Assembly (NCBI GenBank): GCA_024404815.1
Contig: JAKSPL010000010.1
Coordinates: forward strand, 1 to 62,457
Source of the DNA: Oscillospiraceae bacterium
GTDB taxonomy: Bacteria; Bacillota; Clostridia; Oscillospirales; Ruminococcaceae
Direction: 5' to 3'
DNA: 62,457 nucleotides
Shown piece after piece: positions 1 through 62,457 of the stretch. The notes under the pieces were generated by a model that saw nothing but the letters and a program-made list of their open reading frames with translations, had not been told where the DNA came from and ran no database searches. The position numbers and the translations under genes are program-made. Numbering within the stretch: position 1 is the stretch's first letter; each line of letters opens with the position of its first letter.

Positions 1-2
1 AG

Positions 3-824
3 GAGTATGCAGCGTTCTCAAAGGCGATGGGCTTGCCGCAGCAGCGCGAGCGCATTCGCAACGGCATGGAGAGCATTGCGCAGTATGCACAAACCGGACA
101 GAAAGCACTTGACATTTCTGCGAGGAGTGATATAATTGAAGCGGAAGAGCCACGATTATTGTTTTTGAATGATCTTGATGATTTCAGCGCATGGCAGGAT
201 GCGTATTATCAGTATAATAGTGGTGCTTCGTTCACCAGAGAAGATAATCCGTCTATTTTTGCATATACTGGAGGTTCGTATGAAGCAATCAATGCAGTAC
301 TTCGCGGAGGAGATCTGCTTGAAAAAACCAAGAAACATTATGGTTCTTCATTTGATACTGAAAAGTACAAAAAGATTGCTGACGGAATATCGAAAGAATT
401 ATCAAAGTTCAAATTGAATGAAACACTTGAACTAAAGCGTTCTGTCGGAAATGTTGATTTTATTACTGGTTCAACTTCATCGGTTGATGATATGATTGCC
501 TCGATTGGAAAGGTTTATGTCGAACGAGGTTTTACAAGTGCAACCGTATGCGGTGATACAACGCTCCCTTTCGGCGGAATCAGCGATACAAGAACAACAT
601 TGGAAATTGTTACTGATGCTAGGTATACAATCGGTGCATATATCTATAAAATGTCTGAGCATCCTGCTGAATTTGAATTTTTGATTGATAAGAATACAGC
701 ATATAAGGTTTTAGATGCTGGAGTTCGAGAAATCGAAGTGAAAGATTTCAGAGGAAATATTCGTAAAGAAAAAGAACGCTTTATGAGGCTACAGGTGATT
801 AGAAATGATAGAAAATCCGTATAA
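3..824 (+). CDS. Phage minor capsid protein, 3' part, with C-terminal ADP-ribosyltransferase-like domain (5' end outside window)
   Basis: The frame is open to the window edge, so this is the C-terminal 273 residues of a longer protein. The first visible stretch (EYAAFSKAMGLPQQRER) resembles the C-terminal end of the SPP1 gp7/minor-capsid family in Clostridia phages. The rest has the three blocks of an R-S-E ADP-ribosyltransferase: an Arg in INAVLRGG, a serine block in ERGFTSA, and an E-x-E in AEFEFL near the C-terminus. The E-x-E form is typical of arginine-modifying toxins. Known for the family: such domains are fused to phage head-morphogenesis proteins and may enter the host with the DNA. 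Inferred: a virion-delivered modifier of host proteins. The capsid assignment rests on a short stretch and is less certain than the transferase call. The last 20 bases overlap the next gene. Confidence 0.7.
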   Translation, partial: EYAAFSKAMGLPQQRERIRNGMESIAQYAQTGQKALDISARSDIIEAEEPRLLFLNDLDDFSAWQDAYYQYNSGASFTREDNPSIFAYTGGSYEAINAVLRGGDLLEKTKKHYGSSFDTEKYKKIADGISKELSKFKLNETLELKRSVGNVDFITGSTSSVDDMIASIGKVYVERGFTSATVCGDTTLPFGGISDTRTTLEIVTDARYTIGAYIYKMSEHPAEFEFLIDKNTAYKVLDAGVREIEVKDFRGNIRKEKERFMRLQVIRNDRKSV

Positions 825-1140
825 TTGGTATTTAGAATGCGGAAAGTACGCTATTGAAAACAAGCACTCGATGGACTATGGGCTGTTCTTTCGTATAGAA
901 GAAAATGCACCAGAAAATGTAAAAAAAAGTTATAGAAAATATCTCGACATATGTATAAAGCCTTTTATTTCTATGGGGCTTCATATGATAGAAGACAATC
1001 ATATTGTTGACTTCGTAAGAACAGACAATCCGATTGCGCAGGAACAAATTGAATTGTTTCAGTATCTTGTGGATATTGGCTACATTGACAATAGCGTTTT
1101 TTTGCCAAAAGTCATAACAGGTGACAAACCGTCTGAGTAA
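805..1140 (+). CDS. Small hypothetical protein overlapping the ADP-ribosyltransferase gene
   Basis: A 111-residue protein that I do not recognise. It is acidic and rich in aromatic residues, with no signal peptide or membrane segment. It starts inside the end of the transferase gene in another frame, so the two are probably translationally coupled. A small cytoplasmic protein coupled to a toxin-like domain could be an immunity or modulating factor, but that is inferred from position only. Its stop codon lies in the loop of the terminator hairpin that ends this transcript. Confidence 0.6.
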   Translation: MIENPYNWYLECGKYAIENKHSMDYGLFFRIEENAPENVKKSYRKYLDICIKPFISMGLHMIEDNHIVDFVRTDNPIAQEQIELFQYLVDIGYIDNSVFLPKVITGDKPSE

Positions 1141-1155
1141 TCAGGCGGTTTTCTT
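1127..1155 (+). terminator. Intrinsic terminator after the transferase pair
   Basis: A 10-bp stem, AACCGTCTGA (1127-1136) with TCAGGCGGTT (1141-1150) and one G-T pair, has a 4-base loop that contains the end of the upstream stop codon. TTCTT follows. Confidence 0.7.
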
Positions 1156-1182
1156 ATGCACTGAAACAGAAAGGCGGAAAAT

Positions 1183-1356
1183 ATGAAACGTATTCTTGAA
1201 TATATCAAAGACGTCCGTTGGTGGGTGAGCCACTATGACAGCAACTGGTGGAATAACAAGCAAAACAGAAGAACAGCCATCGGAAATGCGCTTTATTGTA
1301 CAGCACCTGCACAATGGAAAACATATAACAAGATTCTGAAAGTCATTTTCTATTGA
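1183..1356 (+). CDS. 57-residue tryptophan-rich hypothetical protein
   Basis: A short frame beginning MKRILEYIKDVRWW, with the ribosome-site-like AGGCGG about 8 bases upstream. It has five tryptophans (two WW pairs) and is basic, without an evident membrane segment. It lies alone between two terminators in the gap between the minor-capsid-like gene and the tape measure gene. No function is recognised. It could be a prophage cargo gene or the remnant of a deleted structural gene. Confidence 0.45.
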   Translation: MKRILEYIKDVRWWVSHYDSNWWNNKQNRRTAIGNALYCTAPAQWKTYNKILKVIFY

Positions 1357-1383
1357 CATGACGTGATACGCAAGTTTCTAACA

Positions 1384-1450
1384 CACGCGAGCGTTCACCG
1401 TGCGTTCGCGTGCGATACAAGTCAAATACAAGTCCGGTACAAGTGAAATA
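1384..1450. repeat. Hairpin followed by three phased 11-bp repeats
   Basis: An inverted repeat, CACGCGAGCG (1384-1393) and CGTTCGCGTG (1403-1412), is followed at once by TACAAGT at 1416, 1427 and 1438, exactly 11 bp apart, and by a fourth partial copy (TACATTG) at 1449. Spacing of one helical turn suggests a row of protein-binding sites, but no function is demonstrated. Confidence 0.5.
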
Positions 1451-1457
1451 CATTGAC

Positions 1458-1484
1458 AAGCACTCTGAAAAGGGTGCTTTTTTC
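1458..1484 (+). terminator. Intrinsic terminator just upstream of the tape measure gene
   Basis: Stem AAGCACTC (1458-1465) with GGGTGCTT (1472-1479), loop of six bases, followed by TTTT. It ends 23 bases before the tape measure start codon, so it would insulate or attenuate the tail operon. Confidence 0.7.
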
Positions 1485-1506
1485 ATGCCATTTTGGAGGT
1501 GGTAAG

Positions 1507-4500
1507 GTGGCAGGAGGATATGACGGTTCTCTGCGGTTCAATACCAAAATCGACGAGGACGGCTTTCTCCGCACGGTTAAAGACGTGGAACGGTCGCTGA
1601 CCGCGCTGGAGCAGACCGTCGGCAAGCTGACGAAGGTCATGCAGGCAGGCTTCTCGCAGGCATCCACAGGCGCGGAACAGGCTGCCGCAGATGTTGCGAA
1701 GCTGTCCGATGCAGCCGATACTGCCGCAGAGAACTTTTCGCAGCTCCCTGATTCCGAGACAGTCAGAGTGCAGGCGGAAACGCACGGCATCACGGAGGCA
1801 CAGACCGCGCTCGACAGCATCCCAGACGAGCAGGTGACGGTCAGCGCAATGCCTGAAGGAGTGGAATCCGTACAGGCGGCTCTCGACAGCATCCCTGATG
1901 AAGAAGTACGCATCATTCCTGATGTCGAATGGAACGGCGCGGACTTTGAAACGGTCGAGATCCCTGCTGAGCTGGATGTCGATACTGCGGATTTCAGTTC
2001 TGCATACGATACCTCGATCGAGCAGGTCAAATCGAAGTTCGGCTCGCTGCGTGATTCGCTCCGCGGATTCGGCAGCCAGGCAGCCGCACCGTCTGAGCGT
2101 GCAGGCAGGACGATCGGCGACAGCATCAGCCGCGGCATCGAGAAGTCCAACCCGCTCGGCACGCTGAAATCCATGCTGAAACGCGCCGCAGGACTTGCCG
2201 CATCGTTCTTCGGTGTCCGTGCGCTCGTGTCGTTCGGAAAGCAGGCGGTGGAGCTTGCCTCTGACATTGACGAGGTGCAGAATGTCGTAGATACAGCGTT
2301 CGGCGACATGGCGTACAAAATGGAGGACTTCGCTGCTGTATCCGTCAAGCAGTTCGGCATCAGCCGTCTGACTGCAAAACGGACAGGAAGCACATACATG
2401 GCGATGGCGCACGGTATGGGCGTTGCATCTGACACGGCAAGCGACATGGCGGTATCTCTGACAGGACTTTCCGCCGATTTCGCATCGTTCTACAACGTGA
2501 AGCAGGATGTGGCAGCTACCGCGCTGAACAGCGTGTTCACCGGTGAAACGGAAACACTGAAAAAGTTCGGCATCGTAATGACCGAAACCAATCTCCAGCA
2601 GTTCGCGCTGACAAAGGGCATCAAAAAGAGTGTCAGTGCTATGACACAGGCGGAGAAAGTCCAGCTTCGATATGCGTATGTCATGGAGCAGGGAAATCTT
2701 GCAGTCGGTGACTTTGCAAAGACATCGGGCGGCTGGGCGAATCAGGTCCGTATTTTGCAGGAGCAGTGGAAAGAATTCGGCGCACAGGTCGGATTTGTCC
2801 TGAAAAATGTATTTCTTCCTGTTGTCAGGCGTGTGAACGCGGTGCTGTCGTCCATGATCTCGGCGGTACAGGCGGCAAAGGAAAAGCTTTCGGACCTTTT
2901 CGGCTGGGAATCCTCTGCGAGTTCCGCATCTGCATCTGTGGTGGCTGTCGCGGACAGTTATGATGAAGTGACGGATTCCGCAGAGGAAGCGGCAGCGGCG
3001 ATGGACAAGACGCTGACCAGCTACGATGAGATCCACAAACTCGGCGAAGACACCGCTGACACACAGCCGGAAGTCGGCACGGTCGGCGGAGAGATCGCGG
3101 CAGTCAGTCCGTATATTGCGGAATCTGACACAGGTGCAGATGCGATCGACAAGCTGTCTTCGAAGTGGGGCACAAAAGGTCAGCAGACGATTGACGCGAT
3201 CCTCATATCGTGGGGACAGGTCAAAGGTCTGGTCGATGCTGTTAGAGACAGCTTTGAAACAGTCTTTGAGAACGGCACAGGCGTGGAAACGCTGAACCTG
3301 ATACACGGTATCTTTCTTGCGATCATCGGCACGATCGGCGCATTGGCAGAATCTCTGCGCAGAGCGTGGGAGGAAAACGAAGTCGGTGTACAGATCGTGC
3401 AGACGGTCATCAACATTATCAACGCCATGCTTCAAACTGTTAAACGATTCTTTGAACGCCTGAAAAAATGGGCAGAGGAAACGAATTTCTATCCGCTGCT
3501 TGCATCTTTTCAGCATCTGCTTGCAGTTGTCAAAGAGGTCATGGATGAAATCGAAGAAGCGGTACTCTGGGTGTTCGACAACATCATCGCGCCGATCGCA
3601 ACATGGGCGATCGAAACAGGCATACCGCTGACGCTCGATGCCATTAGTGCCGCACTCGATGCGCTGAAAACGATCTGGGAAAAGTGCAAACCGATCCTTT
3701 TGGATGTGTTCTGGGAAAAGTTTTTGAAACCGCTCGGAAAGTTTACATTAGGTTCAGCCGAGAAAGCACTCGGTTTGCTGAAAGACTTCTTCCAGTATAT
3801 TGCAGATAATTTTGATGAGGCGGATGCACGCGTACTGCTGACTGTTGCAGGCGGTGTCGCAGCGATCGCTGCCGCCGCAAAGGGCTACCAAATCATCATG
3901 TCCGGGGCAGCCGCATTGAAATCATTGATCGCTGTTCTCGCAGGCGGAGCGACACTCTCCGCAGGGACGGTCGGTATTGCGGTTGCAACATTCCTCGCAT
4001 CGTACACAGCCGCCAGAGCCGCGCTCCGTGCGCTCAATATTGACACAGAGGAGTGGGGCGAAACGCTATACAGCGCACTCCATGACGAAAACGGAAAGTT
4101 TTCTGTCGGTGTCTGGTGGGATAACTGGAAAGCAGGCGCACATATTGACGACTGGTTTGCAGAGGTCGGCGATAACATAAAAACAGTCTGGAATGGCATG
4201 ATAGATACCGTTTCCGAGAAGTGGAACGGCTACAAGGAAGACTGGGCAGAGGGCATCGACACCATGAAAGAAACTGCCGCGGAGAAATGGAAAGCCGTCA
4301 AGAACGACTGGAGCGGCGGCTGGGATAAGCTGAAAAAGAACGTGACCGACTTCAAATCGCACTGGGCGACAAAATTGCAGGAGGTCAAGACAAGTGTATC
4401 CGAAAAATGGACAAGCATGAAGCTGAACCTCAGCACAGGCTGGCAGTCGCTGAAAGACCATGTATCCGACTGGAAAAAGCACTGGACAGAAAAAACGTCC

Positions 4501-5136
4501 GAAATCAAGACGACTGTTTCGACAAAGTGGTCGGAGATCAGGACAGACCTCCTGAACGGCTGGTCGAGCATCACGGACAAGATCACAAGCTTCAAGGCTG
4601 CATGGCAGACAGGATTCGATTCGGTCAAGGAAAAAGCGGTACGCTTCAAGAATGCCATCAACGACACATTCAATGACCTGTGGGGAGATGGCGGCATCAA
4701 GGGGATGCTCAATCATCTGCTGGACGGCATCGAGAACGCGATGAACTGGATCACCGACAGAATCAACGCGCTGATCGAGAACGTCAACAGCGAGGGAATT
4801 ACATTTTTTGAACATACTCCTTTTGAACAGACGCTTTTCGATCTTCACATTCCGACCATTCCGACATTCTCCATTCCACGCCTTGCAACAGGTACGGTCG
4901 TTCCTGCGAACTACGGCGAATTTGCGGCGATCCTTGGCGACAACAAGCGCGAAGCAGAAGTCGTTTCTCCGCTCTCCACGATGAAGCAGGCACTCCGCGA
5001 GGTTATGGAAGAATACGGCGGAAATGACGGCAAGACCATCGTGATCAAGCTGATCGCGGACGGCAGGGAGCTGTCGCAGGTCGTCCACAAGTACGATAAA
5101 AAGACAAGCAGAGTGACGAACGGAGGTGCAAAATGA
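1507..5136 (+). CDS. Phage tail tape measure protein
   Basis: A 1209-residue protein that sets tail length and probably helps DNA passage. The frame runs further upstream, but GTG at 1507 is preferred because GGAGGT lies 7 bases before it (1495-1500) while upstream codons run through the terminator. The N-terminus (AGGYDGSLRFNTKID) and the Ala/Gly-rich, partly hydrophobic helical body are typical of tape measure proteins. Residues about 545-850 include hydrophobic helices. Residues about 895-1050 hold a tandem Trp-containing helical repeat of the form W..K..VS.KW..MK, as seen in these proteins. It overlaps the next gene by 4 bases (ATGA). The capsid and tail-tube genes normally found upstream are missing. 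Confidence 0.9.
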   Translation: MAGGYDGSLRFNTKIDEDGFLRTVKDVERSLTALEQTVGKLTKVMQAGFSQASTGAEQAAADVAKLSDAADTAAENFSQLPDSETVRVQAETHGITEAQTALDSIPDEQVTVSAMPEGVESVQAALDSIPDEEVRIIPDVEWNGADFETVEIPAELDVDTADFSSAYDTSIEQVKSKFGSLRDSLRGFGSQAAAPSERAGRTIGDSISRGIEKSNPLGTLKSMLKRAAGLAASFFGVRALVSFGKQAVELASDIDEVQNVVDTAFGDMAYKMEDFAAVSVKQFGISRLTAKRTGSTYMAMAHGMGVASDTASDMAVSLTGLSADFASFYNVKQDVAATALNSVFTGETETLKKFGIVMTETNLQQFALTKGIKKSVSAMTQAEKVQLRYAYVMEQGNLAVGDFAKTSGGWANQVRILQEQWKEFGAQVGFVLKNVFLPVVRRVNAVLSSMISAVQAAKEKLSDLFGWESSASSASASVVAVADSYDEVTDSAEEAAAAMDKTLTSYDEIHKLGEDTADTQPEVGTVGGEIAAVSPYIAESDTGADAIDKLSSKWGTKGQQTIDAILISWGQVKGLVDAVRDSFETVFENGTGVETLNLIHGIFLAIIGTIGALAESLRRAWEENEVGVQIVQTVINIINAMLQTVKRFFERLKKWAEETNFYPLLASFQHLLAVVKEVMDEIEEAVLWVFDNIIAPIATWAIETGIPLTLDAISAALDALKTIWEKCKPILLDVFWEKFLKPLGKFTLGSAEKALGLLKDFFQYIADNFDEADARVLLTVAGGVAAIAAAAKGYQIIMSGAAALKSLIAVLAGGATLSAGTVGIAVATFLASYTAARAALRALNIDTEEWGETLYSALHDENGKFSVGVWWDNWKAGAHIDDWFAEVGDNIKTVWNGMIDTVSEKWNGYKEDWAEGIDTMKETAAEKWKAVKNDWSGGWDKLKKNVTDFKSHWATKLQEVKTSVSEKWTSMKLNLSTGWQSLKDHVSDWKKHWTEKTSEIKTTVSTKWSEIRTDLLNGWSSITDKITSFKAAWQTGFDSVKEKAVRFKNAINDTFNDLWGDGGIKGMLNHLLDGIENAMNWITDRINALIENVNSEGITFFEHTPFEQTLFDLHIPTIPTFSIPRLATGTVVPANYGEFAAILGDNKREAEVVSPLSTMKQALREVMEEYGGNDGKTIVIKLIADGRELSQVVHKYDKKTSRVTNGGAK

Positions 5137-5495
5137 AACCGCCGAGAGGATTTTTACTGATTGACGGCGTAAGGATGCCGACACCAGATACGTTTGATTT
5201 TACAGAGTTCGACCTGGATTCTGCATCCACGGGGCGTTCCGAATCGGGCTATCTGAACCGAGAGCGCGTGCGTGCCTCCGTGGCAAGCTATGATGTCGGA
5301 TATACAGGCATGAAAGCATCTGATGCGGCTGTCGTGCGCGAAGCGGTCGCACCCGATGTGCTGGAAGTCGAGGTCTGGTTTCTTGGCGATTATATCACGC
5401 GGACAATGTACGCAGGCGACAGAAAATACCAGACACACATTGACGCGAACGGAAATGAGATCGTCAGCCTGAACTTCACGCTGACAGAATACTAA
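5133..5495 (+). CDS. Small phage tail protein (DUF6711-like)
   Basis: A 120-residue protein whose ATG overlaps the stop of the tape measure gene. It begins MKPPRGFLLIDGVRMPTP and is predicted to be beta-rich, with a C-terminal strand ending in LNFTLTEY. Size, position right after the tape measure and the opening 'ingvxxPxP' pattern match the small tail-tip proteins of Clostridia siphophages, which I recall as DUF6711. The exact structural role, distal tail or tail-tip adaptor, is not readable from sequence. Confidence 0.65.
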   Translation: MKPPRGFLLIDGVRMPTPDTFDFTEFDLDSASTGRSESGYLNRERVRASVASYDVGYTGMKASDAAVVREAVAPDVLEVEVWFLGDYITRTMYAGDRKYQTHIDANGNEIVSLNFTLTEY

Positions 5496-5506
5496 GGAGG
5501 GATACT

Positions 5507-6340
5507 ATGGCAGGCGGAAACTTCGGCGGCGGTTCTGGTACACAAGCAGATCCGTTCATCGTAGAGGACTGGGCAGACATCATAGCAATCGGCAGCGCGA
5601 CCAATTTTTACTACTACAAGGTCTTGAATGACCTTGATGCCAACGACCGAAACAACGGCGTATGGAGCGAATTGACAATTCAGCGTTTCACGGAAATTGA
5701 CTTTGACGGACATAAAATCCGCAACATTTATACAGATGCGTCCGTCAATATCTTCAAATTCTATAACGGTTCTGGTTCCGGATGGCGGGCGCAGAGCATC
5801 AAGAATCTAGTGATTGAGAACCTGTATGCCCCGAACGCAACGCTGTTCAGCGCAGGTACCACGCTCACGATTTCGGACAGTACGATAACAGGGGCGATGC
5901 GTTATCTTGCAGCTCAGGGGTACACCAACGACAACAATTTCCTGCGCTGTTCTATCGCGATCACGGGCGGAGCGATAGACTATTCCACCTATACCGTCGG
6001 ATTGAAACAGTGTTCGATCAAGATCACAGACGGGAACGGGTTCACAAAAAGCTCACGTCTCCGTCAATGCAGAGTAACGGGTAACATCAAGCAGCACGAT
6101 GAATGGCTTTTAGTACAAAATATGATCAACAGCGTATTTGCTGTGAAGGACGACACAGGCGGACAAATAGAAAGGGCATCATTCACTGGAGGCGATGCAG
6201 CGTTCCCGAGCCTCATAGACGTGTCCCTGCTCGGCGATTACACGCCCATCATCGACAGCGGCATCGCAGCAACGACAGCACAGGCAAATAACCTCGCATG
6301 GCTGCAAGAACACGGATTCGCGGTGGTGAGTGCGGTATGA
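5507..6340 (+). CDS. Beta-helix-like phage tail surface protein
   Basis: A 277-residue protein. It starts with a Gly-rich segment, then GTQADPFIVEDWADII, an opening common in proteins with parallel beta-helix (pectate-lyase-like) repeats. Short repeating strands with stacked Asn and Ile/Val (IKNLVIENLY, LTISDSTITGAM, LKQCSIKITDG) fit such a fold. In siphophages a beta-helix protein at this position is usually a tail-tip or side-fibre component that touches host polysaccharide; this role is inferred. AAGGAGG lies about 7 bases before the ATG. The gene ends inside the start of the next one (ATGA). Confidence 0.6.
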   Translation: MAGGNFGGGSGTQADPFIVEDWADIIAIGSATNFYYYKVLNDLDANDRNNGVWSELTIQRFTEIDFDGHKIRNIYTDASVNIFKFYNGSGSGWRAQSIKNLVIENLYAPNATLFSAGTTLTISDSTITGAMRYLAAQGYTNDNNFLRCSIAITGGAIDYSTYTVGLKQCSIKITDGNGFTKSSRLRQCRVTGNIKQHDEWLLVQNMINSVFAVKDDTGGQIERASFTGGDAAFPSLIDVSLLGDYTPIIDSGIAATTAQANNLAWLQEHGFAVVSAV

Positions 6341-7962
6341 GTGTGTGGGTTTTCCAGCCTGGGACAAGCTACCCGACACTTGACGATGTACAGAATCCGA
6401 CAGGCACAGGTACGATCCCTGAGTGGACAGCACCATACCCGATACAGGCATGGATGCTGGAACAGGGAACTGAGTACCCGACAATCCGACACGTACAGAA
6501 CCCGACAGCCACAGGCAGGCTTTCAGAGATGGAAGCCCCGAACCCGACATGGATGTGGCATCTGTTCGGCGGATATGCGTATCCGTACCTTGAAAAGGTG
6601 GAGAATGTAGATACAAGTTTCCCGTCCGAGCGGTATAAGCGTGAGATCGTCAAGCCGTCGAGACGCACGAAGCTGACGGGTACGCTGAAAACCACAGCAG
6701 GCACGGTCATCGAGCTGGAAAGTTCGGATATCGTCAGCGGAAGCCTGAGCATCAGCAGCGATGCGATGCCTGACGGAGATTTCTTTCTCGCAGGCGGTGT
6801 GCCGATGGCGGAGATGACAGTCAGTCTGTTTCGTTCGGTCTCGGAAGTGCATCTTTATGACGGGATCATCAGCTTATCATTCTGGCTCTGGCTTCCGGAG
6901 GATGAAAACGGTGCAGAGGCGGAGTGGTATGAGGTTCCGCTCGGCTCTTTCCATATTGTGGAAGCATTGAACGGAAGCGAAGAAACACTCAGTATCACAG
7001 GAAATGACGATATGCTGCTGCTCGGAAGAACGCCGTTTTCCGCACTGAATTTTGCGGCAGGACAGTATTACACGCCTGCTGAGATCATCATGATATGCTG
7101 TGATGTGTCAGGTGCGATGCTTGGAACCTCGCAGGCGGAGATTGCAGCAATGCCAAACGGTACGGAGCAGTTTGCGGTATCGGCGGTCGATTCCAGCGTA
7201 GAAACAGCGCGTGACCTGCTGGGATATGTCTGTCAGATCATCGGCTGTTTTGCGTTCATTGACAGATTCGGCAAAATGCAGATCAAACGGCTTGCCGCAG
7301 GAGAAGCATCTGCCGCAATCCCAAGACAGATGCGGACGAGCAGTACATTTTCTGCGATCCCATACGGCACGGGGTCTCTGTCGATGCGTGTCAGCAAGAA
7401 CGAAGACAATACGGAAAAAACGCTGTATCTCGAAAATCACAGACTAACACCTGCATATTTCCCGACTGTATCGCACGAAATAGCGACAAATCCGCTGTTT
7501 GCGGTACTTCTGTACCCGTTCCCTATGACGTGGACGCTTGCTTGCCAAGCTGTATTCAATGCCATGACATCCGACTATTTTGATGTACAGTATATGGCGT
7601 GCGAGATGGAAACAGTCGGTGATCCTGCAATCGGGCTTGGTGACTGGGTGACAACGCAGAGAACAGAGCGAAGCGGAGCGTTTGCAGTCCCTATGACCGC
7701 GTACACATACAGCTATCGCGGAACGCACACGGTGACTGCGGCAGGGCGAGAGGCAATCGCAGGTGTTCTCCGCAGCAGGAGCGAAAAGACCTTGCAGGCG
7801 AAGTTCGACAACCAGACAGATTTCATGGACGGATTGTATGAACAGCTCTATGAGATCGTCCTTGCGCAGAACATTCCGTTCCCGATCGCATCGAGCACGG
7901 GTGAGTGGCTCATCACAACCACGGGCGAATATTTGCAATACAATTATTCGGAGGAGGAATAA
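6337..7962 (+). CDS. Phage baseplate/tail-associated protein with N-terminal Trp-Pro repeats
   Basis: A 541-residue protein. The ATG at 6337, overlapping the previous stop, is preferred over an in-frame upstream ATG that lies inside the previous gene. Residues 1-105 contain two and a half copies of a roughly 35-residue repeat around W....G..YP.....VQNPT. The middle has a baseplate-hub character. The stretch ARDLLGYVCQIIGCFAFIDR followed by FGKMQIKR matches the segment shared by Tal/gp27-like proteins of Firmicutes phages. No catalytic peptidase motif was found. It probably forms the tail-tip hub that holds the fibre encoded next. Confidence 0.7.
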   Translation: MSVWVFQPGTSYPTLDDVQNPTGTGTIPEWTAPYPIQAWMLEQGTEYPTIRHVQNPTATGRLSEMEAPNPTWMWHLFGGYAYPYLEKVENVDTSFPSERYKREIVKPSRRTKLTGTLKTTAGTVIELESSDIVSGSLSISSDAMPDGDFFLAGGVPMAEMTVSLFRSVSEVHLYDGIISLSFWLWLPEDENGAEAEWYEVPLGSFHIVEALNGSEETLSITGNDDMLLLGRTPFSALNFAAGQYYTPAEIIMICCDVSGAMLGTSQAEIAAMPNGTEQFAVSAVDSSVETARDLLGYVCQIIGCFAFIDRFGKMQIKRLAAGEASAAIPRQMRTSSTFSAIPYGTGSLSMRVSKNEDNTEKTLYLENHRLTPAYFPTVSHEIATNPLFAVLLYPFPMTWTLACQAVFNAMTSDYFDVQYMACEMETVGDPAIGLGDWVTTQRTERSGAFAVPMTAYTYSYRGTHTVTAAGREAIAGVLRSRSEKTLQAKFDNQTDFMDGLYEQLYEIVLAQNIPFPIASSTGEWLITTTGEYLQYNYSEEE

Positions 7963-7965
7963 GAG

Positions 7966-8781
7966 ATGGAATTACCAAGACCATTGCAGACAGGAATGAC
8001 AGAGGAGCAGATACTCGCATCCCTCGCACACTATCTGCTCCGCAACAATCCACACGGTATTACGGCGGAGCAGATCGGTGCCGCTGCCGCGTCTGCTTTG
8101 ACAGCACATACAGGCGCAACAAACAATCCGCACAACGTCACAGCGACTCAGGTCGGAGCGTATACGACCGAACAGGTTGATGATTTATTTGAAGCTTTAA
8201 GCGGTCACGGTTCAGCACTTACGTCTAGTGACAACGCTGACAACATCAAAACGATCGGGCGATACAGAGCAGGTTCAACCGCTATTGCTGCCGCTGTTTC
8301 GAATTTACCTGTTCCTGTCGCTGGTGCGCTGATTGTGTTACCGACATCATCGGCAGATAATAGCCGTTTAATGCAGTTGTATATTCCAAACTGGGCGACT
8401 ACAAACCAGATTGGAATTTTGTACATCAGACAACTACTGTCAGGCGGTTGGGGCGACTGGTACAAACTAGGCGACACCACGCCGACAGCAATCGGCTCTA
8501 CAACATCTGGTGCGCTCAATATCACTGACTTAAATGACCTGCCAAAACGGGATGCTGAATATTATACGCTGTCAAATGCTGAAACAGCTCGAATCACAAA
8601 CAAGCCTAGCGATGTAACTGGCGGCTCTATCAGAGTGGAAGTTAAATTTATCACGGGCGGTGCGGCTTCCGACAGATGTATGCAGGTGCTCTACAACGTC
8701 GGCGCTGACCGTTTCTACCAGCGATATTACGGAGCAGACGGTTGGTCTGCGTGGTACAAATTCGAGGGGGTGCAGGTATGA
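7966..8781 (+). CDS. Phage tail fibre / receptor-binding protein
   Basis: A 271-residue protein behind a strong GGAGGAGG site. Residues 20-65 contain two units of the phage tail-fibre repeat (NNPHGITAEQIGA, NNPHNVTATQVGA), which build a trimeric stalk. The C-terminal half has repeated aromatic GGWGDWYKLG and DGWSAWYKFEG segments, typical of fibre-tip domains in Firmicutes prophages. It probably recognises the host surface. The stop overlaps the holin start by 4 bases. Confidence 0.8.
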   Translation: MELPRPLQTGMTEEQILASLAHYLLRNNPHGITAEQIGAAAASALTAHTGATNNPHNVTATQVGAYTTEQVDDLFEALSGHGSALTSSDNADNIKTIGRYRAGSTAIAAAVSNLPVPVAGALIVLPTSSADNSRLMQLYIPNWATTNQIGILYIRQLLSGGWGDWYKLGDTTPTAIGSTTSGALNITDLNDLPKRDAEYYTLSNAETARITNKPSDVTGGSIRVEVKFITGGAASDRCMQVLYNVGADRFYQRYYGADGWSAWYKFEGVQV

Positions 8782-9176
8782 AGTACATCATCATGATACT
8801 GATCGTTGTCGGGCTTGCAATCTCCGATTTTGTCACGGGGTTCATCAGGGGATGCATCACAGACCGTCCGCGCTCCGCGAAAATGCGAAAAGGCGGTTTG
8901 AATAAACTGCTTGAAATCACGGTCATGGTGACAGTCTGCGGACTGGAAATCGGCATCGAATTTCTCGGCGCATACTATAATGCAGAAAAATTCTCGTCTA
9001 TCGCAGGGACATTGACTGCTGTCGGCGTGTTCTGTTATATCGTCCTGATGGAGTGCGTGTCGATTTTGGAAAACTATGTTGCCTGTAATCCGCGTGCAGG
9101 ATGGGCAAAAAAGATCGTCAAGATTTTTTCCGACAAACTGAATGATGAGGAGGAGCAGAAACATGAAGATGATTGA
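8778..9176 (+). CDS. Phage holin (toxin-secretion/phage lysis holin family)
   Basis: A 132-residue membrane protein. The ATG at 8778 overlaps the fibre stop. A hydrophobic N-terminal segment (IIMILIVVGLAISDFVTGF) contains the pattern of the phage_holin_4 family, with two more hydrophobic segments around residues 50-95 and a charged C-terminal tail. The family makes membrane holes that release endolysin. The endolysin gene begins inside the 3' end of this gene, so the lysis genes are coupled. Confidence 0.85.
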   Translation: MKYIIMILIVVGLAISDFVTGFIRGCITDRPRSAKMRKGGLNKLLEITVMVTVCGLEIGIEFLGAYYNAEKFSSIAGTLTAVGVFCYIVLMECVSILENYVACNPRAGWAKKIVKIFSDKLNDEEEQKHEDD

Positions 9177-9774
9177 AACAAGCGGCAAGATCACCGCGAA
9201 TTTCAAAGGATCGGAGTTCCGCTGCAAGTGTGGCTGCGGCAAGATTCTGATTGCCGAGGAACTGGTACAGAAGCTCCAGCGTGTGCGTGACCATTTCGGC
9301 AAATCGGTGACGGTCAACAGCGGTTATCGCTGTGCCAAACATAACAAGAATGTCGGTAGCACATCCGGCAGTCCGCATCTGCTCGGTCTGGCTGCCGACA
9401 TCAAAATCAAAGGCGTGTCCAGCGAAGACATTGCGATTATTGCCGAGCAGATCGGTTTTGACGGTATCGCGCTGATCAATGACGCTGCAATCCATCTGGA
9501 TCTGAAAGGGCGCAAGTGGTATGCAGATGAGCGCACAAACCAGACGTTCGCAACATTTCAGCCGAAATCCACAACGCTGAAGCTCGGCTGCACAGGCGAT
9601 GACGTCCGCCGATTGCAGCAGGCTCTTTCTGACAAAGGCTGCTATTTTGTCGATCATATTGACGGCACATTCGGAAAAGAGACCGAGGGTGCTGTGATGG
9701 TATTCCAAAAGTACAACGGTCTTACAGTTGACGGCATCGCAGGTCCGGCAACAAGAAAAGCAATCGGAATATGA
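9163..9774 (+). CDS. Endolysin: M15-type peptidase with peptidoglycan-binding domain
   Basis: A 203-residue lysis enzyme. The ATG at 9163 follows GAGGAGGAG at a good distance, so it is preferred over an ATG 21 bases upstream. Residues about 5-110 form a Peptidase_M15_3-type zinc peptidase. SGYRC, the ligand pair in SPHLLGLAADI (His and Asp), and the last His in AIHLDL are visible. Residues about 130-200 form a PG_binding_1 domain (LKLGCTGDDVRRLQQAL, DGIAGPATRKAI). It cuts cell-wall peptide bonds at the end of the lytic cycle. It is the last gene of the prophage and is followed by a terminator. Confidence 0.9.
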   Translation: MKMIETSGKITANFKGSEFRCKCGCGKILIAEELVQKLQRVRDHFGKSVTVNSGYRCAKHNKNVGSTSGSPHLLGLAADIKIKGVSSEDIAIIAEQIGFDGIALINDAAIHLDLKGRKWYADERTNQTFATFQPKSTTLKLGCTGDDVRRLQQALSDKGCYFVDHIDGTFGKETEGAVMVFQKYNGLTVDGIAGPATRKAIGI

Positions 9775-9777
9775 TGA

Positions 9778-9817
9778 AACACCCGTCAGATGTTACTGTC
9801 TGACGGGTGTTTTTTTG
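9778..9817 (+). terminator. Terminator of the prophage lysis operon
   Basis: A perfect 13-bp stem, AACACCCGTCAGA with TCTGACGGGTGTT, is followed by a run of T. Confidence 0.9.
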
Positions 9818-9837
9818 TTGCTTATTCCCATTTGAAA

Positions 9838-9903
9838 CGTGTCATAAAACGTGTCATAATTTTTATGACACAAAGCGTATTTTACTGAAAATCCGTGTCA
9901 TAA
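9838..9903. repeat. CGTGTCATAA repeats beside the prophage attachment site
   Basis: CGTGTCATAA occurs three times in direct orientation (9838-9847, 9850-9859, 9894-9903) and once inverted (9863-9872), so 9851-9871 also forms a 9-bp hairpin. Multiple short repeats between the last phage gene and an integrated tRNA are what integrase or excisionase arm sites look like. The role is inferred. Confidence 0.55.
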
Positions 9904-9923
9904 TCACGACATATAATGACTAG

Positions 9924-9966
9924 AAAATCGCGTATCTACGAAACAATGTCGAAGATACGCGATTTT
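9924..9966 (-). terminator. Hairpin terminator downstream of tRNA-Ala
   Basis: Perfect 14-bp arms AAAATCGCGTATCT (9924-9937) and AGATACGCGATTTT (9953-9966), 15-base loop. Read leftward it follows the tRNA 3' end by 5 bases and ends in TTTTC. It could work in both directions. Confidence 0.7.
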
Positions 9967-9971
9967 TGTTT

Positions 9972-10047
9972 TGGTGGAGCATACGGGATTTGAACCCGTG
10001 ACCCCCACACTGCCAGTGTGGTGCGCTCCCAGCTGCGCTAATGCCCC
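9972..10047 (-). tRNA. tRNA-Ala (anticodon GGC), CCA encoded
   Basis: On the - strand the acceptor stem GGGGCAT/ATGCTCC (one G-T pair), an anticodon arm CCACA-CTGGCAG-TGTGG with anticodon GGC, the T loop GGTTCAAATCC and an encoded CCA give a complete cloverleaf. The 3' end faces the prophage. A phage integrating at a tRNA 3' end leaves the intact gene at one border, so this is the likely attR. Confidence 0.95.
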
Positions 10048-10181
10048 TTGAACATCGGTATTATACCATATTCGCTGCAATTTGTCAAGTCCTTTTGCAG
10101 ATCTGCCGTCATGCAGCCAAACATCACATTTCGCCTTTCCAAGACATCAAGAACAGCAGAGCAAAAAACGTAAAAACAAAG

Positions 10182-10222
10182 AAATAACCGACTGTGCGTT
10201 TCCACACAGCCGGTTATTTTTT
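10182..10222 (-). terminator. Bidirectional terminator downstream of the GGDEF-like gene
   Basis: Arms AATAACCGACTGTG (10183-10196) and CACAGCCGGTTATT (10205-10218), one mismatch. T-rich sequence flanks both sides when read on either strand. The rest of 10048-10270 shows no convincing gene. Confidence 0.75.
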
Positions 10223-10270
10223 AGGGGAAGAAAAGAGGGAGAATATGATTATAAAAGGGGGGCAAAGTGA

Positions 10271-11533
10271 TTAGATGCGGTTGACCTCGAGAATGGTATT
10301 ACCGCCGTTGTTCTTCGCGGTGTGCATAACACCGTCCATCTTACTGAGCAGGGAGTTCAGGCTGAGGCATTCGCCTGCATTGTAACGGTAGGTGCATCCG
10401 GAAACCGTCAGCTGAACCGTCACATTGTATACAGTATAGCTTGCGGAGAGGACTTCCTTGATCTTCTGTGCATAGCCGTCTGCCTGTGTACCGCTGATCT
10501 CGGGCTTGAATACGAATGCGAACTCATCGCTCGTGATGTTATAGATTTCAGCATATTCGGAGAATTCGTTCTTCAGGCGTTCCGATACCATCGAAAGGAA
10601 TTCGTCACCGAAGTCGCGTCCGTAAACCTCGTTGAAATTACGGAAGTTGTCGTAGTCGAAGTTGACGAGGAACAGATTCTCGGATTCCAGACGTGTACCC
10701 AGATCTTCTTCGAGTGCATAGCGGTTCTTCAAGCCGGTCAGCACGTTCGAATAAGCCATCGCCTTGGTCTTGTTGCGCGACTGGAACAGCTTCTTCGAGG
10801 TTTCTTCGATTTCTTCTGCACGCTTCTGGAGTTCGATCGCCGCACGCTTTGCTGCACGTTCCATCATAACGATCGCGATAACACCGACAACCAGAATCAG
10901 GATCATCAGCGCGAGAACGAATACAACAGACTGTGCCTTTGTATAGAAGGTATTGAGTGCGGTTTCTTTCTGGAGTTCAACCGTCTGGCTCATCTTGTCG
11001 GTGGCTTCGTTCATCTTCGGTTCGATCTGCGCCTTATAGAGCGGGAAGATGTTCGTTTTGAACTCCTCCATCTTGTCCGGATTGTTCGCGGCCATTTCGT
11101 ACTGTTCGCGGGCCTGTGACACAGCCGCCTTATATTCGTCGATCGTAGCAAGGGCCTCTGTGAACTGTTTGTCAACTTCCGCATCCTTTTGACGGATCTG
11201 TTTGAATTCTCCGGTGGTCATACCGATATCCTTGAACAATGCCGCCATCTGCTCACTCTGAGCAGGCGTTGCGTCGATATCGGTAATCATGGTCAGGATG
11301 CAGGAGTTGGATTTCAGCAGATCCTCTTCTACGTGGGAAATGCAGCCGTAAGACTGCTGAGCACAATACATTGCCCAGCCGAGCTGATAGAAGGATACCA
11401 ATACCACGATGATATTGATGATCGAAAGCAGGATATAAACGGCCTTCATCTGAAGGTACATTCGGGGATTATAGCCCTCAATTTTCTTGGATTCCTGCTT
11501 GGTTTTCGTTTTTGTCTGCTCTGCCATGTTCAT
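10271..11533 (-). CDS. Membrane protein with periplasm-type sensor region and degenerate GGDEF domain
   Basis: A 420-residue protein with membrane segments at about 31-55 and 203-226. Between them is an extracellular, mostly helical region like a four-helix-bundle sensor. A short coiled linker then leads to a GGDEF domain (about 260-420). The domain keeps NVLTGLKNRYALEEDL, the FDYDNF metal-site segment and FGDEFL, but the signature that should read GG[DE]EF is TSDEF. Diguanylate cyclases need the GG pair, so it is probably inactive as a cyclase and may bind nucleotide or act by interaction. A second ATG two codons in has better spacing to AAAGGA. It is transcribed alone from a promoter at 11719-11747. 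Confidence 0.8.
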   Translation of the reverse strand: MNMAEQTKTKTKQESKKIEGYNPRMYLQMKAVYILLSIINIIVVLVSFYQLGWAMYCAQQSYGCISHVEEDLLKSNSCILTMITDIDATPAQSEQMAALFKDIGMTTGEFKQIRQKDAEVDKQFTEALATIDEYKAAVSQAREQYEMAANNPDKMEEFKTNIFPLYKAQIEPKMNEATDKMSQTVELQKETALNTFYTKAQSVVFVLALMILILVVGVIAIVMMERAAKRAAIELQKRAEEIEETSKKLFQSRNKTKAMAYSNVLTGLKNRYALEEDLGTRLESENLFLVNFDYDNFRNFNEVYGRDFGDEFLSMVSERLKNEFSEYAEIYNITSDEFAFVFKPEISGTQADGYAQKIKEVLSASYTVYNVTVQLTVSGCTYRYNAGECLSLNSLLSKMDGVMHTAKNNGGNTILEVNRI

Positions 11534-11611
11534 AAATTCCTTTCATCATAAATTTTGTCAGAATCAATTCAGAGAAAATCCAATCGTTCGGTTGTAGTAA
11601 GAAGTATGTTT

Positions 11612-11641
11612 TCAAACGAAAAAACCATATTCAGTATTCAT
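11612..11641 (-). CDS. Possible 9-residue leader ORF (MNTEYGFFV)
   Basis: It lies in the roughly 180-base leader of the GGDEF-like gene. An ATG preceded by AAGGAGGG at good spacing opens nine codons and a stop. The ribosome site is stronger than that of the downstream gene, which is why it is noted. No attenuator hairpin was recognised, and it may be fortuitous. Confidence 0.3.
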   Translation of the reverse strand: MNTEYGFFV

Positions 11642-11718
11642 CTTCGTAGACCCTCCTTGTATGTTTTGCAGATTGTTTTGCATCTTTCTATCTTTTTTTG
11701 TTGACATTCGCTATATAC

Positions 11719-11747
11719 ATTCTAGCATTTATTTCCAATTATGTCAA
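11719..11747 (-). promoter_or_regulatory. Sigma-A promoter for the GGDEF-like gene
   Basis: On the - strand TTGACA (11742-11747), 17 bases, TAGAAT (11719-11724). It predicts a leader of about 180 bases. Confidence 0.75.
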
Positions 11748-11995
11748 TAGATTTTTAACCAAAATAATACACAAAGATTTGATTTCTGTTTTGTGAATCT
11801 AACCAGTTTTTCTCATATGTTTATCGGAAATATAAATATAATGTGAAATTGTTATGAATTTGTCAATCTATGTTTCAAACAAAGATTTTTCTAATAATAG
11901 TATAATTCTAAACACATTGTACGCCTAATTGTTCTATTTCCGTTCGTTTTGTCATATTTGTATAAAATGAATAATCTTTTTGTGCAGTTTTTATA

Positions 11996-12024
11996 TTGAC
12001 TATCATTTTGTTTTCGTGTATAAT
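11996..12024 (+). promoter_or_regulatory. Sigma-A promoter for the coiled-coil/hydrogenase-like operon
   Basis: TTGACT (11996-12001), 17 bases, TATAAT (12019-12024). The leader that follows holds nested hairpins (CCGTGA/TCACGG inside CCGCGT/ACGCGG) before the ribosome site at 12120-12125. The remainder of 11534-12131 is AT-rich and holds only this promoter, the divergent one and the short leader ORF. Confidence 0.85.
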
Positions 12025-12131
12025 AATAAATACATAAGCATTTATTTTGAACTATTCACCGATACACCAAATTTCCGCGTCTGTCCTCCGTGATTTTTCA
12101 CGGTAATACGCGGATTATCAGGAGGTTTCAC

Positions 12132-13238
12132 ATGGCAGAATCCAGATTCATCAAAACTGTTGCTTTTGGCGGCTATGAGAAAATCGGTGTCATCCGCAAA
12201 ATGGAATACCTCGAAAGCCAAGTCCATGACCTCGGCAATAAGCTGACCGAAGCGCGGCTCCTGCTGGACGCCTATAAAAAAGGTACGGACGCAGAAAAAG
12301 CGCAGGAAACGGTGCTTTCCAACGAGCGGGCTCGGCTCACACAGGTTCAGGTGCAGAATGACACGCTGACCACCAAACTCAAAGCCACCGAGGACGAAAA
12401 CCGCGGCTTTGCACAGGAAATCAAAGACCTGAAAGCCTCCGTGGCAGAATTGCAGCAGCAACTCAAAACCGCAAACGAAACCATCACGGCGATGCAAACC
12501 GAAAACGAGGCGTCCGCAATCAGCAATGTCTTTATCGAAGCACAGAAGTCTGCGGCAATGCTCGACGAATCGGCACGCGCAAAAGCAGCGGCACTCGAAG
12601 AAAATTCCAAAGCTGCCGCACAGTCCGTCATCGAGGAAGCCAATATCGAGGCGGAGCAGATCGTCTACGAGGCGAACAAGTCTGCACAGGAAATCATCGC
12701 TGATGCGAAAAACCAGTCAGAACAGATGCACGCCGCGTCCAACAATCTCCGCGCTTCCGTTCTGAATGAGGTCAAGGCTCTCAAATCGGATCTGACCGCT
12801 GTACAAAATGCGCTGAAAGCGTTCCGTGAGAACGGCTCCGAAAAGCTTACCGCCGCAGGTCAGCTCCTCGACCAGACAGAAACCGCCCTCGAACAGGACG
12901 GTGTGCCGGTTTTCAAAGAGCCGAAACACTATGAACCACAGATTTCCGAGCCGCCGATGCGGCTCTCAGAAAGACTCAGGGAAAACGCCTGCACCGAAGA
13001 AGACAAACAGAAAAAACAGCAGGAACTTGATAAGCTCAAGCAAATGGCAGAATCTCTGGGAGGCAATGGAATATATACAACCGAAGAGAACACAGAAACA
13101 TCTGAACCCAACGAACCTGACATTTCCGACGACAGCACAGAACAATCTGCTGCGGAACCTGCAAAATCCGACAGCAAGAGCGGTGTGCTTGACCTCGCAG
13201 CCCTCGCTGCAAAAGCCAATGCCATCGGAAAAAAATAG
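12132..13238 (+). CDS. DivIVA-like coiled-coil protein
   Basis: A 368-residue protein; AGGAGG lies 7 bases before this ATG. Residues 10-45 (FGGYEKIGVIRKMEYLESQV) recall the N-terminal lipid-binding module of DivIVA/GpsB-like proteins. Residues about 30-270 are almost continuous coiled coil rich in Ala, Glu, Lys and Gln. The C-terminal 100 residues are acidic and look disordered. Family members sit at curved or septal membrane and organise partner proteins. It is followed after 41 bases by the hydrogenase-like sensor gene, so the two are probably one operon, and the coiled coil may localise that sensor. This link is inferred. Confidence 0.7.
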   Translation: MAESRFIKTVAFGGYEKIGVIRKMEYLESQVHDLGNKLTEARLLLDAYKKGTDAEKAQETVLSNERARLTQVQVQNDTLTTKLKATEDENRGFAQEIKDLKASVAELQQQLKTANETITAMQTENEASAISNVFIEAQKSAAMLDESARAKAAALEENSKAAAQSVIEEANIEAEQIVYEANKSAQEIIADAKNQSEQMHAASNNLRASVLNEVKALKSDLTAVQNALKAFRENGSEKLTAAGQLLDQTETALEQDGVPVFKEPKHYEPQISEPPMRLSERLRENACTEEDKQKKQQELDKLKQMAESLGGNGIYTTEENTETSEPNEPDISDDSTEQSAAEPAKSDSKSGVLDLAALAAKANAIGKK

Positions 13239-13279
13239 CACAAAATCTCAGATACCCTGCACAAGGAGCGTGAATTTCA

Positions 13280-14965
13280 ATGAGTGAAATCATTATCGTA
13301 AAACCTGATAAATGCGTCGGATGCAGCGCGTGCATTCGAAACTGCCCCTCACCCGAAGCAAATATCTCCAAAAAGCTCGAAAACGGCCGCTATATCACTA
13401 TGGTACATTCTGAAAAATGTATCGCCTGCGGTCAATGTGTGAAGACCTGCCGTCACGGTGCAAGAGATTTTATCGATGACACCGAGGAATGTATGTCGGC
13501 AGTCGCAAAAGAAAAACTCATCATTCTTGCATCGCCTGCCCTCAAAACCATCCTGCCGCTCAAATGGAAAGGCGTGCTGGACTGGTTCAAGGAACAGGGC
13601 TGCACCGTCATCGACGTTTCGTTCGGTGCGGACATCAGCACCTGGGCGCAGCTTCGTACGATCGACCAGGGCAATGTCGGCAATATCATCTCGCAGCAAT
13701 GCTCCGCAGTCGTAAAGTACATCGAACTGTATCAGCCGAAACTGGTGCAGAATCTTTCGCCTGTCCACAGCGCCACAAACTGTGCGGCGGTCTATGTGAA
13801 AAAATATCTCCGCAGAACCAATCCCATCGCGGTCATTTCCCCCTGCATCGCGTTCAAACACGAAGCTGAGGAAACCGAACTGGTCGACTACTGTGTCACC
13901 ATTCAGAAGCTGATGGAATACTTCGACCGCAATGGTATCTCGATCCCGATGGATACTGCGGACGATTATACCTATGCGTTCGATGACTTGCAGGGACAGC
14001 TTGGCTCTGTGTATTCTCGTCCCGGAGGTGTGCGCGATAATTTCTGGGCGCACAATTCGGAGCTGAATATCAGCTGCTCCGACGGCGCACGCAGAGTATT
14101 CCCCGAACTGGATATGTACGCAAAAATGCCGGAAACCAAGCACCCACAGGTGTTTGACGTTCTTGCGTGTGAACAGGGCTGCAATATGGGACCTGCATCA
14201 GGCTCCACACAGACCTCGTTCGATGTCATCACCATCATGCGGCAGATCGAAACGGAAGCCAAGAGCCGCCAGAAGTCCACAGGTATGATGGGACGCGGCG
14301 AGGACAGACTCTTTAAGAAATTCGATGACGAACTTCATGTTGTGGATTTCCTCCGCAACTACAAGCCGACAATGCCCTCCCCGACACCCAACGCTGCACA
14401 GCTCAAACCGATTTTCGAGGAAATGGGCATGGATCCTGCGCACTGCTATGACTGCCATGCGTGCGGCTATAAATCCTGCCGCGAAATGGCTGCTGCGATT
14501 TTCCGCGGACTGAATACACCCGATAACTGTATCATCCACGCGAAATCCATTCTTAACAGCAAGCACGACCAACTGACCAAACAACATCTGCGCCTGACCG
14601 AGATCACCGCAGATTGTCTGGATCTGTCCGAACAGCTCAAAGCAGACATCACCCAGATCAACACGAATATGGAATCCATCGGTGAATCAACCGCCGCTAC
14701 CAGCGAACGTGCCGAGGTTGTCAAGGAACTGCTCGAAAATATCGTCATCTTCTGTTCCAACAATCCCACGATGGATGCAGACAGCGTGTCCCAGCTCATC
14801 AGCATTCTCGAAACGACCATCGGCGCATTCAGCGCACTCGATGAGAATGTCACCAACACGACTGAAAGCTCCAATATCATTCACGATTCCATCAACAACA
14901 TTATTTCGCTGGTCGAGAAAATCAACGAAACGCTGATTCAGACCGAAGTACCTGACGAAGAATAA
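13280..14965 (+). CDS. Sensory-type [FeFe]-hydrogenase-like protein with C-terminal signalling helices
   Basis: A 561-residue protein. Residues about 12-60 contain two ferredoxin-type [4Fe-4S] motifs (CVGCSACIRNC, CIACGQCVKTC). Residues about 85-360 match the H-cluster domain. The second and third H-cluster motifs are recognisable (ISPCIAF and LACEQGCNMG), but the first has SPVHSATN in place of TSCCP. This pattern belongs to putative sensory (group C) enzymes rather than bulk hydrogenases. A further four-Cys cluster motif (CYDCHACGYKSC) is near residue 390, then helices resembling chemoreceptor signalling segments to the end. It probably senses H2 or redox state and passes a signal through the helices. 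Neither a kinase nor a phosphatase domain is fused. Activity cannot be judged from sequence. Confidence 0.8.
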   Translation: MSEIIIVKPDKCVGCSACIRNCPSPEANISKKLENGRYITMVHSEKCIACGQCVKTCRHGARDFIDDTEECMSAVAKEKLIILASPALKTILPLKWKGVLDWFKEQGCTVIDVSFGADISTWAQLRTIDQGNVGNIISQQCSAVVKYIELYQPKLVQNLSPVHSATNCAAVYVKKYLRRTNPIAVISPCIAFKHEAEETELVDYCVTIQKLMEYFDRNGISIPMDTADDYTYAFDDLQGQLGSVYSRPGGVRDNFWAHNSELNISCSDGARRVFPELDMYAKMPETKHPQVFDVLACEQGCNMGPASGSTQTSFDVITIMRQIETEAKSRQKSTGMMGRGEDRLFKKFDDELHVVDFLRNYKPTMPSPTPNAAQLKPIFEEMGMDPAHCYDCHACGYKSCREMAAAIFRGLNTPDNCIIHAKSILNSKHDQLTKQHLRLTEITADCLDLSEQLKADITQINTNMESIGESTAATSERAEVVKELLENIVIFCSNNPTMDADSVSQLISILETTIGAFSALDENVTNTTESSNIIHDSINNIISLVEKINETLIQTEVPDEE

Positions 14966-14978
14966 ACCGAATGATCCT

Positions 14979-15024
14979 GAGATCCCCTGCCGCAACCTCC
15001 ACGGCGGGGGATCTCGCTGTCCTT
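14979..15024 (+). terminator. Strong hairpin after the hydrogenase-like gene
   Basis: Arms GAGATCCCCTGCCG and CGGCGGGGGATCTC, one G-T pair. The following tract is only partly T-rich (GCTGTCCTT), so termination may be inefficient or factor-assisted. Confidence 0.5.
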
Positions 15025-15045
15025 CCCCTGCGGCACAATGCCATA

Positions 15046-15090
15046 TAAAAAGCCATACACCGCCGTTTCCGACAAGTGTATGGCTTTTCT
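15046..15090 (-). terminator. Bidirectional terminator between convergent genes
   Basis: A perfect 13-bp stem, AAAAGCCATACAC (15048-15060) and GTGTATGGCTTTT (15076-15088), with T-rich flanks on both strands. It serves the leftward gene cluster ending at 15100 and probably the rightward hydrogenase-like operon. Confidence 0.8.
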
Positions 15091-15099
15091 CTATCTTCT

Positions 15100-15630
15100 T
15101 TATTTGAAAACAACGCCCCATTTAGAACCAATCTTGCGATACATTCTGAGTTTTTCCTTCTTCTTTGCCGTCTTGAAATTATACAGAACAAAGACAGCCG
15201 TGCCGATCGTAAGAACCAGACTCACGATTGCCGCAGGGATTCCGCCGACCAGCACAAATGCCAGCGTCCAGATGATCGCCGCTGCGATCAGAATGATCGG
15301 CAGACAGAATGTCAGCATCGTTCTTTTCTTGACCTTGATATAATGCTGAATATCCTTAATGTTGAAATTCTCGTAGTTACGAGCAATAAAGTTATCAGGC
15401 TGCGCCCATTTACAGAACTGTGCCAAGTCCTCAAACTTTGCAGTATAATCCTGATAATCGTGGAATTTTTCGTTGAAGCGTGCGACTCGATAGTTGACAA
15501 CCACAAAATCTTTCGTATTCATCGCATCCATCACATGGATGATCGTACCGGCATCTGCCTGACCTTTCATTGATTTTGTAATTAAAAACTTTCTATCGAT
15601 CGCTTCATCAATATCGAGCAAATAAGTCAT
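15100..15630 (-). CDS. Two-helix membrane protein of unknown function
   Basis: A 176-residue protein with a soluble N-terminal domain of about 105 residues, two closely spaced membrane helices (about 108-130 and 135-155) and a Lys-rich cytoplasmic tail. No family is recognised. A strong GGAGGG site precedes the ATG. It lies 89 bases after the deaminase-like gene on the same strand, with only a small hairpin (GGAGCG/CGCTCC) between, so it may be the last gene of the TerY-P operon. Confidence 0.6.
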   Translation of the reverse strand: MTYLLDIDEAIDRKFLITKSMKGQADAGTIIHVMDAMNTKDFVVVNYRVARFNEKFHDYQDYTAKFEDLAQFCKWAQPDNFIARNYENFNIKDIQHYIKVKKRTMLTFCLPIILIAAAIIWTLAFVLVGGIPAAIVSLVLTIGTAVFVLYNFKTAKKKEKLRMYRKIGSKWGVVFK

Positions 15631-15719
15631 AGTACACCCTCCATCTCTATATGTCTTTTCTTATGCTCTGAAATCGCGTGAAGCCTGTTTGTCGGAGCGA
15701 ATCGCTCCAAGCATCGGGA

Positions 15720-16736
15720 TTAGTCCATTCGTTTCATGTTGAGATTGGCTTTTGCTACCTTTTTACGGTCATTTGCCTGCTTCAACATCTCCTCTCTGGA
15801 TAGTCCGCCGTTCGGGTTCGATACGTCCGCGCCTTCCTCTTCTTCATCGAGGAATCGGTTCAGACGCTTCATAAACGCATTGTTTCCGGGCTGTGCTGCA
15901 ACGACCTGACTGCTGGCGTAGCCGCCTGCTGTCGGTACCGGACCTGCCATCGGGACAGAACCGCCGTTATATGCAGGCTGATACGGTGCAGCGTTCATGT
16001 TCTGCGGCGGATAACCGCCCTGCTGCTGTGGATAGCCGTTTGGCATGGGATAACCGCCCTGCTGCGGCGGAAAACCATTCGGCTGCTGGGGATAGCCGCC
16101 TTGCTGTGGGAAACCGTTTTGCTGCGGATAACCGCCCTGCGGTGGGTAGCCGCCCTGCTGCGGCGGAAAACCATTCGGCTGCTGGGGATAGCCGCCCTGC
16201 ATCGGGTAACCGTTCTGCTGCGGATAGCCGCCCTGCGGCGGGAAACCGCCCTGCTGCGGATAGCCACCCTGCATCGGGTAACCGTTCTGCTGCGGATAGC
16301 CGCCCTGCATCGGGTAACCGCTCTGCTGCGGATAGCCGTTTTGTGCCGCATAGATGGACTGGAAGCCGCTTGCTCCCTGCTGCTGTGCATCTTCGGGCTT
16401 TTCATAGAAGAAATTCACATCTGCCTGCTGTCCTGCCGCATTGAACGGATTTGCATTGTCAGCCGCTACGCTGTTCGCAAAATCCGCAGGTGCAGCCAGC
16501 GATACAGCTTCGGAATCATCATATCCGCTGAGGAAATCCTGTGCCGCCGTGGGAACCAGACTTGCTGCGGTCACGCCGCCTTCCAGCGACATCACAACCT
16601 GACAGCTTCCGTTGTCCACACCAGCCTGTACCAGCAGGGACAATGCCTCGCTGTCGGGTTCCAAAATGCCGAAATCATCCAAAGAAACGAGAATCATTTG
16701 CTTGGAGATGACATTTTTCGCTGTGACAAGGGACAT
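15720..16736 (-). CDS. Degenerate cytidine-deaminase-like domain with Pro/Gln/Gly repeat tail (annotatable part)
   Basis: From the first ATG this gives 338 residues, but the frame is open upstream to an in-frame TAG at 16872-16874, and the protein family clearly extends there (next entry). Read together, the region aligns in my reading with free cytidine deaminases: the IYSG strand, then VSAEKIAAM where CAE should stand, then EPDSEAL where PCxxC should stand, and an [11 protein letters not shown] ending. All zinc-binding Cys are lost, so it cannot be a zinc deaminase. Residues about 110-260 are low-complexity GYPQQ/GYPMQGG/GFPPQ repeats, and the C-terminus is charged. It is transcribed with the kinase, vWA and PP2C genes. 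A dead deaminase fold with a disordered tail could be an adaptor or ligand binder; that is inference. Confidence 0.6.
16000..16345 (-). repeat. Short tandem repeats coding GYPQQ-type units
   Basis: Degenerate 15- to 30-base units encode GYPQQ, GYPMQG and GFPPQQ segments. Near-identical copies (for example CTGCGGATAGCCGCCCTGCA) recur several times. Such arrays change length by slippage. Confidence 0.85.
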
Positions 16737-16943
16737 TGCCGCAATCTTCTCGGCGGAAACGGTTTCGATCGTACCATCGTTGACTGCGATGCTTGTGACA
16801 CCCGAATAGATGTCGCCCGTATCTGCAATAATCAGGCAGAGGCAAGCGGCCTCGGATGCAAACTCAGGTTTCTACTGCTTGATTGTGGTCGCAAAATTCT
16901 TCGCCGTATTGTAGAAAGAACCGATACCCAAACCAGTCACCAC
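16737..16943 (-). pseudogene. Upstream coding part of the deaminase-like gene, interrupted by an amber codon
   Basis: In the same frame as the downstream ATG the sequence reads on without a stop for 45 codons ([20 protein letters not shown], then [20 protein letters not shown]), which supplies the missing first strand and half of the deaminase-like core. It then meets TAG at 16872-16874. Beyond that the frame stays open through an apparent N-terminus (VVTGLGIGSFYNTAKNFATT) to two GTG codons at 16938-16943. There is no ATG, GTG or TTG between the TAG and 16736. One nucleotide off frame, ATGAAAGAAAAG stands where a normal start would be expected. A disabled gene, a sequence error or amber readthrough would each explain it. 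Confidence 0.55.
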
Positions 16944-16988
16944 TTTTCTTTCATTTTCAACGCATCTGTGTGCGTTCTGTCCGATTAT

Positions 16989-17900
16989 TTACGCATTCTT
17001 CTGTTTCGAATGCAGCTGTGCTTTTCGCTCTGCGGCACGCTGCTTGTTCTCTGCGATCTGCGCTTTCAGCAGGTCGAGATGTTCATGCAGTGCCTGTGCA
17101 TGGAAGATGCACGAGAGCGAAGTGTCGTCCTGTGTACCGCCGCACGAACGCTTTTTCAGGTTTTGGAGAATCACCGGCTCAAACGATTCCAGATTGGTCA
17201 GCTGGCTTGTGATGATCGAGTGGTAATCCAGAAAATCATATTCGCTGCCGAACGAGGTATACAGTCCGTCTGTCGAGCTGTACAGCGCGATCAGCTGCCG
17301 ATTCGGATAGTAAAAGCTGCTGAACATTCCTGCGGCATTGGAGTTGCACATGGACGCAGTCACATTCGCAGGTGCCGATTCGTTGTACGCCATCGGCATC
17401 ACGGCTTTTCCGTCCTCAAAAATGGCAACCAGACTGCCGTCGCCGATTTGCAGACCGAACGTATAGTCCGCACCTGCAACCGCCGCTACAAGCGTTGTGC
17501 CGTAATAGGATTCTGTCGGAATTGCTTCAAATTCCTCGGCGGTGAACTTTGACTTTTCCTCATCGGTCACAGGGAACTCCGCAAGATGCTGTTCGATCTT
17601 GCTGTTCCATGCTGCTATGATCTGCTTTTCGATGTTGCGGATGATTCGCTGATGGTTGTCGGGAAGATTGGCTTCCAGCTCGTCCCGTACCTGATAGAAT
17701 CGGTCAATGGTTTCGATAGCGGCGTCCACGGCAAACTGCGAGCCGAAATGGCTGCGGAAATGCTTTTTACTGCCGTGTCCGTCCGCGACAACTGCGATCG
17801 CATAGCTGTCACCCAGCTTTACGGCGGAGCTGTCCTGACATACCAAACCCGTTTTTTCGTGGCTGGCGCCCTTGACCGAGTGGCTGAAGCCGTTGTACAT
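16989..17900 (-). CDS. PP2C-family Ser/Thr protein phosphatase of a TerY-P type module
   Basis: A 303-residue metal-dependent phosphatase. All core motifs are present: VADGHGS with the metal-binding Asp, YGTTLVAA, QIGDGSL, SSTDGL and GGTQDDTSL. The last 40 residues are a Lys/Gln-rich helix. No membrane segment, so it acts in the cytoplasm. It lies 39 bases after the vWA gene. Known for the TerY-P triad: a vWA protein, a PP2C phosphatase and a kinase with zinc ribbon are co-transcribed, and the phosphatase is expected to reverse the kinase's marks. The substrate is unknown; the neighbouring vWA or deaminase-like proteins are candidates. Confidence 0.9.
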   Translation of the reverse strand: MYNGFSHSVKGASHEKTGLVCQDSSAVKLGDSYAIAVVADGHGSKKHFRSHFGSQFAVDAAIETIDRFYQVRDELEANLPDNHQRIIRNIEKQIIAAWNSKIEQHLAEFPVTDEEKSKFTAEEFEAIPTESYYGTTLVAAVAGADYTFGLQIGDGSLVAIFEDGKAVMPMAYNESAPANVTASMCNSNAAGMFSSFYYPNRQLIALYSSTDGLYTSFGSEYDFLDYHSIITSQLTNLESFEPVILQNLKKRSCGGTQDDTSLSCIFHAQALHEHLDLLKAQIAENKQRAAERKAQLHSKQKNA

Positions 17901-17939
17901 TTTTCCTCAGTCCTCCTTTCGGGATACATTCCGCCGGAA

Positions 17940-18749
17940 TTACCAGCCTGTATCGAAAGGAATGTCGCTTCCATCGGTCTGGTTGCCGATCAGCTCCTGA
18001 ATCTGCTGTCCGAGGAGTTTCTGTTTCGCTGCGAATACATCTTCATCGCCGAGTTCTTTGCCGCTGTCATCGGAAAGCGTCATACTCTTACTGCCGATCT
18101 GCGACGAGGTGACGGCGATGATCTTGATCATCTGTGCGAGCTGCTCGCCGGTATACGCATGGACAACCGTATCTGCCGAGCCTGTGAATTCCGCAAGAAT
18201 ATTGTCGTTTGCTTCCTGTCCGATGCCGAGCGCGGTCTTCAAGCCGAATTTATACCAGCTGTTGGACTGCAATTCACGCAGTCCCGCCTTATAATCATCG
18301 GAGGGATAGCCGTCTGTCATCAGGAAAATAACAGGGGCAAAGGAAAGCGACGGCGAATTCAGGAAGCCGTTTCTGGACATTCTCTGATTCAGCTCACGGA
18401 ATGCCGCGCCCAGACTGGTAACGCCGCTGGCGCGGAGTCTTGCCCACTCGAAATCCTCGATCGAGATCGGTGTGGAATACATCCACTTGACATCGGTGGA
18501 GAATGTAAGCACCGCGACCTTGACATCCGTATCAGCCTCGCCGACTCTGCGGATCTCAGGGATCAGTTCCTCCATAACGGTATTCAGCTCGCCCATTTTC
18601 TTGCCCTTCATGCTGCCGGAGGTATCAATGAGGAAGAAAATAACAAGACTCTTTCGGGAAACGCCTGTCGCACTTAGCGGATCATCGTCGAAATCCAGCA
18701 TATCTTCGCTGAATTCTGCATCGTTTGTGTTCAAAATATCGTTGCTCAT
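17940..18749 (-). CDS. TerY-like von Willebrand factor A domain protein
   Basis: A 269-residue protein with a single vWA domain (about residues 32-235). The metal-ion adhesion site is complete: DTSGSM, the Thr in GVTSLG and MTDGYPSDD. The N-terminus is acidic and the C-terminal 40 residues are helical and polar. TerY-type vWA proteins act as intracellular scaffolds, with the MIDAS holding a partner. It stands between the kinase and the phosphatase, the usual triad composition. AAAGGAAG precedes the ATG. Confidence 0.85.
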   Translation of the reverse strand: MSNDILNTNDAEFSEDMLDFDDDPLSATGVSRKSLVIFFLIDTSGSMKGKKMGELNTVMEELIPEIRRVGEADTDVKVAVLTFSTDVKWMYSTPISIEDFEWARLRASGVTSLGAAFRELNQRMSRNGFLNSPSLSFAPVIFLMTDGYPSDDYKAGLRELQSNSWYKFGLKTALGIGQEANDNILAEFTGSADTVVHAYTGEQLAQMIKIIAVTSSQIGSKSMTLSDDSGKELGDEDVFAAKQKLLGQQIQELIGNQTDGSDIPFDTGW

Positions 18750-18777
18750 AATTCATTACTTCCTTTCCGTTTCCGTC

Positions 18778-20121
18778 TTAGATTTTTGCTTTGACCAATC
18801 CGAAATCTATTTCCAGTCCCTGCCAGACGGGGAATCCCTTTCCGGGCAGAATCTCATAGAACTCGCCGTCAGGCATTTTTGCCTTCCATTTGGTACCCGA
18901 GCAATTCTTGATGCCCAGTACGCCGGGTTTCAGCTTGTTCTCCACAAGTTCTCCTGCAACGGTCATAAAGTCGTCAGAATCAGGGGTAATGTCGCAGGTG
19001 TAGAACTTACATCCCAGATAAAGCGGCAGTCTGGTCGAACGGCTCGTGAAGCCGAGCGATGCAAATTCCATGCCGCATTTCGGGCATTTGAACGTCTTTT
19101 CGTCCTGCTGGACAAACATCGAGCTGAAATTGGTTCTGCCGCAGCCGCACTGGATAATTTCCAGACGCAGCCGCAGAAACAGCTTTTGCCACTCGTTCTC
19201 GATGATACGCTTTTCGGGATTGGAGATACCCGTCGTAAAGGAGCGGATGAACGCTTCCTTGATATAATCGGGATAAATACGCCAGAATTTTATCACATTG
19301 TCGTGAATGCCGCGGACGGGACGGTTCGAATCGTCGTCGGGATCGTAAACGAACACCGCGTTTTGTCCGTAGTGTTTCAGTTCCGCCGCCTCGGTCAGAC
19401 AGACATCACGCACAACCTTTTCGCCCTCCATCGGATCACCGCGGAACAGCAGCTTAAACAGCACGACTGCCAGCGAATATTTATCCGTCTGGACATTCGG
19501 CTGTGCGATGCCGCGGACGACCTCCGGTGCCATATAGCCGGGTTTTCCGCCGATGCCGAAGTTGCTGCCGTCAGGGGCAATGTTGTCGCAGTCGCAGACC
19601 AGCACGGCACCCGTCTGCACATTGATGAAAAAGCCGCCGTCGTTTAAGTCCTGATAACTCTTTCCGACTCTGTGAAGCTGTCGGAACGCATTGACGATAT
19701 TGATGACGGCTGTCACCATTGCGCTGAGGCTTGCAAACCGCACGGTCCGCTTCATGGAATGACCTGTCAGCGGGTCGATTTCCAGCTTGTAGGTATTGAG
19801 AATATCCACAAAGGAATCAAATCCCTCGGGTTTCAGTTCCATGATATAGCCGAATGTGCCGTCCTCAGTTTCTTTTGTCAGGTATTTTGGCCAGAGGAAT
19901 TTGCTGCTTGGCGGTCCGTCATTGATATTATCCTGCAAATTCTTACGGAATGCCTTCGGTTTTTTCATCTTATCAATATCGTACCACTTCAAAGCCCATT
20001 TCTGGCCATTGAATTTTACGAGGTAGACAGTACCCTGTCCGCCGCTTCCAATCACACTCAGAACTTTCGCCGTTCCGCCGAATTCCATTTCGACTTCCTG
20101 ACCGATTGCAAGCTCTATCAT
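18778..20121 (-). CDS. Protein kinase with zinc ribbon and FHA-like C-terminus (TerY-P triad kinase)
   Basis: A 447-residue kinase. Gly-loop GSGGQGTVYLV, Lys in WALKWYD, catalytic loop SYQDLNDGGFFIN, the metal Asp in CDCDN (in place of DFG) and an APE motif in GYMAPEV are visible, so it is probably active though unusual in two motifs. Residues about 325-350 form a zinc ribbon (CGCGR ... CPKCG). The last 70 residues (LGIKNCSGTKWKA ... LPGKGFPVWQGLEIDFG) resemble the strand pattern of an FHA-like domain. Kinases with this ribbon belong to the TerY-P triad. It starts 31 bases after the BspA-repeat gene and is co-transcribed with the vWA and PP2C genes. Confidence 0.88.
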   Translation of the reverse strand: MIELAIGQEVEMEFGGTAKVLSVIGSGGQGTVYLVKFNGQKWALKWYDIDKMKKPKAFRKNLQDNINDGPPSSKFLWPKYLTKETEDGTFGYIMELKPEGFDSFVDILNTYKLEIDPLTGHSMKRTVRFASLSAMVTAVINIVNAFRQLHRVGKSYQDLNDGGFFINVQTGAVLVCDCDNIAPDGSNFGIGGKPGYMAPEVVRGIAQPNVQTDKYSLAVVLFKLLFRGDPMEGEKVVRDVCLTEAAELKHYGQNAVFVYDPDDDSNRPVRGIHDNVIKFWRIYPDYIKEAFIRSFTTGISNPEKRIIENEWQKLFLRLRLEIIQCGCGRTNFSSMFVQQDEKTFKCPKCGMEFASLGFTSRSTRLPLYLGCKFYTCDITPDSDDFMTVAGELVENKLKPGVLGIKNCSGTKWKAKMPDGEFYEILPGKGFPVWQGLEIDFGLVKAKI

Positions 20122-20152
20122 ATGACTTCATCCTTTCTGTTACGGTGTTGTA

Positions 20153-21193
20153 TTAGTGCGTCAAATACTCATCTGCATTGGACACGAGCTGAAAATAGAT
20201 GCCGTTGACAAGGCAGTATCTGTGTACATAAGAATTCTCGATACAATGGATCACGAGATTCGGACAGTACGAAAATGCGTTCACATCAATAAACTTGATG
20301 CTGTCAGGGAGGAACAGTTTTCTGAGCGATTCACAGCCGGAAAACGCCTCCGCACCGATGCTGCTGACGCTGTCGGGAATGCTGAGCGTTTCCAGACTGG
20401 TGCAGAACGAAAACGTACTGTCTTCGATTTCCAGCACACCGTCAGGTATCTTGACCACTGCAAGGCTTGTACACTGGCTGAACGCGCCCTGTTTGATGAT
20501 CCGCAGTCCCTCAGGCAATTCCAGTCCGCGCAGACGCTTGCACGAGGAAAATGCGTATTCTCCAATGGCAAGCAGCGTTTTCGGAAGCTGTACCGTCCGC
20601 AGAGAAGTGAATTTATCAAAGCAGAATGCATCGAGTTTCGTGTAGCCGTCAGGGATCGCAACATTGCCGCTCAGACGGAATTTGAACGCTGCCATCGGTG
20701 TAAAGACCATTTCATCAATGGCAACAGGCGGTTTCTTTTCGGGCTTCGGTTTTTCTTCCGCTTCCAGTTCCTGCGGAAGCTGTTTCAGCGGAGAATCGTA
20801 CACCCAGCCGAGCATATAAGTATAGCACGCAATCACGAATTCCGCAGCATTTTCTGCCAAATAAAGTTCCGCAGTCATATACCGCTTCGCTTTCATAATC
20901 GAAATTTCGTGGTTTTTCTCTGCGATCAATATCTGAAAAACACCGAAGTTATACATATTGATGAGCAGTCGGCGTTCTCTGTCATAATCGGGGATATGGT
21001 CATTCAGCAGACCGATAAAACGGGTTTTATCCAGCAACGCACGCGGTCCCTGTTCGACCAGAATCGCACGCATCTGCTTCTGAAACTCCATTGTATTTTC
21101 AAATCCCGCAATCGTCTGCGGGACAGGCGCGTCACATTTCGGGCAGGCTGAAAACCGTAGATCCAGCTCCGCACCGCATTTCTCACATTGCAT
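20153..21193 (-). CDS. Zinc-ribbon protein with BspA-type leucine-rich repeats, first gene of the TerY-P operon
   Basis: A 346-residue protein. The ATG at 21193 follows GGAGGGAG; the longer frame upstream runs through the promoter and is rejected. Residues 1-22 contain a zinc ribbon (CEKCGAELDLRFSACPKC). A helical region follows. Residues about 165-320 contain at least five LRR_5/BspA-type repeats of the form LP.GL..I...AFS.C.SL. There is no signal peptide, so unlike most BspA-repeat proteins this one seems intracellular. It probably acts as a protein-interaction partner for the kinase module; this is inferred from the operon. Confidence 0.8.
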   Translation of the reverse strand: MQCEKCGAELDLRFSACPKCDAPVPQTIAGFENTMEFQKQMRAILVEQGPRALLDKTRFIGLLNDHIPDYDRERRLLINMYNFGVFQILIAEKNHEISIMKAKRYMTAELYLAENAAEFVIACYTYMLGWVYDSPLKQLPQELEAEEKPKPEKKPPVAIDEMVFTPMAAFKFRLSGNVAIPDGYTKLDAFCFDKFTSLRTVQLPKTLLAIGEYAFSSCKRLRGLELPEGLRIIKQGAFSQCTSLAVVKIPDGVLEIEDSTFSFCTSLETLSIPDSVSSIGAEAFSGCESLRKLFLPDSIKFIDVNAFSYCPNLVIHCIENSYVHRYCLVNGIYFQLVSNADEYLTH

Positions 21194-21242
21194 GATGGTC
21201 TCCCTCCTGTCGTCATGGAATATACGTATTGCCATCGTATTA

Positions 21243-21271
21243 AGTATAGCATCTTTCGTGAATCGTGTCAA
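21243..21271 (-). promoter_or_regulatory. Sigma-A promoter of the TerY-P operon
   Basis: On the - strand TTGACA (21266-21271), 17 bases, TATACT (21243-21248). It lies about 50 bases upstream of the ATG at 21193. Confidence 0.85.
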
Positions 21272-21386
21272 GTATTTTTTCCAATGATAAACAATTTTGT
21301 AGACTGTGTACAATTCGCAATCACTTTGTTTGTGCATAAATAAAAATATCTTGACAGAAATTATGAACTAGAGATGAATTTCACGC

Positions 21387-21415
21387 TTGACAGCCACAAA
21401 ACATTCTGATATAAT
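21387..21415 (+). promoter_or_regulatory. Sigma-A promoter for the gene at 21598
   Basis: TTGACA (21387-21392), 17 bases, TATAAT (21410-21415), a consensus match. The leader to the gene is about 170 bases, with no clear structure seen. The 21194-21597 gap otherwise holds only the divergent promoter. Confidence 0.85.
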
Positions 21416-21597
21416 AATGATAACGATAAAAACGTCCCTATGGCAGACACGAGATACAGCATTCAAAAAGCACAGCAAAATCGTAAAAAATACAGCTGTG
21501 CATCCTGAGGGTGCAAACGCCTTTCTCATGTCTGTTTGACAAATGGTAATCCACGCATAAAATTATACGCACAGGATATTTTCGAATTTGAAAGGGT

Positions 21598-22437
21598 ATG
21601 GTGATTCCTATGAAACCAAAAACCGCTGTTCTCATGGCAGCCGCTTCCTCTGCGCCGAAAGTGATTCTGATCGTTCTCGGAATATTGCTTGCAATCATTC
21701 TGATCATCGCAGCAGTCATTGCCGTATTTGCGTCCAAAAATACCAAGGCAATGAACAAAGCCCTCGATGAAGCGGTCGGCGTCATTTCCAAACAGTACGA
21801 AGTCACAGAAAAACCTGCCGGCGAATATGAAACCATGAAAATCTACGGTATACTGAAATTCCACACCAAACAATACAGCGTCAAAAACCTCGGCAACCTC
21901 TCGGTCATGAAAGTCAACATGGGATTTATGCAGATGGCAACGCTGATCCTGACACCGACCGAACAGAACTTGCCGCTTGTGTCCGCAGACTATATGTATA
22001 TGTTCGGCAGCCGCAAAAGCTATCTCGAATTTTTCGATCTGGTCGCGGAAAAAGACGAACCGTATCAGGCATTGCTCAAAAAACTCCAGGCGGTCAAAGA
22101 TTCTTACAAACAGTATCCTGACATTGTCCGCGAGGCATCATGGATGGATGAACTGGAAACGGTCGGCATCTACAAAAGCGGAAAGGCTGCGGACGATACC
22201 ACATTCAACACCATGCTGAAAGAGGGCTTGCAGACAGTTCTCGATGCCGCAAAAGAACTCCCTCTGCTGGAAGAACCGGCACGCAGCGGCAAGCAGAAGT
22301 GCAATAAGGAATACACAGACGGTCTGATCTCCAAAGGCGGCATCTCCACGGATATTTTCAAAAAATCTCTCGGGGATGCGGTCACAAGAGACTTTTTTGA
22401 CAAGGTACTGTTCGGTTCTGCGACTGTGAACAGATGA
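21598..22437 (+). CDS. Membrane-anchored protein of unknown function
   Basis: A 279-residue protein with one N-terminal membrane helix (about residues 22-45, ILIVLGILLAIILIIAAVIA) and a soluble domain behind it. The start is uncertain. ATG 21598 is too close to AAAGGG, GTG 21601 fits better, and ATG 21610 is also possible. I do not recognise the family. The order of segments (NLPLVSADYMYMF, EFFDLV, and a C-terminal TRDFFDKVLFG) faintly recalls ferredoxin-dependent bilin reductases, but I would not assign that. It has its own promoter and terminator. Confidence 0.6.
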   Translation: MVIPMKPKTAVLMAAASSAPKVILIVLGILLAIILIIAAVIAVFASKNTKAMNKALDEAVGVISKQYEVTEKPAGEYETMKIYGILKFHTKQYSVKNLGNLSVMKVNMGFMQMATLILTPTEQNLPLVSADYMYMFGSRKSYLEFFDLVAEKDEPYQALLKKLQAVKDSYKQYPDIVREASWMDELETVGIYKSGKAADDTTFNTMLKEGLQTVLDAAKELPLLEEPARSGKQKCNKEYTDGLISKGGISTDIFKKSLGDAVTRDFFDKVLFGSATVNR

Positions 22438-22496
22438 TTCATTGTTTTGTGGGGACGCTGTCCCTTTGACATCCCATTTTAACGATTATGTTAGCG

Positions 22497-22531
22497 AAAA
22501 AGGGCGGAGTTGCACAACTCTGCCCTTTTTG
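22497..22531 (+). terminator. Intrinsic terminator
   Basis: Arms AAAAAGGGCGGAGTTG and CAACTCTGCCCTTTTT with one G-T pair, then GTTC. It separates the unknown membrane-protein gene from the MutS-like gene. Confidence 0.85.
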
Positions 22532-22546
22532 TTCGTTGTCAAAAGG

Positions 22547-22575
22547 TTGACAGCGACGTTCCCCTATGCTATAAT
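22547..22575 (+). promoter_or_regulatory. Sigma-A promoter for the MutS-like gene
   Basis: TTGACA (22547-22552), 17 bases, TATAAT (22570-22575), consensus. An AAAGGAGG ribosome site and ATG at 22617 follow. Confidence 0.9.
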
Positions 22576-22616
22576 GAACAAAACAGCCAAATGCACTGCA
22601 AAAGGAGGTATCTCAA

Positions 22617-24356
22617 ATGAAGCAAAACCGTTCTTTCAGCATCCTGTATCCGGGCGATACCGCAGTCACATACAAGGTACTGTCTCCAACCGCCTGTCAT
22701 GATCTGGGACTCGATACCCTCGTACAGAGCATGACATCCGATAACAGCGAACGCACGCTTCTGCTGGATATTCTCTCACATATGACCGCAGATCCGCGTG
22801 TTGCAGCCTACCGCACGGAAATCTTTTCGGATATTCTCCGACTGCCGAAACTCCGCGAACAGCTACTCGGACTGTTTGACCGTCTGGAATTTATCCGTAA
22901 TTTCGGAAGTATGCACAAGGATTCCGATGAACGTGTCGGCATCTGGCACCTGCTGCACCGTACCGATGAACTCTCTGACTATATTGAATGTATCGAAACC
23001 ATGCGGACAGCACTCGCGGACACAGACCTGCACGCTGAGGGACTGCTTGCGTTCCGCAGCTACATTGATGAACTCTATGACGAAGCAGGCTTTGCCGAAA
23101 TGAAAGCCGACATCGCAGAACTCAAACAGAAATCCGCCAACATCCAAAGCGTTACACTCGGCATCAATGTCAACGAACGCTTTGAAGCCGTCAGCGTCGG
23201 ACTTGTGTCCGTCAACGACAAGCCGTTCAAAAAATCAGGCATCGTCAGCAGTTTTGCGGACAAGCTCTCTGCCAAGGACAAGATTCAAAAAGGCTCCGAC
23301 TGGAACGGCGATATGCACTACCAGCAAATCGAAAAGCTCCATGATTCTGCCGTTACGGATTTTATCTCGGGACTGGTCGGGATGCAGACAGCACAGAGCA
23401 ACCCGTTTATGGATGCCCACTCGCGTTCTACGCTGGTCAATGTCCCTCAGGGTGACGGTGTAGCAAATTCCACGTACTATCTCGATACGATTCTCGGGAA
23501 AATGCTGGATTCGCTGGTCAAAAAGCTCCGCGACACCCTCTCGAAATATGCGGACATCGCAATCGTCAACATCTCTGAACTGATTCCCGAATTTCTCTAC
23601 TACATCCGTTTCGCAGAGTTTATCGAAGCGCAGACCGCCAAAGGCTATACATTCTGCGCCGCGGATTTGCTGGATGACACGGATTGCTCGATGCAGGCAA
23701 ACGGGTTTTACAATCTGAAACTGGCACTCAGCCTTGCGTCCCCTGCGGAGCTTGTCCCGAATGACCTCATATTTGACACTGACCACTCTGTCTATCTGCT
23801 CACAGGCGCAAACCGCGGCGGTAAAACCACCGTCACACAGGCAGTCGGTCTGCTCTTTGCGCTCGCACAGGGCGGAATCCATGTACCTGCGGAGAAATTC
23901 GCATATCGCCCTGTGGACTGCATCTACACGCATTTCCCTGCGGACGAGGACAAAACAATGGACTTGGGACGGCTCGGCGAGGAATGCAAACGCTTCAAAG
24001 AACTGTATGCCGCCTGTACCAGAGACAGTCTGCTGCTCCTCAACGAAACCTTCTCGACCACCTCTTTTGAAGAGGGGTACTTCATCGCAAGGGATTCCGT
24101 CAGAGCGATGCTTGACAAGCAGGTACGTGCAATTTACAACACCCATATGCACAAGCTTGCCGCCGAAGCACCTGCTATGAACGAGGGCAGAACAGGCGCA
24201 AAAGCTGCCTCGCTGATCGTTCTGAGCGAACAGGGAAAGCGGTCGTTCAAGATCGCAGCCGCCGCCCCCGAAGGTTTCTCCTACGCGAAGGACATTGCGG
24301 AAAAATACGGTGTAACATACGAAATGCTGACATCTGCACAAAACAGCGATACATAA
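22617..24356 (+). CDS. MutS-like ATPase lacking the mismatch-recognition domain
   Basis: A 579-residue protein. Residues about 60-360 form a helical lever/clamp-like region. Residues about 385-570 form a MutS domain V ATPase with Walker A TGANRGGKTT (near 397), Walker B LLLLNETF and a His switch segment NTHMHKL. MutS has about 850 residues with an N-terminal mismatch-binding domain, which is missing here. There is also no Smr nuclease domain as in MutS2. So it is one of the smaller MutS-family ATPases whose role is unknown, not a mismatch-repair MutS. It is a single-gene transcript with its own promoter and terminator. Confidence 0.8.
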   Translation: MKQNRSFSILYPGDTAVTYKVLSPTACHDLGLDTLVQSMTSDNSERTLLLDILSHMTADPRVAAYRTEIFSDILRLPKLREQLLGLFDRLEFIRNFGSMHKDSDERVGIWHLLHRTDELSDYIECIETMRTALADTDLHAEGLLAFRSYIDELYDEAGFAEMKADIAELKQKSANIQSVTLGINVNERFEAVSVGLVSVNDKPFKKSGIVSSFADKLSAKDKIQKGSDWNGDMHYQQIEKLHDSAVTDFISGLVGMQTAQSNPFMDAHSRSTLVNVPQGDGVANSTYYLDTILGKMLDSLVKKLRDTLSKYADIAIVNISELIPEFLYYIRFAEFIEAQTAKGYTFCAADLLDDTDCSMQANGFYNLKLALSLASPAELVPNDLIFDTDHSVYLLTGANRGGKTTVTQAVGLLFALAQGGIHVPAEKFAYRPVDCIYTHFPADEDKTMDLGRLGEECKRFKELYAACTRDSLLLLNETFSTTSFEEGYFIARDSVRAMLDKQVRAIYNTHMHKLAAEAPAMNEGRTGAKAASLIVLSEQGKRSFKIAAAAPEGFSYAKDIAEKYGVTYEMLTSAQNSDT

Positions 24357-24358
24357 AA

Positions 24359-24398
24359 AGAACCCCGAGCACAGGAACTCCTCTGTGTTCGGGGTTTT
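24359..24398 (+). terminator. Intrinsic terminator
   Basis: Arms AACCCCGAGCACAG (24361-24374) and CTGTGTTCGGGGTT (24383-24396), followed by TT. Confidence 0.85.
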
Positions 24399-24412
24399 CG
24401 CATTGTATCCAA

Positions 24413-24610
24413 TCATTCAACCACAGGCATGACAATGTTGCACTGGTCACACTTATAGGCTTCCATCTGAAATCCCTGCATGACGGGTTTGGTCGCTGTC
24501 TGCAAATTATCTGCCGTTGTGAAAAAGCACATCATCGGCGTAAAGCCTGTGATGCCCATAAACGTTGCGCTTCCTTTTTCCATTTCCTTTTGGCATTTCG
24601 GACACTGCAT
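24413..24610 (-). CDS. Small zinc-ribbon protein (DUF6487-like)
   Basis: 65 residues starting MQCPKCQKEMEKG and ending with a second pair in YKCDQC, giving a four-Cys zinc site. ATG 24610 is 8 bases from AGGAGG; ATG 24616 is too close to it. It resembles small PF20097/DUF6487-type proteins common in Clostridia, function unknown. It has its own promoter, whose -35 box overlaps the end of the ABC-F gene. Confidence 0.65.
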   Translation of the reverse strand: MQCPKCQKEMEKGSATFMGITGFTPMMCFFTTADNLQTATKPVMQGFQMEAYKCDQCNIVMPVVE

Positions 24611-24650
24611 TTTCATTACCTCCTGAAAACAAATTTTTGTCCTCAATGGG

Positions 24651-24679
24651 ATTATACCACAGAAAATACGTGCTGTCAA
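24651..24679 (-). promoter_or_regulatory. Sigma-A promoter for the zinc-ribbon gene
   Basis: On the - strand TTGACA (24674-24679), 17 bases, TATAAT (24651-24656). The TGA inside the -35 box is the stop codon of the ABC-F gene. Confidence 0.85.
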
Positions 24680-26214
24680 CCAAAATCCGCAAAGGAAACG
24701 GTCGCTGTCGCAATTTGTTCCCGAAACCGTACATCATGCTCCACAAGCAGCATGGTCGGCTGGTGGTCAAGCAGCAGTTTTTCTATCTGCATCCGCGAAT
24801 ATACGTCGATATAGTTGAGCGGCTCGTCCCAGATATACAGGTGTGCAGGCGTCATCAGACTCGCGGCAAGCAGGACTTTTTTCTTCTGTCCCTCAGAATA
24901 ATCCGCCATGTTTTTCTCAAACTGCGCCCGTTCAAAATCCAGCTGCCGCAGAATCGCACAAAACAGACTGCGGTCAAGATTTCTCGCCTCACAAAATTCA
25001 GGGATCGTGCCGCAAAGCCCTGAAGTATCCTGATTCACATAGGACACAGTCAGTCCCGACGCAATTTCAAACGTCCCCTGTTCATGCAAAATCGCACCGC
25101 TGTCATCCGTCCCGACTGCCTGCAAAATTTTACGTATCAACGTAGATTTTCCGCAGCCATTCGTGCCGTGCAGAGCAATGCGTTCTCCTCTGCTGACCGA
25201 CAGATTCAGCCCTGTAAACACAGGCTTCTCCGCGCCGTCATAGCGCAGGCTGTAATCTCTGACATACAAAAGCGGATTCTTATGGTGGACAAGCTGTGTC
25301 AGCTTGAGATCCGCCGTTTCCTCCAAGTCCTGCAAAAGCCCCTCTTTCTCCTCGATCTCCACACTGATGCGCTTTTCCATCTGTTTGACGCGGCTCTGCA
25401 TTTTCTTCGTCTTTGCGCCGATAAATGAACGGGTGCTGATGCAGCGGTCATGTTCCTTGACGGGATCAAATCCGATTTTCGTGCGCTCGTTTTTATCTGC
25501 CCAGTCAGCCGTCCGCTTTGCCGCCTGCCGCAGTTTTTTGATTTCCTTACGATGTTTTTCGTTCTCTGCCGCAGCAAATTTGTCCTTGTACTGCTTGTTC
25601 TCCCACCAGCTTGAAAAGTTGCCGCTCTGCACCTCGATGGTCTTACGGTTCAGCACAAGCACATGGTCGATACACGCATCCAGCAGGTCGCGGTCGTGCG
25701 ACACCAGCAGAAATCCCTTTTTCGATGCAAGATACTGCTTGACGATCTCGCGTGCCTTGTGGTCAAGATGATTCGTCGGCTCGTCGATCAGCAGAAAGTC
25801 ATTCTCGCCCGAAAACAGCAGTGCCAGCAGGACTTTTGTACGCTCGCCCGGGCTGAGCGTCCGGAACGGGCGGTAGAGAATATCTGCCTCCTCGCCCAGT
25901 TCCGACAGTTCGCAGATGACGCGCCAAAGTTCGCAGTCAGGTTTCAGTTCGTCCAGAAATTCTGCCGCACTCTGCTGCATTTGTGCCTCGGTCAGCGCGT
26001 ACGGGAAATACGCAACGGGCACCGCGTTGTCAATCGTTCCCTGATATGTATATTTTCCGAGCAGAAGCTGTAAAAATGTTGTTTTGCCCTTGCCGTTTCG
26101 TCCGAGAAATCCCAGCTTCCAATCGGTATCGATCGAAAAAGAAACATCCTCGAAAATATGGTCAAAACTTCCCTCATAGTAAAACGTCAGATGCTTGACG
26201 CTGATTTGTGACAT
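24676..26214 (-). CDS. ABC-F ATPase of the antibiotic-resistance (Lsa/Vga-like) type
   Basis: A 512-residue protein with two ATPase domains and no membrane segments. First domain: GRNGKGKTT near residue 40, LSPGERTK, LLIDEPTNHLD. Second: GTNGCGKST near residue 350, YSEGQKKK, YIWDEPLNYID. The last motif and a charged interdomain linker are typical of the Lsa/Vga branch, whose members bind the ribosomal E site and dislodge lincosamides, streptogramins A or pleuromutilins. The ATG at 26214 follows AAGGAGG; a longer frame would start inside the attenuator. Control by the leader (uORF, antiterminator segment, terminator) strongly supports a role in drug response. The actual spectrum cannot be read from sequence. 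Confidence 0.88.
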   Translation of the reverse strand: MSQISVKHLTFYYEGSFDHIFEDVSFSIDTDWKLGFLGRNGKGKTTFLQLLLGKYTYQGTIDNAVPVAYFPYALTEAQMQQSAAEFLDELKPDCELWRVICELSELGEEADILYRPFRTLSPGERTKVLLALLFSGENDFLLIDEPTNHLDHKAREIVKQYLASKKGFLLVSHDRDLLDACIDHVLVLNRKTIEVQSGNFSSWWENKQYKDKFAAAENEKHRKEIKKLRQAAKRTADWADKNERTKIGFDPVKEHDRCISTRSFIGAKTKKMQSRVKQMEKRISVEIEEKEGLLQDLEETADLKLTQLVHHKNPLLYVRDYSLRYDGAEKPVFTGLNLSVSRGERIALHGTNGCGKSTLIRKILQAVGTDDSGAILHEQGTFEIASGLTVSYVNQDTSGLCGTIPEFCEARNLDRSLFCAILRQLDFERAQFEKNMADYSEGQKKKVLLAASLMTPAHLYIWDEPLNYIDVYSRMQIEKLLLDHQPTMLLVEHDVRFREQIATATVSFADFG

Positions 26215-26235
26215 AAGCATTCCTCCTTCAAGGCT

Positions 26236-26273
26236 ATAAAAAATGGAACCGTTTGCTGCCAAACAGTTCCATT
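26236..26273 (-). terminator. Leader terminator (attenuator) of the ABC-F gene
   Basis: Read on the - strand, AATGGAACTGTTTG pairs with CAAACGGTTCCATT (one G-T), 4-base loop, then TTTTTTA. It ends about 20 bases before the ABC-F start codon, so transcripts would stop unless the hairpin is prevented. Confidence 0.85.
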
Positions 26274-26465
26274 ATGTTTCAGTAACCCCGTCAAAAAATG
26301 ACTATCTCACAAAAAAATACAGGCGAAAAGGGGTTATGAAATCATAATCCACTTTTGGCAGCATGAATCGACACTTCGGGCATAGTTCACCCGTCGCACC
26401 TATTCGTTTCATGCAATCAAAAGCAGATTATTTTTTCATCCCGACACCTCTTTCGTCTGATTTCC
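26274..26465 (-). promoter_or_regulatory. Antibiotic-responsive-type attenuator leader with antiterminator segment
   Basis: On the transcript, TGCTGCCAAA (complement of 26354-26363) is perfectly complementary over 10 bases to TTTGGCAGCA in the left arm and loop of the terminator (complement of 26254-26263). A second pairing (26283-26289 with 26330-26336, TAACCCC/GGGGTTA) lies between. The leader starts with a three-codon ORF. This arrangement matches ribosome-mediated attenuation known for other ABC-F resistance genes. Confidence 0.75.
26428..26439 (-). CDS. Leader mini-ORF MKK upstream of the ABC-F gene
   Basis: ATG AAA AAA TAA, preceded by GAGGTG about 5 bases upstream and about 30 bases after the predicted transcription start. 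A drug-stalled ribosome here would mask leader RNA and change the folding downstream. Confidence 0.65.
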   Translation of the reverse strand: MKK

Positions 26466-26470
26466 CATAC

Positions 26471-26499
26471 AGTATAGCACAGTTTTTCGGATTTGTCAA
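26471..26499 (-). promoter_or_regulatory. Sigma-A promoter of the ABC-F leader
   Basis: On the - strand TTGACA (26494-26499), 17 bases, TATACT (26471-26476). The transcript would begin about 250 bases before the gene. Confidence 0.85.
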
Positions 26500-26676
26500 G
26501 CAGTCAGCAAATCGTTCCTTATATGAGATTAAATAATATAAGTACAACTTAAAACAAATGTCTGTACATCTTTTTTCTCGTCAATACAACTGTTGAAAGC
26601 AAATTGTTGTTTTGCACATAAAATAATGGCTGAGTTATACAATCTGACGATTTTCCTTGAAGTATTACGAAATGTA

Positions 26677-26705
26677 TTGACATCTGCATTTTGTTTGTGT
26701 AAAAT
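26677..26705 (+). promoter_or_regulatory. Sigma-A promoter of the sugar transporter operon
   Basis: TTGACA (26677-26682), 17 bases, TAAAAT (26700-26705). The start site would fall in the palindrome just downstream. Confidence 0.85.
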
Positions 26706-26710
26706 AGCTT

Positions 26711-26739
26711 TTATAAAGCGTATATTATACGCTTTATAA
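26711..26739. promoter_or_regulatory. 29-bp perfect palindrome, probable operator of the sugar transporter operon
   Basis: TTATAAAGCGTATA (26711-26724), a single central T, then TATACGCTTTATAA (26726-26739), without mismatch. It begins 5 bases after the -10 box, so a bound repressor would block the start site. Size and symmetry suit a dimeric repressor such as a LacI- or GntR-type protein. The regulator is not in the window. Confidence 0.75.
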
Positions 26740-26776
26740 CTGAAATGAACAGCATTATGTTAGGAGGAAAATCTAA

Positions 26777-27925
26777 ATGAAAAAAATTCTCACATCTGTC
26801 CTCGCACTCGCTATGGGCGTATCCCTCGTTGGCTGCGGCGAAACGACAGACAACTCGTCCGCATCTTCTTCCGGCAGCAAGAGCGACAAAACCGTTGGTA
26901 TCGCAATGCCGACCAAGTCCCTCGAACGCTGGAACCGTGACGGCGAATACCTGAAAAATCAGTTCGAAGCAGCCGGCTACAAGGTTGAGCTGAAATACTC
27001 CGACAACGATACCACCCAGCAGAACAACGACATTCAGGGCATGATCGCTGACGGCGTCAACCTGCTGATGATCGCTGCAATCGACGGCAGCACCCTCTCC
27101 CAGACGCTGGACGAAGCAAAGGCTGCAAATATCCCCGTTATCGCTTATGACCGTCTGATCATGAACACCGATGCAGTTTCTTACTACGTTTCCTTCGATA
27201 ACTACACCGTTGGTAAGCTGCAGGGCGAATTCGTCCGCGACCAGCTCGGCCTCGACAATGCAGCTGGTCCGTTCAACATCGAATTCACCGCAGGCGACCC
27301 TGCCGACAACAACGCAGGCTACTTCTTCAACGGCGCATATGAAGCACTCCAGTCTTACATCGATGCAGGCAAGCTCGTCATTCCGTCCGGCAAGAAGGAA
27401 TTCGAACAGGTCGCTACTCCGAGCTGGTCTACCGACACTGCACTCGAAAATATGCAGAACACTCTCGCTTCCTACTACTCTGACGGCACCGTTCTTGACG
27501 TTGCACTCTGCTCCAACGACTCCACCGCTCTGGGCGTTGCTCAGGCGATCACCTCTGACTATGCAGGCTCCAACGCTCCGATCGTTACCGGTCAGGACGG
27601 CGACATTGCAAACCTCAAGAACATCGTTGACGGCATCCAGACCATGACCGTCTACAAGAATGTCAGCGACGAAGCAAGCGTTACCCTCGAAGTTTCCAAG
27701 GCGATCCTCGCAGGCAATACCCCTGATGCAAACCTGCTTTCTTCCCTCTCCGCAGAAGCTTCCTTTGATACCGAATCCTACAACAACGGCGTAAAGAACG
27801 TTCCTTCCTACCTGCTCGTTCCGTATGTCATCACCAAGGATAGCCTCCAGAAGCTGGTTGACACCGGTCTGTATCAGTGGGACAGCGACAACAAGTACCT
27901 CGAATCCACCGCATCTACCACCTGA
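26777..27925 (+). CDS. chvE: Sugar-binding lipoprotein of a multiple-monosaccharide ABC importer (ChvE-like)
   Basis: A 382-residue extracellular lipoprotein. Signal peptide with lipobox LVGC at residue about 20, a Ser/Asp linker, then a periplasmic-binding-protein type I fold from VGIAMPTKSLERWNRDG, with SGKKEF, TGQDGD and NIPVIAYDRLI segments typical of the ChvE family, which binds glucose, galactose, xylose or arabinose. Codon use is strongly biased to a small set (GAA, AAG, CTC, GTT), as expected for high expression. A terminator after it separates it from the ATPase gene, which would keep the binding protein in excess. Exact ligand unknown. Confidence 0.9.
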   Translation: MKKILTSVLALAMGVSLVGCGETTDNSSASSSGSKSDKTVGIAMPTKSLERWNRDGEYLKNQFEAAGYKVELKYSDNDTTQQNNDIQGMIADGVNLLMIAAIDGSTLSQTLDEAKAANIPVIAYDRLIMNTDAVSYYVSFDNYTVGKLQGEFVRDQLGLDNAAGPFNIEFTAGDPADNNAGYFFNGAYEALQSYIDAGKLVIPSGKKEFEQVATPSWSTDTALENMQNTLASYYSDGTVLDVALCSNDSTALGVAQAITSDYAGSNAPIVTGQDGDIANLKNIVDGIQTMTVYKNVSDEASVTLEVSKAILAGNTPDANLLSSLSAEASFDTESYNNGVKNVPSYLLVPYVITKDSLQKLVDTGLYQWDSDNKYLESTASTT

Positions 27926-27951
27926 TTGCTTATTCGAAAACCAATGAGAAT

Positions 27952-27981
27952 GAGAGGGCGGGCTCTGCCCGCTCTCTTTTC
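27952..27981 (+). terminator. Intercistronic terminator after the binding-protein gene
   Basis: Arms GAGAGGGCGGG and CCCGCTCTC with one bulged G, followed by TTTT. Partial readthrough would feed the permease genes. Confidence 0.75.
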
Positions 27982-28068
27982 TATATCTGAATCTGAAAAC
28001 AATCCTTTCTGCCGATTGGCAGAGGGCTTTATAGAACAAATACTGACCGAATGCAGGGAGGGATCTAT

Positions 28069-29610
28069 TTGACGGATTTCATTCTGGAAATGAAAAACAT
28101 CACCAAGGAATTTCCGAGCGTCAAAGCACTCGACCAAGTCAATCTGCAAGTCAAGCGCGGCGAGATCCATGCGCTTGTCGGCGAAAACGGCGCAGGAAAA
28201 TCCACGCTGATGAATGTCCTCAGCGGCATTTATCCCTATGGCACCTATACGGGCGACATCGTTTACAACGGAGAACTCTGTCAGTTCAAAACGCTCCACG
28301 ACAGCGAATCGAACGGCATTGTCATTATCCATCAGGAACTCGCGCTGATTCCTGAGCTTTCCATCGGCGAGAATATGTTTCTCGGCAACGAACGAAAAGG
28401 AAAATTCGGCATCGACTGGGACCGCACCTACCACGAGGCAGAAGCCCATATGCGGCAGGTCGGCCTAAAAGAAGATGCCACCACACTCATCAAGGATATC
28501 GGTACGGGCAAGCAGCAGCTTGTGGAAATCGCCAAGGCACTCAGCAAGAACGTCAAGCTGCTGATTCTTGACGAACCGACCTCTTCCCTCAACGAAGAAG
28601 ATTCCAGAATGCTGCTCGACCTGCTCCTGAGTTTCAAAAAAGAAAGCGGTATGACCTCCATCATCATTTCGCATAAGCTCAACGAGATCGCATATGTCGC
28701 AGACAAGATCACCGTTCTGCGTGACGGTACGACCATCGAAACCATCGACAATTCCGAGCACAATATCGACGAAGCAAGAATCATTCGCGGCATGGTCGGC
28801 AGAGAACTGAGCGACCGCTACCCTGAACGTGAACACAATGTCAGCGACAAAGTCGGCATGGAAGTCAAAAACTGGACCGTACACCATCCGCTCTACCCTG
28901 AGCGCAAGGTCGTCAACGATGTGTCGTTCCATGTCAACCGCGGTGAGATCGTCGGATTTTCGGGCTTGCAGGGCGCAGGCAGAACCGAACTTGCCATGTC
29001 AATCTTCGGACACTCCTACGGTACCGACATCAGCGGTGCGCTGTTCATTGACGGACAGCAGAAAGAACTCAAAACCGTCCGCTCCGCCATTGAAGCAGGG
29101 CTTGCCTATGTCACAGAGGACAGAAAGGGCAATGGCCTGATCCTGACGGAGAGCATCGCAAAGAACAATACGATGGCGCGTCTTGAAAAAGTCTGTCACC
29201 GCGGCATCATTGATGTTGACAAGGAAAACGCCGTCGCAGAGGAATACAAAGAACGGCTTTCCACCAAAACACCGACTGTACAGCAGAATGTCGGCAACCT
29301 TTCAGGCGGCAATCAGCAGAAAGTCCTGCTCTCCAAGTGGATGTTTGCCGATCCTGAGGTCCTGATCCTCGATGAACCAACACGCGGTATCGACGTTGGT
29401 GCAAAATACGAGATCTACTGCATCATGAATGACCTTGTGGCACAGGGCAAATCGGTCATTATGATCTCCTCTGAAATGCCTGAACTGCTCGGTATGTGCG
29501 ACCGCATCTACGTCATGAACGAGGGCAATATGGTCGCAGAGATGCCTGCGGCAGAGGCAACACAGGAAAAGATTATGGCCGCCATCCTCCAATCCGACAA
29601 AAATAAGTGA
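28069..29610 (+). CDS. mmsA: Multiple-monosaccharide ABC transporter ATP-binding protein (GguA/MmsA-like)
   Basis: A 513-residue protein with two ATPase domains. First: GENGAGKST, a signature region around [23 protein letters not shown]. Second: [10 protein letters not shown] in place of a full Walker [23 protein letters not shown]. The degenerate second site is normal for sugar importers of this class. Start: GGGAGGG is 6 bases before the TTG at 28069, whereas the in-frame ATG at 28051 lies upstream of that ribosome site, so TTG is chosen. It powers sugar uptake with the adjacent permease and binding protein. Confidence 0.92.
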
Positions 29611-29621
29611 GGGAATGCAAT

Positions 29622-30794
29622 ATGAGCATATTAAAAGAAAGTTTGAAATTCATCAAGAAATACTCCATGGTCATTGCGCTGGCTGTGGTATTTCTCCTCT
29701 TTGCCATTCTGACGGGCGGTCGTCTGCTGTATCCGCAGAACCTCTCGAACCTGCTGCTCCAGAATGCCTACGTTCTGGTCATGGCCTGCGGTATGCTGCT
29801 GTGTATTCTCACAGGCGGCAACATCGACCTCTCGGTCGGCTCGACTGTCTGTCTGATCGGTGCGATCGCTGCACAGATGCTCGCAGGCACAAGTCTGCAT
29901 CCAGTCCTCATCATTCTCATCTGCCTGCTTCTGTCGGGCATTATCGGTGTGTGGCAGGGCTTCTGGATCGGTAATATCCACATTCCGCCGTTCATCTGTA
30001 CGCTTGCAGGTATGTTCCTGTTCCGCGGTCTGGGACGTGCGATTCTGGATTCCAAAACCGTTGCGATCAGCAACAAGACCTTCCTGAACATCTTCGCATC
30101 CTACATCAATGTCCCGGGTCTGGACGGCGAGGTCAAATGGTCTGCGTTTATTGTCGGCATCATCATTTCTGTATTCCTGATCGTCAACACCATCCGCAGC
30201 CGCGCAAACAAGGCAAAGAAAGGTTACAAGCAGGCTTCTGCCGTTTCGGAATTCGGTAAAATGGCAGTCATTGACGCGCTGATCCTTTACTACACATGGA
30301 AACTTTCGCATTACAAGGGCATTCCCGTCATGGCACTCTGGGTACTGGCAATCGTGTTCCTGTATGCGTTCATCACCTCGAAAACCGCATTCGGCAGATA
30401 CTTCTATGCAGTCGGCGGCAACGAAAAAGCAACCAAACTCTCCGGCATCAACACAGAACGTGTCTACTTCCTCGCATACACCTCGATGTCGCTGCTGGCA
30501 GGTCTTTCCGGTCTGCTGATGGCAGCGCGTATCGGCTCGGTCAACGGCGATACGGGTAACTCCTTCGAAATGGATGCGATCGGTTCCTGCTTCATCGGCG
30601 GTGCATCGGCATACGGTGGAAGCGGTACTGTCCCCGGCATTATGGTCGGTGCCATTCTGCTCGGCGTTATCAACCAGGGTATGTCTATCATCGGTCTGAA
30701 CAACAACTGGCAGTATGTTGTCAAGGGTGCTGTTCTGCTGATTGCCGTTATTTTCGACGTTGTATCCAACCATAAGACAGGCAAGGCAGGCTGA
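29622..30794 (+). CDS. mmsB: Multiple-monosaccharide ABC transporter permease (GguB/MmsB-like)
   Basis: A 390-residue inner-membrane permease with about 10 hydrophobic segments. LCILTGGNIDLSVGS and the GGNEKATKLSGIN loop, which contacts the ATPase, are hallmarks of the AraH/RbsC/GguB class. ATG 29622 has GAGGG at correct spacing and is preferred over the upstream in-frame ATG. It begins 11 bases after the ATPase stop. Confidence 0.92.
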   Translation: MSILKESLKFIKKYSMVIALAVVFLLFAILTGGRLLYPQNLSNLLLQNAYVLVMACGMLLCILTGGNIDLSVGSTVCLIGAIAAQMLAGTSLHPVLIILICLLLSGIIGVWQGFWIGNIHIPPFICTLAGMFLFRGLGRAILDSKTVAISNKTFLNIFASYINVPGLDGEVKWSAFIVGIIISVFLIVNTIRSRANKAKKGYKQASAVSEFGKMAVIDALILYYTWKLSHYKGIPVMALWVLAIVFLYAFITSKTAFGRYFYAVGGNEKATKLSGINTERVYFLAYTSMSLLAGLSGLLMAARIGSVNGDTGNSFEMDAIGSCFIGGASAYGGSGTVPGIMVGAILLGVINQGMSIIGLNNNWQYVVKGAVLLIAVIFDVVSNHKTGKAG

Positions 30795-30797
30795 TCC

Positions 30798-31538
30798 ATG
30801 CAGACTCCCGCATACGATGCACAAAAACGAACGAAGGCAAATACTTCTGCTCTGCTCCGATTGCTGGTTGCAGGCTATCTCGGTTACTTGGGCGGGAAAA
30901 TCGCGCTGACGGAAAGCGACGATATGTCTGTGACAGTCCGATACCTGCTGGGCGGATTTTTCGTGCTGGCTGCTGTCGGTTTCTGTGTCTACATCTGGAT
31001 TCGCTGGCAGTCGGACATAAAAAACGCCGTTCTGACGGATACAGAAGAACCGTCTGACAGCGCGGATACCCCCTCAGAGGATGTCCCGACAGCCGAAACA
31101 GATACTGCTGCGCTGGAAAACATACAGGCACTCTATGAAGCGTATATCGCCAAAGCAGAAGAATGCGAACGAAACCGCAAACCTGCGGACGGTCTGCTGG
31201 GATTCGGCAAGAAAGCCGCAGACGACCCGTGTCATGACCACTTTGCTGATGATTTAGAGGCTGCGCTCAAACAGCTTGCAGAACAATCCCCTGCATCTAT
31301 CACCGTATGTTCTGTACTGGAATACATCTACAAAATGCCGCTGACACATCAGGAACCTGCGAGCGTCCGCTGGATGCTGGAAGCAGTACAAGGGCTGACA
31401 AAGGAACTGATCGGCAGTCTGAATACCGCAGATGCCGCAAAGCTTGCAGAACAGTATGATGCGGATTATCCGCGCCGTACTCGTCTGCCCGTGCAGAATC
31501 AGCTCTATGATATTCTGCACAAACAGGCAAAACAATAA
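30798..31538 (+). CDS. Membrane protein encoded with the sugar transporter, unknown function
   Basis: A 246-residue protein starting 3 bases after the permease stop, so it is the last gene of the transporter operon. Two membrane helices (about 22-38 and 48-68), an acidic Thr/Ser-rich linker, then a cytoplasmic or extracellular helical domain. No family recognised and no sugar-enzyme motif. A terminator follows. Confidence 0.6.
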   Translation: MQTPAYDAQKRTKANTSALLRLLVAGYLGYLGGKIALTESDDMSVTVRYLLGGFFVLAAVGFCVYIWIRWQSDIKNAVLTDTEEPSDSADTPSEDVPTAETDTAALENIQALYEAYIAKAEECERNRKPADGLLGFGKKAADDPCHDHFADDLEAALKQLAEQSPASITVCSVLEYIYKMPLTHQEPASVRWMLEAVQGLTKELIGSLNTADAAKLAEQYDADYPRRTRLPVQNQLYDILHKQAKQ

Positions 31539-31542
31539 TCAG

Positions 31543-31576
31543 AAAAACCGAACGGCAGGCAGTCGTTCGGTTTTTT
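31543..31576 (+). terminator. Terminator of the sugar transporter operon
   Basis: Arms AAACCGAACG and CGTTCGGTTT, 9-base loop, then a run of T. Confidence 0.9.
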
Positions 31577-31596
31577 GCAAAGAAAGGAGCAGAGAA

Positions 31597-32199
31597 ATGC
31601 TCGAAGAATTTTTAGAGGATGCCCTTGACGGTGACAACGAGATCAAAGAGGTCACCATTCAGAATGAGGAAATCTGCGATGCCGACTGCACAGGCATCAG
31701 CTTTGATCATGTGCGGTTTCTGGGCTGTACCTTTTCGGAGTGCGCGTTCAGCCGCACAAGCTTCTACGACTGCAATATGGAGGGTTGCGACCTCTCCAAC
31801 TGCAATTTCTCCGACAGCTACTGGAAAGACTGCCTGCTCGAAAAATCCAAGCTTGCAGGCGCGGATTTTTCAAACAGCGTCCTCAAAAACACGGTACTGG
31901 ACAGCTGTATTCTCCCCTACGTCAATTTCACAGATGCCAAACTGGAAACGATCTCCCTGCGCCATTGCAGCTGCAAATCTGCGAATTTTCTGCAAACCGC
32001 ACTCAAAAAGCCGAACTTTTCCGATACCGATTTCAGCGGCACGGAATTCTTTCGGACACCGCTTGCAGGCATCGACTTTACTTCCTGTACCATCAGCGGC
32101 ATCCTCGTATCTGACCGTTTTTCCGAGCTGAAATGCATGAAAGTATCACCCTTTCAGGCAATGGAACTCGCACAGCTGCTCGGCATCAAAATCGTGTAA
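31597..32199 (+). CDS. Pentapeptide-repeat protein
   Basis: A 200-residue protein. From residue about 30 to 170 it is built from pentapeptide units of the form A(D/N)FxxC/S (CDLSNCNFSDSYW, GADFSNSVLKNTVLDSC), which form a right-handed quadrilateral beta-helix. Many units carry Cys. ATG 31597 follows AAAGGAG; the long in-frame extension upstream runs through the terminator. Some such proteins mimic DNA and protect gyrase (Qnr type), but most have unknown roles, and length alone does not decide. No promoter was found in the 20 bases after the terminator, so it depends on readthrough or a promoter inside the preceding gene. Confidence 0.8.
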   Translation: MLEEFLEDALDGDNEIKEVTIQNEEICDADCTGISFDHVRFLGCTFSECAFSRTSFYDCNMEGCDLSNCNFSDSYWKDCLLEKSKLAGADFSNSVLKNTVLDSCILPYVNFTDAKLETISLRHCSCKSANFLQTALKKPNFSDTDFSGTEFFRTPLAGIDFTSCTISGILVSDRFSELKCMKVSPFQAMELAQLLGIKIV

Positions 32200-32351
32200 A
32201 ACGGGAATAAGAATGTTTGTTACGCAGATACTTGTATTTCACTTGTTTTTCGCTATTTTGTTGCAATTTCAAATTAGTATGGATTCAGAAGAAATCAAGA
32301 GATATCCGAAGAATTCCATTGAAATTTTACAGTATCCATTCTTCATCTGAC

Positions 32352-32380
32352 TTGCAGTTTTTGACAACAAATGCTATAAT
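32352..32380 (+). promoter_or_regulatory. Extended -10 promoter
   Basis: TTGCAG (32352-32357), 17 bases, TATAAT (32375-32380), with TG one base upstream of the -10 box (extended -10). It drives the TPM-like gene. Confidence 0.7.
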
Positions 32381-32451
32381 GTTCCTGTAATCCGCACAGG
32401 ATTTACAATATTATATACATCCAACACTACAATCAGAAAGAAGGTTTTCGT

Positions 32452-33597
32452 ATGCCTCATTCTTCAGGCGGCGGTTCTCATGGCGGCGGAAGTCATGGCG
32501 GTCACGGCGGCGGCGGCGGCGGCTCCTCACGTCATATCAGCCATGTTCGTTTTCCAAACTCTGTCCGTTACCGTTACTATCACAAAGGCGAAGAACGATT
32601 TTTCTATTCTGAACCGAACTTTAAACCCTGGTCCCCTGCCAATCTGCTTCTCATTCTGTTTTATCTGCCATTTTTCTTTGCCGGTGGTTTTATCATTAAA
32701 GACGGCTTCAAAAAATCTTTTCCGAAAGACATTGACATCAATACACAGATCATGGATGAAGCCAATATTTTGGAATCAACATACACGCTTTCTAAGGCAA
32801 TGGATGCATTTGGTGAGAAAACAGGTATCTCCCCTGCTTTTCTGACCATCAACGAAAGCGAATGGGCAGGACAATACGATACTTTGGAAAGCTACGCATA
32901 CAACCGCTATCTCACAGAATTCCCGGACGAAATGCACTGGCTGATCGTATATTCCGTGCCGACCGATGGTATAAACTGGAGTTGGGAAGGTATGCAGGGC
33001 AATGATACCGATCCGATCCTGACCACAGAGATTACCGACAAATTCAATTCCGATTTGCAGTCCATGCTGGAAAACAATAACTATACGGTCGAATCTGCTG
33101 TATCATCGGCATTCAGTCACATTTCAGAAATTGTGAAAAAACCGAGTTTGCTCTCACAGATACTGCCCGGTTTCTTCTTTATCGGATTCTCCTGCTTCCA
33201 TGCCTTTTTCATGATGGGCTTATATCGGATCAAATATCGGCATTGCGAACCGGCACCCGAAGAACCCCAAAGTTTCGGCTACAATGATACACCAAACCGC
33301 AGTACAAGCACGATACCCGAATACGTGTCACAGCAATCCAATCCGAATTTCAATAAACAACCTGCACAACCGTCCTACCAGAATCCTTTCGAACAGCCTG
33401 CGCAGACAGATGATGAACCCGAAATGGAATCTATTGACTTGTTCAGTTCGTCCGCAAATTCACTTTCAGAACCATCCATGCCAACAGAACCGACCATTGC
33501 ACAAGCGACTGTCACCTGTCGGTACTGCGGCACGTCCTATGAATCCTATCACAACCAATGTCCGAACTGCGGCGTTGCAACCACATACAATACCTAA
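32452..33597 (+). CDS. TPM-like membrane protein with His/Gly-rich N-terminus and C-terminal zinc ribbon
   Basis: A 381-residue protein. The first 28 residues are almost only Gly, Ser and His (a possible metal-binding tail). A membrane helix (about 65-82) follows. Residues about 95-225 have the layout of a TPM domain (EANILESTYTLSKAMDAFGE, AYNRYLTEF, WLIVYSVP). A second membrane helix lies at about 240-260, then a disordered Gln/Pro/Asn linker and a zinc ribbon (CRYCGTSYESYHNQCPNC). TPM domains occur in membrane proteins linked to stress and photosystem repair, some with phosphatase activity. The cytoplasmic ribbon suggests coupling across the membrane. Confidence 0.6.
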   Translation: MPHSSGGGSHGGGSHGGHGGGGGGSSRHISHVRFPNSVRYRYYHKGEERFFYSEPNFKPWSPANLLLILFYLPFFFAGGFIIKDGFKKSFPKDIDINTQIMDEANILESTYTLSKAMDAFGEKTGISPAFLTINESEWAGQYDTLESYAYNRYLTEFPDEMHWLIVYSVPTDGINWSWEGMQGNDTDPILTTEITDKFNSDLQSMLENNNYTVESAVSSAFSHISEIVKKPSLLSQILPGFFFIGFSCFHAFFMMGLYRIKYRHCEPAPEEPQSFGYNDTPNRSTSTIPEYVSQQSNPNFNKQPAQPSYQNPFEQPAQTDDEPEMESIDLFSSSANSLSEPSMPTEPTIAQATVTCRYCGTSYESYHNQCPNCGVATTYNT

Positions 33598-33598
33598 A

Positions 33599-33640
33599 AC
33601 AAACCCCTCTGCCATTTCTGTGACAGAGGGGTTTGGGTAT
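33599..33640. terminator. Bidirectional terminator between convergent genes
   Basis: Perfect arms AAACCCCTCTG (33601-33611) and CAGAGGGGTTT (33624-33634). It serves the TPM-like gene and the leftward GNAT operon. Confidence 0.8.
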
Positions 33641-33642
33641 CA

Positions 33643-34410
33643 TCATGGATTTTCATAGACATACAGAGGATGCGTGCCGCGGAGGGCAAACCCCTGCGAC
33701 TGCGCCAACCGCTTGGATGCCTCGTTGCTGACATGGCACTGCCACACGGGGATCTGTCCGCGCCGCAGGCTCTCTGCGATCATGCATGAAACCACACGTC
33801 TGCCATAACCCATGCCGCGAAATGCTTCTGCGGTTTCAACACCGATGTCTACGTATGCATGGGAAATACCTGCCGAGAATGCACAGGCGGCAAACTTTCC
33901 CTCGCGGAACACACAGAAACCAAAGCCGTTTTGCAGAAACTGCGCGGCTGAATCCCATGAAAACCGCGGTGTGATCCGTCCTGCCAGTTGATCATAATTC
34001 TCTGCGGTGATTGGTTCTATCTCCGTATCTGCGAGGATTTCAGCCTGTTTCTTTTCAGCAAACGAAAACATATGCTGCTCCTGCTTTCGAATATGCCCAT
34101 CCGCCAAAAGCAGCTGCTCCAAGTGTTCATCCGTTCCTGCTTCGAGTGCTAGCCGCCCCCTGTGATTCGGACGGGGATTTCGCATAAAGCCAACGATTTC
34201 ACGTACAAAGTCCTCATGCAATTCCCCTGCCGTAAAGCCAAAGCCGCAGGTATGCCAATAGAGCAGCGTATGCGGATGTTCCGCAGAATCCGCAAAGATC
34301 TCACCCGATTGAAAGCCCTCCGCGATTGACAGCGGATAGACCGTATCGACCGCGACCTGCTTTGCCATTTCCGCCGCCAGCGGATAATCAGATTTTTTCA
34401 GCAGTTCCAT
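33643..34410 (-). CDS. GNAT-family N-acetyltransferase
   Basis: A 255-residue protein. The acetyl-CoA binding motif A is clear (VETAEAFRGMGYGRRVV), followed by the C-terminal strand SNEASKRLAQSQGFALRG. The N-terminal 120 residues form a divergent second half, as in the PF12746 GNAT_acetyltran group. The acceptor substrate is unknown. The start overlaps the end of the Lgt-like gene by 23 bases, so translation is probably coupled. Confidence 0.8.
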   Translation of the reverse strand: MELLKKSDYPLAAEMAKQVAVDTVYPLSIAEGFQSGEIFADSAEHPHTLLYWHTCGFGFTAGELHEDFVREIVGFMRNPRPNHRGRLALEAGTDEHLEQLLLADGHIRKQEQHMFSFAEKKQAEILADTEIEPITAENYDQLAGRITPRFSWDSAAQFLQNGFGFCVFREGKFAACAFSAGISHAYVDIGVETAEAFRGMGYGRRVVSCMIAESLRRGQIPVWQCHVSNEASKRLAQSQGFALRGTHPLYVYENP

Positions 34411-35092
34411 TTGTTTTGCTCCTTACCATCCAAAGCCACACACAGCCGATGAGCGCACAGATACCGCAAAGTATCTGCGTCAGAGAAATCGTCTGCCCGA
34501 TATGTGACTCCCGCAAAAATTCCAGCAGAAATTTCATCACAGCTGACAAAATGAATATTATCGGTGCGGCGTACTGTTTCTGCCGCGCATAGCAGTACAG
34601 CCCGACACAGAAAATCAGAAAAAACACAACGGATTCTGCAAGCTGTATCGGAAAAACGCCGCCCTCCGATGCAAACTGCCCCGTATATGTCACGCTGCAT
34701 ATCCCGTCATATGGGATACCGCGGCAGCATCCTGCCCCAAAGCACCCCAGTTTGCCGATGCTGTACATCAGCGGAAGCACAAGTGTGGTATGTACCGCCA
34801 TTCTGCCGCCGATTTTCTGGTAGTTCACGATCAGCGACACCGCAAGCACCGCCGCATACATTCCCATCAAGCCGCCCAGCGAGGACAAACCCATCTCCTG
34901 AAAACCGCTTGTGACAAAAGTCAGCAGGAAACCGCCGAAACAGCTTGTCACCATGCTGAATATCCCCAGATACCGCGCGACCTTTCGCTGAATGCCGCTG
35001 TAAATATTCAAAATATATACTCCGACCGCGCCGCCCAGCAGCGACAGCAGTATCATCACTCCATAGAGTGAAAAATCTGTATCAATTCTCAT
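34388..35092 (-). CDS. Lgt-like membrane protein (divergent prolipoprotein diacylglyceryl transferase paralogue)
   Basis: A 234-residue polytopic membrane protein with about seven hydrophobic segments. IGKLGCFGAGCCRGIPYDG followed by FPIQLAES matches the Lgt core around its signature, but the canonical N-terminal His-Gly and GNFINGEL-type segments are missing and the protein is shorter than true Lgt (about 260-300 residues). So it is either a specialised lipid transferase or a Lgt-fold protein with another function. It is the second gene of a three-gene operon. Confidence 0.7.
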   Translation of the reverse strand: MRIDTDFSLYGVMILLSLLGGAVGVYILNIYSGIQRKVARYLGIFSMVTSCFGGFLLTFVTSGFQEMGLSSLGGLMGMYAAVLAVSLIVNYQKIGGRMAVHTTLVLPLMYSIGKLGCFGAGCCRGIPYDGICSVTYTGQFASEGGVFPIQLAESVVFFLIFCVGLYCYARQKQYAAPIIFILSAVMKFLLEFLRESHIGQTISLTQILCGICALIGCVWLWMVRSKTNGTAEKI

Positions 35093-35098
35093 ACGCTT

Positions 35099-35650
35099 TC
35101 AAAAATAACAATGTGGGGAGAACGTCCAGTTGAAACACGCCGAACACGCCAGATAACTCATCATAACAACCCCATACATCACATATAACACAATTTGCAG
35201 AATAAGCAATATCTTTCCAAGCTTGTTGCGCGGATACTTCGCGCAGAGAACACCTAACACCACACCCGACGCAATGCCGAAGAAACTAAGCACGCCCAAT
35301 ACACCTGACGGTACATCGCCCGTGAAAAACATATACAGCACGATCACAACCTGTGCAGCGATCAAGCCCAGTCCGATATATGCTAGCACCATGCCGTCAC
35401 CTGAAGGCTGTGATTTTGTCTGAATAAAGTTGGTCATATCAATGACTTCCTGTCCCTGTCCGCCGTAATACTGAATATGCCACAGTTCATCCTGATTCAG
35501 ATAGTGTATCATTCTGCCGTCCGACAGCCGCCGTTCAAAACCGCATTGTTTCAGCGTTTCTTCCTTCACCCCATCAGGCGCAAGCAATACAGGCGAACCA
35601 TTATATACTTCATAGGTACAGCCTTTGACGCTGTAATAATCAATAATCAT
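35099..35650 (-). CDS. Hypothetical membrane protein
   Basis: A 183-residue protein. ATG 35650 has AAAGGAG at correct spacing; longer frames upstream cross the promoter. A soluble N-terminal half (about 85 residues) is followed by three hydrophobic segments (about 92-112, 120-140, 150-170) and a Cys-containing C-terminus. Not recognised. First gene of the operon with the Lgt-like and GNAT genes, 6 bases before the next start. Confidence 0.55.
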   Translation of the reverse strand: MIIDYYSVKGCTYEVYNGSPVLLAPDGVKEETLKQCGFERRLSDGRMIHYLNQDELWHIQYYGGQGQEVIDMTNFIQTKSQPSGDGMVLAYIGLGLIAAQVVIVLYMFFTGDVPSGVLGVLSFFGIASGVVLGVLCAKYPRNKLGKILLILQIVLYVMYGVVMMSYLACSACFNWTFSPHCYF

Positions 35651-35690
35651 CAGGATACTCCTTTCTTCATTTGTGATTGATTTCAACTTC

Positions 35691-35719
35691 ATCATACCAC
35701 AACATCCGCTGAATGTCAA
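35691..35719 (-). promoter_or_regulatory. Sigma-A promoter of the three-gene leftward operon
   Basis: On the - strand TTGACA (35714-35719), 17 bases, TATGAT (35691-35696). Confidence 0.8.
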
Positions 35720-35745
35720 CCAATTTGACTTTTTCACAAAAGGGG

Positions 35746-35775
35746 TTGACAAATACCGCGCTTCGAATGTATAAT
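35746..35775 (+). promoter_or_regulatory. Sigma-A promoter of the DUF5131 gene
   Basis: TTGACA (35746-35751), 18 bases, TATAAT (35770-35775), divergent from the promoter above. Confidence 0.85.
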
Positions 35776-35823
35776 AAAAGAACAGTATCCGAACATATAT
35801 TCTGTATCTGAAAGGAGGACGTA

Positions 35824-36672
35824 ATGCTCGAACACATCTGGAATCCATGGCACGGCTGCCGCAAATACAGCGAGGGCTGTCTGCATTGCTATATGTTCTA
35901 CCTCGATGCACAGCGCGGCAAAGACGGCGGTGACATCTACCGCACAAAAACAAATTTCAACCTGCCGCTCAAAAAAACACGCGCAGGAGAATACAAGATC
36001 CCATCGGGCAGTACCGTTCATGTCTGCCTGACCAGCGACTTTTTCCTCGAAGAAGCGGACGCATGGCGCGGAGAAGTCTGGGCAATGATACGGCAGCGGC
36101 AGGATGTACAATTCTGGCTGCAAACCAAACGGGCAGAGCGTGTCGCAGACTGTCTGCCGCCAGACTGGGGCGCGGACTATGACCATGTGAGCCTTTGCTT
36201 CACCGCAGAAAACCAGAAACGTGCAGATGAACGTATCCCCATTCTGCTTGACCTGCCGTTTCGTGAGAAAAATATCATGTGTGCGCCGATGCTGGAACAG
36301 ATCACGCTCGACAAATATCTGCGTACAGGACAGATCCGCAAAGTACTCGTAGACGGCGAAAACTACGATGGGAACCGTCCGCTCGACTATGCTTGGGTGG
36401 AATCGCTCTATCGGGAATGCCTTGCAAACAACGTCCTATTTGATTTTGTCGGTATCGGAAATTATTTCATCAAAGACGGCAGAGTGTACCATGTCTGCAA
36501 GGCGTATCAGCATTTACAGGCACGCAAATCAGGCTTGCAGATTCCGCCTGTCGATACGAATATTCCCATGCAGCCGCGATGCCGTACCTGTCCGCGCAAC
36601 GCAAGCTGCAACGGCTGCAAGCAATGCGGAAAATGCCTGCCGCCTGTCAAGCAACAAAAACACCGTCCCTGA
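35824..36672 (+). CDS. DUF5131 (phage Gp37/Gp68-like) protein with radical-SAM-like cysteine motif
   Basis: A 282-residue protein. It opens with WNPWHGCRKYSEGCLHCYMF, the conserved start of the DUF5131 family, whose Cys pattern C-x5-GC-x2-CY resembles a radical SAM cluster site. Other family blocks are TSDFFLEEAD, FWLQTKRAERV and VLVDGENY. The C-terminus adds a Cys-rich tail (CRTCPRNASCNGCKQCGKC) that could hold a second iron-sulfur cluster or zinc. The family is found in phages and bacteria with unknown reaction. It is a single-gene transcript. Confidence 0.8.
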   Translation: MLEHIWNPWHGCRKYSEGCLHCYMFYLDAQRGKDGGDIYRTKTNFNLPLKKTRAGEYKIPSGSTVHVCLTSDFFLEEADAWRGEVWAMIRQRQDVQFWLQTKRAERVADCLPPDWGADYDHVSLCFTAENQKRADERIPILLDLPFREKNIMCAPMLEQITLDKYLRTGQIRKVLVDGENYDGNRPLDYAWVESLYRECLANNVLFDFVGIGNYFIKDGRVYHVCKAYQHLQARKSGLQIPPVDTNIPMQPRCRTCPRNASCNGCKQCGKCLPPVKQQKHRP

Positions 36673-36702
36673 CTATGAACAGTCAAGGACGGTGTTTTTT
36701 GT
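36656..36702. terminator. Bidirectional terminator between convergent transcripts
   Basis: Arms AAAAACACCGTCC and GGACGGTGTTTTT flanking an inner ACT/AGT pairing. It ends the DUF5131 gene and the leftward surface-protein operon. Confidence 0.85.
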
Positions 36703-36709
36703 TGCTGAT

Positions 36710-37168
36710 TCAGAAAAGATCTATTTCGGGAAGTTCATTTTCATCTCTGGATGCAGTTGCAGGAGAGGATTCTGTCTGCTGTTTGGTCGTTTGGCTCTGC
36801 GTTGTTGTCGTGCTCTGCTCCGTTTTCTTGGTTTCGGAAGCTGTGCTGACAGACGCAGATGTTTCGCTCTGCTGTACAGACGAATTCTCAGCTGACGGTG
36901 TTGTTTTTGCCGTCGCAGACGTTTTTTCCGTACTGCTGCTGTTTTCCGTCTTTTCAGATGCTGTCGTTGTCTGCTCCGCAGAAGTCGTCTGCTTTGCAGT
37001 AGTTTCCTCTGCATCCGTTTCTTCTGCTGTGGTATCTGTGGTCGTCACAGCCGTTGTGGTCTGCGTTGTCTGCGATGTTTCTTCAGGCTGCGGATTCTTT
37101 TTGCTGCCGCATCCTGTCAGCAGGACTGCTGTTCCCAAAAGTCCCGCAAGCCAAATTCGTTTCTTCAT
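36710..37168 (-). CDS. Thr/Ser-rich lipoprotein, last gene of the surface-protein operon
   Basis: 152 residues. Lipoprotein signal MKKRIWLAGLLGTAVLLTGC with the lipobox Cys at residue 20. The mature part is almost entirely Thr, Ser, Glu, Lys and Gln, so it is an extended, probably glycosylatable wall spacer without a folded domain. It ends ENELPEIDLF, very like the end of the 36-residue peptide encoded just upstream. ATG 37168 is chosen because the signal peptide starts there and GAGGCG lies before it. Confidence 0.75.
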   Translation of the reverse strand: MKKRIWLAGLLGTAVLLTGCGSKKNPQPEETSQTTQTTTAVTTTDTTAEETDAEETTAKQTTSAEQTTTASEKTENSSSTEKTSATAKTTPSAENSSVQQSETSASVSTASETKKTEQSTTTTQSQTTKQQTESSPATASRDENELPEIDLF

Positions 37169-37190
37169 TGTTTTCGCCTCTTTCATACGT

Positions 37191-37218
37191 CTGCCGCAGG
37201 CTTTTACACCTGCGGCAG
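37191..37218. other. Intercistronic hairpin
   Basis: A perfect 10-bp stem CTGCCGCAGG (37191-37200) and CCTGCGGCAG (37209-37218), loop 8. There is no T-run, so it is more likely an mRNA processing or stability element between the peptide and lipoprotein genes than a terminator. Confidence 0.6.
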
Positions 37219-37225
37219 TCATCAG

Positions 37226-37336
37226 TTATTCAAACAAGTCCATTTCAGGTATTTCGTCACCTTCCAGAGAATGCGTCAGAATATCTGCGTTTGCAAATTC
37301 GATGATTTCCAATTCCGGTTCATAATATTTCTCCAT
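37226..37336 (-). CDS. 36-residue peptide with conserved-looking C-terminal acidic tail
   Basis: MEKYYEPELEIIEFANADIL is followed by a Ser/Glu-rich tail ending EIPEMDLFE. A very strong AGGAGGG site lies 6 bases before the ATG. I recall similar small proteins (M-x-K-Y-x-x-P-x-L-E-x-x-x-F) near surface-protein genes of gut Clostridia, with no function assigned. It lies 16 bases after the 1309-residue surface protein gene. The opening recalls leader parts of modified peptides, but no modifying enzyme is encoded nearby. Confidence 0.65.
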   Translation of the reverse strand: MEKYYEPELEIIEFANADILTHSLEGDEIPEMDLFE

Positions 37337-37352
37337 AGCGTTCCCTCCTGCA

Positions 37353-40300
37353 TCAGTTTGCGGTGCTGAAATACGCCTCGGCAGCTTCCCAATAGAGATA
37401 CAGCGCCTTGACGAGGTTATCCATTGCCGCAGTCGGCGGATTCTTGTGAACTGCATTGACATAGCTGAGCGCGGAATAGGTAATGGTACAATCACCAACC
37501 TGAACAGTATGCGTTTCGTCCAGATCCTTTGCTGCAATATTGAACACATCCACAGCATATTCTTTGGTGTCTGCGAAATTCTTCGGTGTCACAGATGCAT
37601 TGTCCAGTTTGAACGCATAGTTTGCGATTGATTTTTCGGTCTCAAAGCTCAGTCTTGCGGTCGTTTCTGTTTTCAGCAGCAGCGACATCGAACGAAGTGT
37701 CAAGCCCTCGGGGAGGTCGCCTGTCTTTGTAGCTGCATATTTTGTGAAGTCCACAGAATCCGCAGCACTCAGATACGCTTCGCTGTCCGCATCCGACATC
37801 GGTGTAAAGGCTTCCAGATTGTAGCCGAAATGAATCTGTGCATACTCGCCGTAGTTCAGCATTTTTCTGCCCAGTTCGCCCAGCGCATCCGTTCTGTCTT
37901 TGATGGCATTCAGGTAATCCGCTACACAAATCGTGAGGCTTGTACCCTTGTTTTCTCCTTTGTTGTTGAACAGCGTCACAGCTGTGCCTTCTGCATCGTT
38001 CAGCACAAGAACAATGTCATCGTGCATTTCCTTTGCATTGACCCAGTAGGTGAATTTATATCTGCCGTCGGACTGCTTTGCGCCTGCAACACCAAACTCC
38101 TCATCGTTGAGGGTAACTGTCGCACCGTCTGCAATCCCCTGCGGAATCACCAGATAGAAATTCATGCCGATATCGCCGTTCAGCGTCACGCTGGCTGTAT
38201 CCAGAATCACGTTTTCATTGCTGACAGAAACAGCAATTTTCCGTTCGATCCTGTGCGTTTCCGCATTATAGCCGTTGATCAGGCTGTAATCGTAGTTCTC
38301 ATCGTCTGCCGCACAGTATGCAAGATATTCTCCGCCGTTGACAGACGGTACGATCGAAGCATCAGCCCACTGCCAAGCCGCATCCGAAAGGCGCGAATCA
38401 GACAGCTTCTGACCATACTGCAAAGGAGCAGCTGTCGGGGTTGCCGTGTTAGCTGCCGGTCCCTTTGCTGAAGTAAATTGCAGGATTATGGATTCCTTTT
38501 TGCCGTTGCCTGCGATAATGTCGATCTGCAAGTCAAACGTGCCGACAACACTCGGTGTACCCTTGAGGACATTGCCGTCAATGTACAAACCGTAGTCGGT
38601 CGTGCTGTTCACATAGAAAGACACGCCGTTGACCGCAGAAGCATTGGTTACATACTCTGCAAGCGAAATATCGCTCATTGCTTTTCCTCTTTTCACGGAA
38701 AAGCTGGTTTTCTTAGAAGTGTCCAGTTCAATGGAATGAATCACAAGCGAAACCTTCACTTTGCAGTCCGAGGAGATCTTGGAAAGCGGAACGGAAAGTT
38801 CCTCATCGTTGTCCACATTGATATACTTGTACTCGTTTGCCGTATCCAGTCCTGCAAGCACCTGATTCAGAATACCTGCATCGGAGTTAGTATATACGGT
38901 TTCGGGAAGCGAGATCTTTTCCGAATCGGTGGAGAGGCTCACCATGTAGACAGGCATTCCGCCCAGTGTCGGCATTGCATCCACACCGATCTGCTGTCCC
39001 CAGCCGTCGCCCAGTTTCTTTGCGGTTTCGCCGTTTTTCAGGCTTTCCGCAGACGTGTCGTTCAGCGTCACACAGTTCTCTGCATCCGCCGAAGCCGCAG
39101 AACCGACAGTATCCAGTTCCGCTTTGTTTGCAAGAATGCTCAGACAGCTTTCAACTGCCGCAGTATCCTCACATTCGCCAACGACTGCGCCTGCTGTGGT
39201 GCTGCCGTCCGCTTCGATCGTGCCGTTGAATGCACAATTCTGAATCGTACTTGTGCCGGTCGCCTTACCTGCGATACCGCCCGTAGAGGAAGCATTGCTG
39301 ATGTAGGAATCTGCAACAACGACATTCTTGACCGTACAGTTTTCCAGCGTTCCAAACAGACCGGACGGTGCGGCATCCTCCTCAGCATTGTCCACATACA
39401 GACCGCTGATGGTGTAGCCCTGACCGTCGAACGTGAGGTTCTTCGCGTTCATCGGTGTCCATTCCTCTGCGCTGCTGTTTGCAAGTGCGCCGCTTTCGTT
39501 CAGCAGGGATTCGTTCAGGGTAATATCATTGCACAAAACAGCGTCCAGTTCTTCGCCCTTGTTCAGCTGTTCTGCGTACCAGAGAAGATTACCCTCGTTT
39601 TTGATCTGACAGCCGCCGTTTTCTTCGTCGTACTGCGGTTCTTCATATGCGCCGCAGACATCGCAGATACCATCGGTCGCCTGTCCGACATGCGCACTTT
39701 CCTTCGTGCTGTCATTGGTACCGGTTTTTCCGACTCCCTGACAGTCATCGACCACATAGATCGTGCCATGTTCAGAATTCGGAACAGGGAATTCATCGGG
39801 TTCTTCACCGTTGTCGAAATTCTGGAACCAGACATCGCTGCCCAGTTTGTCGTTCATCATCCTGCCCAGCACACCGCTGATGGCATAGCGGCTGTCAAAT
39901 GCGGTGACTTCGGAATCTTCCGCTTCCGTCACAGGGAGATAATCATACCATGTGGTCGATTCATTGTATTTCATAATTTTGTACGCCATTGCATGATCGC
40001 TTGTCGGGTTGTAGTAACAGTTTTCGATTGAACCGTTATCATACTGAAGTTCACAGATCGCGCCAAACGATCCGTTTCCGACACAGTAGCAGTTGGAAAT
40101 AACAGCATCTACGGTGGTTTCAGTAGGATCATATGCCGATTCATCGCGGCCATTGTTGTTTACAAGATAATTGCCTTCGACAAAGCAGTAAGTAATCTCG
40201 CCCTCGTTCGTTTGAACGATGGTAGCGTTTCCGTCCGTCAGACCGAGATTGCAAATGGTGCTGCCGTAGCGGTTTTCTTTGAACAGATACTCATTTTCCA

Positions 40301-41282
40301 GTCCGCTAATGACATGACCTTGTCCGTCGAATACGGCGCTTTTCAGATCCCTTTCCGGCAAAGTCTGTCCGTCAGCTGCAATATTCGCTGTCAGCTTTGC
40401 GCCGAGATCATATTCCGTATACGGATCCCACTCGATCTGCCGTTTGTTTTCGAAATACCAGCTCAGTTCACCGAAATTGCTGATCTCACAGTAATCATCG
40501 TGCAGATTGTCGGGTGTACCGTTGTCATTGATTTTCGGTTCACTGTTCTTGCCGCAGTTCGTGCAGATACCGTTTTCATAGTAGCTGACGCCTTCCGGCG
40601 TTTCGTGGGTACATTCCGCAATGGTATAATACAGAGTCGCATAATCGCTAAAATTCAGATGATAGTGGTCTGCATATTCAGGCTTCATCCGATAGGTGAT
40701 CGAATATGTTCCCGGTTCTTCTGCTGAAAAAGTACCCTCTGCTGTGCAGTACGTGGAAAAATCCTTTTCCAGCTTCGGGGACTGTGCAACACCCTTTTGA
40801 TAGGGCAGCGTGTCCTGCACAAATGTCGGTGTGCCCAGATTGATCGAACCGATCACAAAAGAAATAGCCTTGTCGGATGTATCGGGTTCTTCCCACCAGT
40901 TTACTTTCCAGTAATAGCCGTCTTTGAGTTGGGCAACCAGCGAATACTCGCCGATTTCCTTTGCGCTGATCCTGCCTTGCGAATCCACGATCAGTTCTCC
41001 GGAATCAAGCGGCAGCAAACCGAGTTCATTATCCTCGCCTTCGCCGATATCCATGCCTGCCGGCATGATGATATAGCCCAGATCCGCATCGGAAGAATAT
41101 ACTTTTCCGGGTTCATATTCATAATACACATAGTCGCCCGTATATGTCTGACAATCATTCTGATTCTGCTGCCATGGCCATGCGCATTCCGTTTCCGCAA
41201 ACGCCGCATAGCTTGGGCACATCATCAGAACAGCCGCTGCCGCTGTCAAAGCCGCAGCAGTCCGCTGAATTGTTGTTTTCAT
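37353..41282 (-). CDS. Large secreted surface protein (1309 residues) with shared C-terminal domain
   Basis: Signal peptide MKTTIQRTAAALTAAAAVLM to AFA. The body includes two Cys-containing modules of the kind ENGICTNCG and TDGICDVCG, each followed by a nearby 'isnxgeLxWyaexxN' segment, and GLUG-type beta-helix stretches (FDGQGHVISGL, FDGQGYTISGLYV, STGGIAGKA). Residues about 1026-1309 form a domain shared with the giant protein upstream (LNGDIGMNFYLVIP ... ALSYVNAV ... ALYLYWEAA). There is no LPXTG, SLH or dockerin motif, so this domain is a candidate for attachment or interaction. ATG 41282 starts the signal peptide. Second gene of the operon, 72 bases after the giant gene. Confidence 0.75.
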   Translation of the reverse strand: MKTTIQRTAAALTAAAAVLMMCPSYAAFAETECAWPWQQNQNDCQTYTGDYVYYEYEPGKVYSSDADLGYIIMPAGMDIGEGEDNELGLLPLDSGELIVDSQGRISAKEIGEYSLVAQLKDGYYWKVNWWEEPDTSDKAISFVIGSINLGTPTFVQDTLPYQKGVAQSPKLEKDFSTYCTAEGTFSAEEPGTYSITYRMKPEYADHYHLNFSDYATLYYTIAECTHETPEGVSYYENGICTNCGKNSEPKINDNGTPDNLHDDYCEISNFGELSWYFENKRQIEWDPYTEYDLGAKLTANIAADGQTLPERDLKSAVFDGQGHVISGLENEYLFKENRYGSTICNLGLTDGNATIVQTNEGEITYCFVEGNYLVNNNGRDESAYDPTETTVDAVISNCYCVGNGSFGAICELQYDNGSIENCYYNPTSDHAMAYKIMKYNESTTWYDYLPVTEAEDSEVTAFDSRYAISGVLGRMMNDKLGSDVWFQNFDNGEEPDEFPVPNSEHGTIYVVDDCQGVGKTGTNDSTKESAHVGQATDGICDVCGAYEEPQYDEENGGCQIKNEGNLLWYAEQLNKGEELDAVLCNDITLNESLLNESGALANSSAEEWTPMNAKNLTFDGQGYTISGLYVDNAEEDAAPSGLFGTLENCTVKNVVVADSYISNASSTGGIAGKATGTSTIQNCAFNGTIEADGSTTAGAVVGECEDTAAVESCLSILANKAELDTVGSAASADAENCVTLNDTSAESLKNGETAKKLGDGWGQQIGVDAMPTLGGMPVYMVSLSTDSEKISLPETVYTNSDAGILNQVLAGLDTANEYKYINVDNDEELSVPLSKISSDCKVKVSLVIHSIELDTSKKTSFSVKRGKAMSDISLAEYVTNASAVNGVSFYVNSTTDYGLYIDGNVLKGTPSVVGTFDLQIDIIAGNGKKESIILQFTSAKGPAANTATPTAAPLQYGQKLSDSRLSDAAWQWADASIVPSVNGGEYLAYCAADDENYDYSLINGYNAETHRIERKIAVSVSNENVILDTASVTLNGDIGMNFYLVIPQGIADGATVTLNDEEFGVAGAKQSDGRYKFTYWVNAKEMHDDIVLVLNDAEGTAVTLFNNKGENKGTSLTICVADYLNAIKDRTDALGELGRKMLNYGEYAQIHFGYNLEAFTPMSDADSEAYLSAADSVDFTKYAATKTGDLPEGLTLRSMSLLLKTETTARLSFETEKSIANYAFKLDNASVTPKNFADTKEYAVDVFNIAAKDLDETHTVQVGDCTITYSALSYVNAVHKNPPTAAMDNLVKALYLYWEAAEAYFSTAN

Positions 41283-41354
41283 AGCCTCATCTCTTTCTCC
41301 ATAGTGTGAAAGCAGGGTTGGGCGGCGGTTTCCCACCGCCCGCTGCCTGTTCGA

Positions 41355-44300
41355 TTATCTGCCGAAGTATCTGTCTGCTGCACAGCTGTACAGATACAAT
41401 GCTCTTGCAGTATTTGCGAGCTTGGTATCATAGCTATACTGACTCAATACCGTTGCCGCATAGCTGAGTGCGCTGTAAGTCACAGAATAATTGTAAGAGC
41501 CGTTTGTAAATTCGAATACATAGCTCTCATTGAGGTCTGCTGCACTGATATTGCTCAGTTCAACATAATAGGTCGTGCCTCTCTGCTGAATGGGAAGTTC
41601 CTGTCCATTGACAGTAACCTTCCAGCGAGCGATCGAAGAAGCATTGCCTGTGAAGAACAGACGGAGCGCGGTGTCTGTTTCCAGAACCAACGATGCGGAT
41701 TTCAGCGTAAACTGACCGCCGTTGTCACCGGAACGTGTCAGACGATAGTCCTCCAGCATCTCTACAGTCACATTTGCGAGATCGTCGCTGACAGGGAGCT
41801 TGTTTTCGGTATTGTAATCGAAGTAATCCTGTGCACAGCTTCCGAGATCCTGCATAGCTGCTGTGAGCTGGTGGAGTTCGCTCGAATACTGACCTGTGGT
41901 GTCGCCCTGTACTGCGCTCAGATAATCTGCTACACTATATGTAAAGCAGTTGTTGGAAATTGCCTTGCCGCTCATGTACGAAAGCGGAACAATGCCGTTT
42001 TCGCCTGTGCGGACCTGAAGTGTAATGTCATCTGTCATTTCCTTGACTGCGACAGAATATGTCAGCTTATATCTGCCGTCAGCTTCCGGTGTCAGAGTGC
42101 TGAGCTTCACTTTTTCGGTATTATCTCCGCTCGAAAGCAGGATATATGCCTTGCTGTCTTCAAGCAGTGCCTTCGGGATGTAGGTATAATAGTTGACGCC
42201 GATGGTACCGTTGAGTGTCAGAGTCGCACCGTGTAGGACAAACTTGTTCGATTTTGCCTGCCATGTGCATTTTGCGCTGCTGCTCAGCTGGTAATTTGCT
42301 GCATCTTTACCTTCCAGCTTGTTAGCTGTGGTGGTCAGATCGGTATAAACGCTTGTGGTGGAATCATTTGTGCAGACGACCTTGACATCATCGCCCTCGA
42401 CCAGATTGGTCGGACGTGCTGTAATGACTGCCTTGCCGTCTTCGCCCAGCGTAATGGCATCCGTACCTGCGGTGAAGTTCTCGCCGTCCATTGTACCCCA
42501 TTCCAGTTTCAGGGTTCTCGGCGAAATCTTTGCGGTAACGGCTCCGCCCTCGCCCAGCGTATAGTTTGCTGCATCTGCGCCTGTCAGTTTCGCGCCGAAA
42601 GTAACGGTTGTCGAACCGACAAGCTGATCTGCTGTACCGATGACGCTGTCATCGAGTTCGAGCTGTACATCATCGCCGTGGAAGAAGCCTTCCTCAGTCG
42701 GTGCGACCAGTTCTGCATTGGTGCAGTCGAGTGTCACATCATATGTACCGTCGTAGCTGCGCGATTCAGGTACAACGCCTGTCACAGAAAGCTGATACGG
42801 TTCTACGGTCACATGAATGATCAGCGTGCCGCTTGCGCCGCCTGCTTTGCCTGCTTCTGTCGGGCTGATGTTCAGCGTATAGTCACCTGCGTTTTCAGGT
42901 GTTGTGACGGGTTTGCCGTCCTTGTCGAGCCATTCGATGTCAAACCATGTATTGTCGCTGCCTGTGATTGCCTTGCCGTTCTCATCGAGGACATGGATCT
43001 TCGATGCAACAACAGAAAGTGCATCCGCATTGACAGTCGGGTTTTCGCCTGCTGCTGTCAGGAGTGTTCTGGTTTCTGCGTCATACGTCAGAGCCTTACC
43101 GTCTGCGCCGAGGAAGCAGCCCTTTGTGGTAACATCCAGATTCGGGACTGTCCACTTTGCATAGAGCGTGAGGTTGCGGCAAACCGCTGCCTTCGGATTG
43201 TAAGCTTCGGTCAGTGCTTCGTCTGCATACCAGCCTTCAAATTCGCCCCATTCGCTGACGGGTGTTTCGGGCATGGTGACTGCGGTGCCGAGGACTGTTT
43301 CTGCTTCTTCATTTTCCACATCATCCGCAATACCCATATCAAAGGTAACGTGCATGACATCGCCGTATGCGCCTGCTTCTGCGTATGCAACAGATGCGAA
43401 CTGTTCTGCGGTCAGGTCTTCGCCTACGGTAAAGGTCACATTGTACTTTGCGTCTGCGATGGTCTGTTCGCCGCGGAACGTATCAAGATTGGAAATGTCG
43501 TTGTTGGTGTTCTTTTCCGCAATGACATTGCCGTCTGCATCGTAGAGCACAACGCTGACATTGCAGAGATACTTTTCCTGCAGCGACTGGTTGGTCACTG
43601 CGGAAGAAACCGTAATTGTATTCTCACCGAATTCTGTAACGGTTTCCATGCCAAACGGGGTATACTCGTCGGTACGCATGGTTTCAACGACCACAGTACG
43701 ATTGACCATGCTGAATACGTTGTCTTCGGATTCCACAACAGCTTCCACATAAACCGGAATACCCTGTGCAGGAATCTCCTCTTCGGAGATATTTGCGTGT
43801 TCCATGATCTCCGCAACGGTCATCGTGACTTCCACATTGCCCATACCATCGTCGATATTGGTCAGCAGATCCTTATCGGAAACGACTTTTTCTTTGATGA
43901 GTTCTTTCTTTTCCTGATCTGCATAGACGCGGACAACGAGTTTCTTTTCAGAGGTTGCAAGCGGAATCGCTACGGTGTTGTTCAGCTGGAGGTTGAGCGT
44001 TCTGGTACCTTCATTTGCCTGCATATCATAGCCCAGTACTTCGAGCTGCGGAGCATCCAGACTGAGGGTGCCCTCTGCGGCTGCATCAGCATCGGTGGTG
44101 TTGTCTGCTGTGATATGGAAATCAATATCGCGGACTTTTTCGCCGACTTCGTACTGATACGGAACGAATACCGATTCGCCGGGGAGCAGCGGCTCATCCA
44201 GCAGAACTTCTTCTGTTTCGTTGTTGATACGGATCTTGTTGATCGGTGTGACGCCGTCGTTGGTCAGCGTCAGGAGCAGCATGGTATCCAGATTCGGGAT

Positions 44301-47300
44301 AACTGCATTCTTGTCATATTCTGCATTGTCAAGGGAGAGGTTTTCTTTGAAGGTAAAGCTTTCACTGTCGTACTTGGTCACAGCTTTTGCTGTTGTGACC
44401 TTCACATAGCCATCCTCGGTATTGCCTTCGAGTTCTGCAATTTTTGCTTCCAGAGCAGCATTGTATTCCTCGTCGGTGTTGTAGGACAAGCGGGAAACGA
44501 GCATTTGTCCTGCTGCCTCCGGTGTCACATAAACAGGAACCGATTCAAACTTTGTTTCAGTCAGCAGGAGCTTGCAGTCATTGCCTTCGCTGTCGCTCGT
44601 TGCGGTCAGCGCGGAAACTGTCAGGCTTCTGTCGTCAAGTGTCTTGACAAGCTGCGGAGGAGTCATACCCTTTGTGGTATCATCCAGTACAAACAGCTTT
44701 GCGCCGTAAACAGAGGTTTCAATGTAGTCAGTTTCGCCTTCGTCATTGAGCATTGCTTCTTTTGCAGACCAGAATACGCTGAAATCAGTAAGATTATCGC
44801 CGCCGCTGATCGTAAAGATGTCAGAGAGCGCAGTCGTATAGCCTGCCTTCGAAACGCATTCAGGGAATGCATTATCGAATGTACCGTCAGCCTGAATGCA
44901 CATCAGTTCGATGTCTCTTTCTTCCGTGTCGAACCAGCCGAGAACAAAGTTTTCGCCTGCTGTGGTGACTTGGAGATTGACTTCGTTGGATGCATTCATG
45001 GTCAAACGTGTCGGAACGGAAACCGTACCGTCTGCTGTCAGCATCGAGTAGAACACTTCGGTATTGTCGGTGCTTGTCTGAACGGTATAGGCAACAACTG
45101 TCGTACCGTCTTGGAGCATTGCGGTTTCGTATCCGGTAATGCCGCCGAACGAGCCGTCATACAATGTTGCAGCTTCGCTCCACTCAGTACCATTATAAAT
45201 GCTGTAAACGAGTGTTTCGGTGCTGTTGGCTTTCAGCGGATCTTCCGCATTGGTGGAGTAGGAATTCTTCCAGACTACAACCGCGTGGTCGCCGACACCT
45301 GCGATCGAAGGTGTCATATCCGGCTGGAAGTTGTTGGTCAGCTTCTGTGTTGTCCAGACGCCGTCGCGGTAGACAGAAACGATGGTTTCCGTCGAGTTCA
45401 TTGCGATCGCAAGGTCGTCCAGATTGACTTCTGCGGAATCAAGTTTTTCCTTGGTGGTTTCATTTCTCTGCTGTGTCCATGCAGCGTAGTAAACGCCGTC
45501 CGAACCGCTCAGAGCTGCATAATAATCGCCAAAGTTCTTGACAGTTTCGCCGTCTGCCGCAGCTTCCGGATTGCTGTCAACGAGTTCTTTTTCTGCTTCG
45601 GACATTTCATTGCCGTTTTCGGGGATCGGCTTCGAATCGCCGCCGTCCACGCCGAGGGTCTCGTCGTCCGCAGGTACAACAGAACCGCCGATCACGCCGC
45701 TGCCGTTTGCATAACTTGCAACATTGTTATCGAGGAAGAGAATCATCTGACCGTCTTTCGAGTATACAACGGATTCAATGGTATCCGAATCCATTGCAAA
45801 GAGATTCTCCTGCGGTTTTGCCATGGTACGCATCTTCGGAACTGTTTCCTGTACGGTATTCAGTTCAAGACGCAGGGTATTGTCGTCTGCACCGCTGATG
45901 CTCATGCTTTGCAGCTGATCCATCCGCGGGTTGTAGAACTGCGGCCTTGATGTTTTCTTGCCCGCATTGCTCCACAAATTCTGAATGTTCTGATACTGCT
46001 CATGTCCGATACTTGCAGATGCGCCGACTTCAAACAGCGTTGCTTCGTACCTGAACATCAGGCAGTGTGCTACAAACTTACAAGCGAGATTGAGATCAAT
46101 ACCCGCCTGCATACCATACTGGGTATTGCCGTCGCCGTAAATACCGATCAGCAATGCAAAGTCAAGAGAAATGCCGCCTTCGACCTCCAGACCGAACACA
46201 ACGCCGATCAGATCGCTGTCCGCACCGAGGCCGGCAAACACGCTCAAACCGAACTTCACACCGAGTCTGGTCAGGAATACGCCTTCTGTGTCCTCTTTCT
46301 TGTATTCGCCGATACCGTCCTTGGTGACAGCCGATTCATCGACAGTAATATACTTCTGTCCCATGCTGAGGCTTGCGCCGAGCATACCTTTGATCTCTAC
46401 ATAGATCGGGATGCCGGGGCCGACGAGCATGTTTTCTTTCATGATCTCTTTTTCTGCTTCGACATCGACACCGAGATTGAATCCCTTGTAGGAATAATCC
46501 CAGGTCTGCTTTTTCACATCATACTTGGCTTCCATGATGCCGTAGAGAACAGGGGTGATCTTGATCTTCGGATCGTCGTCGTCATCGTCCTCAGAGTCTT
46601 TGCCTTCCTCTTCATCCTTGTCTTGCTGCTCTTTTTTTCTGAACTCTTCTACGTAATCATTGAACTGATCACTGGTGAGTGAAGTACCTTCTTTCAGGTA
46701 GCCTGCGATGGTCGGATCCACTTTCTTGACTTCCGATTCGGTACCAGAGCCTGCATTGCCTGCGGTTGCCGTATCCGTCTTATTCAGGAATGTCTTTTTG
46801 GCTTCCGCTGTTGCAAAGCTGTCAACTTCGGAATCCTGCAGGAACTCGTCCATCGCATTGATGCCCATGAGGATCTCAAAGCTGGTCGGGTCTGCGGTCG
46901 GGAGAACCACACAGTTCAGCTGCATATTTACAGGGAATTTGCCATTGTTTATCAGCGAAAATACTGTCGAAGTGAATGAGGTGACTGCCTGACCTGCAAG
47001 ACCGTCCTGATTGAGCGCACCCAACGGACCGTTATCCATTCCAGTCAGCTGCTCTTGCAGTGTTTCCTGAAGTTCCCCAACCTCATCCGGATCGAGGTCT
47101 TCGATGATTTCGCCGTTCAGCAGGTTATAACAAACGTCGGAGGTATTCAATACGTTGCCCGAATACTTCGAACACAGCGACATCTGTGCATAATAATTTT
47201 CTTGGAGCCAGCTCAGCTTCTTCTCGTTGACTGTCATCACAAGGAAGTTGTTGAGTGTTGTCGAGAACGGATATACATATGAATAGTCATCCTGCATACC

Positions 47301-50300
47301 TGTTTCTGCACCGATCTCCTTGCGTGTCGAACGGTTGATGTAGCGGACATTCGCCTCTGCGCCGTCTGCGATTTTTGTCCGGCCGTTCTCCTTTGTGAGC
47401 AGGTCGTCCATGCCGTGGAATACGGTGGTGACCAGCAGACGAACTTCATCGCTGTTTGCGGTTCTGCCGATATATTCCACATCTTTGGAAACATCGGACG
47501 TCCGCTTGGAATTGCTGTAGTAGACTTCCTGAGAAAGATACTGAACACCGACAGGCGTTGAAGCCTCGTTCATGTGCATCGTTACTTCGCCGAAGTCCTG
47601 TGTGATCTCAAACGGAACCGTATAGTAGCCGTCCATCTCCGCTTCGAATGCGAATGCAGTAGAAGCGGATTCTTCGTTCTCGCTGTCCTCATAGATCTGC
47701 TGAGAATCGAAGTAAATGGTAAAGGTACCGTTTTTATCTGCCTGGAACTGAACGCCTTCCAGACCATTCGAAACGCCGTTGCCATCATCCGGTGTTGCCT
47801 TGTCGATCAGCAGGTCAGCTGCTTCCGCATACGTGCTGCGCTTCAGATCAATTCTGCCGTAGTCATCCTTCTTTGCGTTCTTGTATGCCGCACCGCGGAT
47901 GGTCACAGTCTTGTTCTTTGCTTCCGGAATGGTCACGAATACCGTATAACCCTTTTTGAGCTTGCAGAGGTTGACGGGATACAGCTCGTTCTTTGCTGCA
48001 TTGCCTGCGCCGCTCTTGAAATTGCAGGTTTCAAAAGTATTCTTATAGAAATATCTGCCCTGTTCCGAATAGGTGTACATGAGGCCGTTTTCCTGGAAAC
48101 CGTCCTCTTCATAAATAGCGATCTGTCCCTTATTGTTGGTCGTAAAGTTCCGTGTTTCGCCCTTGCCGTTGGTGTAAGTCACTGTTGTGGTCACCGCAGG
48201 CAGGAACTGGAACAGATACAGCTGCTGTTCCACATCGTCGATCGTGACATCGACTTCTGTGGTCATGCCGGTATTGGCATGGATCGCTTTGATGCTGCCG
48301 CTGCCGTCGCCGCTGCCCATCAATGCGAGATGCATATTCGGGATCAGAAGTTTTCCGTCATCTTCGATCTGATTGTTATCGCCGAACAGCGTGTAATACA
48401 GACCGGATTCCTTTTCGTTTTCCGCGTGGGTATCCTGATAGTACCACTTGATCACATCGGAGAGTGAACCGAATGCGCCGTTCTTGGTCGAAATGGATAC
48501 ATCGTCCACGAGGCGCAGTTCCTCTTGCAGCTGTGCCATGGTCAGCTTATCGGAAAGTGCGACGGTATGCTCGTTGGAGGACATATTGTCCTTTACAAAG
48601 CTGCGCTTGGACAGCGTATAGGACTCGCCGTCACCGACAATGTCGTTACCGATCGAAATTGTCATACTGCCGTCATTGTAGACATTCGCAATAGCAGATG
48701 CAATAGAATATGTGCCGTCCGCCGAATTTCTGCCGTTCAGGTTGATTACAAAATAATCTTTCAGGCTGCCATTCGGGATCGTCAGAACTGTTGTCGGGAT
48801 CGAAATCGTCATTTCATTGCCCGATGCAGCGTCCGATGTCAATGCGCCATGCATGACCTCAACATTGTCGCTCTTACGGACAACGCTGTATGTACCATTG
48901 AAGTTCTTCGCAGCGTCTACCGTATGATATTTGATTTCCAGACCTTGAGAGTTCAGGGTGTAGCCGTTCATTTCGCCAAAGACGAATTTCACGGGGCGTT
49001 CCACGACCTGAATCAAGGCGCTGTCGCTGTAATCCTGCTTGCCTTCCTTATTCTTTGCAAGCGATGCAGAAATAACAGCTTCATAGGAGAATCCGTTTTC
49101 CGAAGAAATCTTGGTCAGAACATCTTCCGGAATCTGGAACTTGGTCAATGTGTTCTGATAGGTACCAACATCCTCAGCCTCATAGATCGGGGTGTCGGAA
49201 ACACGGTTGCGGTCTGCATCCAGTTCGAAAAGCTGAACGCGGTACTTGGTTTCAGAAACACCAAAGAATGCTTCGTTTCTTCTTGCGATGTTGTTGCTGA
49301 ACAGAATTGCTGCGGTATCATCCTGATAGACCTGGATCTGCTTGGAAGCAGAAGGTACGATCAGATAGGTTTCGGAAGTTGCAGAGAGTGTGATGCTTCC
49401 GGATGTCAAAGTGACATAATCCTTGCCTTCCACCAGTGCATCGATCTCGCTCTGTGTTTTTGCCGTCATAGCAGCAGGGCTGTTGGCAACACGCAGCTTG
49501 AAGCAGATCGTGCCCTCCATGCTGTCGGAGAAATCCGTAACCGTCAGTCTGCCTGTACTCGGATCCACAGAGAACTCAACAGCACCGTCCAGATCGCCGG
49601 GCTGGATCACAGAGGTCTTGCCTGTGCTCTTGTCAGTAAATTCAGCGATCCAGTTCAATGCGGACGGCGTATCGTATCCTGTACCGCGAGTGACGGAATG
49701 AGAATAGCTGACTTCTTCGCTTCCGCTGTACCACGAAACGTCTTTTGTCGAAACCGTTTCATACAGCGAAGTCTTGCCGCTTTTCGTATTCCAGATGAGT
49801 GACAGCGGATATTCGCCGCCTGCCTCGGTAACTGCTTTCTGGTAAGACAGCTTGTCGATGAAGAAATCTCCGTCGTGATCCGCCTCATTGATAAACGGCG
49901 CGGTATATACATCGTGATTCTTTTCGAATGTACTATAATAGTTGGTGTACGGTGCGGTGCGGAACAAATCGAAGTATCTCCACGAACCATATGATCCGCC
50001 TGCTGTTTGGATGGCATCTTCTGCTGCCTGAATGGTCGATCTCTTCCAGTAGTGCATTGGGATACCGTTGAGCGAACCGCCCAGACTGTCGGACATTTCG
50101 AGCCAGCCATCGCTGTATTGCAGTCCGATCTGTTTCAGATCCATAGACGCATCCTTCGGAACGGACTCCGAACCGTAGGTCTTTCCGCTTTCCATGAGGT
50201 TGTCATCTGCGGTCTGCACCTTATACGTATTAAAGGCGTAATCACTCGTCAGGTTGTCATAGGATGTCAGCGGAATGTTGTACATCGGGTTGTAATAGAG

Positions 50301-53300
50301 ATAGACTCTTTCTTTCGCCCAGTCTGTCATTTCCGATGCACGGCTCATCATTTGGTCATAGCCTGCGCTCGGTGTGTAATAGACATCGCCTTTTCCGAGG
50401 TTCACCGATTTGGTGTTTTCCAGCTTGTCCATCTGATAGAAGAACGGAACAGTAGCCTTGAACGAATACGGGAACGCATAGTCTACTCTCGGCAGAGCAT
50501 ATTCCGCATTGGAATCGTCCAGATCATCTCCGGTCAGCGAAAAATCTCCGTGGAGATATGCAGTACCGGTATAGTCCACTCCGGGTGTGGTGCTCTCCAC
50601 ATAGAAATAGAGATAGTCCACTTCCTTCGGTGTACCGGTCACGACTTTTGCGTTCGGGTCTACCTGTCCGATCGGTTCCAGCGTATAGTGGCAGTACACT
50701 TTGGTATCCTGCATATTGGTACCGTCGTCCACATACATCGTCGGAACATACGACCGGCAGTTCTTGATAGAATCGCCTTCAACAGACAGTACGTTATCCG
50801 CGATCCACTGTTCTGCTTCCAGTGTCAGTCCCTTTGTGTCGGTTTTCATCGGGATCCGATACTCGATCAGCGTGCCGTTCATGAATCCGCCCTCGGTCAC
50901 TTCCGTCAGCGTCTTGGCAGATTCATTATAGACAAACTGCGATTTCTCGGTGACATTGGATTTTGTTGCTTTCGAGAAATCAAACAGATATTCCTGCATC
51001 GTTGCAAGACTTGTGGTATCATAGAACGGTTTCTCGTTCTCGTCATTCGACGGGAAATACTGTACGTTCGACTCAGCATCCACCACATTGAACGAAGAAA
51101 GATCAAACTGTGTGCGGCAGGTATCGTTATCGAAATACCAAAGGTTATTCACATCCGCGTTCTCCGGTGAATACATATGCCAGTATTTTTCATAATAGGT
51201 GCAATCGCCGTCTATAGGACTGGTGGACGGCACAAAGCTTTCATTGCAGCGGATAGATTTCAGCTTAAAATTCTTATCCTTGCCCACACGGAAGCGAAGA
51301 TACTGACAGCCGTCACTCGCCATCATCGTATCCTGCTCCAAAGTCCCATCATCCTCCTCTTGAAGATAGTGCACGGTTTCTCTCGCGGTACTCGCCTCAT
51401 AACTTACATTTTTGCCGCTGTCATCTTCGACTTCCAGTGTAAAGCAGCGTGCGATCGGAAGTTTATTGATGGATTCCTGGAATCTGGCACGATCAACGTC
51501 CACGGTGAATAGATCGTCATAGACGAGGTCACCTGTTTCGGGGACTTCTATCTTGTTGCCGGACTTGGTTGCTTCCAAGAACGTTACCTGAAAATCGCGG
51601 AGACCGGTGCTCAGGCTGCAATTATCTTTCATCTTGACCGTCACAAATTCGCCGTCATAGTCCACAGAATCCACAAAGAGATTGCCCGGGAGCTCCTGTG
51701 AAAGAATATATTCCTGCGTCCATTCCGCAGCCGGAGTTTCGTCGTCCAGATAGTAATAGTATGCTCCCGCTCCCATATGGAATTCAGCCGGGGTATCTTC
51801 GTATGCATACGGATTCTTAAAATAAGAGATGAAATAGCCGTATCCCGTAAACAGCGTAGACTGCGGATGCAGAATAAGACTCAGTTCGGTCGATGTGGAT
51901 GCTCTGGTCAATGTGCCTTCCGCAAGGTCCAGCACCATGACATCGTTCGAATCCGCATCATTGTGGAACCAGAATACATTTTCTTTGCTCTCGTTGCCGT
52001 CGAACATTGTAAATGTTTCCTTGTTCGTGCGTTTGGAATCGTCATCATACAAGCCGCCGTCGCTGACCACAGCAACACCTGTGCCGAGTGCCAGTTCGTA
52101 ATACTTGCCGTTCGCAGCCAACCGCACACGCATACCGTCCTCGTAATATCTTTGCGGAAGCGTATTGACATTTGGCGGATATGCCTGGCTCTGCTCCATC
52201 TGCCGCTTATTATGTCCCTCGATATCGACATCCATGTCGCCCCAGACATAGGCAGGAACCCGCGTTGCATCAGTCTGCCGGAACAGTGCATCTTCGTCAT
52301 CGTTTGTCAGATACTTCGAACTGATCGAAGGATATACATGGAGTGTCGCCGTACCGTAGTGCAGATTCTCCTTGTCGGATGCCTTAATATTCGTGTCGAT
52401 CTTCACATCCGGAGAATAGAGTTCCAGTTCAAATTCACGGTAGCAGTTTGTTTCCTCCGATTCGAAATACAGCTTGGAGCTTGACTTCAACGGCATCCAG
52501 CCTTCGCTGCTGTCGATCGTTTCGCCGTCTACGGTTTTCAGCTTGATACCGCTCATGCCGTCTACCACATGGATCTTGAAATAGACACGGGTGGTTCTGT
52601 CGGCAGAAGCACCGTCCAGCGATGCGGAAATCGTGAAATTGCCGTTTGTATTCATGATTGCGTCAGCTTTCAGATCGCGGTGAAAACGTGTCAGCTGAAG
52701 GCCTCTCCAAGACGTGATCGTGCTCGGTTTAAATTCCACCGTACCGAGTTCCAGACGCATTGTCGGCATAGTCCGCTCGAAAATCAGCTGGCTGCGGTCC
52801 GTTGACGCAATGATCTCGTCATCCACACGCGGCAGTTTGATCTGCGGATCAGCATCTGACTTCGGAAGAACCAGATTCTTTCCGTCATACTTAAACCGTC
52901 TGGAAACGTCGCGCTGCAAGCTTTGCTTCAGCTCATCGCGCGTCGAATCATTCAGGTCGATCTCGCCGCTTTTGATGCCCTGTGCGACCTTGCCGATCGC
53001 AGTCAGGTAGTCCTTGTACGTCAGCAGCAAGGCAACCTGCCCCCATGTGAGCATCTCTCCCTCTGCCATCACAGGATCTTCCGCACGATGCAGCGATATC
53101 ATTGCACGGAGTTCGTCTTCCGACACGTTTTGCCCGTCGATATTGTAGCCGGAAACAGGCAGAACGTCGCCGTTCTTGTCGATTACGCCCTGTTTGTACA
53201 GGGTGTAGAGCACTTCCTCTGCATCATACTGGTCGCCGCCGTATTCCTGTACAGCAGCAATCAGTTCCGCAGGGAATTTCAGCGAGGACATTTCCGCGGC

Positions 53301-53432
53301 TGCGTTCATTTCGGTTGCCATGACCTTGACCGCATCCATCGGGATATATCCTGCTGTCAGCGTGAGTGCAGCTGCAACAGAAACGACACGTTTCCATGAT
53401 TTTCTGTGCCTCTGCAAGTGTCTTTGCTTCAT
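41355..53432 (-). CDS. Giant secreted multidomain surface protein (4025 residues)
   Basis: The N-terminus (RKSWKRVVSVAAALTLTAGY) is a signal peptide with a long basic region. Most of the first 2200 residues consist of beta-rich segments without a family I recognise. An acidic stretch (SEDDDDDD) is near residue 2285. Residues about 2380-2475 alternate hydrophobic and Gly-rich strands (VGASASIGH), suggesting a beta-barrel-like region. Residues about 2600-2900 have repeating 'DGxxVVAYTVQ', 'VLGWFD' blades as in a propeller. An InlB/Flg_new repeat lies at about 3360-3430 (WGEFEGWYADEAL ... LYAKW), a YDG domain at about 3545-3630 (SRSYDGTYDVTL), and the C-terminal domain shared with the next gene from about 3732 to 4025. 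It probably acts in surface adhesion or substrate binding. One uninterrupted frame, which argues for selection. Confidence 0.8.
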   Translation of the reverse strand: MKQRHLQRHRKSWKRVVSVAAALTLTAGYIPMDAVKVMATEMNAAAEMSSLKFPAELIAAVQEYGGDQYDAEEVLYTLYKQGVIDKNGDVLPVSGYNIDGQNVSEDELRAMISLHRAEDPVMAEGEMLTWGQVALLLTYKDYLTAIGKVAQGIKSGEIDLNDSTRDELKQSLQRDVSRRFKYDGKNLVLPKSDADPQIKLPRVDDEIIASTDRSQLIFERTMPTMRLELGTVEFKPSTITSWRGLQLTRFHRDLKADAIMNTNGNFTISASLDGASADRTTRVYFKIHVVDGMSGIKLKTVDGETIDSSEGWMPLKSSSKLYFESEETNCYREFELELYSPDVKIDTNIKASDKENLHYGTATLHVYPSISSKYLTNDDEDALFRQTDATRVPAYVWGDMDVDIEGHNKRQMEQSQAYPPNVNTLPQRYYEDGMRVRLAANGKYYELALGTGVAVVSDGGLYDDDSKRTNKETFTMFDGNESKENVFWFHNDADSNDVMVLDLAEGTLTRASTSTELSLILHPQSTLFTGYGYFISYFKNPYAYEDTPAEFHMGAGAYYYYLDDETPAAEWTQEYILSQELPGNLFVDSVDYDGEFVTVKMKDNCSLSTGLRDFQVTFLEATKSGNKIEVPETGDLVYDDLFTVDVDRARFQESINKLPIARCFTLEVEDDSGKNVSYEASTARETVHYLQEEDDGTLEQDTMMASDGCQYLRFRVGKDKNFKLKSIRCNESFVPSTSPIDGDCTYYEKYWHMYSPENADVNNLWYFDNDTCRTQFDLSSFNVVDAESNVQYFPSNDENEKPFYDTTSLATMQEYLFDFSKATKSNVTEKSQFVYNESAKTLTEVTEGGFMNGTLIEYRIPMKTDTKGLTLEAEQWIADNVLSVEGDSIKNCRSYVPTMYVDDGTNMQDTKVYCHYTLEPIGQVDPNAKVVTGTPKEVDYLYFYVESTTPGVDYTGTAYLHGDFSLTGDDLDDSNAEYALPRVDYAFPYSFKATVPFFYQMDKLENTKSVNLGKGDVYYTPSAGYDQMMSRASEMTDWAKERVYLYYNPMYNIPLTSYDNLTSDYAFNTYKVQTADDNLMESGKTYGSESVPKDASMDLKQIGLQYSDGWLEMSDSLGGSLNGIPMHYWKRSTIQAAEDAIQTAGGSYGSWRYFDLFRTAPYTNYYSTFEKNHDVYTAPFINEADHDGDFFIDKLSYQKAVTEAGGEYPLSLIWNTKSGKTSLYETVSTKDVSWYSGSEEVSYSHSVTRGTGYDTPSALNWIAEFTDKSTGKTSVIQPGDLDGAVEFSVDPSTGRLTVTDFSDSMEGTICFKLRVANSPAAMTAKTQSEIDALVEGKDYVTLTSGSITLSATSETYLIVPSASKQIQVYQDDTAAILFSNNIARRNEAFFGVSETKYRVQLFELDADRNRVSDTPIYEAEDVGTYQNTLTKFQIPEDVLTKISSENGFSYEAVISASLAKNKEGKQDYSDSALIQVVERPVKFVFGEMNGYTLNSQGLEIKYHTVDAAKNFNGTYSVVRKSDNVEVMHGALTSDAASGNEMTISIPTTVLTIPNGSLKDYFVINLNGRNSADGTYSIASAIANVYNDGSMTISIGNDIVGDGESYTLSKRSFVKDNMSSNEHTVALSDKLTMAQLQEELRLVDDVSISTKNGAFGSLSDVIKWYYQDTHAENEKESGLYYTLFGDNNQIEDDGKLLIPNMHLALMGSGDGSGSIKAIHANTGMTTEVDVTIDDVEQQLYLFQFLPAVTTTVTYTNGKGETRNFTTNNKGQIAIYEEDGFQENGLMYTYSEQGRYFYKNTFETCNFKSGAGNAAKNELYPVNLCKLKKGYTVFVTIPEAKNKTVTIRGAAYKNAKKDDYGRIDLKRSTYAEAADLLIDKATPDDGNGVSNGLEGVQFQADKNGTFTIYFDSQQIYEDSENEESASTAFAFEAEMDGYYTVPFEITQDFGEVTMHMNEASTPVGVQYLSQEVYYSNSKRTSDVSKDVEYIGRTANSDEVRLLVTTVFHGMDDLLTKENGRTKIADGAEANVRYINRSTRKEIGAETGMQDDYSYVYPFSTTLNNFLVMTVNEKKLSWLQENYYAQMSLCSKYSGNVLNTSDVCYNLLNGEIIEDLDPDEVGELQETLQEQLTGMDNGPLGALNQDGLAGQAVTSFTSTVFSLINNGKFPVNMQLNCVVLPTADPTSFEILMGINAMDEFLQDSEVDSFATAEAKKTFLNKTDTATAGNAGSGTESEVKKVDPTIAGYLKEGTSLTSDQFNDYVEEFRKKEQQDKDEEEGKDSEDDDDDDPKIKITPVLYGIMEAKYDVKKQTWDYSYKGFNLGVDVEAEKEIMKENMLVGPGIPIYVEIKGMLGASLSMGQKYITVDESAVTKDGIGEYKKEDTEGVFLTRLGVKFGLSVFAGLGADSDLIGVVFGLEVEGGISLDFALLIGIYGDGNTQYGMQAGIDLNLACKFVAHCLMFRYEATLFEVGASASIGHEQYQNIQNLWSNAGKKTSRPQFYNPRMDQLQSMSISGADDNTLRLELNTVQETVPKMRTMAKPQENLFAMDSDTIESVVYSKDGQMILFLDNNVASYANGSGVIGGSVVPADDETLGVDGGDSKPIPENGNEMSEAEKELVDSNPEAAADGETVKNFGDYYAALSGSDGVYYAAWTQQRNETTKEKLDSAEVNLDDLAIAMNSTETIVSVYRDGVWTTQKLTNNFQPDMTPSIAGVGDHAVVVWKNSYSTNAEDPLKANSTETLVYSIYNGTEWSEAATLYDGSFGGITGYETAMLQDGTTVVAYTVQTSTDNTEVFYSMLTADGTVSVPTRLTMNASNEVNLQVTTAGENFVLGWFDTEERDIELMCIQADGTFDNAFPECVSKAGYTTALSDIFTISGGDNLTDFSVFWSAKEAMLNDEGETDYIETSVYGAKLFVLDDTTKGMTPPQLVKTLDDRSLTVSALTATSDSEGNDCKLLLTETKFESVPVYVTPEAAGQMLVSRLSYNTDEEYNAALEAKIAELEGNTEDGYVKVTTAKAVTKYDSESFTFKENLSLDNAEYDKNAVIPNLDTMLLLTLTNDGVTPINKIRINNETEEVLLDEPLLPGESVFVPYQYEVGEKVRDIDFHITADNTTDADAAAEGTLSLDAPQLEVLGYDMQANEGTRTLNLQLNNTVAIPLATSEKKLVVRVYADQEKKELIKEKVVSDKDLLTNIDDGMGNVEVTMTVAEIMEHANISEEEIPAQGIPVYVEAVVESEDNVFSMVNRTVVVETMRTDEYTPFGMETVTEFGENTITVSSAVTNQSLQEKYLCNVSVVLYDADGNVIAEKNTNNDISNLDTFRGEQTIADAKYNVTFTVGEDLTAEQFASVAYAEAGAYGDVMHVTFDMGIADDVENEEAETVLGTAVTMPETPVSEWGEFEGWYADEALTEAYNPKAAVCRNLTLYAKWTVPNLDVTTKGCFLGADGKALTYDAETRTLLTAAGENPTVNADALSVVASKIHVLDENGKAITGSDNTWFDIEWLDKDGKPVTTPENAGDYTLNISPTEAGKAGGASGTLIIHVTVEPYQLSVTGVVPESRSYDGTYDVTLDCTNAELVAPTEEGFFHGDDVQLELDDSVIGTADQLVGSTTVTFGAKLTGADAANYTLGEGGAVTAKISPRTLKLEWGTMDGENFTAGTDAITLGEDGKAVITARPTNLVEGDDVKVVCTNDSTTSVYTDLTTTANKLEGKDAANYQLSSSAKCTWQAKSNKFVLHGATLTLNGTIGVNYYTYIPKALLEDSKAYILLSSGDNTEKVKLSTLTPEADGRYKLTYSVAVKEMTDDITLQVRTGENGIVPLSYMSGKAISNNCFTYSVADYLSAVQGDTTGQYSSELHQLTAAMQDLGSCAQDYFDYNTENKLPVSDDLANVTVEMLEDYRLTRSGDNGGQFTLKSASLVLETDTALRLFFTGNASSIARWKVTVNGQELPIQQRGTTYYVELSNISAADLNESYVFEFTNGSYNYSVTYSALSYAATVLSQYSYDTKLANTARALYLYSCAADRYFGR

Positions 53433-53495
53433 AATCTCAGCCTCCCAAGTTTCTAAGTTCGATTGTCAAATAGAAGAGTATATAGCTACATCTAT

Positions 53496-53524
53496 ATTAT
53501 AGCATTTTCTGGAAAGAAAGTCAA
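53496..53524 (-). promoter_or_regulatory. Sigma-A promoter of the giant surface-protein operon
   Basis: On the - strand TTGACT (53519-53524), 17 bases, TATAAT (53496-53501); a GGGAGG ribosome site precedes the ATG at 53432. Confidence 0.85.
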
Positions 53525-53603
53525 GTTCTTTTTGTATCTTTCGTTCATTGTTTTTGTTCACATTAAGTAATATTTTGTTCATAGTTATCAGTGGCATGGC
53601 AAT

Positions 53604-53645
53604 ACAAATCCCCGTGTGTCATATGCAGCACACGGGGATTGTTTT
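53604..53645 (-). terminator. Terminator after the radical SAM-Nudix gene
   Basis: Perfect arms AATCCCCGTGTG (53607-53618) and CACACGGGGATT (53629-53640), followed on the - strand by TTTG. Confidence 0.8.
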
Positions 53646-53654
53646 AGAATATCA

Positions 53655-55811
53655 TTATTTCTGTTTTCTGATAAACAGCTTAGCGGGACGATGACCTGCA
53701 CCTGTCACATATTCTTCGGTTTCCTCGACAATTCCCGCAATTTTTCTGCGGAAATTCGCAGGGATCGCCGTTTGTCCCGTAATGGTTTCCTGTACGGTTT
53801 GCAGTTGTGTCAGGGTGAATTTATCAGGCAGAAATTCAAATACAAATTCCGGATCTGCGCCTTTTTGCCGCAGCAGATGCATTGCAGCAGCAAGAATAGA
53901 AGCGTGGTCAAATGCCAGTCCGTTGTTTTCCACAATATCATAATGCTTCGTTTGTGCATGATAGCACAGAACGGCAGTCAGTTTGGTATCGCCGTTTTGC
54001 AGCGTGAGTGCTGTGGTTCCATCGTTTTCTTCCATGTAAATCTCAAACCACTTGGCGTGTACGGCATCATCGCCGCCCATGACTTTGACATTTTCCTCTG
54101 TCAATACACTCAGGAATGCATTCGAAAGAATCCTGCCGCGCGGATCTCTGTCCGGCTTGCTGAATACGCCGATCGGAACCAGTGCTGCGGTCGGAACATT
54201 CGTTTCTTCGAAAAGTTCTCTTGCGGCACATTCCTCGATCGTTTCATCCGGTTTGAGGAAACCGCCGGGCAGTGCCCAGCAATTCATATACGGATGCTCA
54301 CCGCGCTGGATCAGAAGAACCGAAAGGAGCGGCTTCGGATCATGCCGATAGCTTTGTTCGTTTTCTTTCCGCAATGCAAATGTCGCAATATCTGTCGCAA
54401 CGGAAGGACGTTCATAATCCTCTATGTGATATGTGGACAGGAACAAAGCCTCGCCGTTTTCTTCCGCCTGACTCTGCCTTGCGAACACACTTTTCAGCTC
54501 GTTTTTCGAACGCTCCGAATAGAACAGCGGAATGACGCCATTGATATAATCCGCACCGCGGTCGGTCAGATACAAGCGTCTGCCGCGCTGTTCCATCAGT
54601 GCATTTTCTGTCACGAATCGAATTTCATCACGGAAGTATTCGCAGAAATCGACTCCGAATCTTTTTTGAAATGCATCCAGATCTACGAAAGCAAAGTAAA
54701 ATGCTACCGATACCATTTTTGCGATGCTTTCATCCAGCGGCAGACGATATATATCCTGAAACGGCAGTTTTCCTGCTTCAATGGCTTTCCGATAGCGTTC
54801 CATGCGCTTTTCCGCTGCGCCGAGATTATATGCCAGATAATTCATACCGAAAGACTGTGCGCCGAGTCCCATGCCGACATATGGCGTACCGTCAATCACG
54901 CGCGTTGTCAGATAATCGCTGGTACCATAGTCATTTTCGATGCGGCTGAATGTATTTTTTCCGACATTCGCCTGATATCCGTTTTCGGTCAGAACACGGT
55001 ATGCGATGCGGTACTGATACATTGCCTTGTAAATCGAAACGCCGCCCGCTTCAAATTCAATCTTCGTACCCTTATAACGGTTGCGGTAGAGCGTGATATA
55101 ATCCGGCGCAAGTCCGACTGCATAGTGCAGCGTATTGTCAAAATCCGATTCGCTCTGATGCAGAAAACCGTACATCAGATCAATGTTGAAGCGTTCAAAG
55201 CCTGCCTGACGGATATTTGCAACTGCTTTTTCGTAAACGGATTTCGAACCGTCACGTCCCAGTTCCGCCAGCAGTTTTTCCGAAACAGTCTGAACACCCA
55301 TACTGATACGGCGATATCCCATTTCATAGACCGCTTTGATTTTTTCGGGATCATTTGCAGCAATGACAGGCGTTGTTTCGATGCTGAATATGACATTTTC
55401 GTCGATATCAAAGAGATTTCTGACTGCATCTGTGATGCGGCGAAGCTGGTCAACGGTCAGCTTTGTCGGTGTACCGCCGCCCAGATCGTAGCCGACGATT
55501 TTTTTGCCGCGCAGGATCTTGCTGTACATCTCCATTTCTTTCAGGAGCAGATCAACGTATGTTTCCTGAATGTCCTCATCGGAGTGTTCCAGAACAACAT
55601 ACTCACAAAATCTGCATCTGCTCTGGCAGAACGGAATGTGAATATACAGGGAAAGTGCATCGCAGTTTTTCCATTCCTCTGTTACAAAATCACGTATTTC
55701 CGTTTCATCTGTCAGGCGATACTGCATAAACGAACGCGGCGTCAGGGGGTAGGCTGTATTCGCATAGTGGTGATACAGCAATCCGGTTTCATACACTTTT
55801 TGACATTCCAT
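53655..55811 (-). CDS. Radical SAM (HemW/HemN-like) - Nudix - NrtR-type winged-helix fusion protein
   Basis: A 718-residue protein in one frame. Residues about 50-440 form a HemW/HemN-class radical SAM domain: YIHIPFCQSRCRFCEY with the CxxxCxxC cluster motif, GYDLGGGTPT and RISMGVQTV. A HemN_C-like part continues with VGMGLGAQSFG. Residues about 480-620 are a Nudix domain with the full box from GGFLKPDE to ELFEET (about 514-536). Residues about 635-718 (TLTQLQTVQETITGQ ... IPANFRRKI) match the C-terminal winged helix of NrtR, the Nudix-family NAD-metabolism regulator. Catalytic residues are intact in both enzyme domains. The combination suggests a radical SAM enzyme controlled by, or acting with, an ADP-ribose-type ligand, possibly DNA-binding. 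The function is not known. Confidence 0.85.
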   Translation of the reverse strand: MECQKVYETGLLYHHYANTAYPLTPRSFMQYRLTDETEIRDFVTEEWKNCDALSLYIHIPFCQSRCRFCEYVVLEHSDEDIQETYVDLLLKEMEMYSKILRGKKIVGYDLGGGTPTKLTVDQLRRITDAVRNLFDIDENVIFSIETTPVIAANDPEKIKAVYEMGYRRISMGVQTVSEKLLAELGRDGSKSVYEKAVANIRQAGFERFNIDLMYGFLHQSESDFDNTLHYAVGLAPDYITLYRNRYKGTKIEFEAGGVSIYKAMYQYRIAYRVLTENGYQANVGKNTFSRIENDYGTSDYLTTRVIDGTPYVGMGLGAQSFGMNYLAYNLGAAEKRMERYRKAIEAGKLPFQDIYRLPLDESIAKMVSVAFYFAFVDLDAFQKRFGVDFCEYFRDEIRFVTENALMEQRGRRLYLTDRGADYINGVIPLFYSERSKNELKSVFARQSQAEENGEALFLSTYHIEDYERPSVATDIATFALRKENEQSYRHDPKPLLSVLLIQRGEHPYMNCWALPGGFLKPDETIEECAARELFEETNVPTAALVPIGVFSKPDRDPRGRILSNAFLSVLTEENVKVMGGDDAVHAKWFEIYMEENDGTTALTLQNGDTKLTAVLCYHAQTKHYDIVENNGLAFDHASILAAAMHLLRQKGADPEFVFEFLPDKFTLTQLQTVQETITGQTAIPANFRRKIAGIVEETEEYVTGAGHRPAKLFIRKQK

Positions 55812-55841
55812 AGGGCATCCTCCTTTGTTCTTGTTATCTTG

Positions 55842-55870
55842 ATTATATCACAATAATAATATCTTGTCAA
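55842..55870 (-). promoter_or_regulatory. Sigma-A promoter of the radical SAM-Nudix gene
   Basis: On the - strand TTGACA (55865-55870), 17 bases, TATAAT (55842-55847). Confidence 0.88.
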
Positions 55871-55897
55871 GGGGTTTCAGAAAATTTTTTCGTCTTC

Positions 55898-55926
55898 TTG
55901 ACATTTTCAAAATCCCGTGCTACAAT
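55898..55926 (+). promoter_or_regulatory. Sigma-A promoter of the RHH/GIY-YIG gene
   Basis: TTGACA (55898-55903), 17 bases, TACAAT (55921-55926), divergent from the preceding promoter with the -35 boxes 27 bases apart. Confidence 0.85.
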
Positions 55927-55937
55927 GTACACAGTCG

Positions 55938-55957
55938 ATACATTATATATAATGTAT
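55938..55957. promoter_or_regulatory. 20-bp perfect palindrome at the start of the RHH/GIY-YIG transcript
   Basis: ATACATTATATATAATGTAT reads the same on both strands. It begins 12 bases after the -10 box and is flanked by two copies of CAATGTAC (55923-55930 and 55961-55968). It is a probable operator for the ribbon-helix-helix part of the encoded protein. Confidence 0.65.
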
Positions 55958-56003
55958 TTTCAATGTACAGATGATACACAATCAATCGAAAGGAAGAAAC
56001 ACA

Positions 56004-56774
56004 ATGAAAATCAACATCAAGAACACCAAACTGCTCGCCGCTTCGCTCTCTGAACTGGATAGTCTTACGAACGGCACATTGACGCTCACACGAAAGATAC
56101 AGGAGTCGCTGCGTGCTCTGAATCCAAACTGTACGAACGACGACATCTCTCAGGCACAAGTCTATTCCAACAATCTCAATCCGGATATTTCAACGGAATA
56201 TATTACCGTAAATATTGATGAATCGCTTCTTTCAGAGGCAAAAGCGATCATCGCCAAATACTATCCGAACACCAAAATCACCAATCCGTTTGTTATTCGA
56301 ATCGCGATCAACCGTTATATTTTCTCCCTGAAAAAAGTGCCGGCTCCCCCTGTCATAAACCATAACCAGAATATCCGGTGGGCTGACAACAACAACATCA
56401 CATATGATCCGATCATCTATACGCACGGACAAGAAGTATCGGAAATACGTGCAGTATACTGCATTACAAAAATATCGGGAAATCACGAAGAAACCTGTTT
56501 ATATGTCGGCAGATCAAATTCCATATACGGAAGAGTATTCATCGGCGACTGCCATATTGCCAGAATGCGAAACGGCACACATATCCCTTCTGTTCAGCAA
56601 GCCATACAGAATAAAGAACATCTGCATATCAAGATCCTTGAACTGGTGCCGCTACTGAACGATCATCCTGCAAAAGATGCACAGCGGCTTGCTTCACGCG
56701 AAAATTATTGGATCGACTACTATCAGAATCTGAATATGTGCTTAGAACAATATCCGGAAGGACGATGGAATTAA
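56004..56774 (+). CDS. Ribbon-helix-helix / GIY-YIG nuclease-like fusion protein
   Basis: A 256-residue protein. ATG 56004 follows AAAGGAAG; an upstream in-frame ATG overlaps the operator region. Residues about 75-115 have the pattern of a ribbon-helix-helix DNA-binding unit: a short strand (YITVNIDES), helix (LLSEAKAII), turn, helix (NPFVIRIAINRYIF). Residues about 160-250 match a GIY-YIG nuclease: AVYCI and CLYVGRS as the two strand motifs, an Arg on the next helix (SIYGRV) and the catalytic Glu in SRENYWIDYY. GIY-YIG enzymes cut DNA one strand at a time. It stands alone between its own promoter and terminator, next to a tRNA-Ser integration site. It may be a domesticated homing-type nuclease. 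Confidence 0.7.
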   Translation: MKINIKNTKLLAASLSELDSLTNGTLTLTRKIQESLRALNPNCTNDDISQAQVYSNNLNPDISTEYITVNIDESLLSEAKAIIAKYYPNTKITNPFVIRIAINRYIFSLKKVPAPPVINHNQNIRWADNNNITYDPIIYTHGQEVSEIRAVYCITKISGNHEETCLYVGRSNSIYGRVFIGDCHIARMRNGTHIPSVQQAIQNKEHLHIKILELVPLLNDHPAKDAQRLASRENYWIDYYQNLNMCLEQYPEGRWN

Positions 56775-56796
56775 CAAGAAAGCATTCCGTGCAAAC

Positions 56797-56831
56797 AAAA
56801 AGCAGCCTGTAAATTTACAGGCTGCTTTTAT
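56797..56831 (+). terminator. Intrinsic terminator
   Basis: Perfect arms AAAAGCAGCCTGTAAA and TTTACAGGCTGCTTTT with a one-base loop, T-rich end; it abuts the tRNA fragment. Confidence 0.85.
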
Positions 56832-56891
56832 GGCGGAGATGGTGGGATTCGAACCCACGGGACGTGTTACCGCCCAAACGATTTCGAGTCT
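56831..56891 (-). pseudogene. 3' fragment of tRNA-Ser (CGA), attachment-site duplication
   Basis: On the - strand this reads from the anticodon loop (CTCGAAA) through the long variable arm typical of tRNA-Ser, a complete T arm (GTGGGTTCGAATCCCAC) and the acceptor 3' strand with encoded CCA. The 5' half (acceptor strand, D arm, 5' anticodon stem) is absent. The sequence rightward is unrelated, with only one or two stem bases matching by chance. This is the footprint of an integrase that recombines in the anticodon loop; the intact gene should be at the far end of the element. Confidence 0.85.
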
Positions 56892-56911
56892 TTTAGTCAT
56901 CGTATAAAGAT

Positions 56912-56945
56912 CAGGTAGTTTCGTACCATTTTCAGGTCGTTTCGT
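56912..56945. repeat. Direct repeats just inside the island border
   Basis: CAGGTAGTTTCGT (56912-56924) and CAGGTCGTTTCGT (56933-56945) agree at 12 of 13 bases, start-to-start distance 21 bp. They lie about 20 and 40 bases inside the attachment-site fragment, where integrase or excisionase arm sites are expected. The rest of 56946-57140 has no convincing gene. Confidence 0.55.
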
Positions 56946-57140
56946 CCGAGCGAAAAGCCTTGAAAATAAAGGATTTTCGAGCGATTATGCTCGAAAAACG
57001 CCGTGATTTCCGCAATGGGTTCAAGTAAGCGATTTTTCCGATTTTGGAAAGAACTGCGGAAAGAACGGAAAGAACAGAATTTAAGTGGCAATACACAGAA
57101 CAACTCCACACCGACAAATACTTTTTTGAGGTGTATTGCT

Positions 57141-57746
57141 ATGAAAGAAAGCGCAATCAACTGGGATGACATTCCCGATATTATCACAAAGGATCAACTT
57201 TATCAAATCTGTCACATCAGTAAATCAACGGCTCTGTATCTTTTGCGGAGCGGTAAAATCCCCTGCGAGTACACGGGCAAGCAAACACGGTGCTATAAAA
57301 TCAAAAAAGAGGATGTTATCGCATATCTGAAAGACCGTAAGGTTTTCCCGGAAAGCTATTCTGCCCCGGCAGGATGGTATAAAGGCAATTACGACTTAAA
57401 GATGCAGGAAGAGCTTCCGCCCGTTGCTGAAAATGAAATGCGGCGATATTATGCAGAACTGCTTGCGGAATATCCTGATGTGCTGACCACGTCCGAGATT
57501 GCGGTTATCACCGGGTACGGCACAACTTCCGTTAATTACTGGTGCAACAAAAATTACATAAAGCATTTCAAGCGCAACTGCGTCAATCACATTCCGAAGA
57601 TATACCTAATCGATTTCTTCTGTTCCAAACACTTTCGCTCCATCACCCGTAAATCCTCGTGGCACATCTACACCTTGCAGAGATTTTCACGCTGGCGTCA
57701 GATTCAGGATCTGCAAAACAAAAACGCTGACGGAGGTGTGGAATGA
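57141..57746 (+). CDS. Excisionase-like helix-turn-helix protein
   Basis: A 201-residue protein. Residues about 12-65 form a MerR/Xis-type winged helix (ITKDQLYQICHISKSTALYLLRSGKIPCEY ... KKEDVIAYL), the fold of recombination directionality factors. A second, related helix-turn-helix seems to follow at about 115-160 (LTTSEIAVITGYGTTSVNYW). ATG 57141 follows GAGGTG; the longer frame would start inside the border repeats. Its place as the first gene after an attachment site supports a role in excision control. The gene overlaps the next one by 4 bases. Confidence 0.7.
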   Translation: MKESAINWDDIPDIITKDQLYQICHISKSTALYLLRSGKIPCEYTGKQTRCYKIKKEDVIAYLKDRKVFPESYSAPAGWYKGNYDLKMQEELPPVAENEMRRYYAELLAEYPDVLTTSEIAVITGYGTTSVNYWCNKNYIKHFKRNCVNHIPKIYLIDFFCSKHFRSITRKSSWHIYTLQRFSRWRQIQDLQNKNADGGVE

Positions 57747-58045
57747 TGGCAAACTTTATCGAGGAATTGTTCTTTGGGAATATCGACCCGCAAGCACGGG
57801 GATATCGCAAAGGCTCTCCTATTATCAAAGTGTCGGACAGCATCAGCGAGTTAGAAGAAAAGCTCACCGAACGCTTAACCGGCGAGGAAAAGAAACTGTT
57901 TTTAGACTTCTGCAACGCATACGGCGAACTGATGGGAAATGCTGATCTCGATACTTTCATCGTCGGCTTCCGGCTCGGTGCAAAAATGATCTTTGATACC
58001 TTTTGCAGTGATGATGCTCCGTTTGAGGATTTTCTGAAAGAGTGA
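57743..58045 (+). CDS. DUF6809-like small protein of mobile elements
   Basis: A 100-residue acidic, mostly helical protein (MMANFIEELFFGNIDPQARG ... GFRLGAKMIFDTF). It matches the DUF6809 type common in conjugative and mobilisable elements of Clostridia, as I recall; function unknown. GGAGGTG lies just before, and the start overlaps the stop of the helix-turn-helix gene. Confidence 0.7.
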   Translation: MMANFIEELFFGNIDPQARGYRKGSPIIKVSDSISELEEKLTERLTGEEKKLFLDFCNAYGELMGNADLDTFIVGFRLGAKMIFDTFCSDDAPFEDFLKE

Positions 58046-58176
58046 TTTTCGGTTATAAATCGCATTCATTTTAACTTTCGCTGTAAAAAATGTTATGCCG
58101 CAAAACAATTCCCAAAATTTTGGAATTACTGAAGCTTTTTTGCAAATGAAAAAATCGCACATTCGACTTTTGCGAG

Positions 58177-58207
58177 CCTCCTTTGTACAATGATAGTGCA
58201 AAGGAGG
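58177..58207 (+). promoter_or_regulatory. Inverted repeat that would hide the TnpV ribosome site
   Basis: CCTCCTTTG (58177-58185) and CAAAGGAGG (58199-58207) are perfectly complementary over 9 bp with a 13-base loop. The right arm is the ribosome-binding site of the next gene. A TACAAT in the loop might instead be a -10 box, in which case the left arm would not be transcribed. Confidence 0.55.
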
Positions 58208-58214
58208 TTTTGCT

Positions 58215-58586
58215 ATGAAAACACTATTTGAACAAGCCGGCGGCACTTACACATTGCAGGGCGACTGCCGTCTGCCTAATCTCGAATTACCACCCGAAAA
58301 AGAACAGTATGTCGGCGTATGGGGACAACGCCGACTGCGGTACTTGAAACAGCATCATAAGGTTTTGTATTACAATCTGCTCACATCCGGCAAGCTCCGC
58401 TCACACCTTGCCGATACCGATGAGCAGGCACAACAACTTTTTCTTCGGTTAGTAAAAGAGTATGCCGCCAACGAAGGTATCACAGAGCAACTTAAAGCAA
58501 CCGATCCGATGGCGTGGGTGCAGCGGATGAATAACATCCGTGAGCGTGTAACCGAAACGGTCAACGCAGAGGTGGTGTTCGTATGA
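58215..58586 (+). CDS. TnpV-family transposon protein
   Basis: A 123-residue protein with the TnpV pattern: YVGVWGQRRLRYLKQHHKVLYYNLLTSGKL near the middle, then a helical C-terminus. TnpV proteins were named from Tn4451-type mobilisable transposons, where they are accessory and of unknown function. AAGGAGG precedes the ATG but lies in an inverted repeat. The stop overlaps the next short gene by 4 bases. Confidence 0.8.
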   Translation: MKTLFEQAGGTYTLQGDCRLPNLELPPEKEQYVGVWGQRRLRYLKQHHKVLYYNLLTSGKLRSHLADTDEQAQQLFLRLVKEYAANEGITEQLKATDPMAWVQRMNNIRERVTETVNAEVVFV

Positions 58587-58729
58587 GAAAGCAGAAATAC
58601 CATCTCTCCCTCACCGATACCGAGCGCCGCCTTGTAGTTCAATGCTTGCTTGATCTGCGTAACGCCCTTGTAGCACAAGGCAAATACACGGATGGCGTCG
58701 ACGAAGTAATAATCAAGTTTACAAAATAA
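58583..58729 (+). CDS. 48-residue hypothetical protein coupled to TnpV
   Basis: MRKQKYHLSLTDTERRLVVQ, then a helix and a C-terminal basic strand (DEVIIKFTK). It starts in the TnpV stop (ATGA) and ends just before a terminator. Small genes of this type commonly follow tnpV. Function unknown. Confidence 0.6.
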   Translation: MRKQKYHLSLTDTERRLVVQCLLDLRNALVAQGKYTDGVDEVIIKFTK

Positions 58730-58732
58730 CAA

Positions 58733-58769
58733 GGCAGGCACGGGAGATTTTTCCGTGCCTGCTGGCTTT
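58733..58769. terminator. Terminator between the TnpV pair and the convergent defence-like genes
   Basis: Stem GCAGGCACGG (58734-58743) and CCGTGCCTGC (58753-58762), 9-base loop, followed on the + strand by TGGCTTTTTA. Confidence 0.75.
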
Positions 58770-58780
58770 TTATGTGCTAA

Positions 58781-60388
58781 TTATAGTGTTATTGATAAAT
58801 TACTTAGCAATTCACAAAAATCATTTACATATTCATCCGTTAGCATCTTACTTGCCGTGTGATCCTTATAATCAATGTGATGCAAGTCTGTCCTCGAATC
58901 ATACTTTCCCAATTCTTCCAATTTGAGGGTAGTTGTAAAAATCACTTGATTCGGCAAGGATTTATATAAGTCTAAAACAATATTCTCTTTCGTTGTTGAC
59001 AAATCTTCTGCTCTGAAAGAATCAACAACAATAGGATATGAGTGATCAAGAACTTTGCAAAGAGCTAAAAGACGGGACAAATGGAAGATGGTAGCTTCAC
59101 TACCTGAATAGACTTCATCTCTTTTTGTAAATAGATCATCAAAATGCAAATTACCATTTGGATCAATTTTTTCATAAACAGAATTCATTGTGTTCATTAC
59201 GGACACCAATACAGCAAGTTGTTGCTCTTTTTTGGATTGCGTTGTTCCTGTATTGATTTTTAGTTGATTTTTTAATGATTCTGTTTCAGCATCTATTTCT
59301 TTTATCTTTGCCTCTGCATCGGTGGCACTAAAAATATCTTGCTTATATGCAACAATAGCTTCTAATGAAATTGCATCATCGTCCATTAATGAATGCAGTT
59401 CATCTTGCGCCACGCTTATTTGAGCGGCAAGTTTATTTATTTCTTCAGTATACGCTTCAATTTTTTCGTTTATGGATGAAATGATCTCGTTTCTCATTTC
59501 AACGGACGATACATCAAAAGAATATGCATTCTTTTTAGAAGAACTGAATGATATGTTTGTTGAATCACAATCCATACATCTCAATTCGCCACATTCCATT
59601 GTGCGATTTAACGAACGCAACTCTTTTAATGTAGTCTCCCAACTTGCTTTTCTAGTGGCAGCCGCATTGCGAGCTTTTCTAAGTTCAGCAATTTTTGAGT
59701 TCACCTTGTCCATTTCCGACAGTTTCTTACTAAAAGTTGCTTTATCACTTATTGCACTCAAATAGTTCACGGGCATTTCTTGTGATTTTAGTATTTTATG
59801 CTGTTTAATCAGTAATTCACGTTCGGATTTTAGTGTGGCAAGTCGCTCGTTAATCTTTTTTATCTCTTCTTCATCAAGTTCTAATCCGCTTAGGTCGCAT
59901 ATATCAAAAAGCATATTATAAAAATCAGTTTTATTATAATAACCTGCGTGGGAAACATTAGATGTATCTTTTTTATCTTGCCCAATGAAGAAAAGCTGTA
60001 AAAACAAAACTGGATCGACAATTTTCGAGAGCTGGTTTTTTACAATTTTAGGAAGAGAGAATATGTGTTTGTTCCAGTATCGTTTCAATTCTGAAACATT
60101 ATCAAATAACATCAATGTTGAACCGTGTTTAAGTACAAAACCGTTATTGTATCTGCACAGATAGTATGTTATCTCATTAACTTCAAATTCTATGTAATGA
60201 TAGTAGTCTTTATACTCAAAAGTGGTTGGAAAAGCTGGGTCATTACCCAAAGCATACATCATAGACTGAATTTCGATAGTTTTTCCCTTATTGTTATCAT
60301 CGCTGGAAATAATGTTCAAACCAGCGCTAAAACCATTTTCAATAAATGCCTCATTTTTATTTCCTACGGCTGTCTTTTTAATTATCAT
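58781..60388 (-). CDS. SMC/Rad50-like ATPase of an ABC-3C-like conflict system
   Basis: A 535-residue protein. Near residue 25-35 is a divergent P-loop (SSDDNNKGKT) followed by a YALG helix as in DUF3732/DUF2326-type ATPases. Two long coiled-coil arms (about 175-260 and 285-390) flank a Cys pair (RCMDCDST, near 270) like a zinc hook. Near 450 a Walker B-like strand (PIVVDSFRAED) and then QVIFTTTLK close the ATPase. Family knowledge: such ATPases are the sensor or motor in ABC three-component and Lamassu-type systems. ATG 60388 is preferred because the upstream ATG touches its ribosome site; it overlaps the nuclease-like gene by 11 bases. Last gene of the operon. Confidence 0.75.
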   Translation of the reverse strand: MIIKKTAVGNKNEAFIENGFSAGLNIISSDDNNKGKTIEIQSMMYALGNDPAFPTTFEYKDYYHYIEFEVNEITYYLCRYNNGFVLKHGSTLMLFDNVSELKRYWNKHIFSLPKIVKNQLSKIVDPVLFLQLFFIGQDKKDTSNVSHAGYYNKTDFYNMLFDICDLSGLELDEEEIKKINERLATLKSERELLIKQHKILKSQEMPVNYLSAISDKATFSKKLSEMDKVNSKIAELRKARNAAATRKASWETTLKELRSLNRTMECGELRCMDCDSTNISFSSSKKNAYSFDVSSVEMRNEIISSINEKIEAYTEEINKLAAQISVAQDELHSLMDDDAISLEAIVAYKQDIFSATDAEAKIKEIDAETESLKNQLKINTGTTQSKKEQQLAVLVSVMNTMNSVYEKIDPNGNLHFDDLFTKRDEVYSGSEATIFHLSRLLALCKVLDHSYPIVVDSFRAEDLSTTKENIVLDLYKSLPNQVIFTTTLKLEELGKYDSRTDLHHIDYKDHTASKMLTDEYVNDFCELLSNLSITL

Positions 60389-61415
60389 TTTGAACACCAT
60401 CCTTTACTACTGAAATAAAATATTTCAATGATATTGCATCAAAATCAGGCGAAGCATTTCTTTTTTCAACATCCAGAGATTGATAAATTTGCTGAACAGT
60501 ATATGTGGGATTTGAAACTATTAAGGAATATATATTCTCGAAAAGTCCCCAAAATTCCGCTGCAGCATTTTTATTGAATAACGCCTTACATAATGTTTGA
60601 ATGCATTCGTCAAGCATTTCTCGTTGTTTTTCAGGAACCCACGTTGAATAAATGGGGATAAATGATGGGGGCACACTACTTTTTTCTACCGGATTGCGGT
60701 TAATGATTCGATTAAGAGTCATCAGCCTGATTTCATTATTTGTTAAATGACGACAGTATTTTAATACTTCGTCTGTTGTTTGAATTACGACTCCTTCCAC
60801 AACCGTATTTTTTAATTCCGACTGAGCATTTCTGATTTCATTAAATATGGCATTAAGGATTTTTTCTTCAGGAATTATCGCAGGATGGTCTTTGATGATT
60901 GCTTTGACATATTCACTGGACGGTTTATCATCGACAACAAAAAGAACCTTTTTCAAAAATTCATCAATATTCTCATCTGTCACATCGAAATCGTTTATGT
61001 ACGTTTTGTCAAGGGCTTCTTTTTTTAGACCCTCTTTTACTTTAATTAATGCCGAATCTTGAATGTTAGAAATGTCAAAAATATCTTTGGAATTATCCTT
61101 TCTAACAGTAGTGGAAACACCGCCCAAGAACAGAATATAATCCTTAAATTCAAAATCACTCAAGTAGTTTTTGAATAGTGTTACCATCTCTTTGCCTATT
61201 GCTGCCGGGGAATTATTTTTAGCTCCCTTTGATTGCATATCCCATAGATTTTCGGCAAACCTATCCATTCCGGTTAAATCATTAAAAAAGTCAACGACAA
61301 AGTAATGAATATCATTACTGTCACTTCTTAAATTCATTAAATATAGAAGTGCTTTTGTCTCATATTCAGCACCAGAACTTCTGGTTCGTTCACTTGATCT
61401 AACCGTGTAAGGCAT
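60378..61415 (-). CDS. Restriction-endonuclease-like (DUF4297/Cap4-like) protein
   Basis: A 345-residue protein. The start (SSGAEYETKALLYLMNL) followed by VVDFFNDLTGMD, WDMQSKG and then an alpha-helix and FKDYILFLGG strand fits the N-terminal nuclease of the DUF4297/Cap4 type, with Asp and a Q-x-K active site. The C-terminal 200 residues are helical and may bind the ATPase. AAGGAGGG precedes the ATG. In known systems such nucleases are the DNA-cutting effector. The assignment rests on motif order and is not secure without structure comparison. Confidence 0.6.
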   Translation of the reverse strand: MPYTVRSSERTRSSGAEYETKALLYLMNLRSDSNDIHYFVVDFFNDLTGMDRFAENLWDMQSKGAKNNSPAAIGKEMVTLFKNYLSDFEFKDYILFLGGVSTTVRKDNSKDIFDISNIQDSALIKVKEGLKKEALDKTYINDFDVTDENIDEFLKKVLFVVDDKPSSEYVKAIIKDHPAIIPEEKILNAIFNEIRNAQSELKNTVVEGVVIQTTDEVLKYCRHLTNNEIRLMTLNRIINRNPVEKSSVPPSFIPIYSTWVPEKQREMLDECIQTLCKALFNKNAAAEFWGLFENIYSLIVSNPTYTVQQIYQSLDVEKRNASPDFDAISLKYFISVVKDGVQNDN

Positions 61416-61482
61416 ATAGACCCTCCTTGATTACAATTATTAAATTCTCAATACGAAATTACCGCCGTATAAAAAGCAATGA

Positions 61483-61809
61483 TTAAATGAGTTTATTCAT
61501 AATGATGTTAGCTAATATCGGGTCTTTTGGCGGTGGTTGCGGAATACTGAAATCATCAAAAGCACCTAACTTTTCAAGTTCCTGATATTCCTCCAAGCTT
61601 TTCTCACTCATTGAGCACCACATATTTTCACCATAAAGAATATTGACCTTTATTGCACTATCCTGCCGTTCTTGAACACCCTCATAGATGTTAATTCCAT
61701 CATTGAAAACAACACAGTAATCTTTACGAGCTTCTTCTGAAACCGTTCTCAAATCAAGGGGATCGTGTAGTATAGTAAAAGATTGAGTGTTTTCGCCTTG
61801 GGGAACCAT
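61483..61809 (-). CDS. Small unknown protein, possible middle component of the ABC-3C-like system
   Basis: A 108-residue protein, not recognised. It has alternating strands in the first half (CVVFNDGINIYEG, IKVNILYGENMW) and an acidic, Pro-rich C-terminal part (SIPQPPPKDPIL). TTAAGG precedes the ATG and overlaps the stop of the HEPN-like gene. Size and place between effector-type genes fit the small 'middle components' of ABC-3C systems. Confidence 0.5.
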   Translation of the reverse strand: MVPQGENTQSFTILHDPLDLRTVSEEARKDYCVVFNDGINIYEGVQERQDSAIKVNILYGENMWCSMSEKSLEEYQELEKLGAFDDFSIPQPPPKDPILANIIMNKLI

Positions 61810-61817
61810 TGTATTCC

Positions 61818-62297
61818 TTAAGGGGGGGTTTCATTAAGTATTTTTTCTTCATCATCTGCAAGCAATTTATGGACAGCACGAAATAATGCTTTATCGTGTG
61901 GCACAAAATCAAGTGTTATCTCTTTTGGAAGATGATCTTTGCACAGTTCTCGAATATGAATAATCTGTTCTTTCATTTGAACTGCAATTGCATCGATTTT
62001 GTCAAAAGATTGAGGAATATAACTATCATCCTTATGAGCGCTATTCTTGTCACGCTCTAAGTAAAGAAGATTCACTATCGGATCTTTTTCGCACAGGCTA
62101 CGCTTATCAGAAGTTTTCGGCGCAATTGTTTTATCAATAACCGCACAGCAGTTTATGTAGAATGTATTTCTCTTGCCATCTATCAATTCACGCAAATCAT
62201 AATACCGTAATTGATCGGCGTGCTTGGAAATGTACAGAATACTGTCAACACATTTTTTAGCATCAATCAAATATCTTGCAAGTTCCCATTTTTTCAT
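61818..62297 (-). CDS. HEPN-like protein
   Basis: A 159-residue all-helical protein. RDKNSAH near residue 82 gives the R-x5-H variant of the HEPN ribonuclease motif, on a helix after FYINCCAVIDK, as in other HEPN families. HEPN proteins cut RNA in toxin-antitoxin and abortive-infection systems. A run of seven G (+ strand, 61822-61828) at the 3' end makes the last residues sensitive to sequence error. The ATG directly follows the stop codon of the upstream membrane-protein gene, so translation is coupled. Confidence 0.6.
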   Translation of the reverse strand: MKKWELARYLIDAKKCVDSILYISKHADQLRYYDLRELIDGKRNTFYINCCAVIDKTIAPKTSDKRSLCEKDPIVNLLYLERDKNSAHKDDSYIPQSFDKIDAIAVQMKEQIIHIRELCKDHLPKEITLDFVPHDKALFRAVHKLLADDEEKILNETPP

Positions 62298-62456
62298 TTA
62301 TCGTGCCTCCCTTATCTTGTAAGCAACAAATAAATACAATGCAAAATAGGCGGCGGCAATTAAAACCATCAACCATACAGTCGGATATGCTAAACAAACA
62401 AGATAGGTAACGCCGGTGTTGATTGCATATATGATTGTAAAAAGGATTGATCCCCA
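62298..62456 (-). CDS. Membrane protein, 3' end only (continues beyond the window)
   Basis: In the frame that ends with TAA at 62298-62300, the sequence is open to the window edge and encodes two hydrophobic segments (ILFTIIYAINTGVTYLVCL and VWLMVLIAAAYFALYLFVA), then a basic end KIREAR. The hydrophobic pattern and the stop placed exactly before the next ATG make this frame more credible than the other open frame here. It may be the first visible member of the defence-like operon, for example a pore-forming or sensing part. Confidence 0.5.
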   Translation of the reverse strand, partial: WGSILFTIIYAINTGVTYLVCLAYPTVWLMVLIAAAYFALYLFVAYKIREAR

Positions 62457-62457
62457 A

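Follow-up and report, generated by a model that had tools for sequence, protein, structure and literature searches.

An Adjacent Predicted Nuclease–ATPase Gene Pair on an Integrated Island of an Oscillospiraceae Bacterium Matches the Phage-Defence Candidate PDC-M22 and Resembles Two-Component Lamassu

Results

The adjacent genes A and B, near the right end of contig C2 of an Oscillospiraceae bacterium, are by their profile matches PDC-M22, a two-gene phage-defence candidate already listed in PADLOC-DB 2.0.0. The 345-residue protein encoded by A matched PDC-M22A (E 8.8e-154), and the 539-residue protein encoded by the gene directly beside it matched PDC-M22B (E 1.7e-209), so that the pair, taken in the first-pass annotation for a possible new variant, was already catalogued. 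Searches of Pfam and NCBIfam returned no family above the cut-offs for either protein. Neither the word PDC-M22 nor experiments on it were found in the open-licence PubMed Central literature; the excerpt of PMC11514479 uses PDC names, and other PDC systems appear there among PADLOC predictions.

The window, that is, the whole stretch of DNA analysed, is the entire contig C2 of 62,457 bases, from a draft assembly of 59 contigs that is 84% complete. At its right end the minus strand carries frames of 539, 345, 108 and 159 residues, followed by the open 52-residue end of a membrane protein (Table 1). The first-pass annotation had counted five genes here; the frames do lie where it placed them, but the 159- and 108-residue frames belong to one interrupted gene, and the membrane protein gene runs off the contig. 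The frame of B opens at 60400, while the family alignment places its start 12 bases further in; the end of A and this start share 11 bases, and a gap of 67 bases separates the 108-residue frame from A. Promoter-like sites were not enriched (14 found versus 15.9 expected in shuffles), and a PHROGs search gave weak matches throughout (E 0.01 or worse).

Table 1. Features of contig C2 discussed in the text.
Feature	Position	Strand	Basis
3' 60 nt of tRNA-Ser(CGA), boundary of integrated element, core at 56881-56890	56831..56890	-	identity to genus relatives
HTH_17 gene	57003-57746	+	Pfam E 4.1e-12
DUF6809 gene	57743-58045	+	Pfam E 4.7e-22
TnpV gene	58215-58586	+	Pfam E 1.1e-44
B, LmuB-like coiled-coil ATPase, PDC-M22B, 539 aa	58781..60388	-	PADLOC, solved-LmuB profile match, family alignment
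A, predicted nuclease effector, PDC-M22A, 345 aa, PD-(D/E)xK domain with D-x-QSK	60378..61415	-	PADLOC, AlphaFold2, Foldseek, VIA-align
108-residue frame, rear part of interrupted HEPN-like gene	61483..61809	-	identity to L027 protein
159-residue frame, front part of interrupted HEPN-like gene, R-D-x4-H	61818..62297	-	identity to L027 protein
C7 run, site of reading-frame change	61822..61828	-	three-frame reading
Membrane protein C-terminal end, gene cut by contig end	62298..62456	-	open frame; identity to L027/L078 protein

Four aligned A proteins served as the query for a scan covering one genome per species. It yielded 42 A loci, a number to be read as a lower bound because the scan works from short patterns. 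PDC-M22B lies directly after A in 39 of the 42 (in L036 as the start of B only, at the contig end), and at the three loci where B was not found (L066, L067 and L069) the A matches themselves cover just 110, 175 and 130 residues. When the frames of the window and of 46 A loci were clustered (47 neighbourhoods), A was present in all 47 and B in 42, while the next commonest family occurred in six, leaving no third recurrent gene around the pair. The start of the proteins in that six-locus family resembles a serine recombinase, as judged by eye. The earlier suspicion of an ABC three-component or Lamassu-like system was borne out as far as the Lamassu-like pairing of ATPase and nuclease goes, but its three-component form was ruled out, since no middle component or any other third gene recurs beside A and B.

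After PDC-M22B itself, the next PADLOC family name for B was LmuB, the Lamassu ATPase (E 5.8e-27), and PADLOC scanning of LmuA-LmuB operons showed that matches between B and LmuB are reciprocal. When a profile of 38 B proteins was compared with solved structures, the LmuB of 9ux7/9ux8 was the sole match up to E 0.001 (E 6.8e-10, positions 19-484); the remaining 15 rows up to E 1 began at 0.0053 and were unrelated chains. The alignment with 9ux7 brings together the nucleotide-binding loop, the two-cysteine hook region and an Asp-Ser at Walker B. The divergent P-loop and hook motif read from the DNA alone are present as SDDNNKGKT and CxxC, and N32, N33, G35, K36, T37 and both cysteines are invariant in all 38 aligned proteins; no member of this family departs from NN-x-GKT, CxxC, SG or the Walker B Asp, and 33 of the 38 have Ser next after that Asp. 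Partial, interrupted or duplicate rows (L036, L042, L051, L063-L067, L069 and L071) were left out of the alignment. By homology, then, B is a relative of LmuB. According to the available portion of PMC10586767, LmuB generally has Gln in place of Glu at Walker B, suggesting low or no ATP hydrolysis, and the Ser of B would fit a similarly low or absent activity.

The AlphaFold2 model of A (pLDDT 86.3) shows a PD-(D/E)xK nuclease domain of the Cap4/DUF4297 type. Its best Foldseek matches were Lamassu LmuA, with low TM-scores of 0.33-0.38; by VIA-align together with Foldseek the model matched LmuA, HerA-DUF and Cap4, with HerA-DUF first by Z (12.2), and this fold is common to HerA-DUF, Cap4, Hachiman and Avs3 proteins. 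D42, D46, D59, Q61 and K63 are the same in every one of the 38 family members aligned, an alignment that leaves out L019, L048, L051, L057, L064-L067, L069 and L071 as partial, interrupted or duplicate rows. The D...QxK nuclease-like N-terminus proposed at first sight is thus conserved, and the model and its matches support a nuclease fold with invariant residues of catalytic type. At the sequence level the resemblance to LmuA is faint: with the cut-off at E 1, no LmuA profile of PADLOC matched A, so the pair is not filed as Lamassu by PADLOC, and a profile of A against six LmuA proteins gave a weak match (probability 8.7%, E 0.0038) that left the QxK unaligned. A search of the PDB by sequence with A profiles returned nothing up to E 1.

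Upstream of A, the 159-residue frame shares 71% identity with residues 1-159, and the 108-residue frame 50% identity with residues 158-264, of a single 272-residue protein encoded at locus L027. Comparable genes are one continuous frame in all three relatives, namely L027 (272 aa, on an IMG/VR contig), L077 (273 aa, genome G248) and L078 (464 aa, genome G252, with a C-terminus unlike the others). On this comparison the two frames are one gene, which in C2 is broken where the frame changes in the C7 run, and the 108-residue frame, first taken for a small gene of its own, is its rear part; as a separate component it was ruled out. The R-x5-H noted in the 159-residue protein is present as R-D-x4-H and is kept in all four copies, in agreement with the published HEPN motif Rx4-6H (excerpt of PMC3710099). 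Pfam gave no family for this gene at E up to 1, a search of the PDB by sequence with the HEPN-like alignment gave two matches, both with E above 0.1, and a model built from three sequences was poor, with a pLDDT of 48.6.

The frame change may reflect decay, phase variation or an assembly error. It could be a biological switch, by phase variation or frameshifting, that yields a HEPN-only and a full-length product and leaves the gene active; the break falls within a seven-base homopolymer, and the sequence on both sides of it is conserved. The uninterrupted frames of the three relatives speak against such a switch, as does the general experience that homopolymer errors and decay are common, and we consider it unlikely, although it keeps somewhat more credit than the other alternatives weighed below.

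The HEPN-like gene is sparsely distributed. Besides the source genome, relatives were found in three of 391 class genomes (G248, G252 and a 20-residue match in G417); draws of 398 phylum genomes and 247 family genomes, which may not have contained both G248 and G252, gave none. Among viral contigs there was no relative beyond the L027 contig and the 108-residue query matched nothing, and among plasmids the 159-residue query found nothing. In L077 the gene lies inside a type I restriction system, with the HsdM gene on one side and those for HsdS and HsdR on the other. The 52-residue membrane protein end is 71% identical over 49 residues to a 111-residue protein of L027 and L078, whose gene precedes the HEPN-like gene at both loci (which are 95% identical to each other here), as it does in C2.

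The window's island is bounded by part of a tRNA gene. The 60 bases at the boundary agree base for base with the 3' end of the 91-nt tRNA-Ser(CGA) of loci L086 and L088, the sequence diverging at the anticodon arm, whereas the whole gene is present in all eight genus-relative loci scanned. Its 5' part lies on contig C34 at 70739-70779 (41 bases, exact, in one place), and the core common to the two parts is GACTCGAAAT. Beyond the core, C34 carries a complete, different tRNA-Ser(CGA), followed by genes for a tyrosine integrase, ParB, NikA/MobC-like proteins and an AAA_25 protein. The split of tRNA-Ser(CGA) between C2 and C34 marks an integrated island, as had been proposed. The accompanying mention of a tRNA site and TnpV genes was right about the site, the 3' 60 nt of tRNA-Ser(CGA), but ARAGORN found no complete tRNA near A and B (the single tRNA in the window is a tRNA-Ala at 9972), and one TnpV gene was matched. 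The HTH_17, DUF6809 and TnpV genes sit between the tRNA boundary and the A-B operon. Probably one mobilisable element runs from C34 to C2 with PDC-M22 as cargo, the link over the unassembled gap being what we infer.

The A-B pair itself is patchily distributed. Among 61 relatives, the source genome alone had a match. With the B model, 15 of 391 class genomes matched at E up to 0.001, of which the source genome and G203 alone scored better than 1e-200; the others ranged from 8.1e-4 to 2.3e-17. In this weaker set six LmuA-LmuB operons were examined, and the five scanned with PADLOC (L024, with an interrupted ATPase, was left out) were all LmuA-LmuB pairs. The pair is present on both plasmid records found with B and on one of two viral contigs, the other of which ends inside A; A was not found in phage records. 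By their labels, most of the 42 A records are Clostridia and Bacillales, alongside a few Coriobacteriales-type and Proteobacteria and one Paludibacteraceae, a mixed taxonomy that suggests horizontal spread. PADLOC models matched at E up to 1e-20 numbered 158 for neighbours of A loci versus 76 for controls, a comparison that tallies models rather than proteins, includes redundant models and uses controls that also have defence genes. For the neighbour set of 103 proteins, no more than three were taken from each locus, the longest ones between 200 and 700 aa; A, B and the loci L018, L019, L051, L070 and L071 were excluded. The 93 control proteins came from 20 stretches chosen by hand in ten class genomes, with at most the five longest taken from any stretch, and the B model had matched nine of these ten genomes.

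These distributions bear on whether A and B might serve house-keeping DNA repair or act against plasmids, in the manner of SbcCD-like processing, rather than in phage defence. B does group with Rad50-like ATPases, and the pairs on plasmids would suit such a role; the patchy occurrence among relatives and class genomes noted above, the position on a mobile island and the close match of B to LmuB argue against it and make it rather improbable.

Relatives of the 159-, 108- and 52-residue proteins were absent from all 42 A loci (tblastn, E up to 1e-3; 38 of these loci extend 1.9 kb or more upstream of A), and neither A nor B was found beside the HEPN-like gene in the 10.5-16 kb of DNA at each of L027, L077 and L078. 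The first-pass annotation had proposed a single five-gene system with two effectors, whose homologues should occur together in other genomes; they were not found together, and the five-gene system was ruled out on this absence of co-occurrence. Because the 42 A loci hold no relatives of the three upstream proteins, the five genes are best read as a local coincidence. A composite system, with the membrane and HEPN-like proteins as a second arm that cuts RNA beside the Lamassu-like pair, would draw on the shared strand and close spacing, but the missing co-occurrence in both directions and the broken frame in C2 already largely refute it, and we regard it as very improbable. Equally hard to credit is the idea that the two cassettes, joined on the island, defend the cell in layers, with a frame-switchable HEPN-like RNase as a back-up to, or a brake on, the Lamassu-like DNA nuclease. 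As far as the comparisons go, the HEPN-like gene and its membrane neighbour are a separate, here frame-broken, passenger of the island, outside the A-B system.

Discussion

The identification is useful but ordinary: the pair is a known candidate, the suspicion of a Lamassu-like system was right and its extension to five genes was wrong. It ties a PADLOC candidate for which we found no experiment to two-component Lamassu, for which an LmuAB-DNA complex has been solved, and this tie makes the mechanism testable by point changes at conserved residues. It also illustrates how adjoining island cargo and a frame break can mimic a new multi-gene system.

We think it quite likely that PDC-M22 is related to Lamassu as a two-component, type-I-like form that lacks LmuC, with B as a LmuB-like sensor and A as a nuclease effector. 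This reading is built on what comparison of sequences and predicted structures has shown: A and B occur as a pair, B is homologous to LmuB, A is modelled with a nuclease fold and carries invariant residues of catalytic type, and no third gene recurs. By analogy with Lamassu, as described in the portions of PMC10586767 and PMC12409362 available, we infer that B would dimerise as an ATPase of the LmuB/Rad50 kind, detect aberrant DNA of invaders, such as ends, hairpins or replication intermediates, and keep A inactive until then. On sensing, A would be released or rearranged and would probably oligomerise, as LmuA does (work cited in the excerpt of PMC12409362 has LmuA set free and then assembling into a tetramer). 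The QxK nuclease domain of A would then cut DNA, and the spread of the phage or plasmid would be halted, probably at the cost of the cell in an abortive outcome.

Among known systems, the closest is PDC-M22 itself: its profiles cover almost all of both proteins, whose genes are adjacent, and no difference from it was found, the upstream genes of C2 lying outside it. In Cap4, HerA-DUF4297, Hachiman HamA and Avs3, nuclease domains are, as far as is known, partnered by other sensors, not by a LmuB-like ATPase. The type II Lamassu or ABC-3C systems (LmuABC, DdmABC) share with A and B a LmuB-like ATPase and a predicted nuclease effector fold, but they have a small middle component (LmuC), without which A and B overlap directly. 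Lamassu type I (LmuA-LmuB, with the LmuAB-DNA complex 9ux7) is nearer: it likewise does without LmuC, its ATPase has the CxxC hook and the Asp-Ser Walker B seen in B, and its effector lies upstream, is of similar size and carries a PD-(D/E)xK domain, as predicted for A. It differs in that A is unmatched by LmuA profiles and weakly alike by profile comparison, and the hook motif of the B family is C-M/L-D/E/S-C versus the CPxCG cited for LmuB in the excerpt of PMC10586767. That source, in the part available, defines the Lamassu superfamily by a common LmuB, and the pair has both a LmuB-like ATPase of the SMC/Rad50 type and an adjacent effector with a predicted N-terminal enzymatic domain. By that definition, and on the homology of B, the A-B pair falls within the Lamassu superfamily, while by the LmuA profiles of PADLOC it is PDC-M22 and not Lamassu.

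The mobile element interrupts tRNA-Ser(CGA) at the anticodon arm, leaving one part of the gene in the window and the 5' part on another contig of the same draft assembly. Just inside its other end, the element bears a complete, divergent tRNA-Ser(CGA). Since it carries this copy, and since the rest of this assembly yielded no whole chromosomal tRNA-Ser(CGA) gene, the element may supply a replacement tRNA. The remnant is adjoined, on the flank facing away from the island, by a gene that matches GIY-YIG weakly. Elsewhere in the window, an uninterrupted giant frame was judged by eye to encode a giant surface protein.

Coordinates of the features described
Feature	Location	Remark
Split tRNA-Ser(CGA) and complete, divergent copy	window 56831-56890 and L106:3740-4027 (= contig C34:70739-71026)	
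Gene with weak GIY-YIG match	window 55971-56774	E 0.029, below curated cut-off
Uninterrupted frame, 4,025 residues	window 41355-53432	signal-peptide-like start
L027 stretch with the genes described below	L027:3740-10476	IMG/VR 'viral' contig
Type I restriction operon with HEPN-like relative inside	L077:1234-9905	

L027 and L077 both hold a relative of the HEPN-like gene. The contig L027 carries a Fic/BRO-N gene together with ParB- and mobilisation-like genes (recognized by eye only), and it may therefore represent an integrative element rather than a virus. In L077, from class genome G248, the relative (273 aa) follows HsdM and precedes a 215-residue protein without a Pfam match, then HsdS and HsdR.
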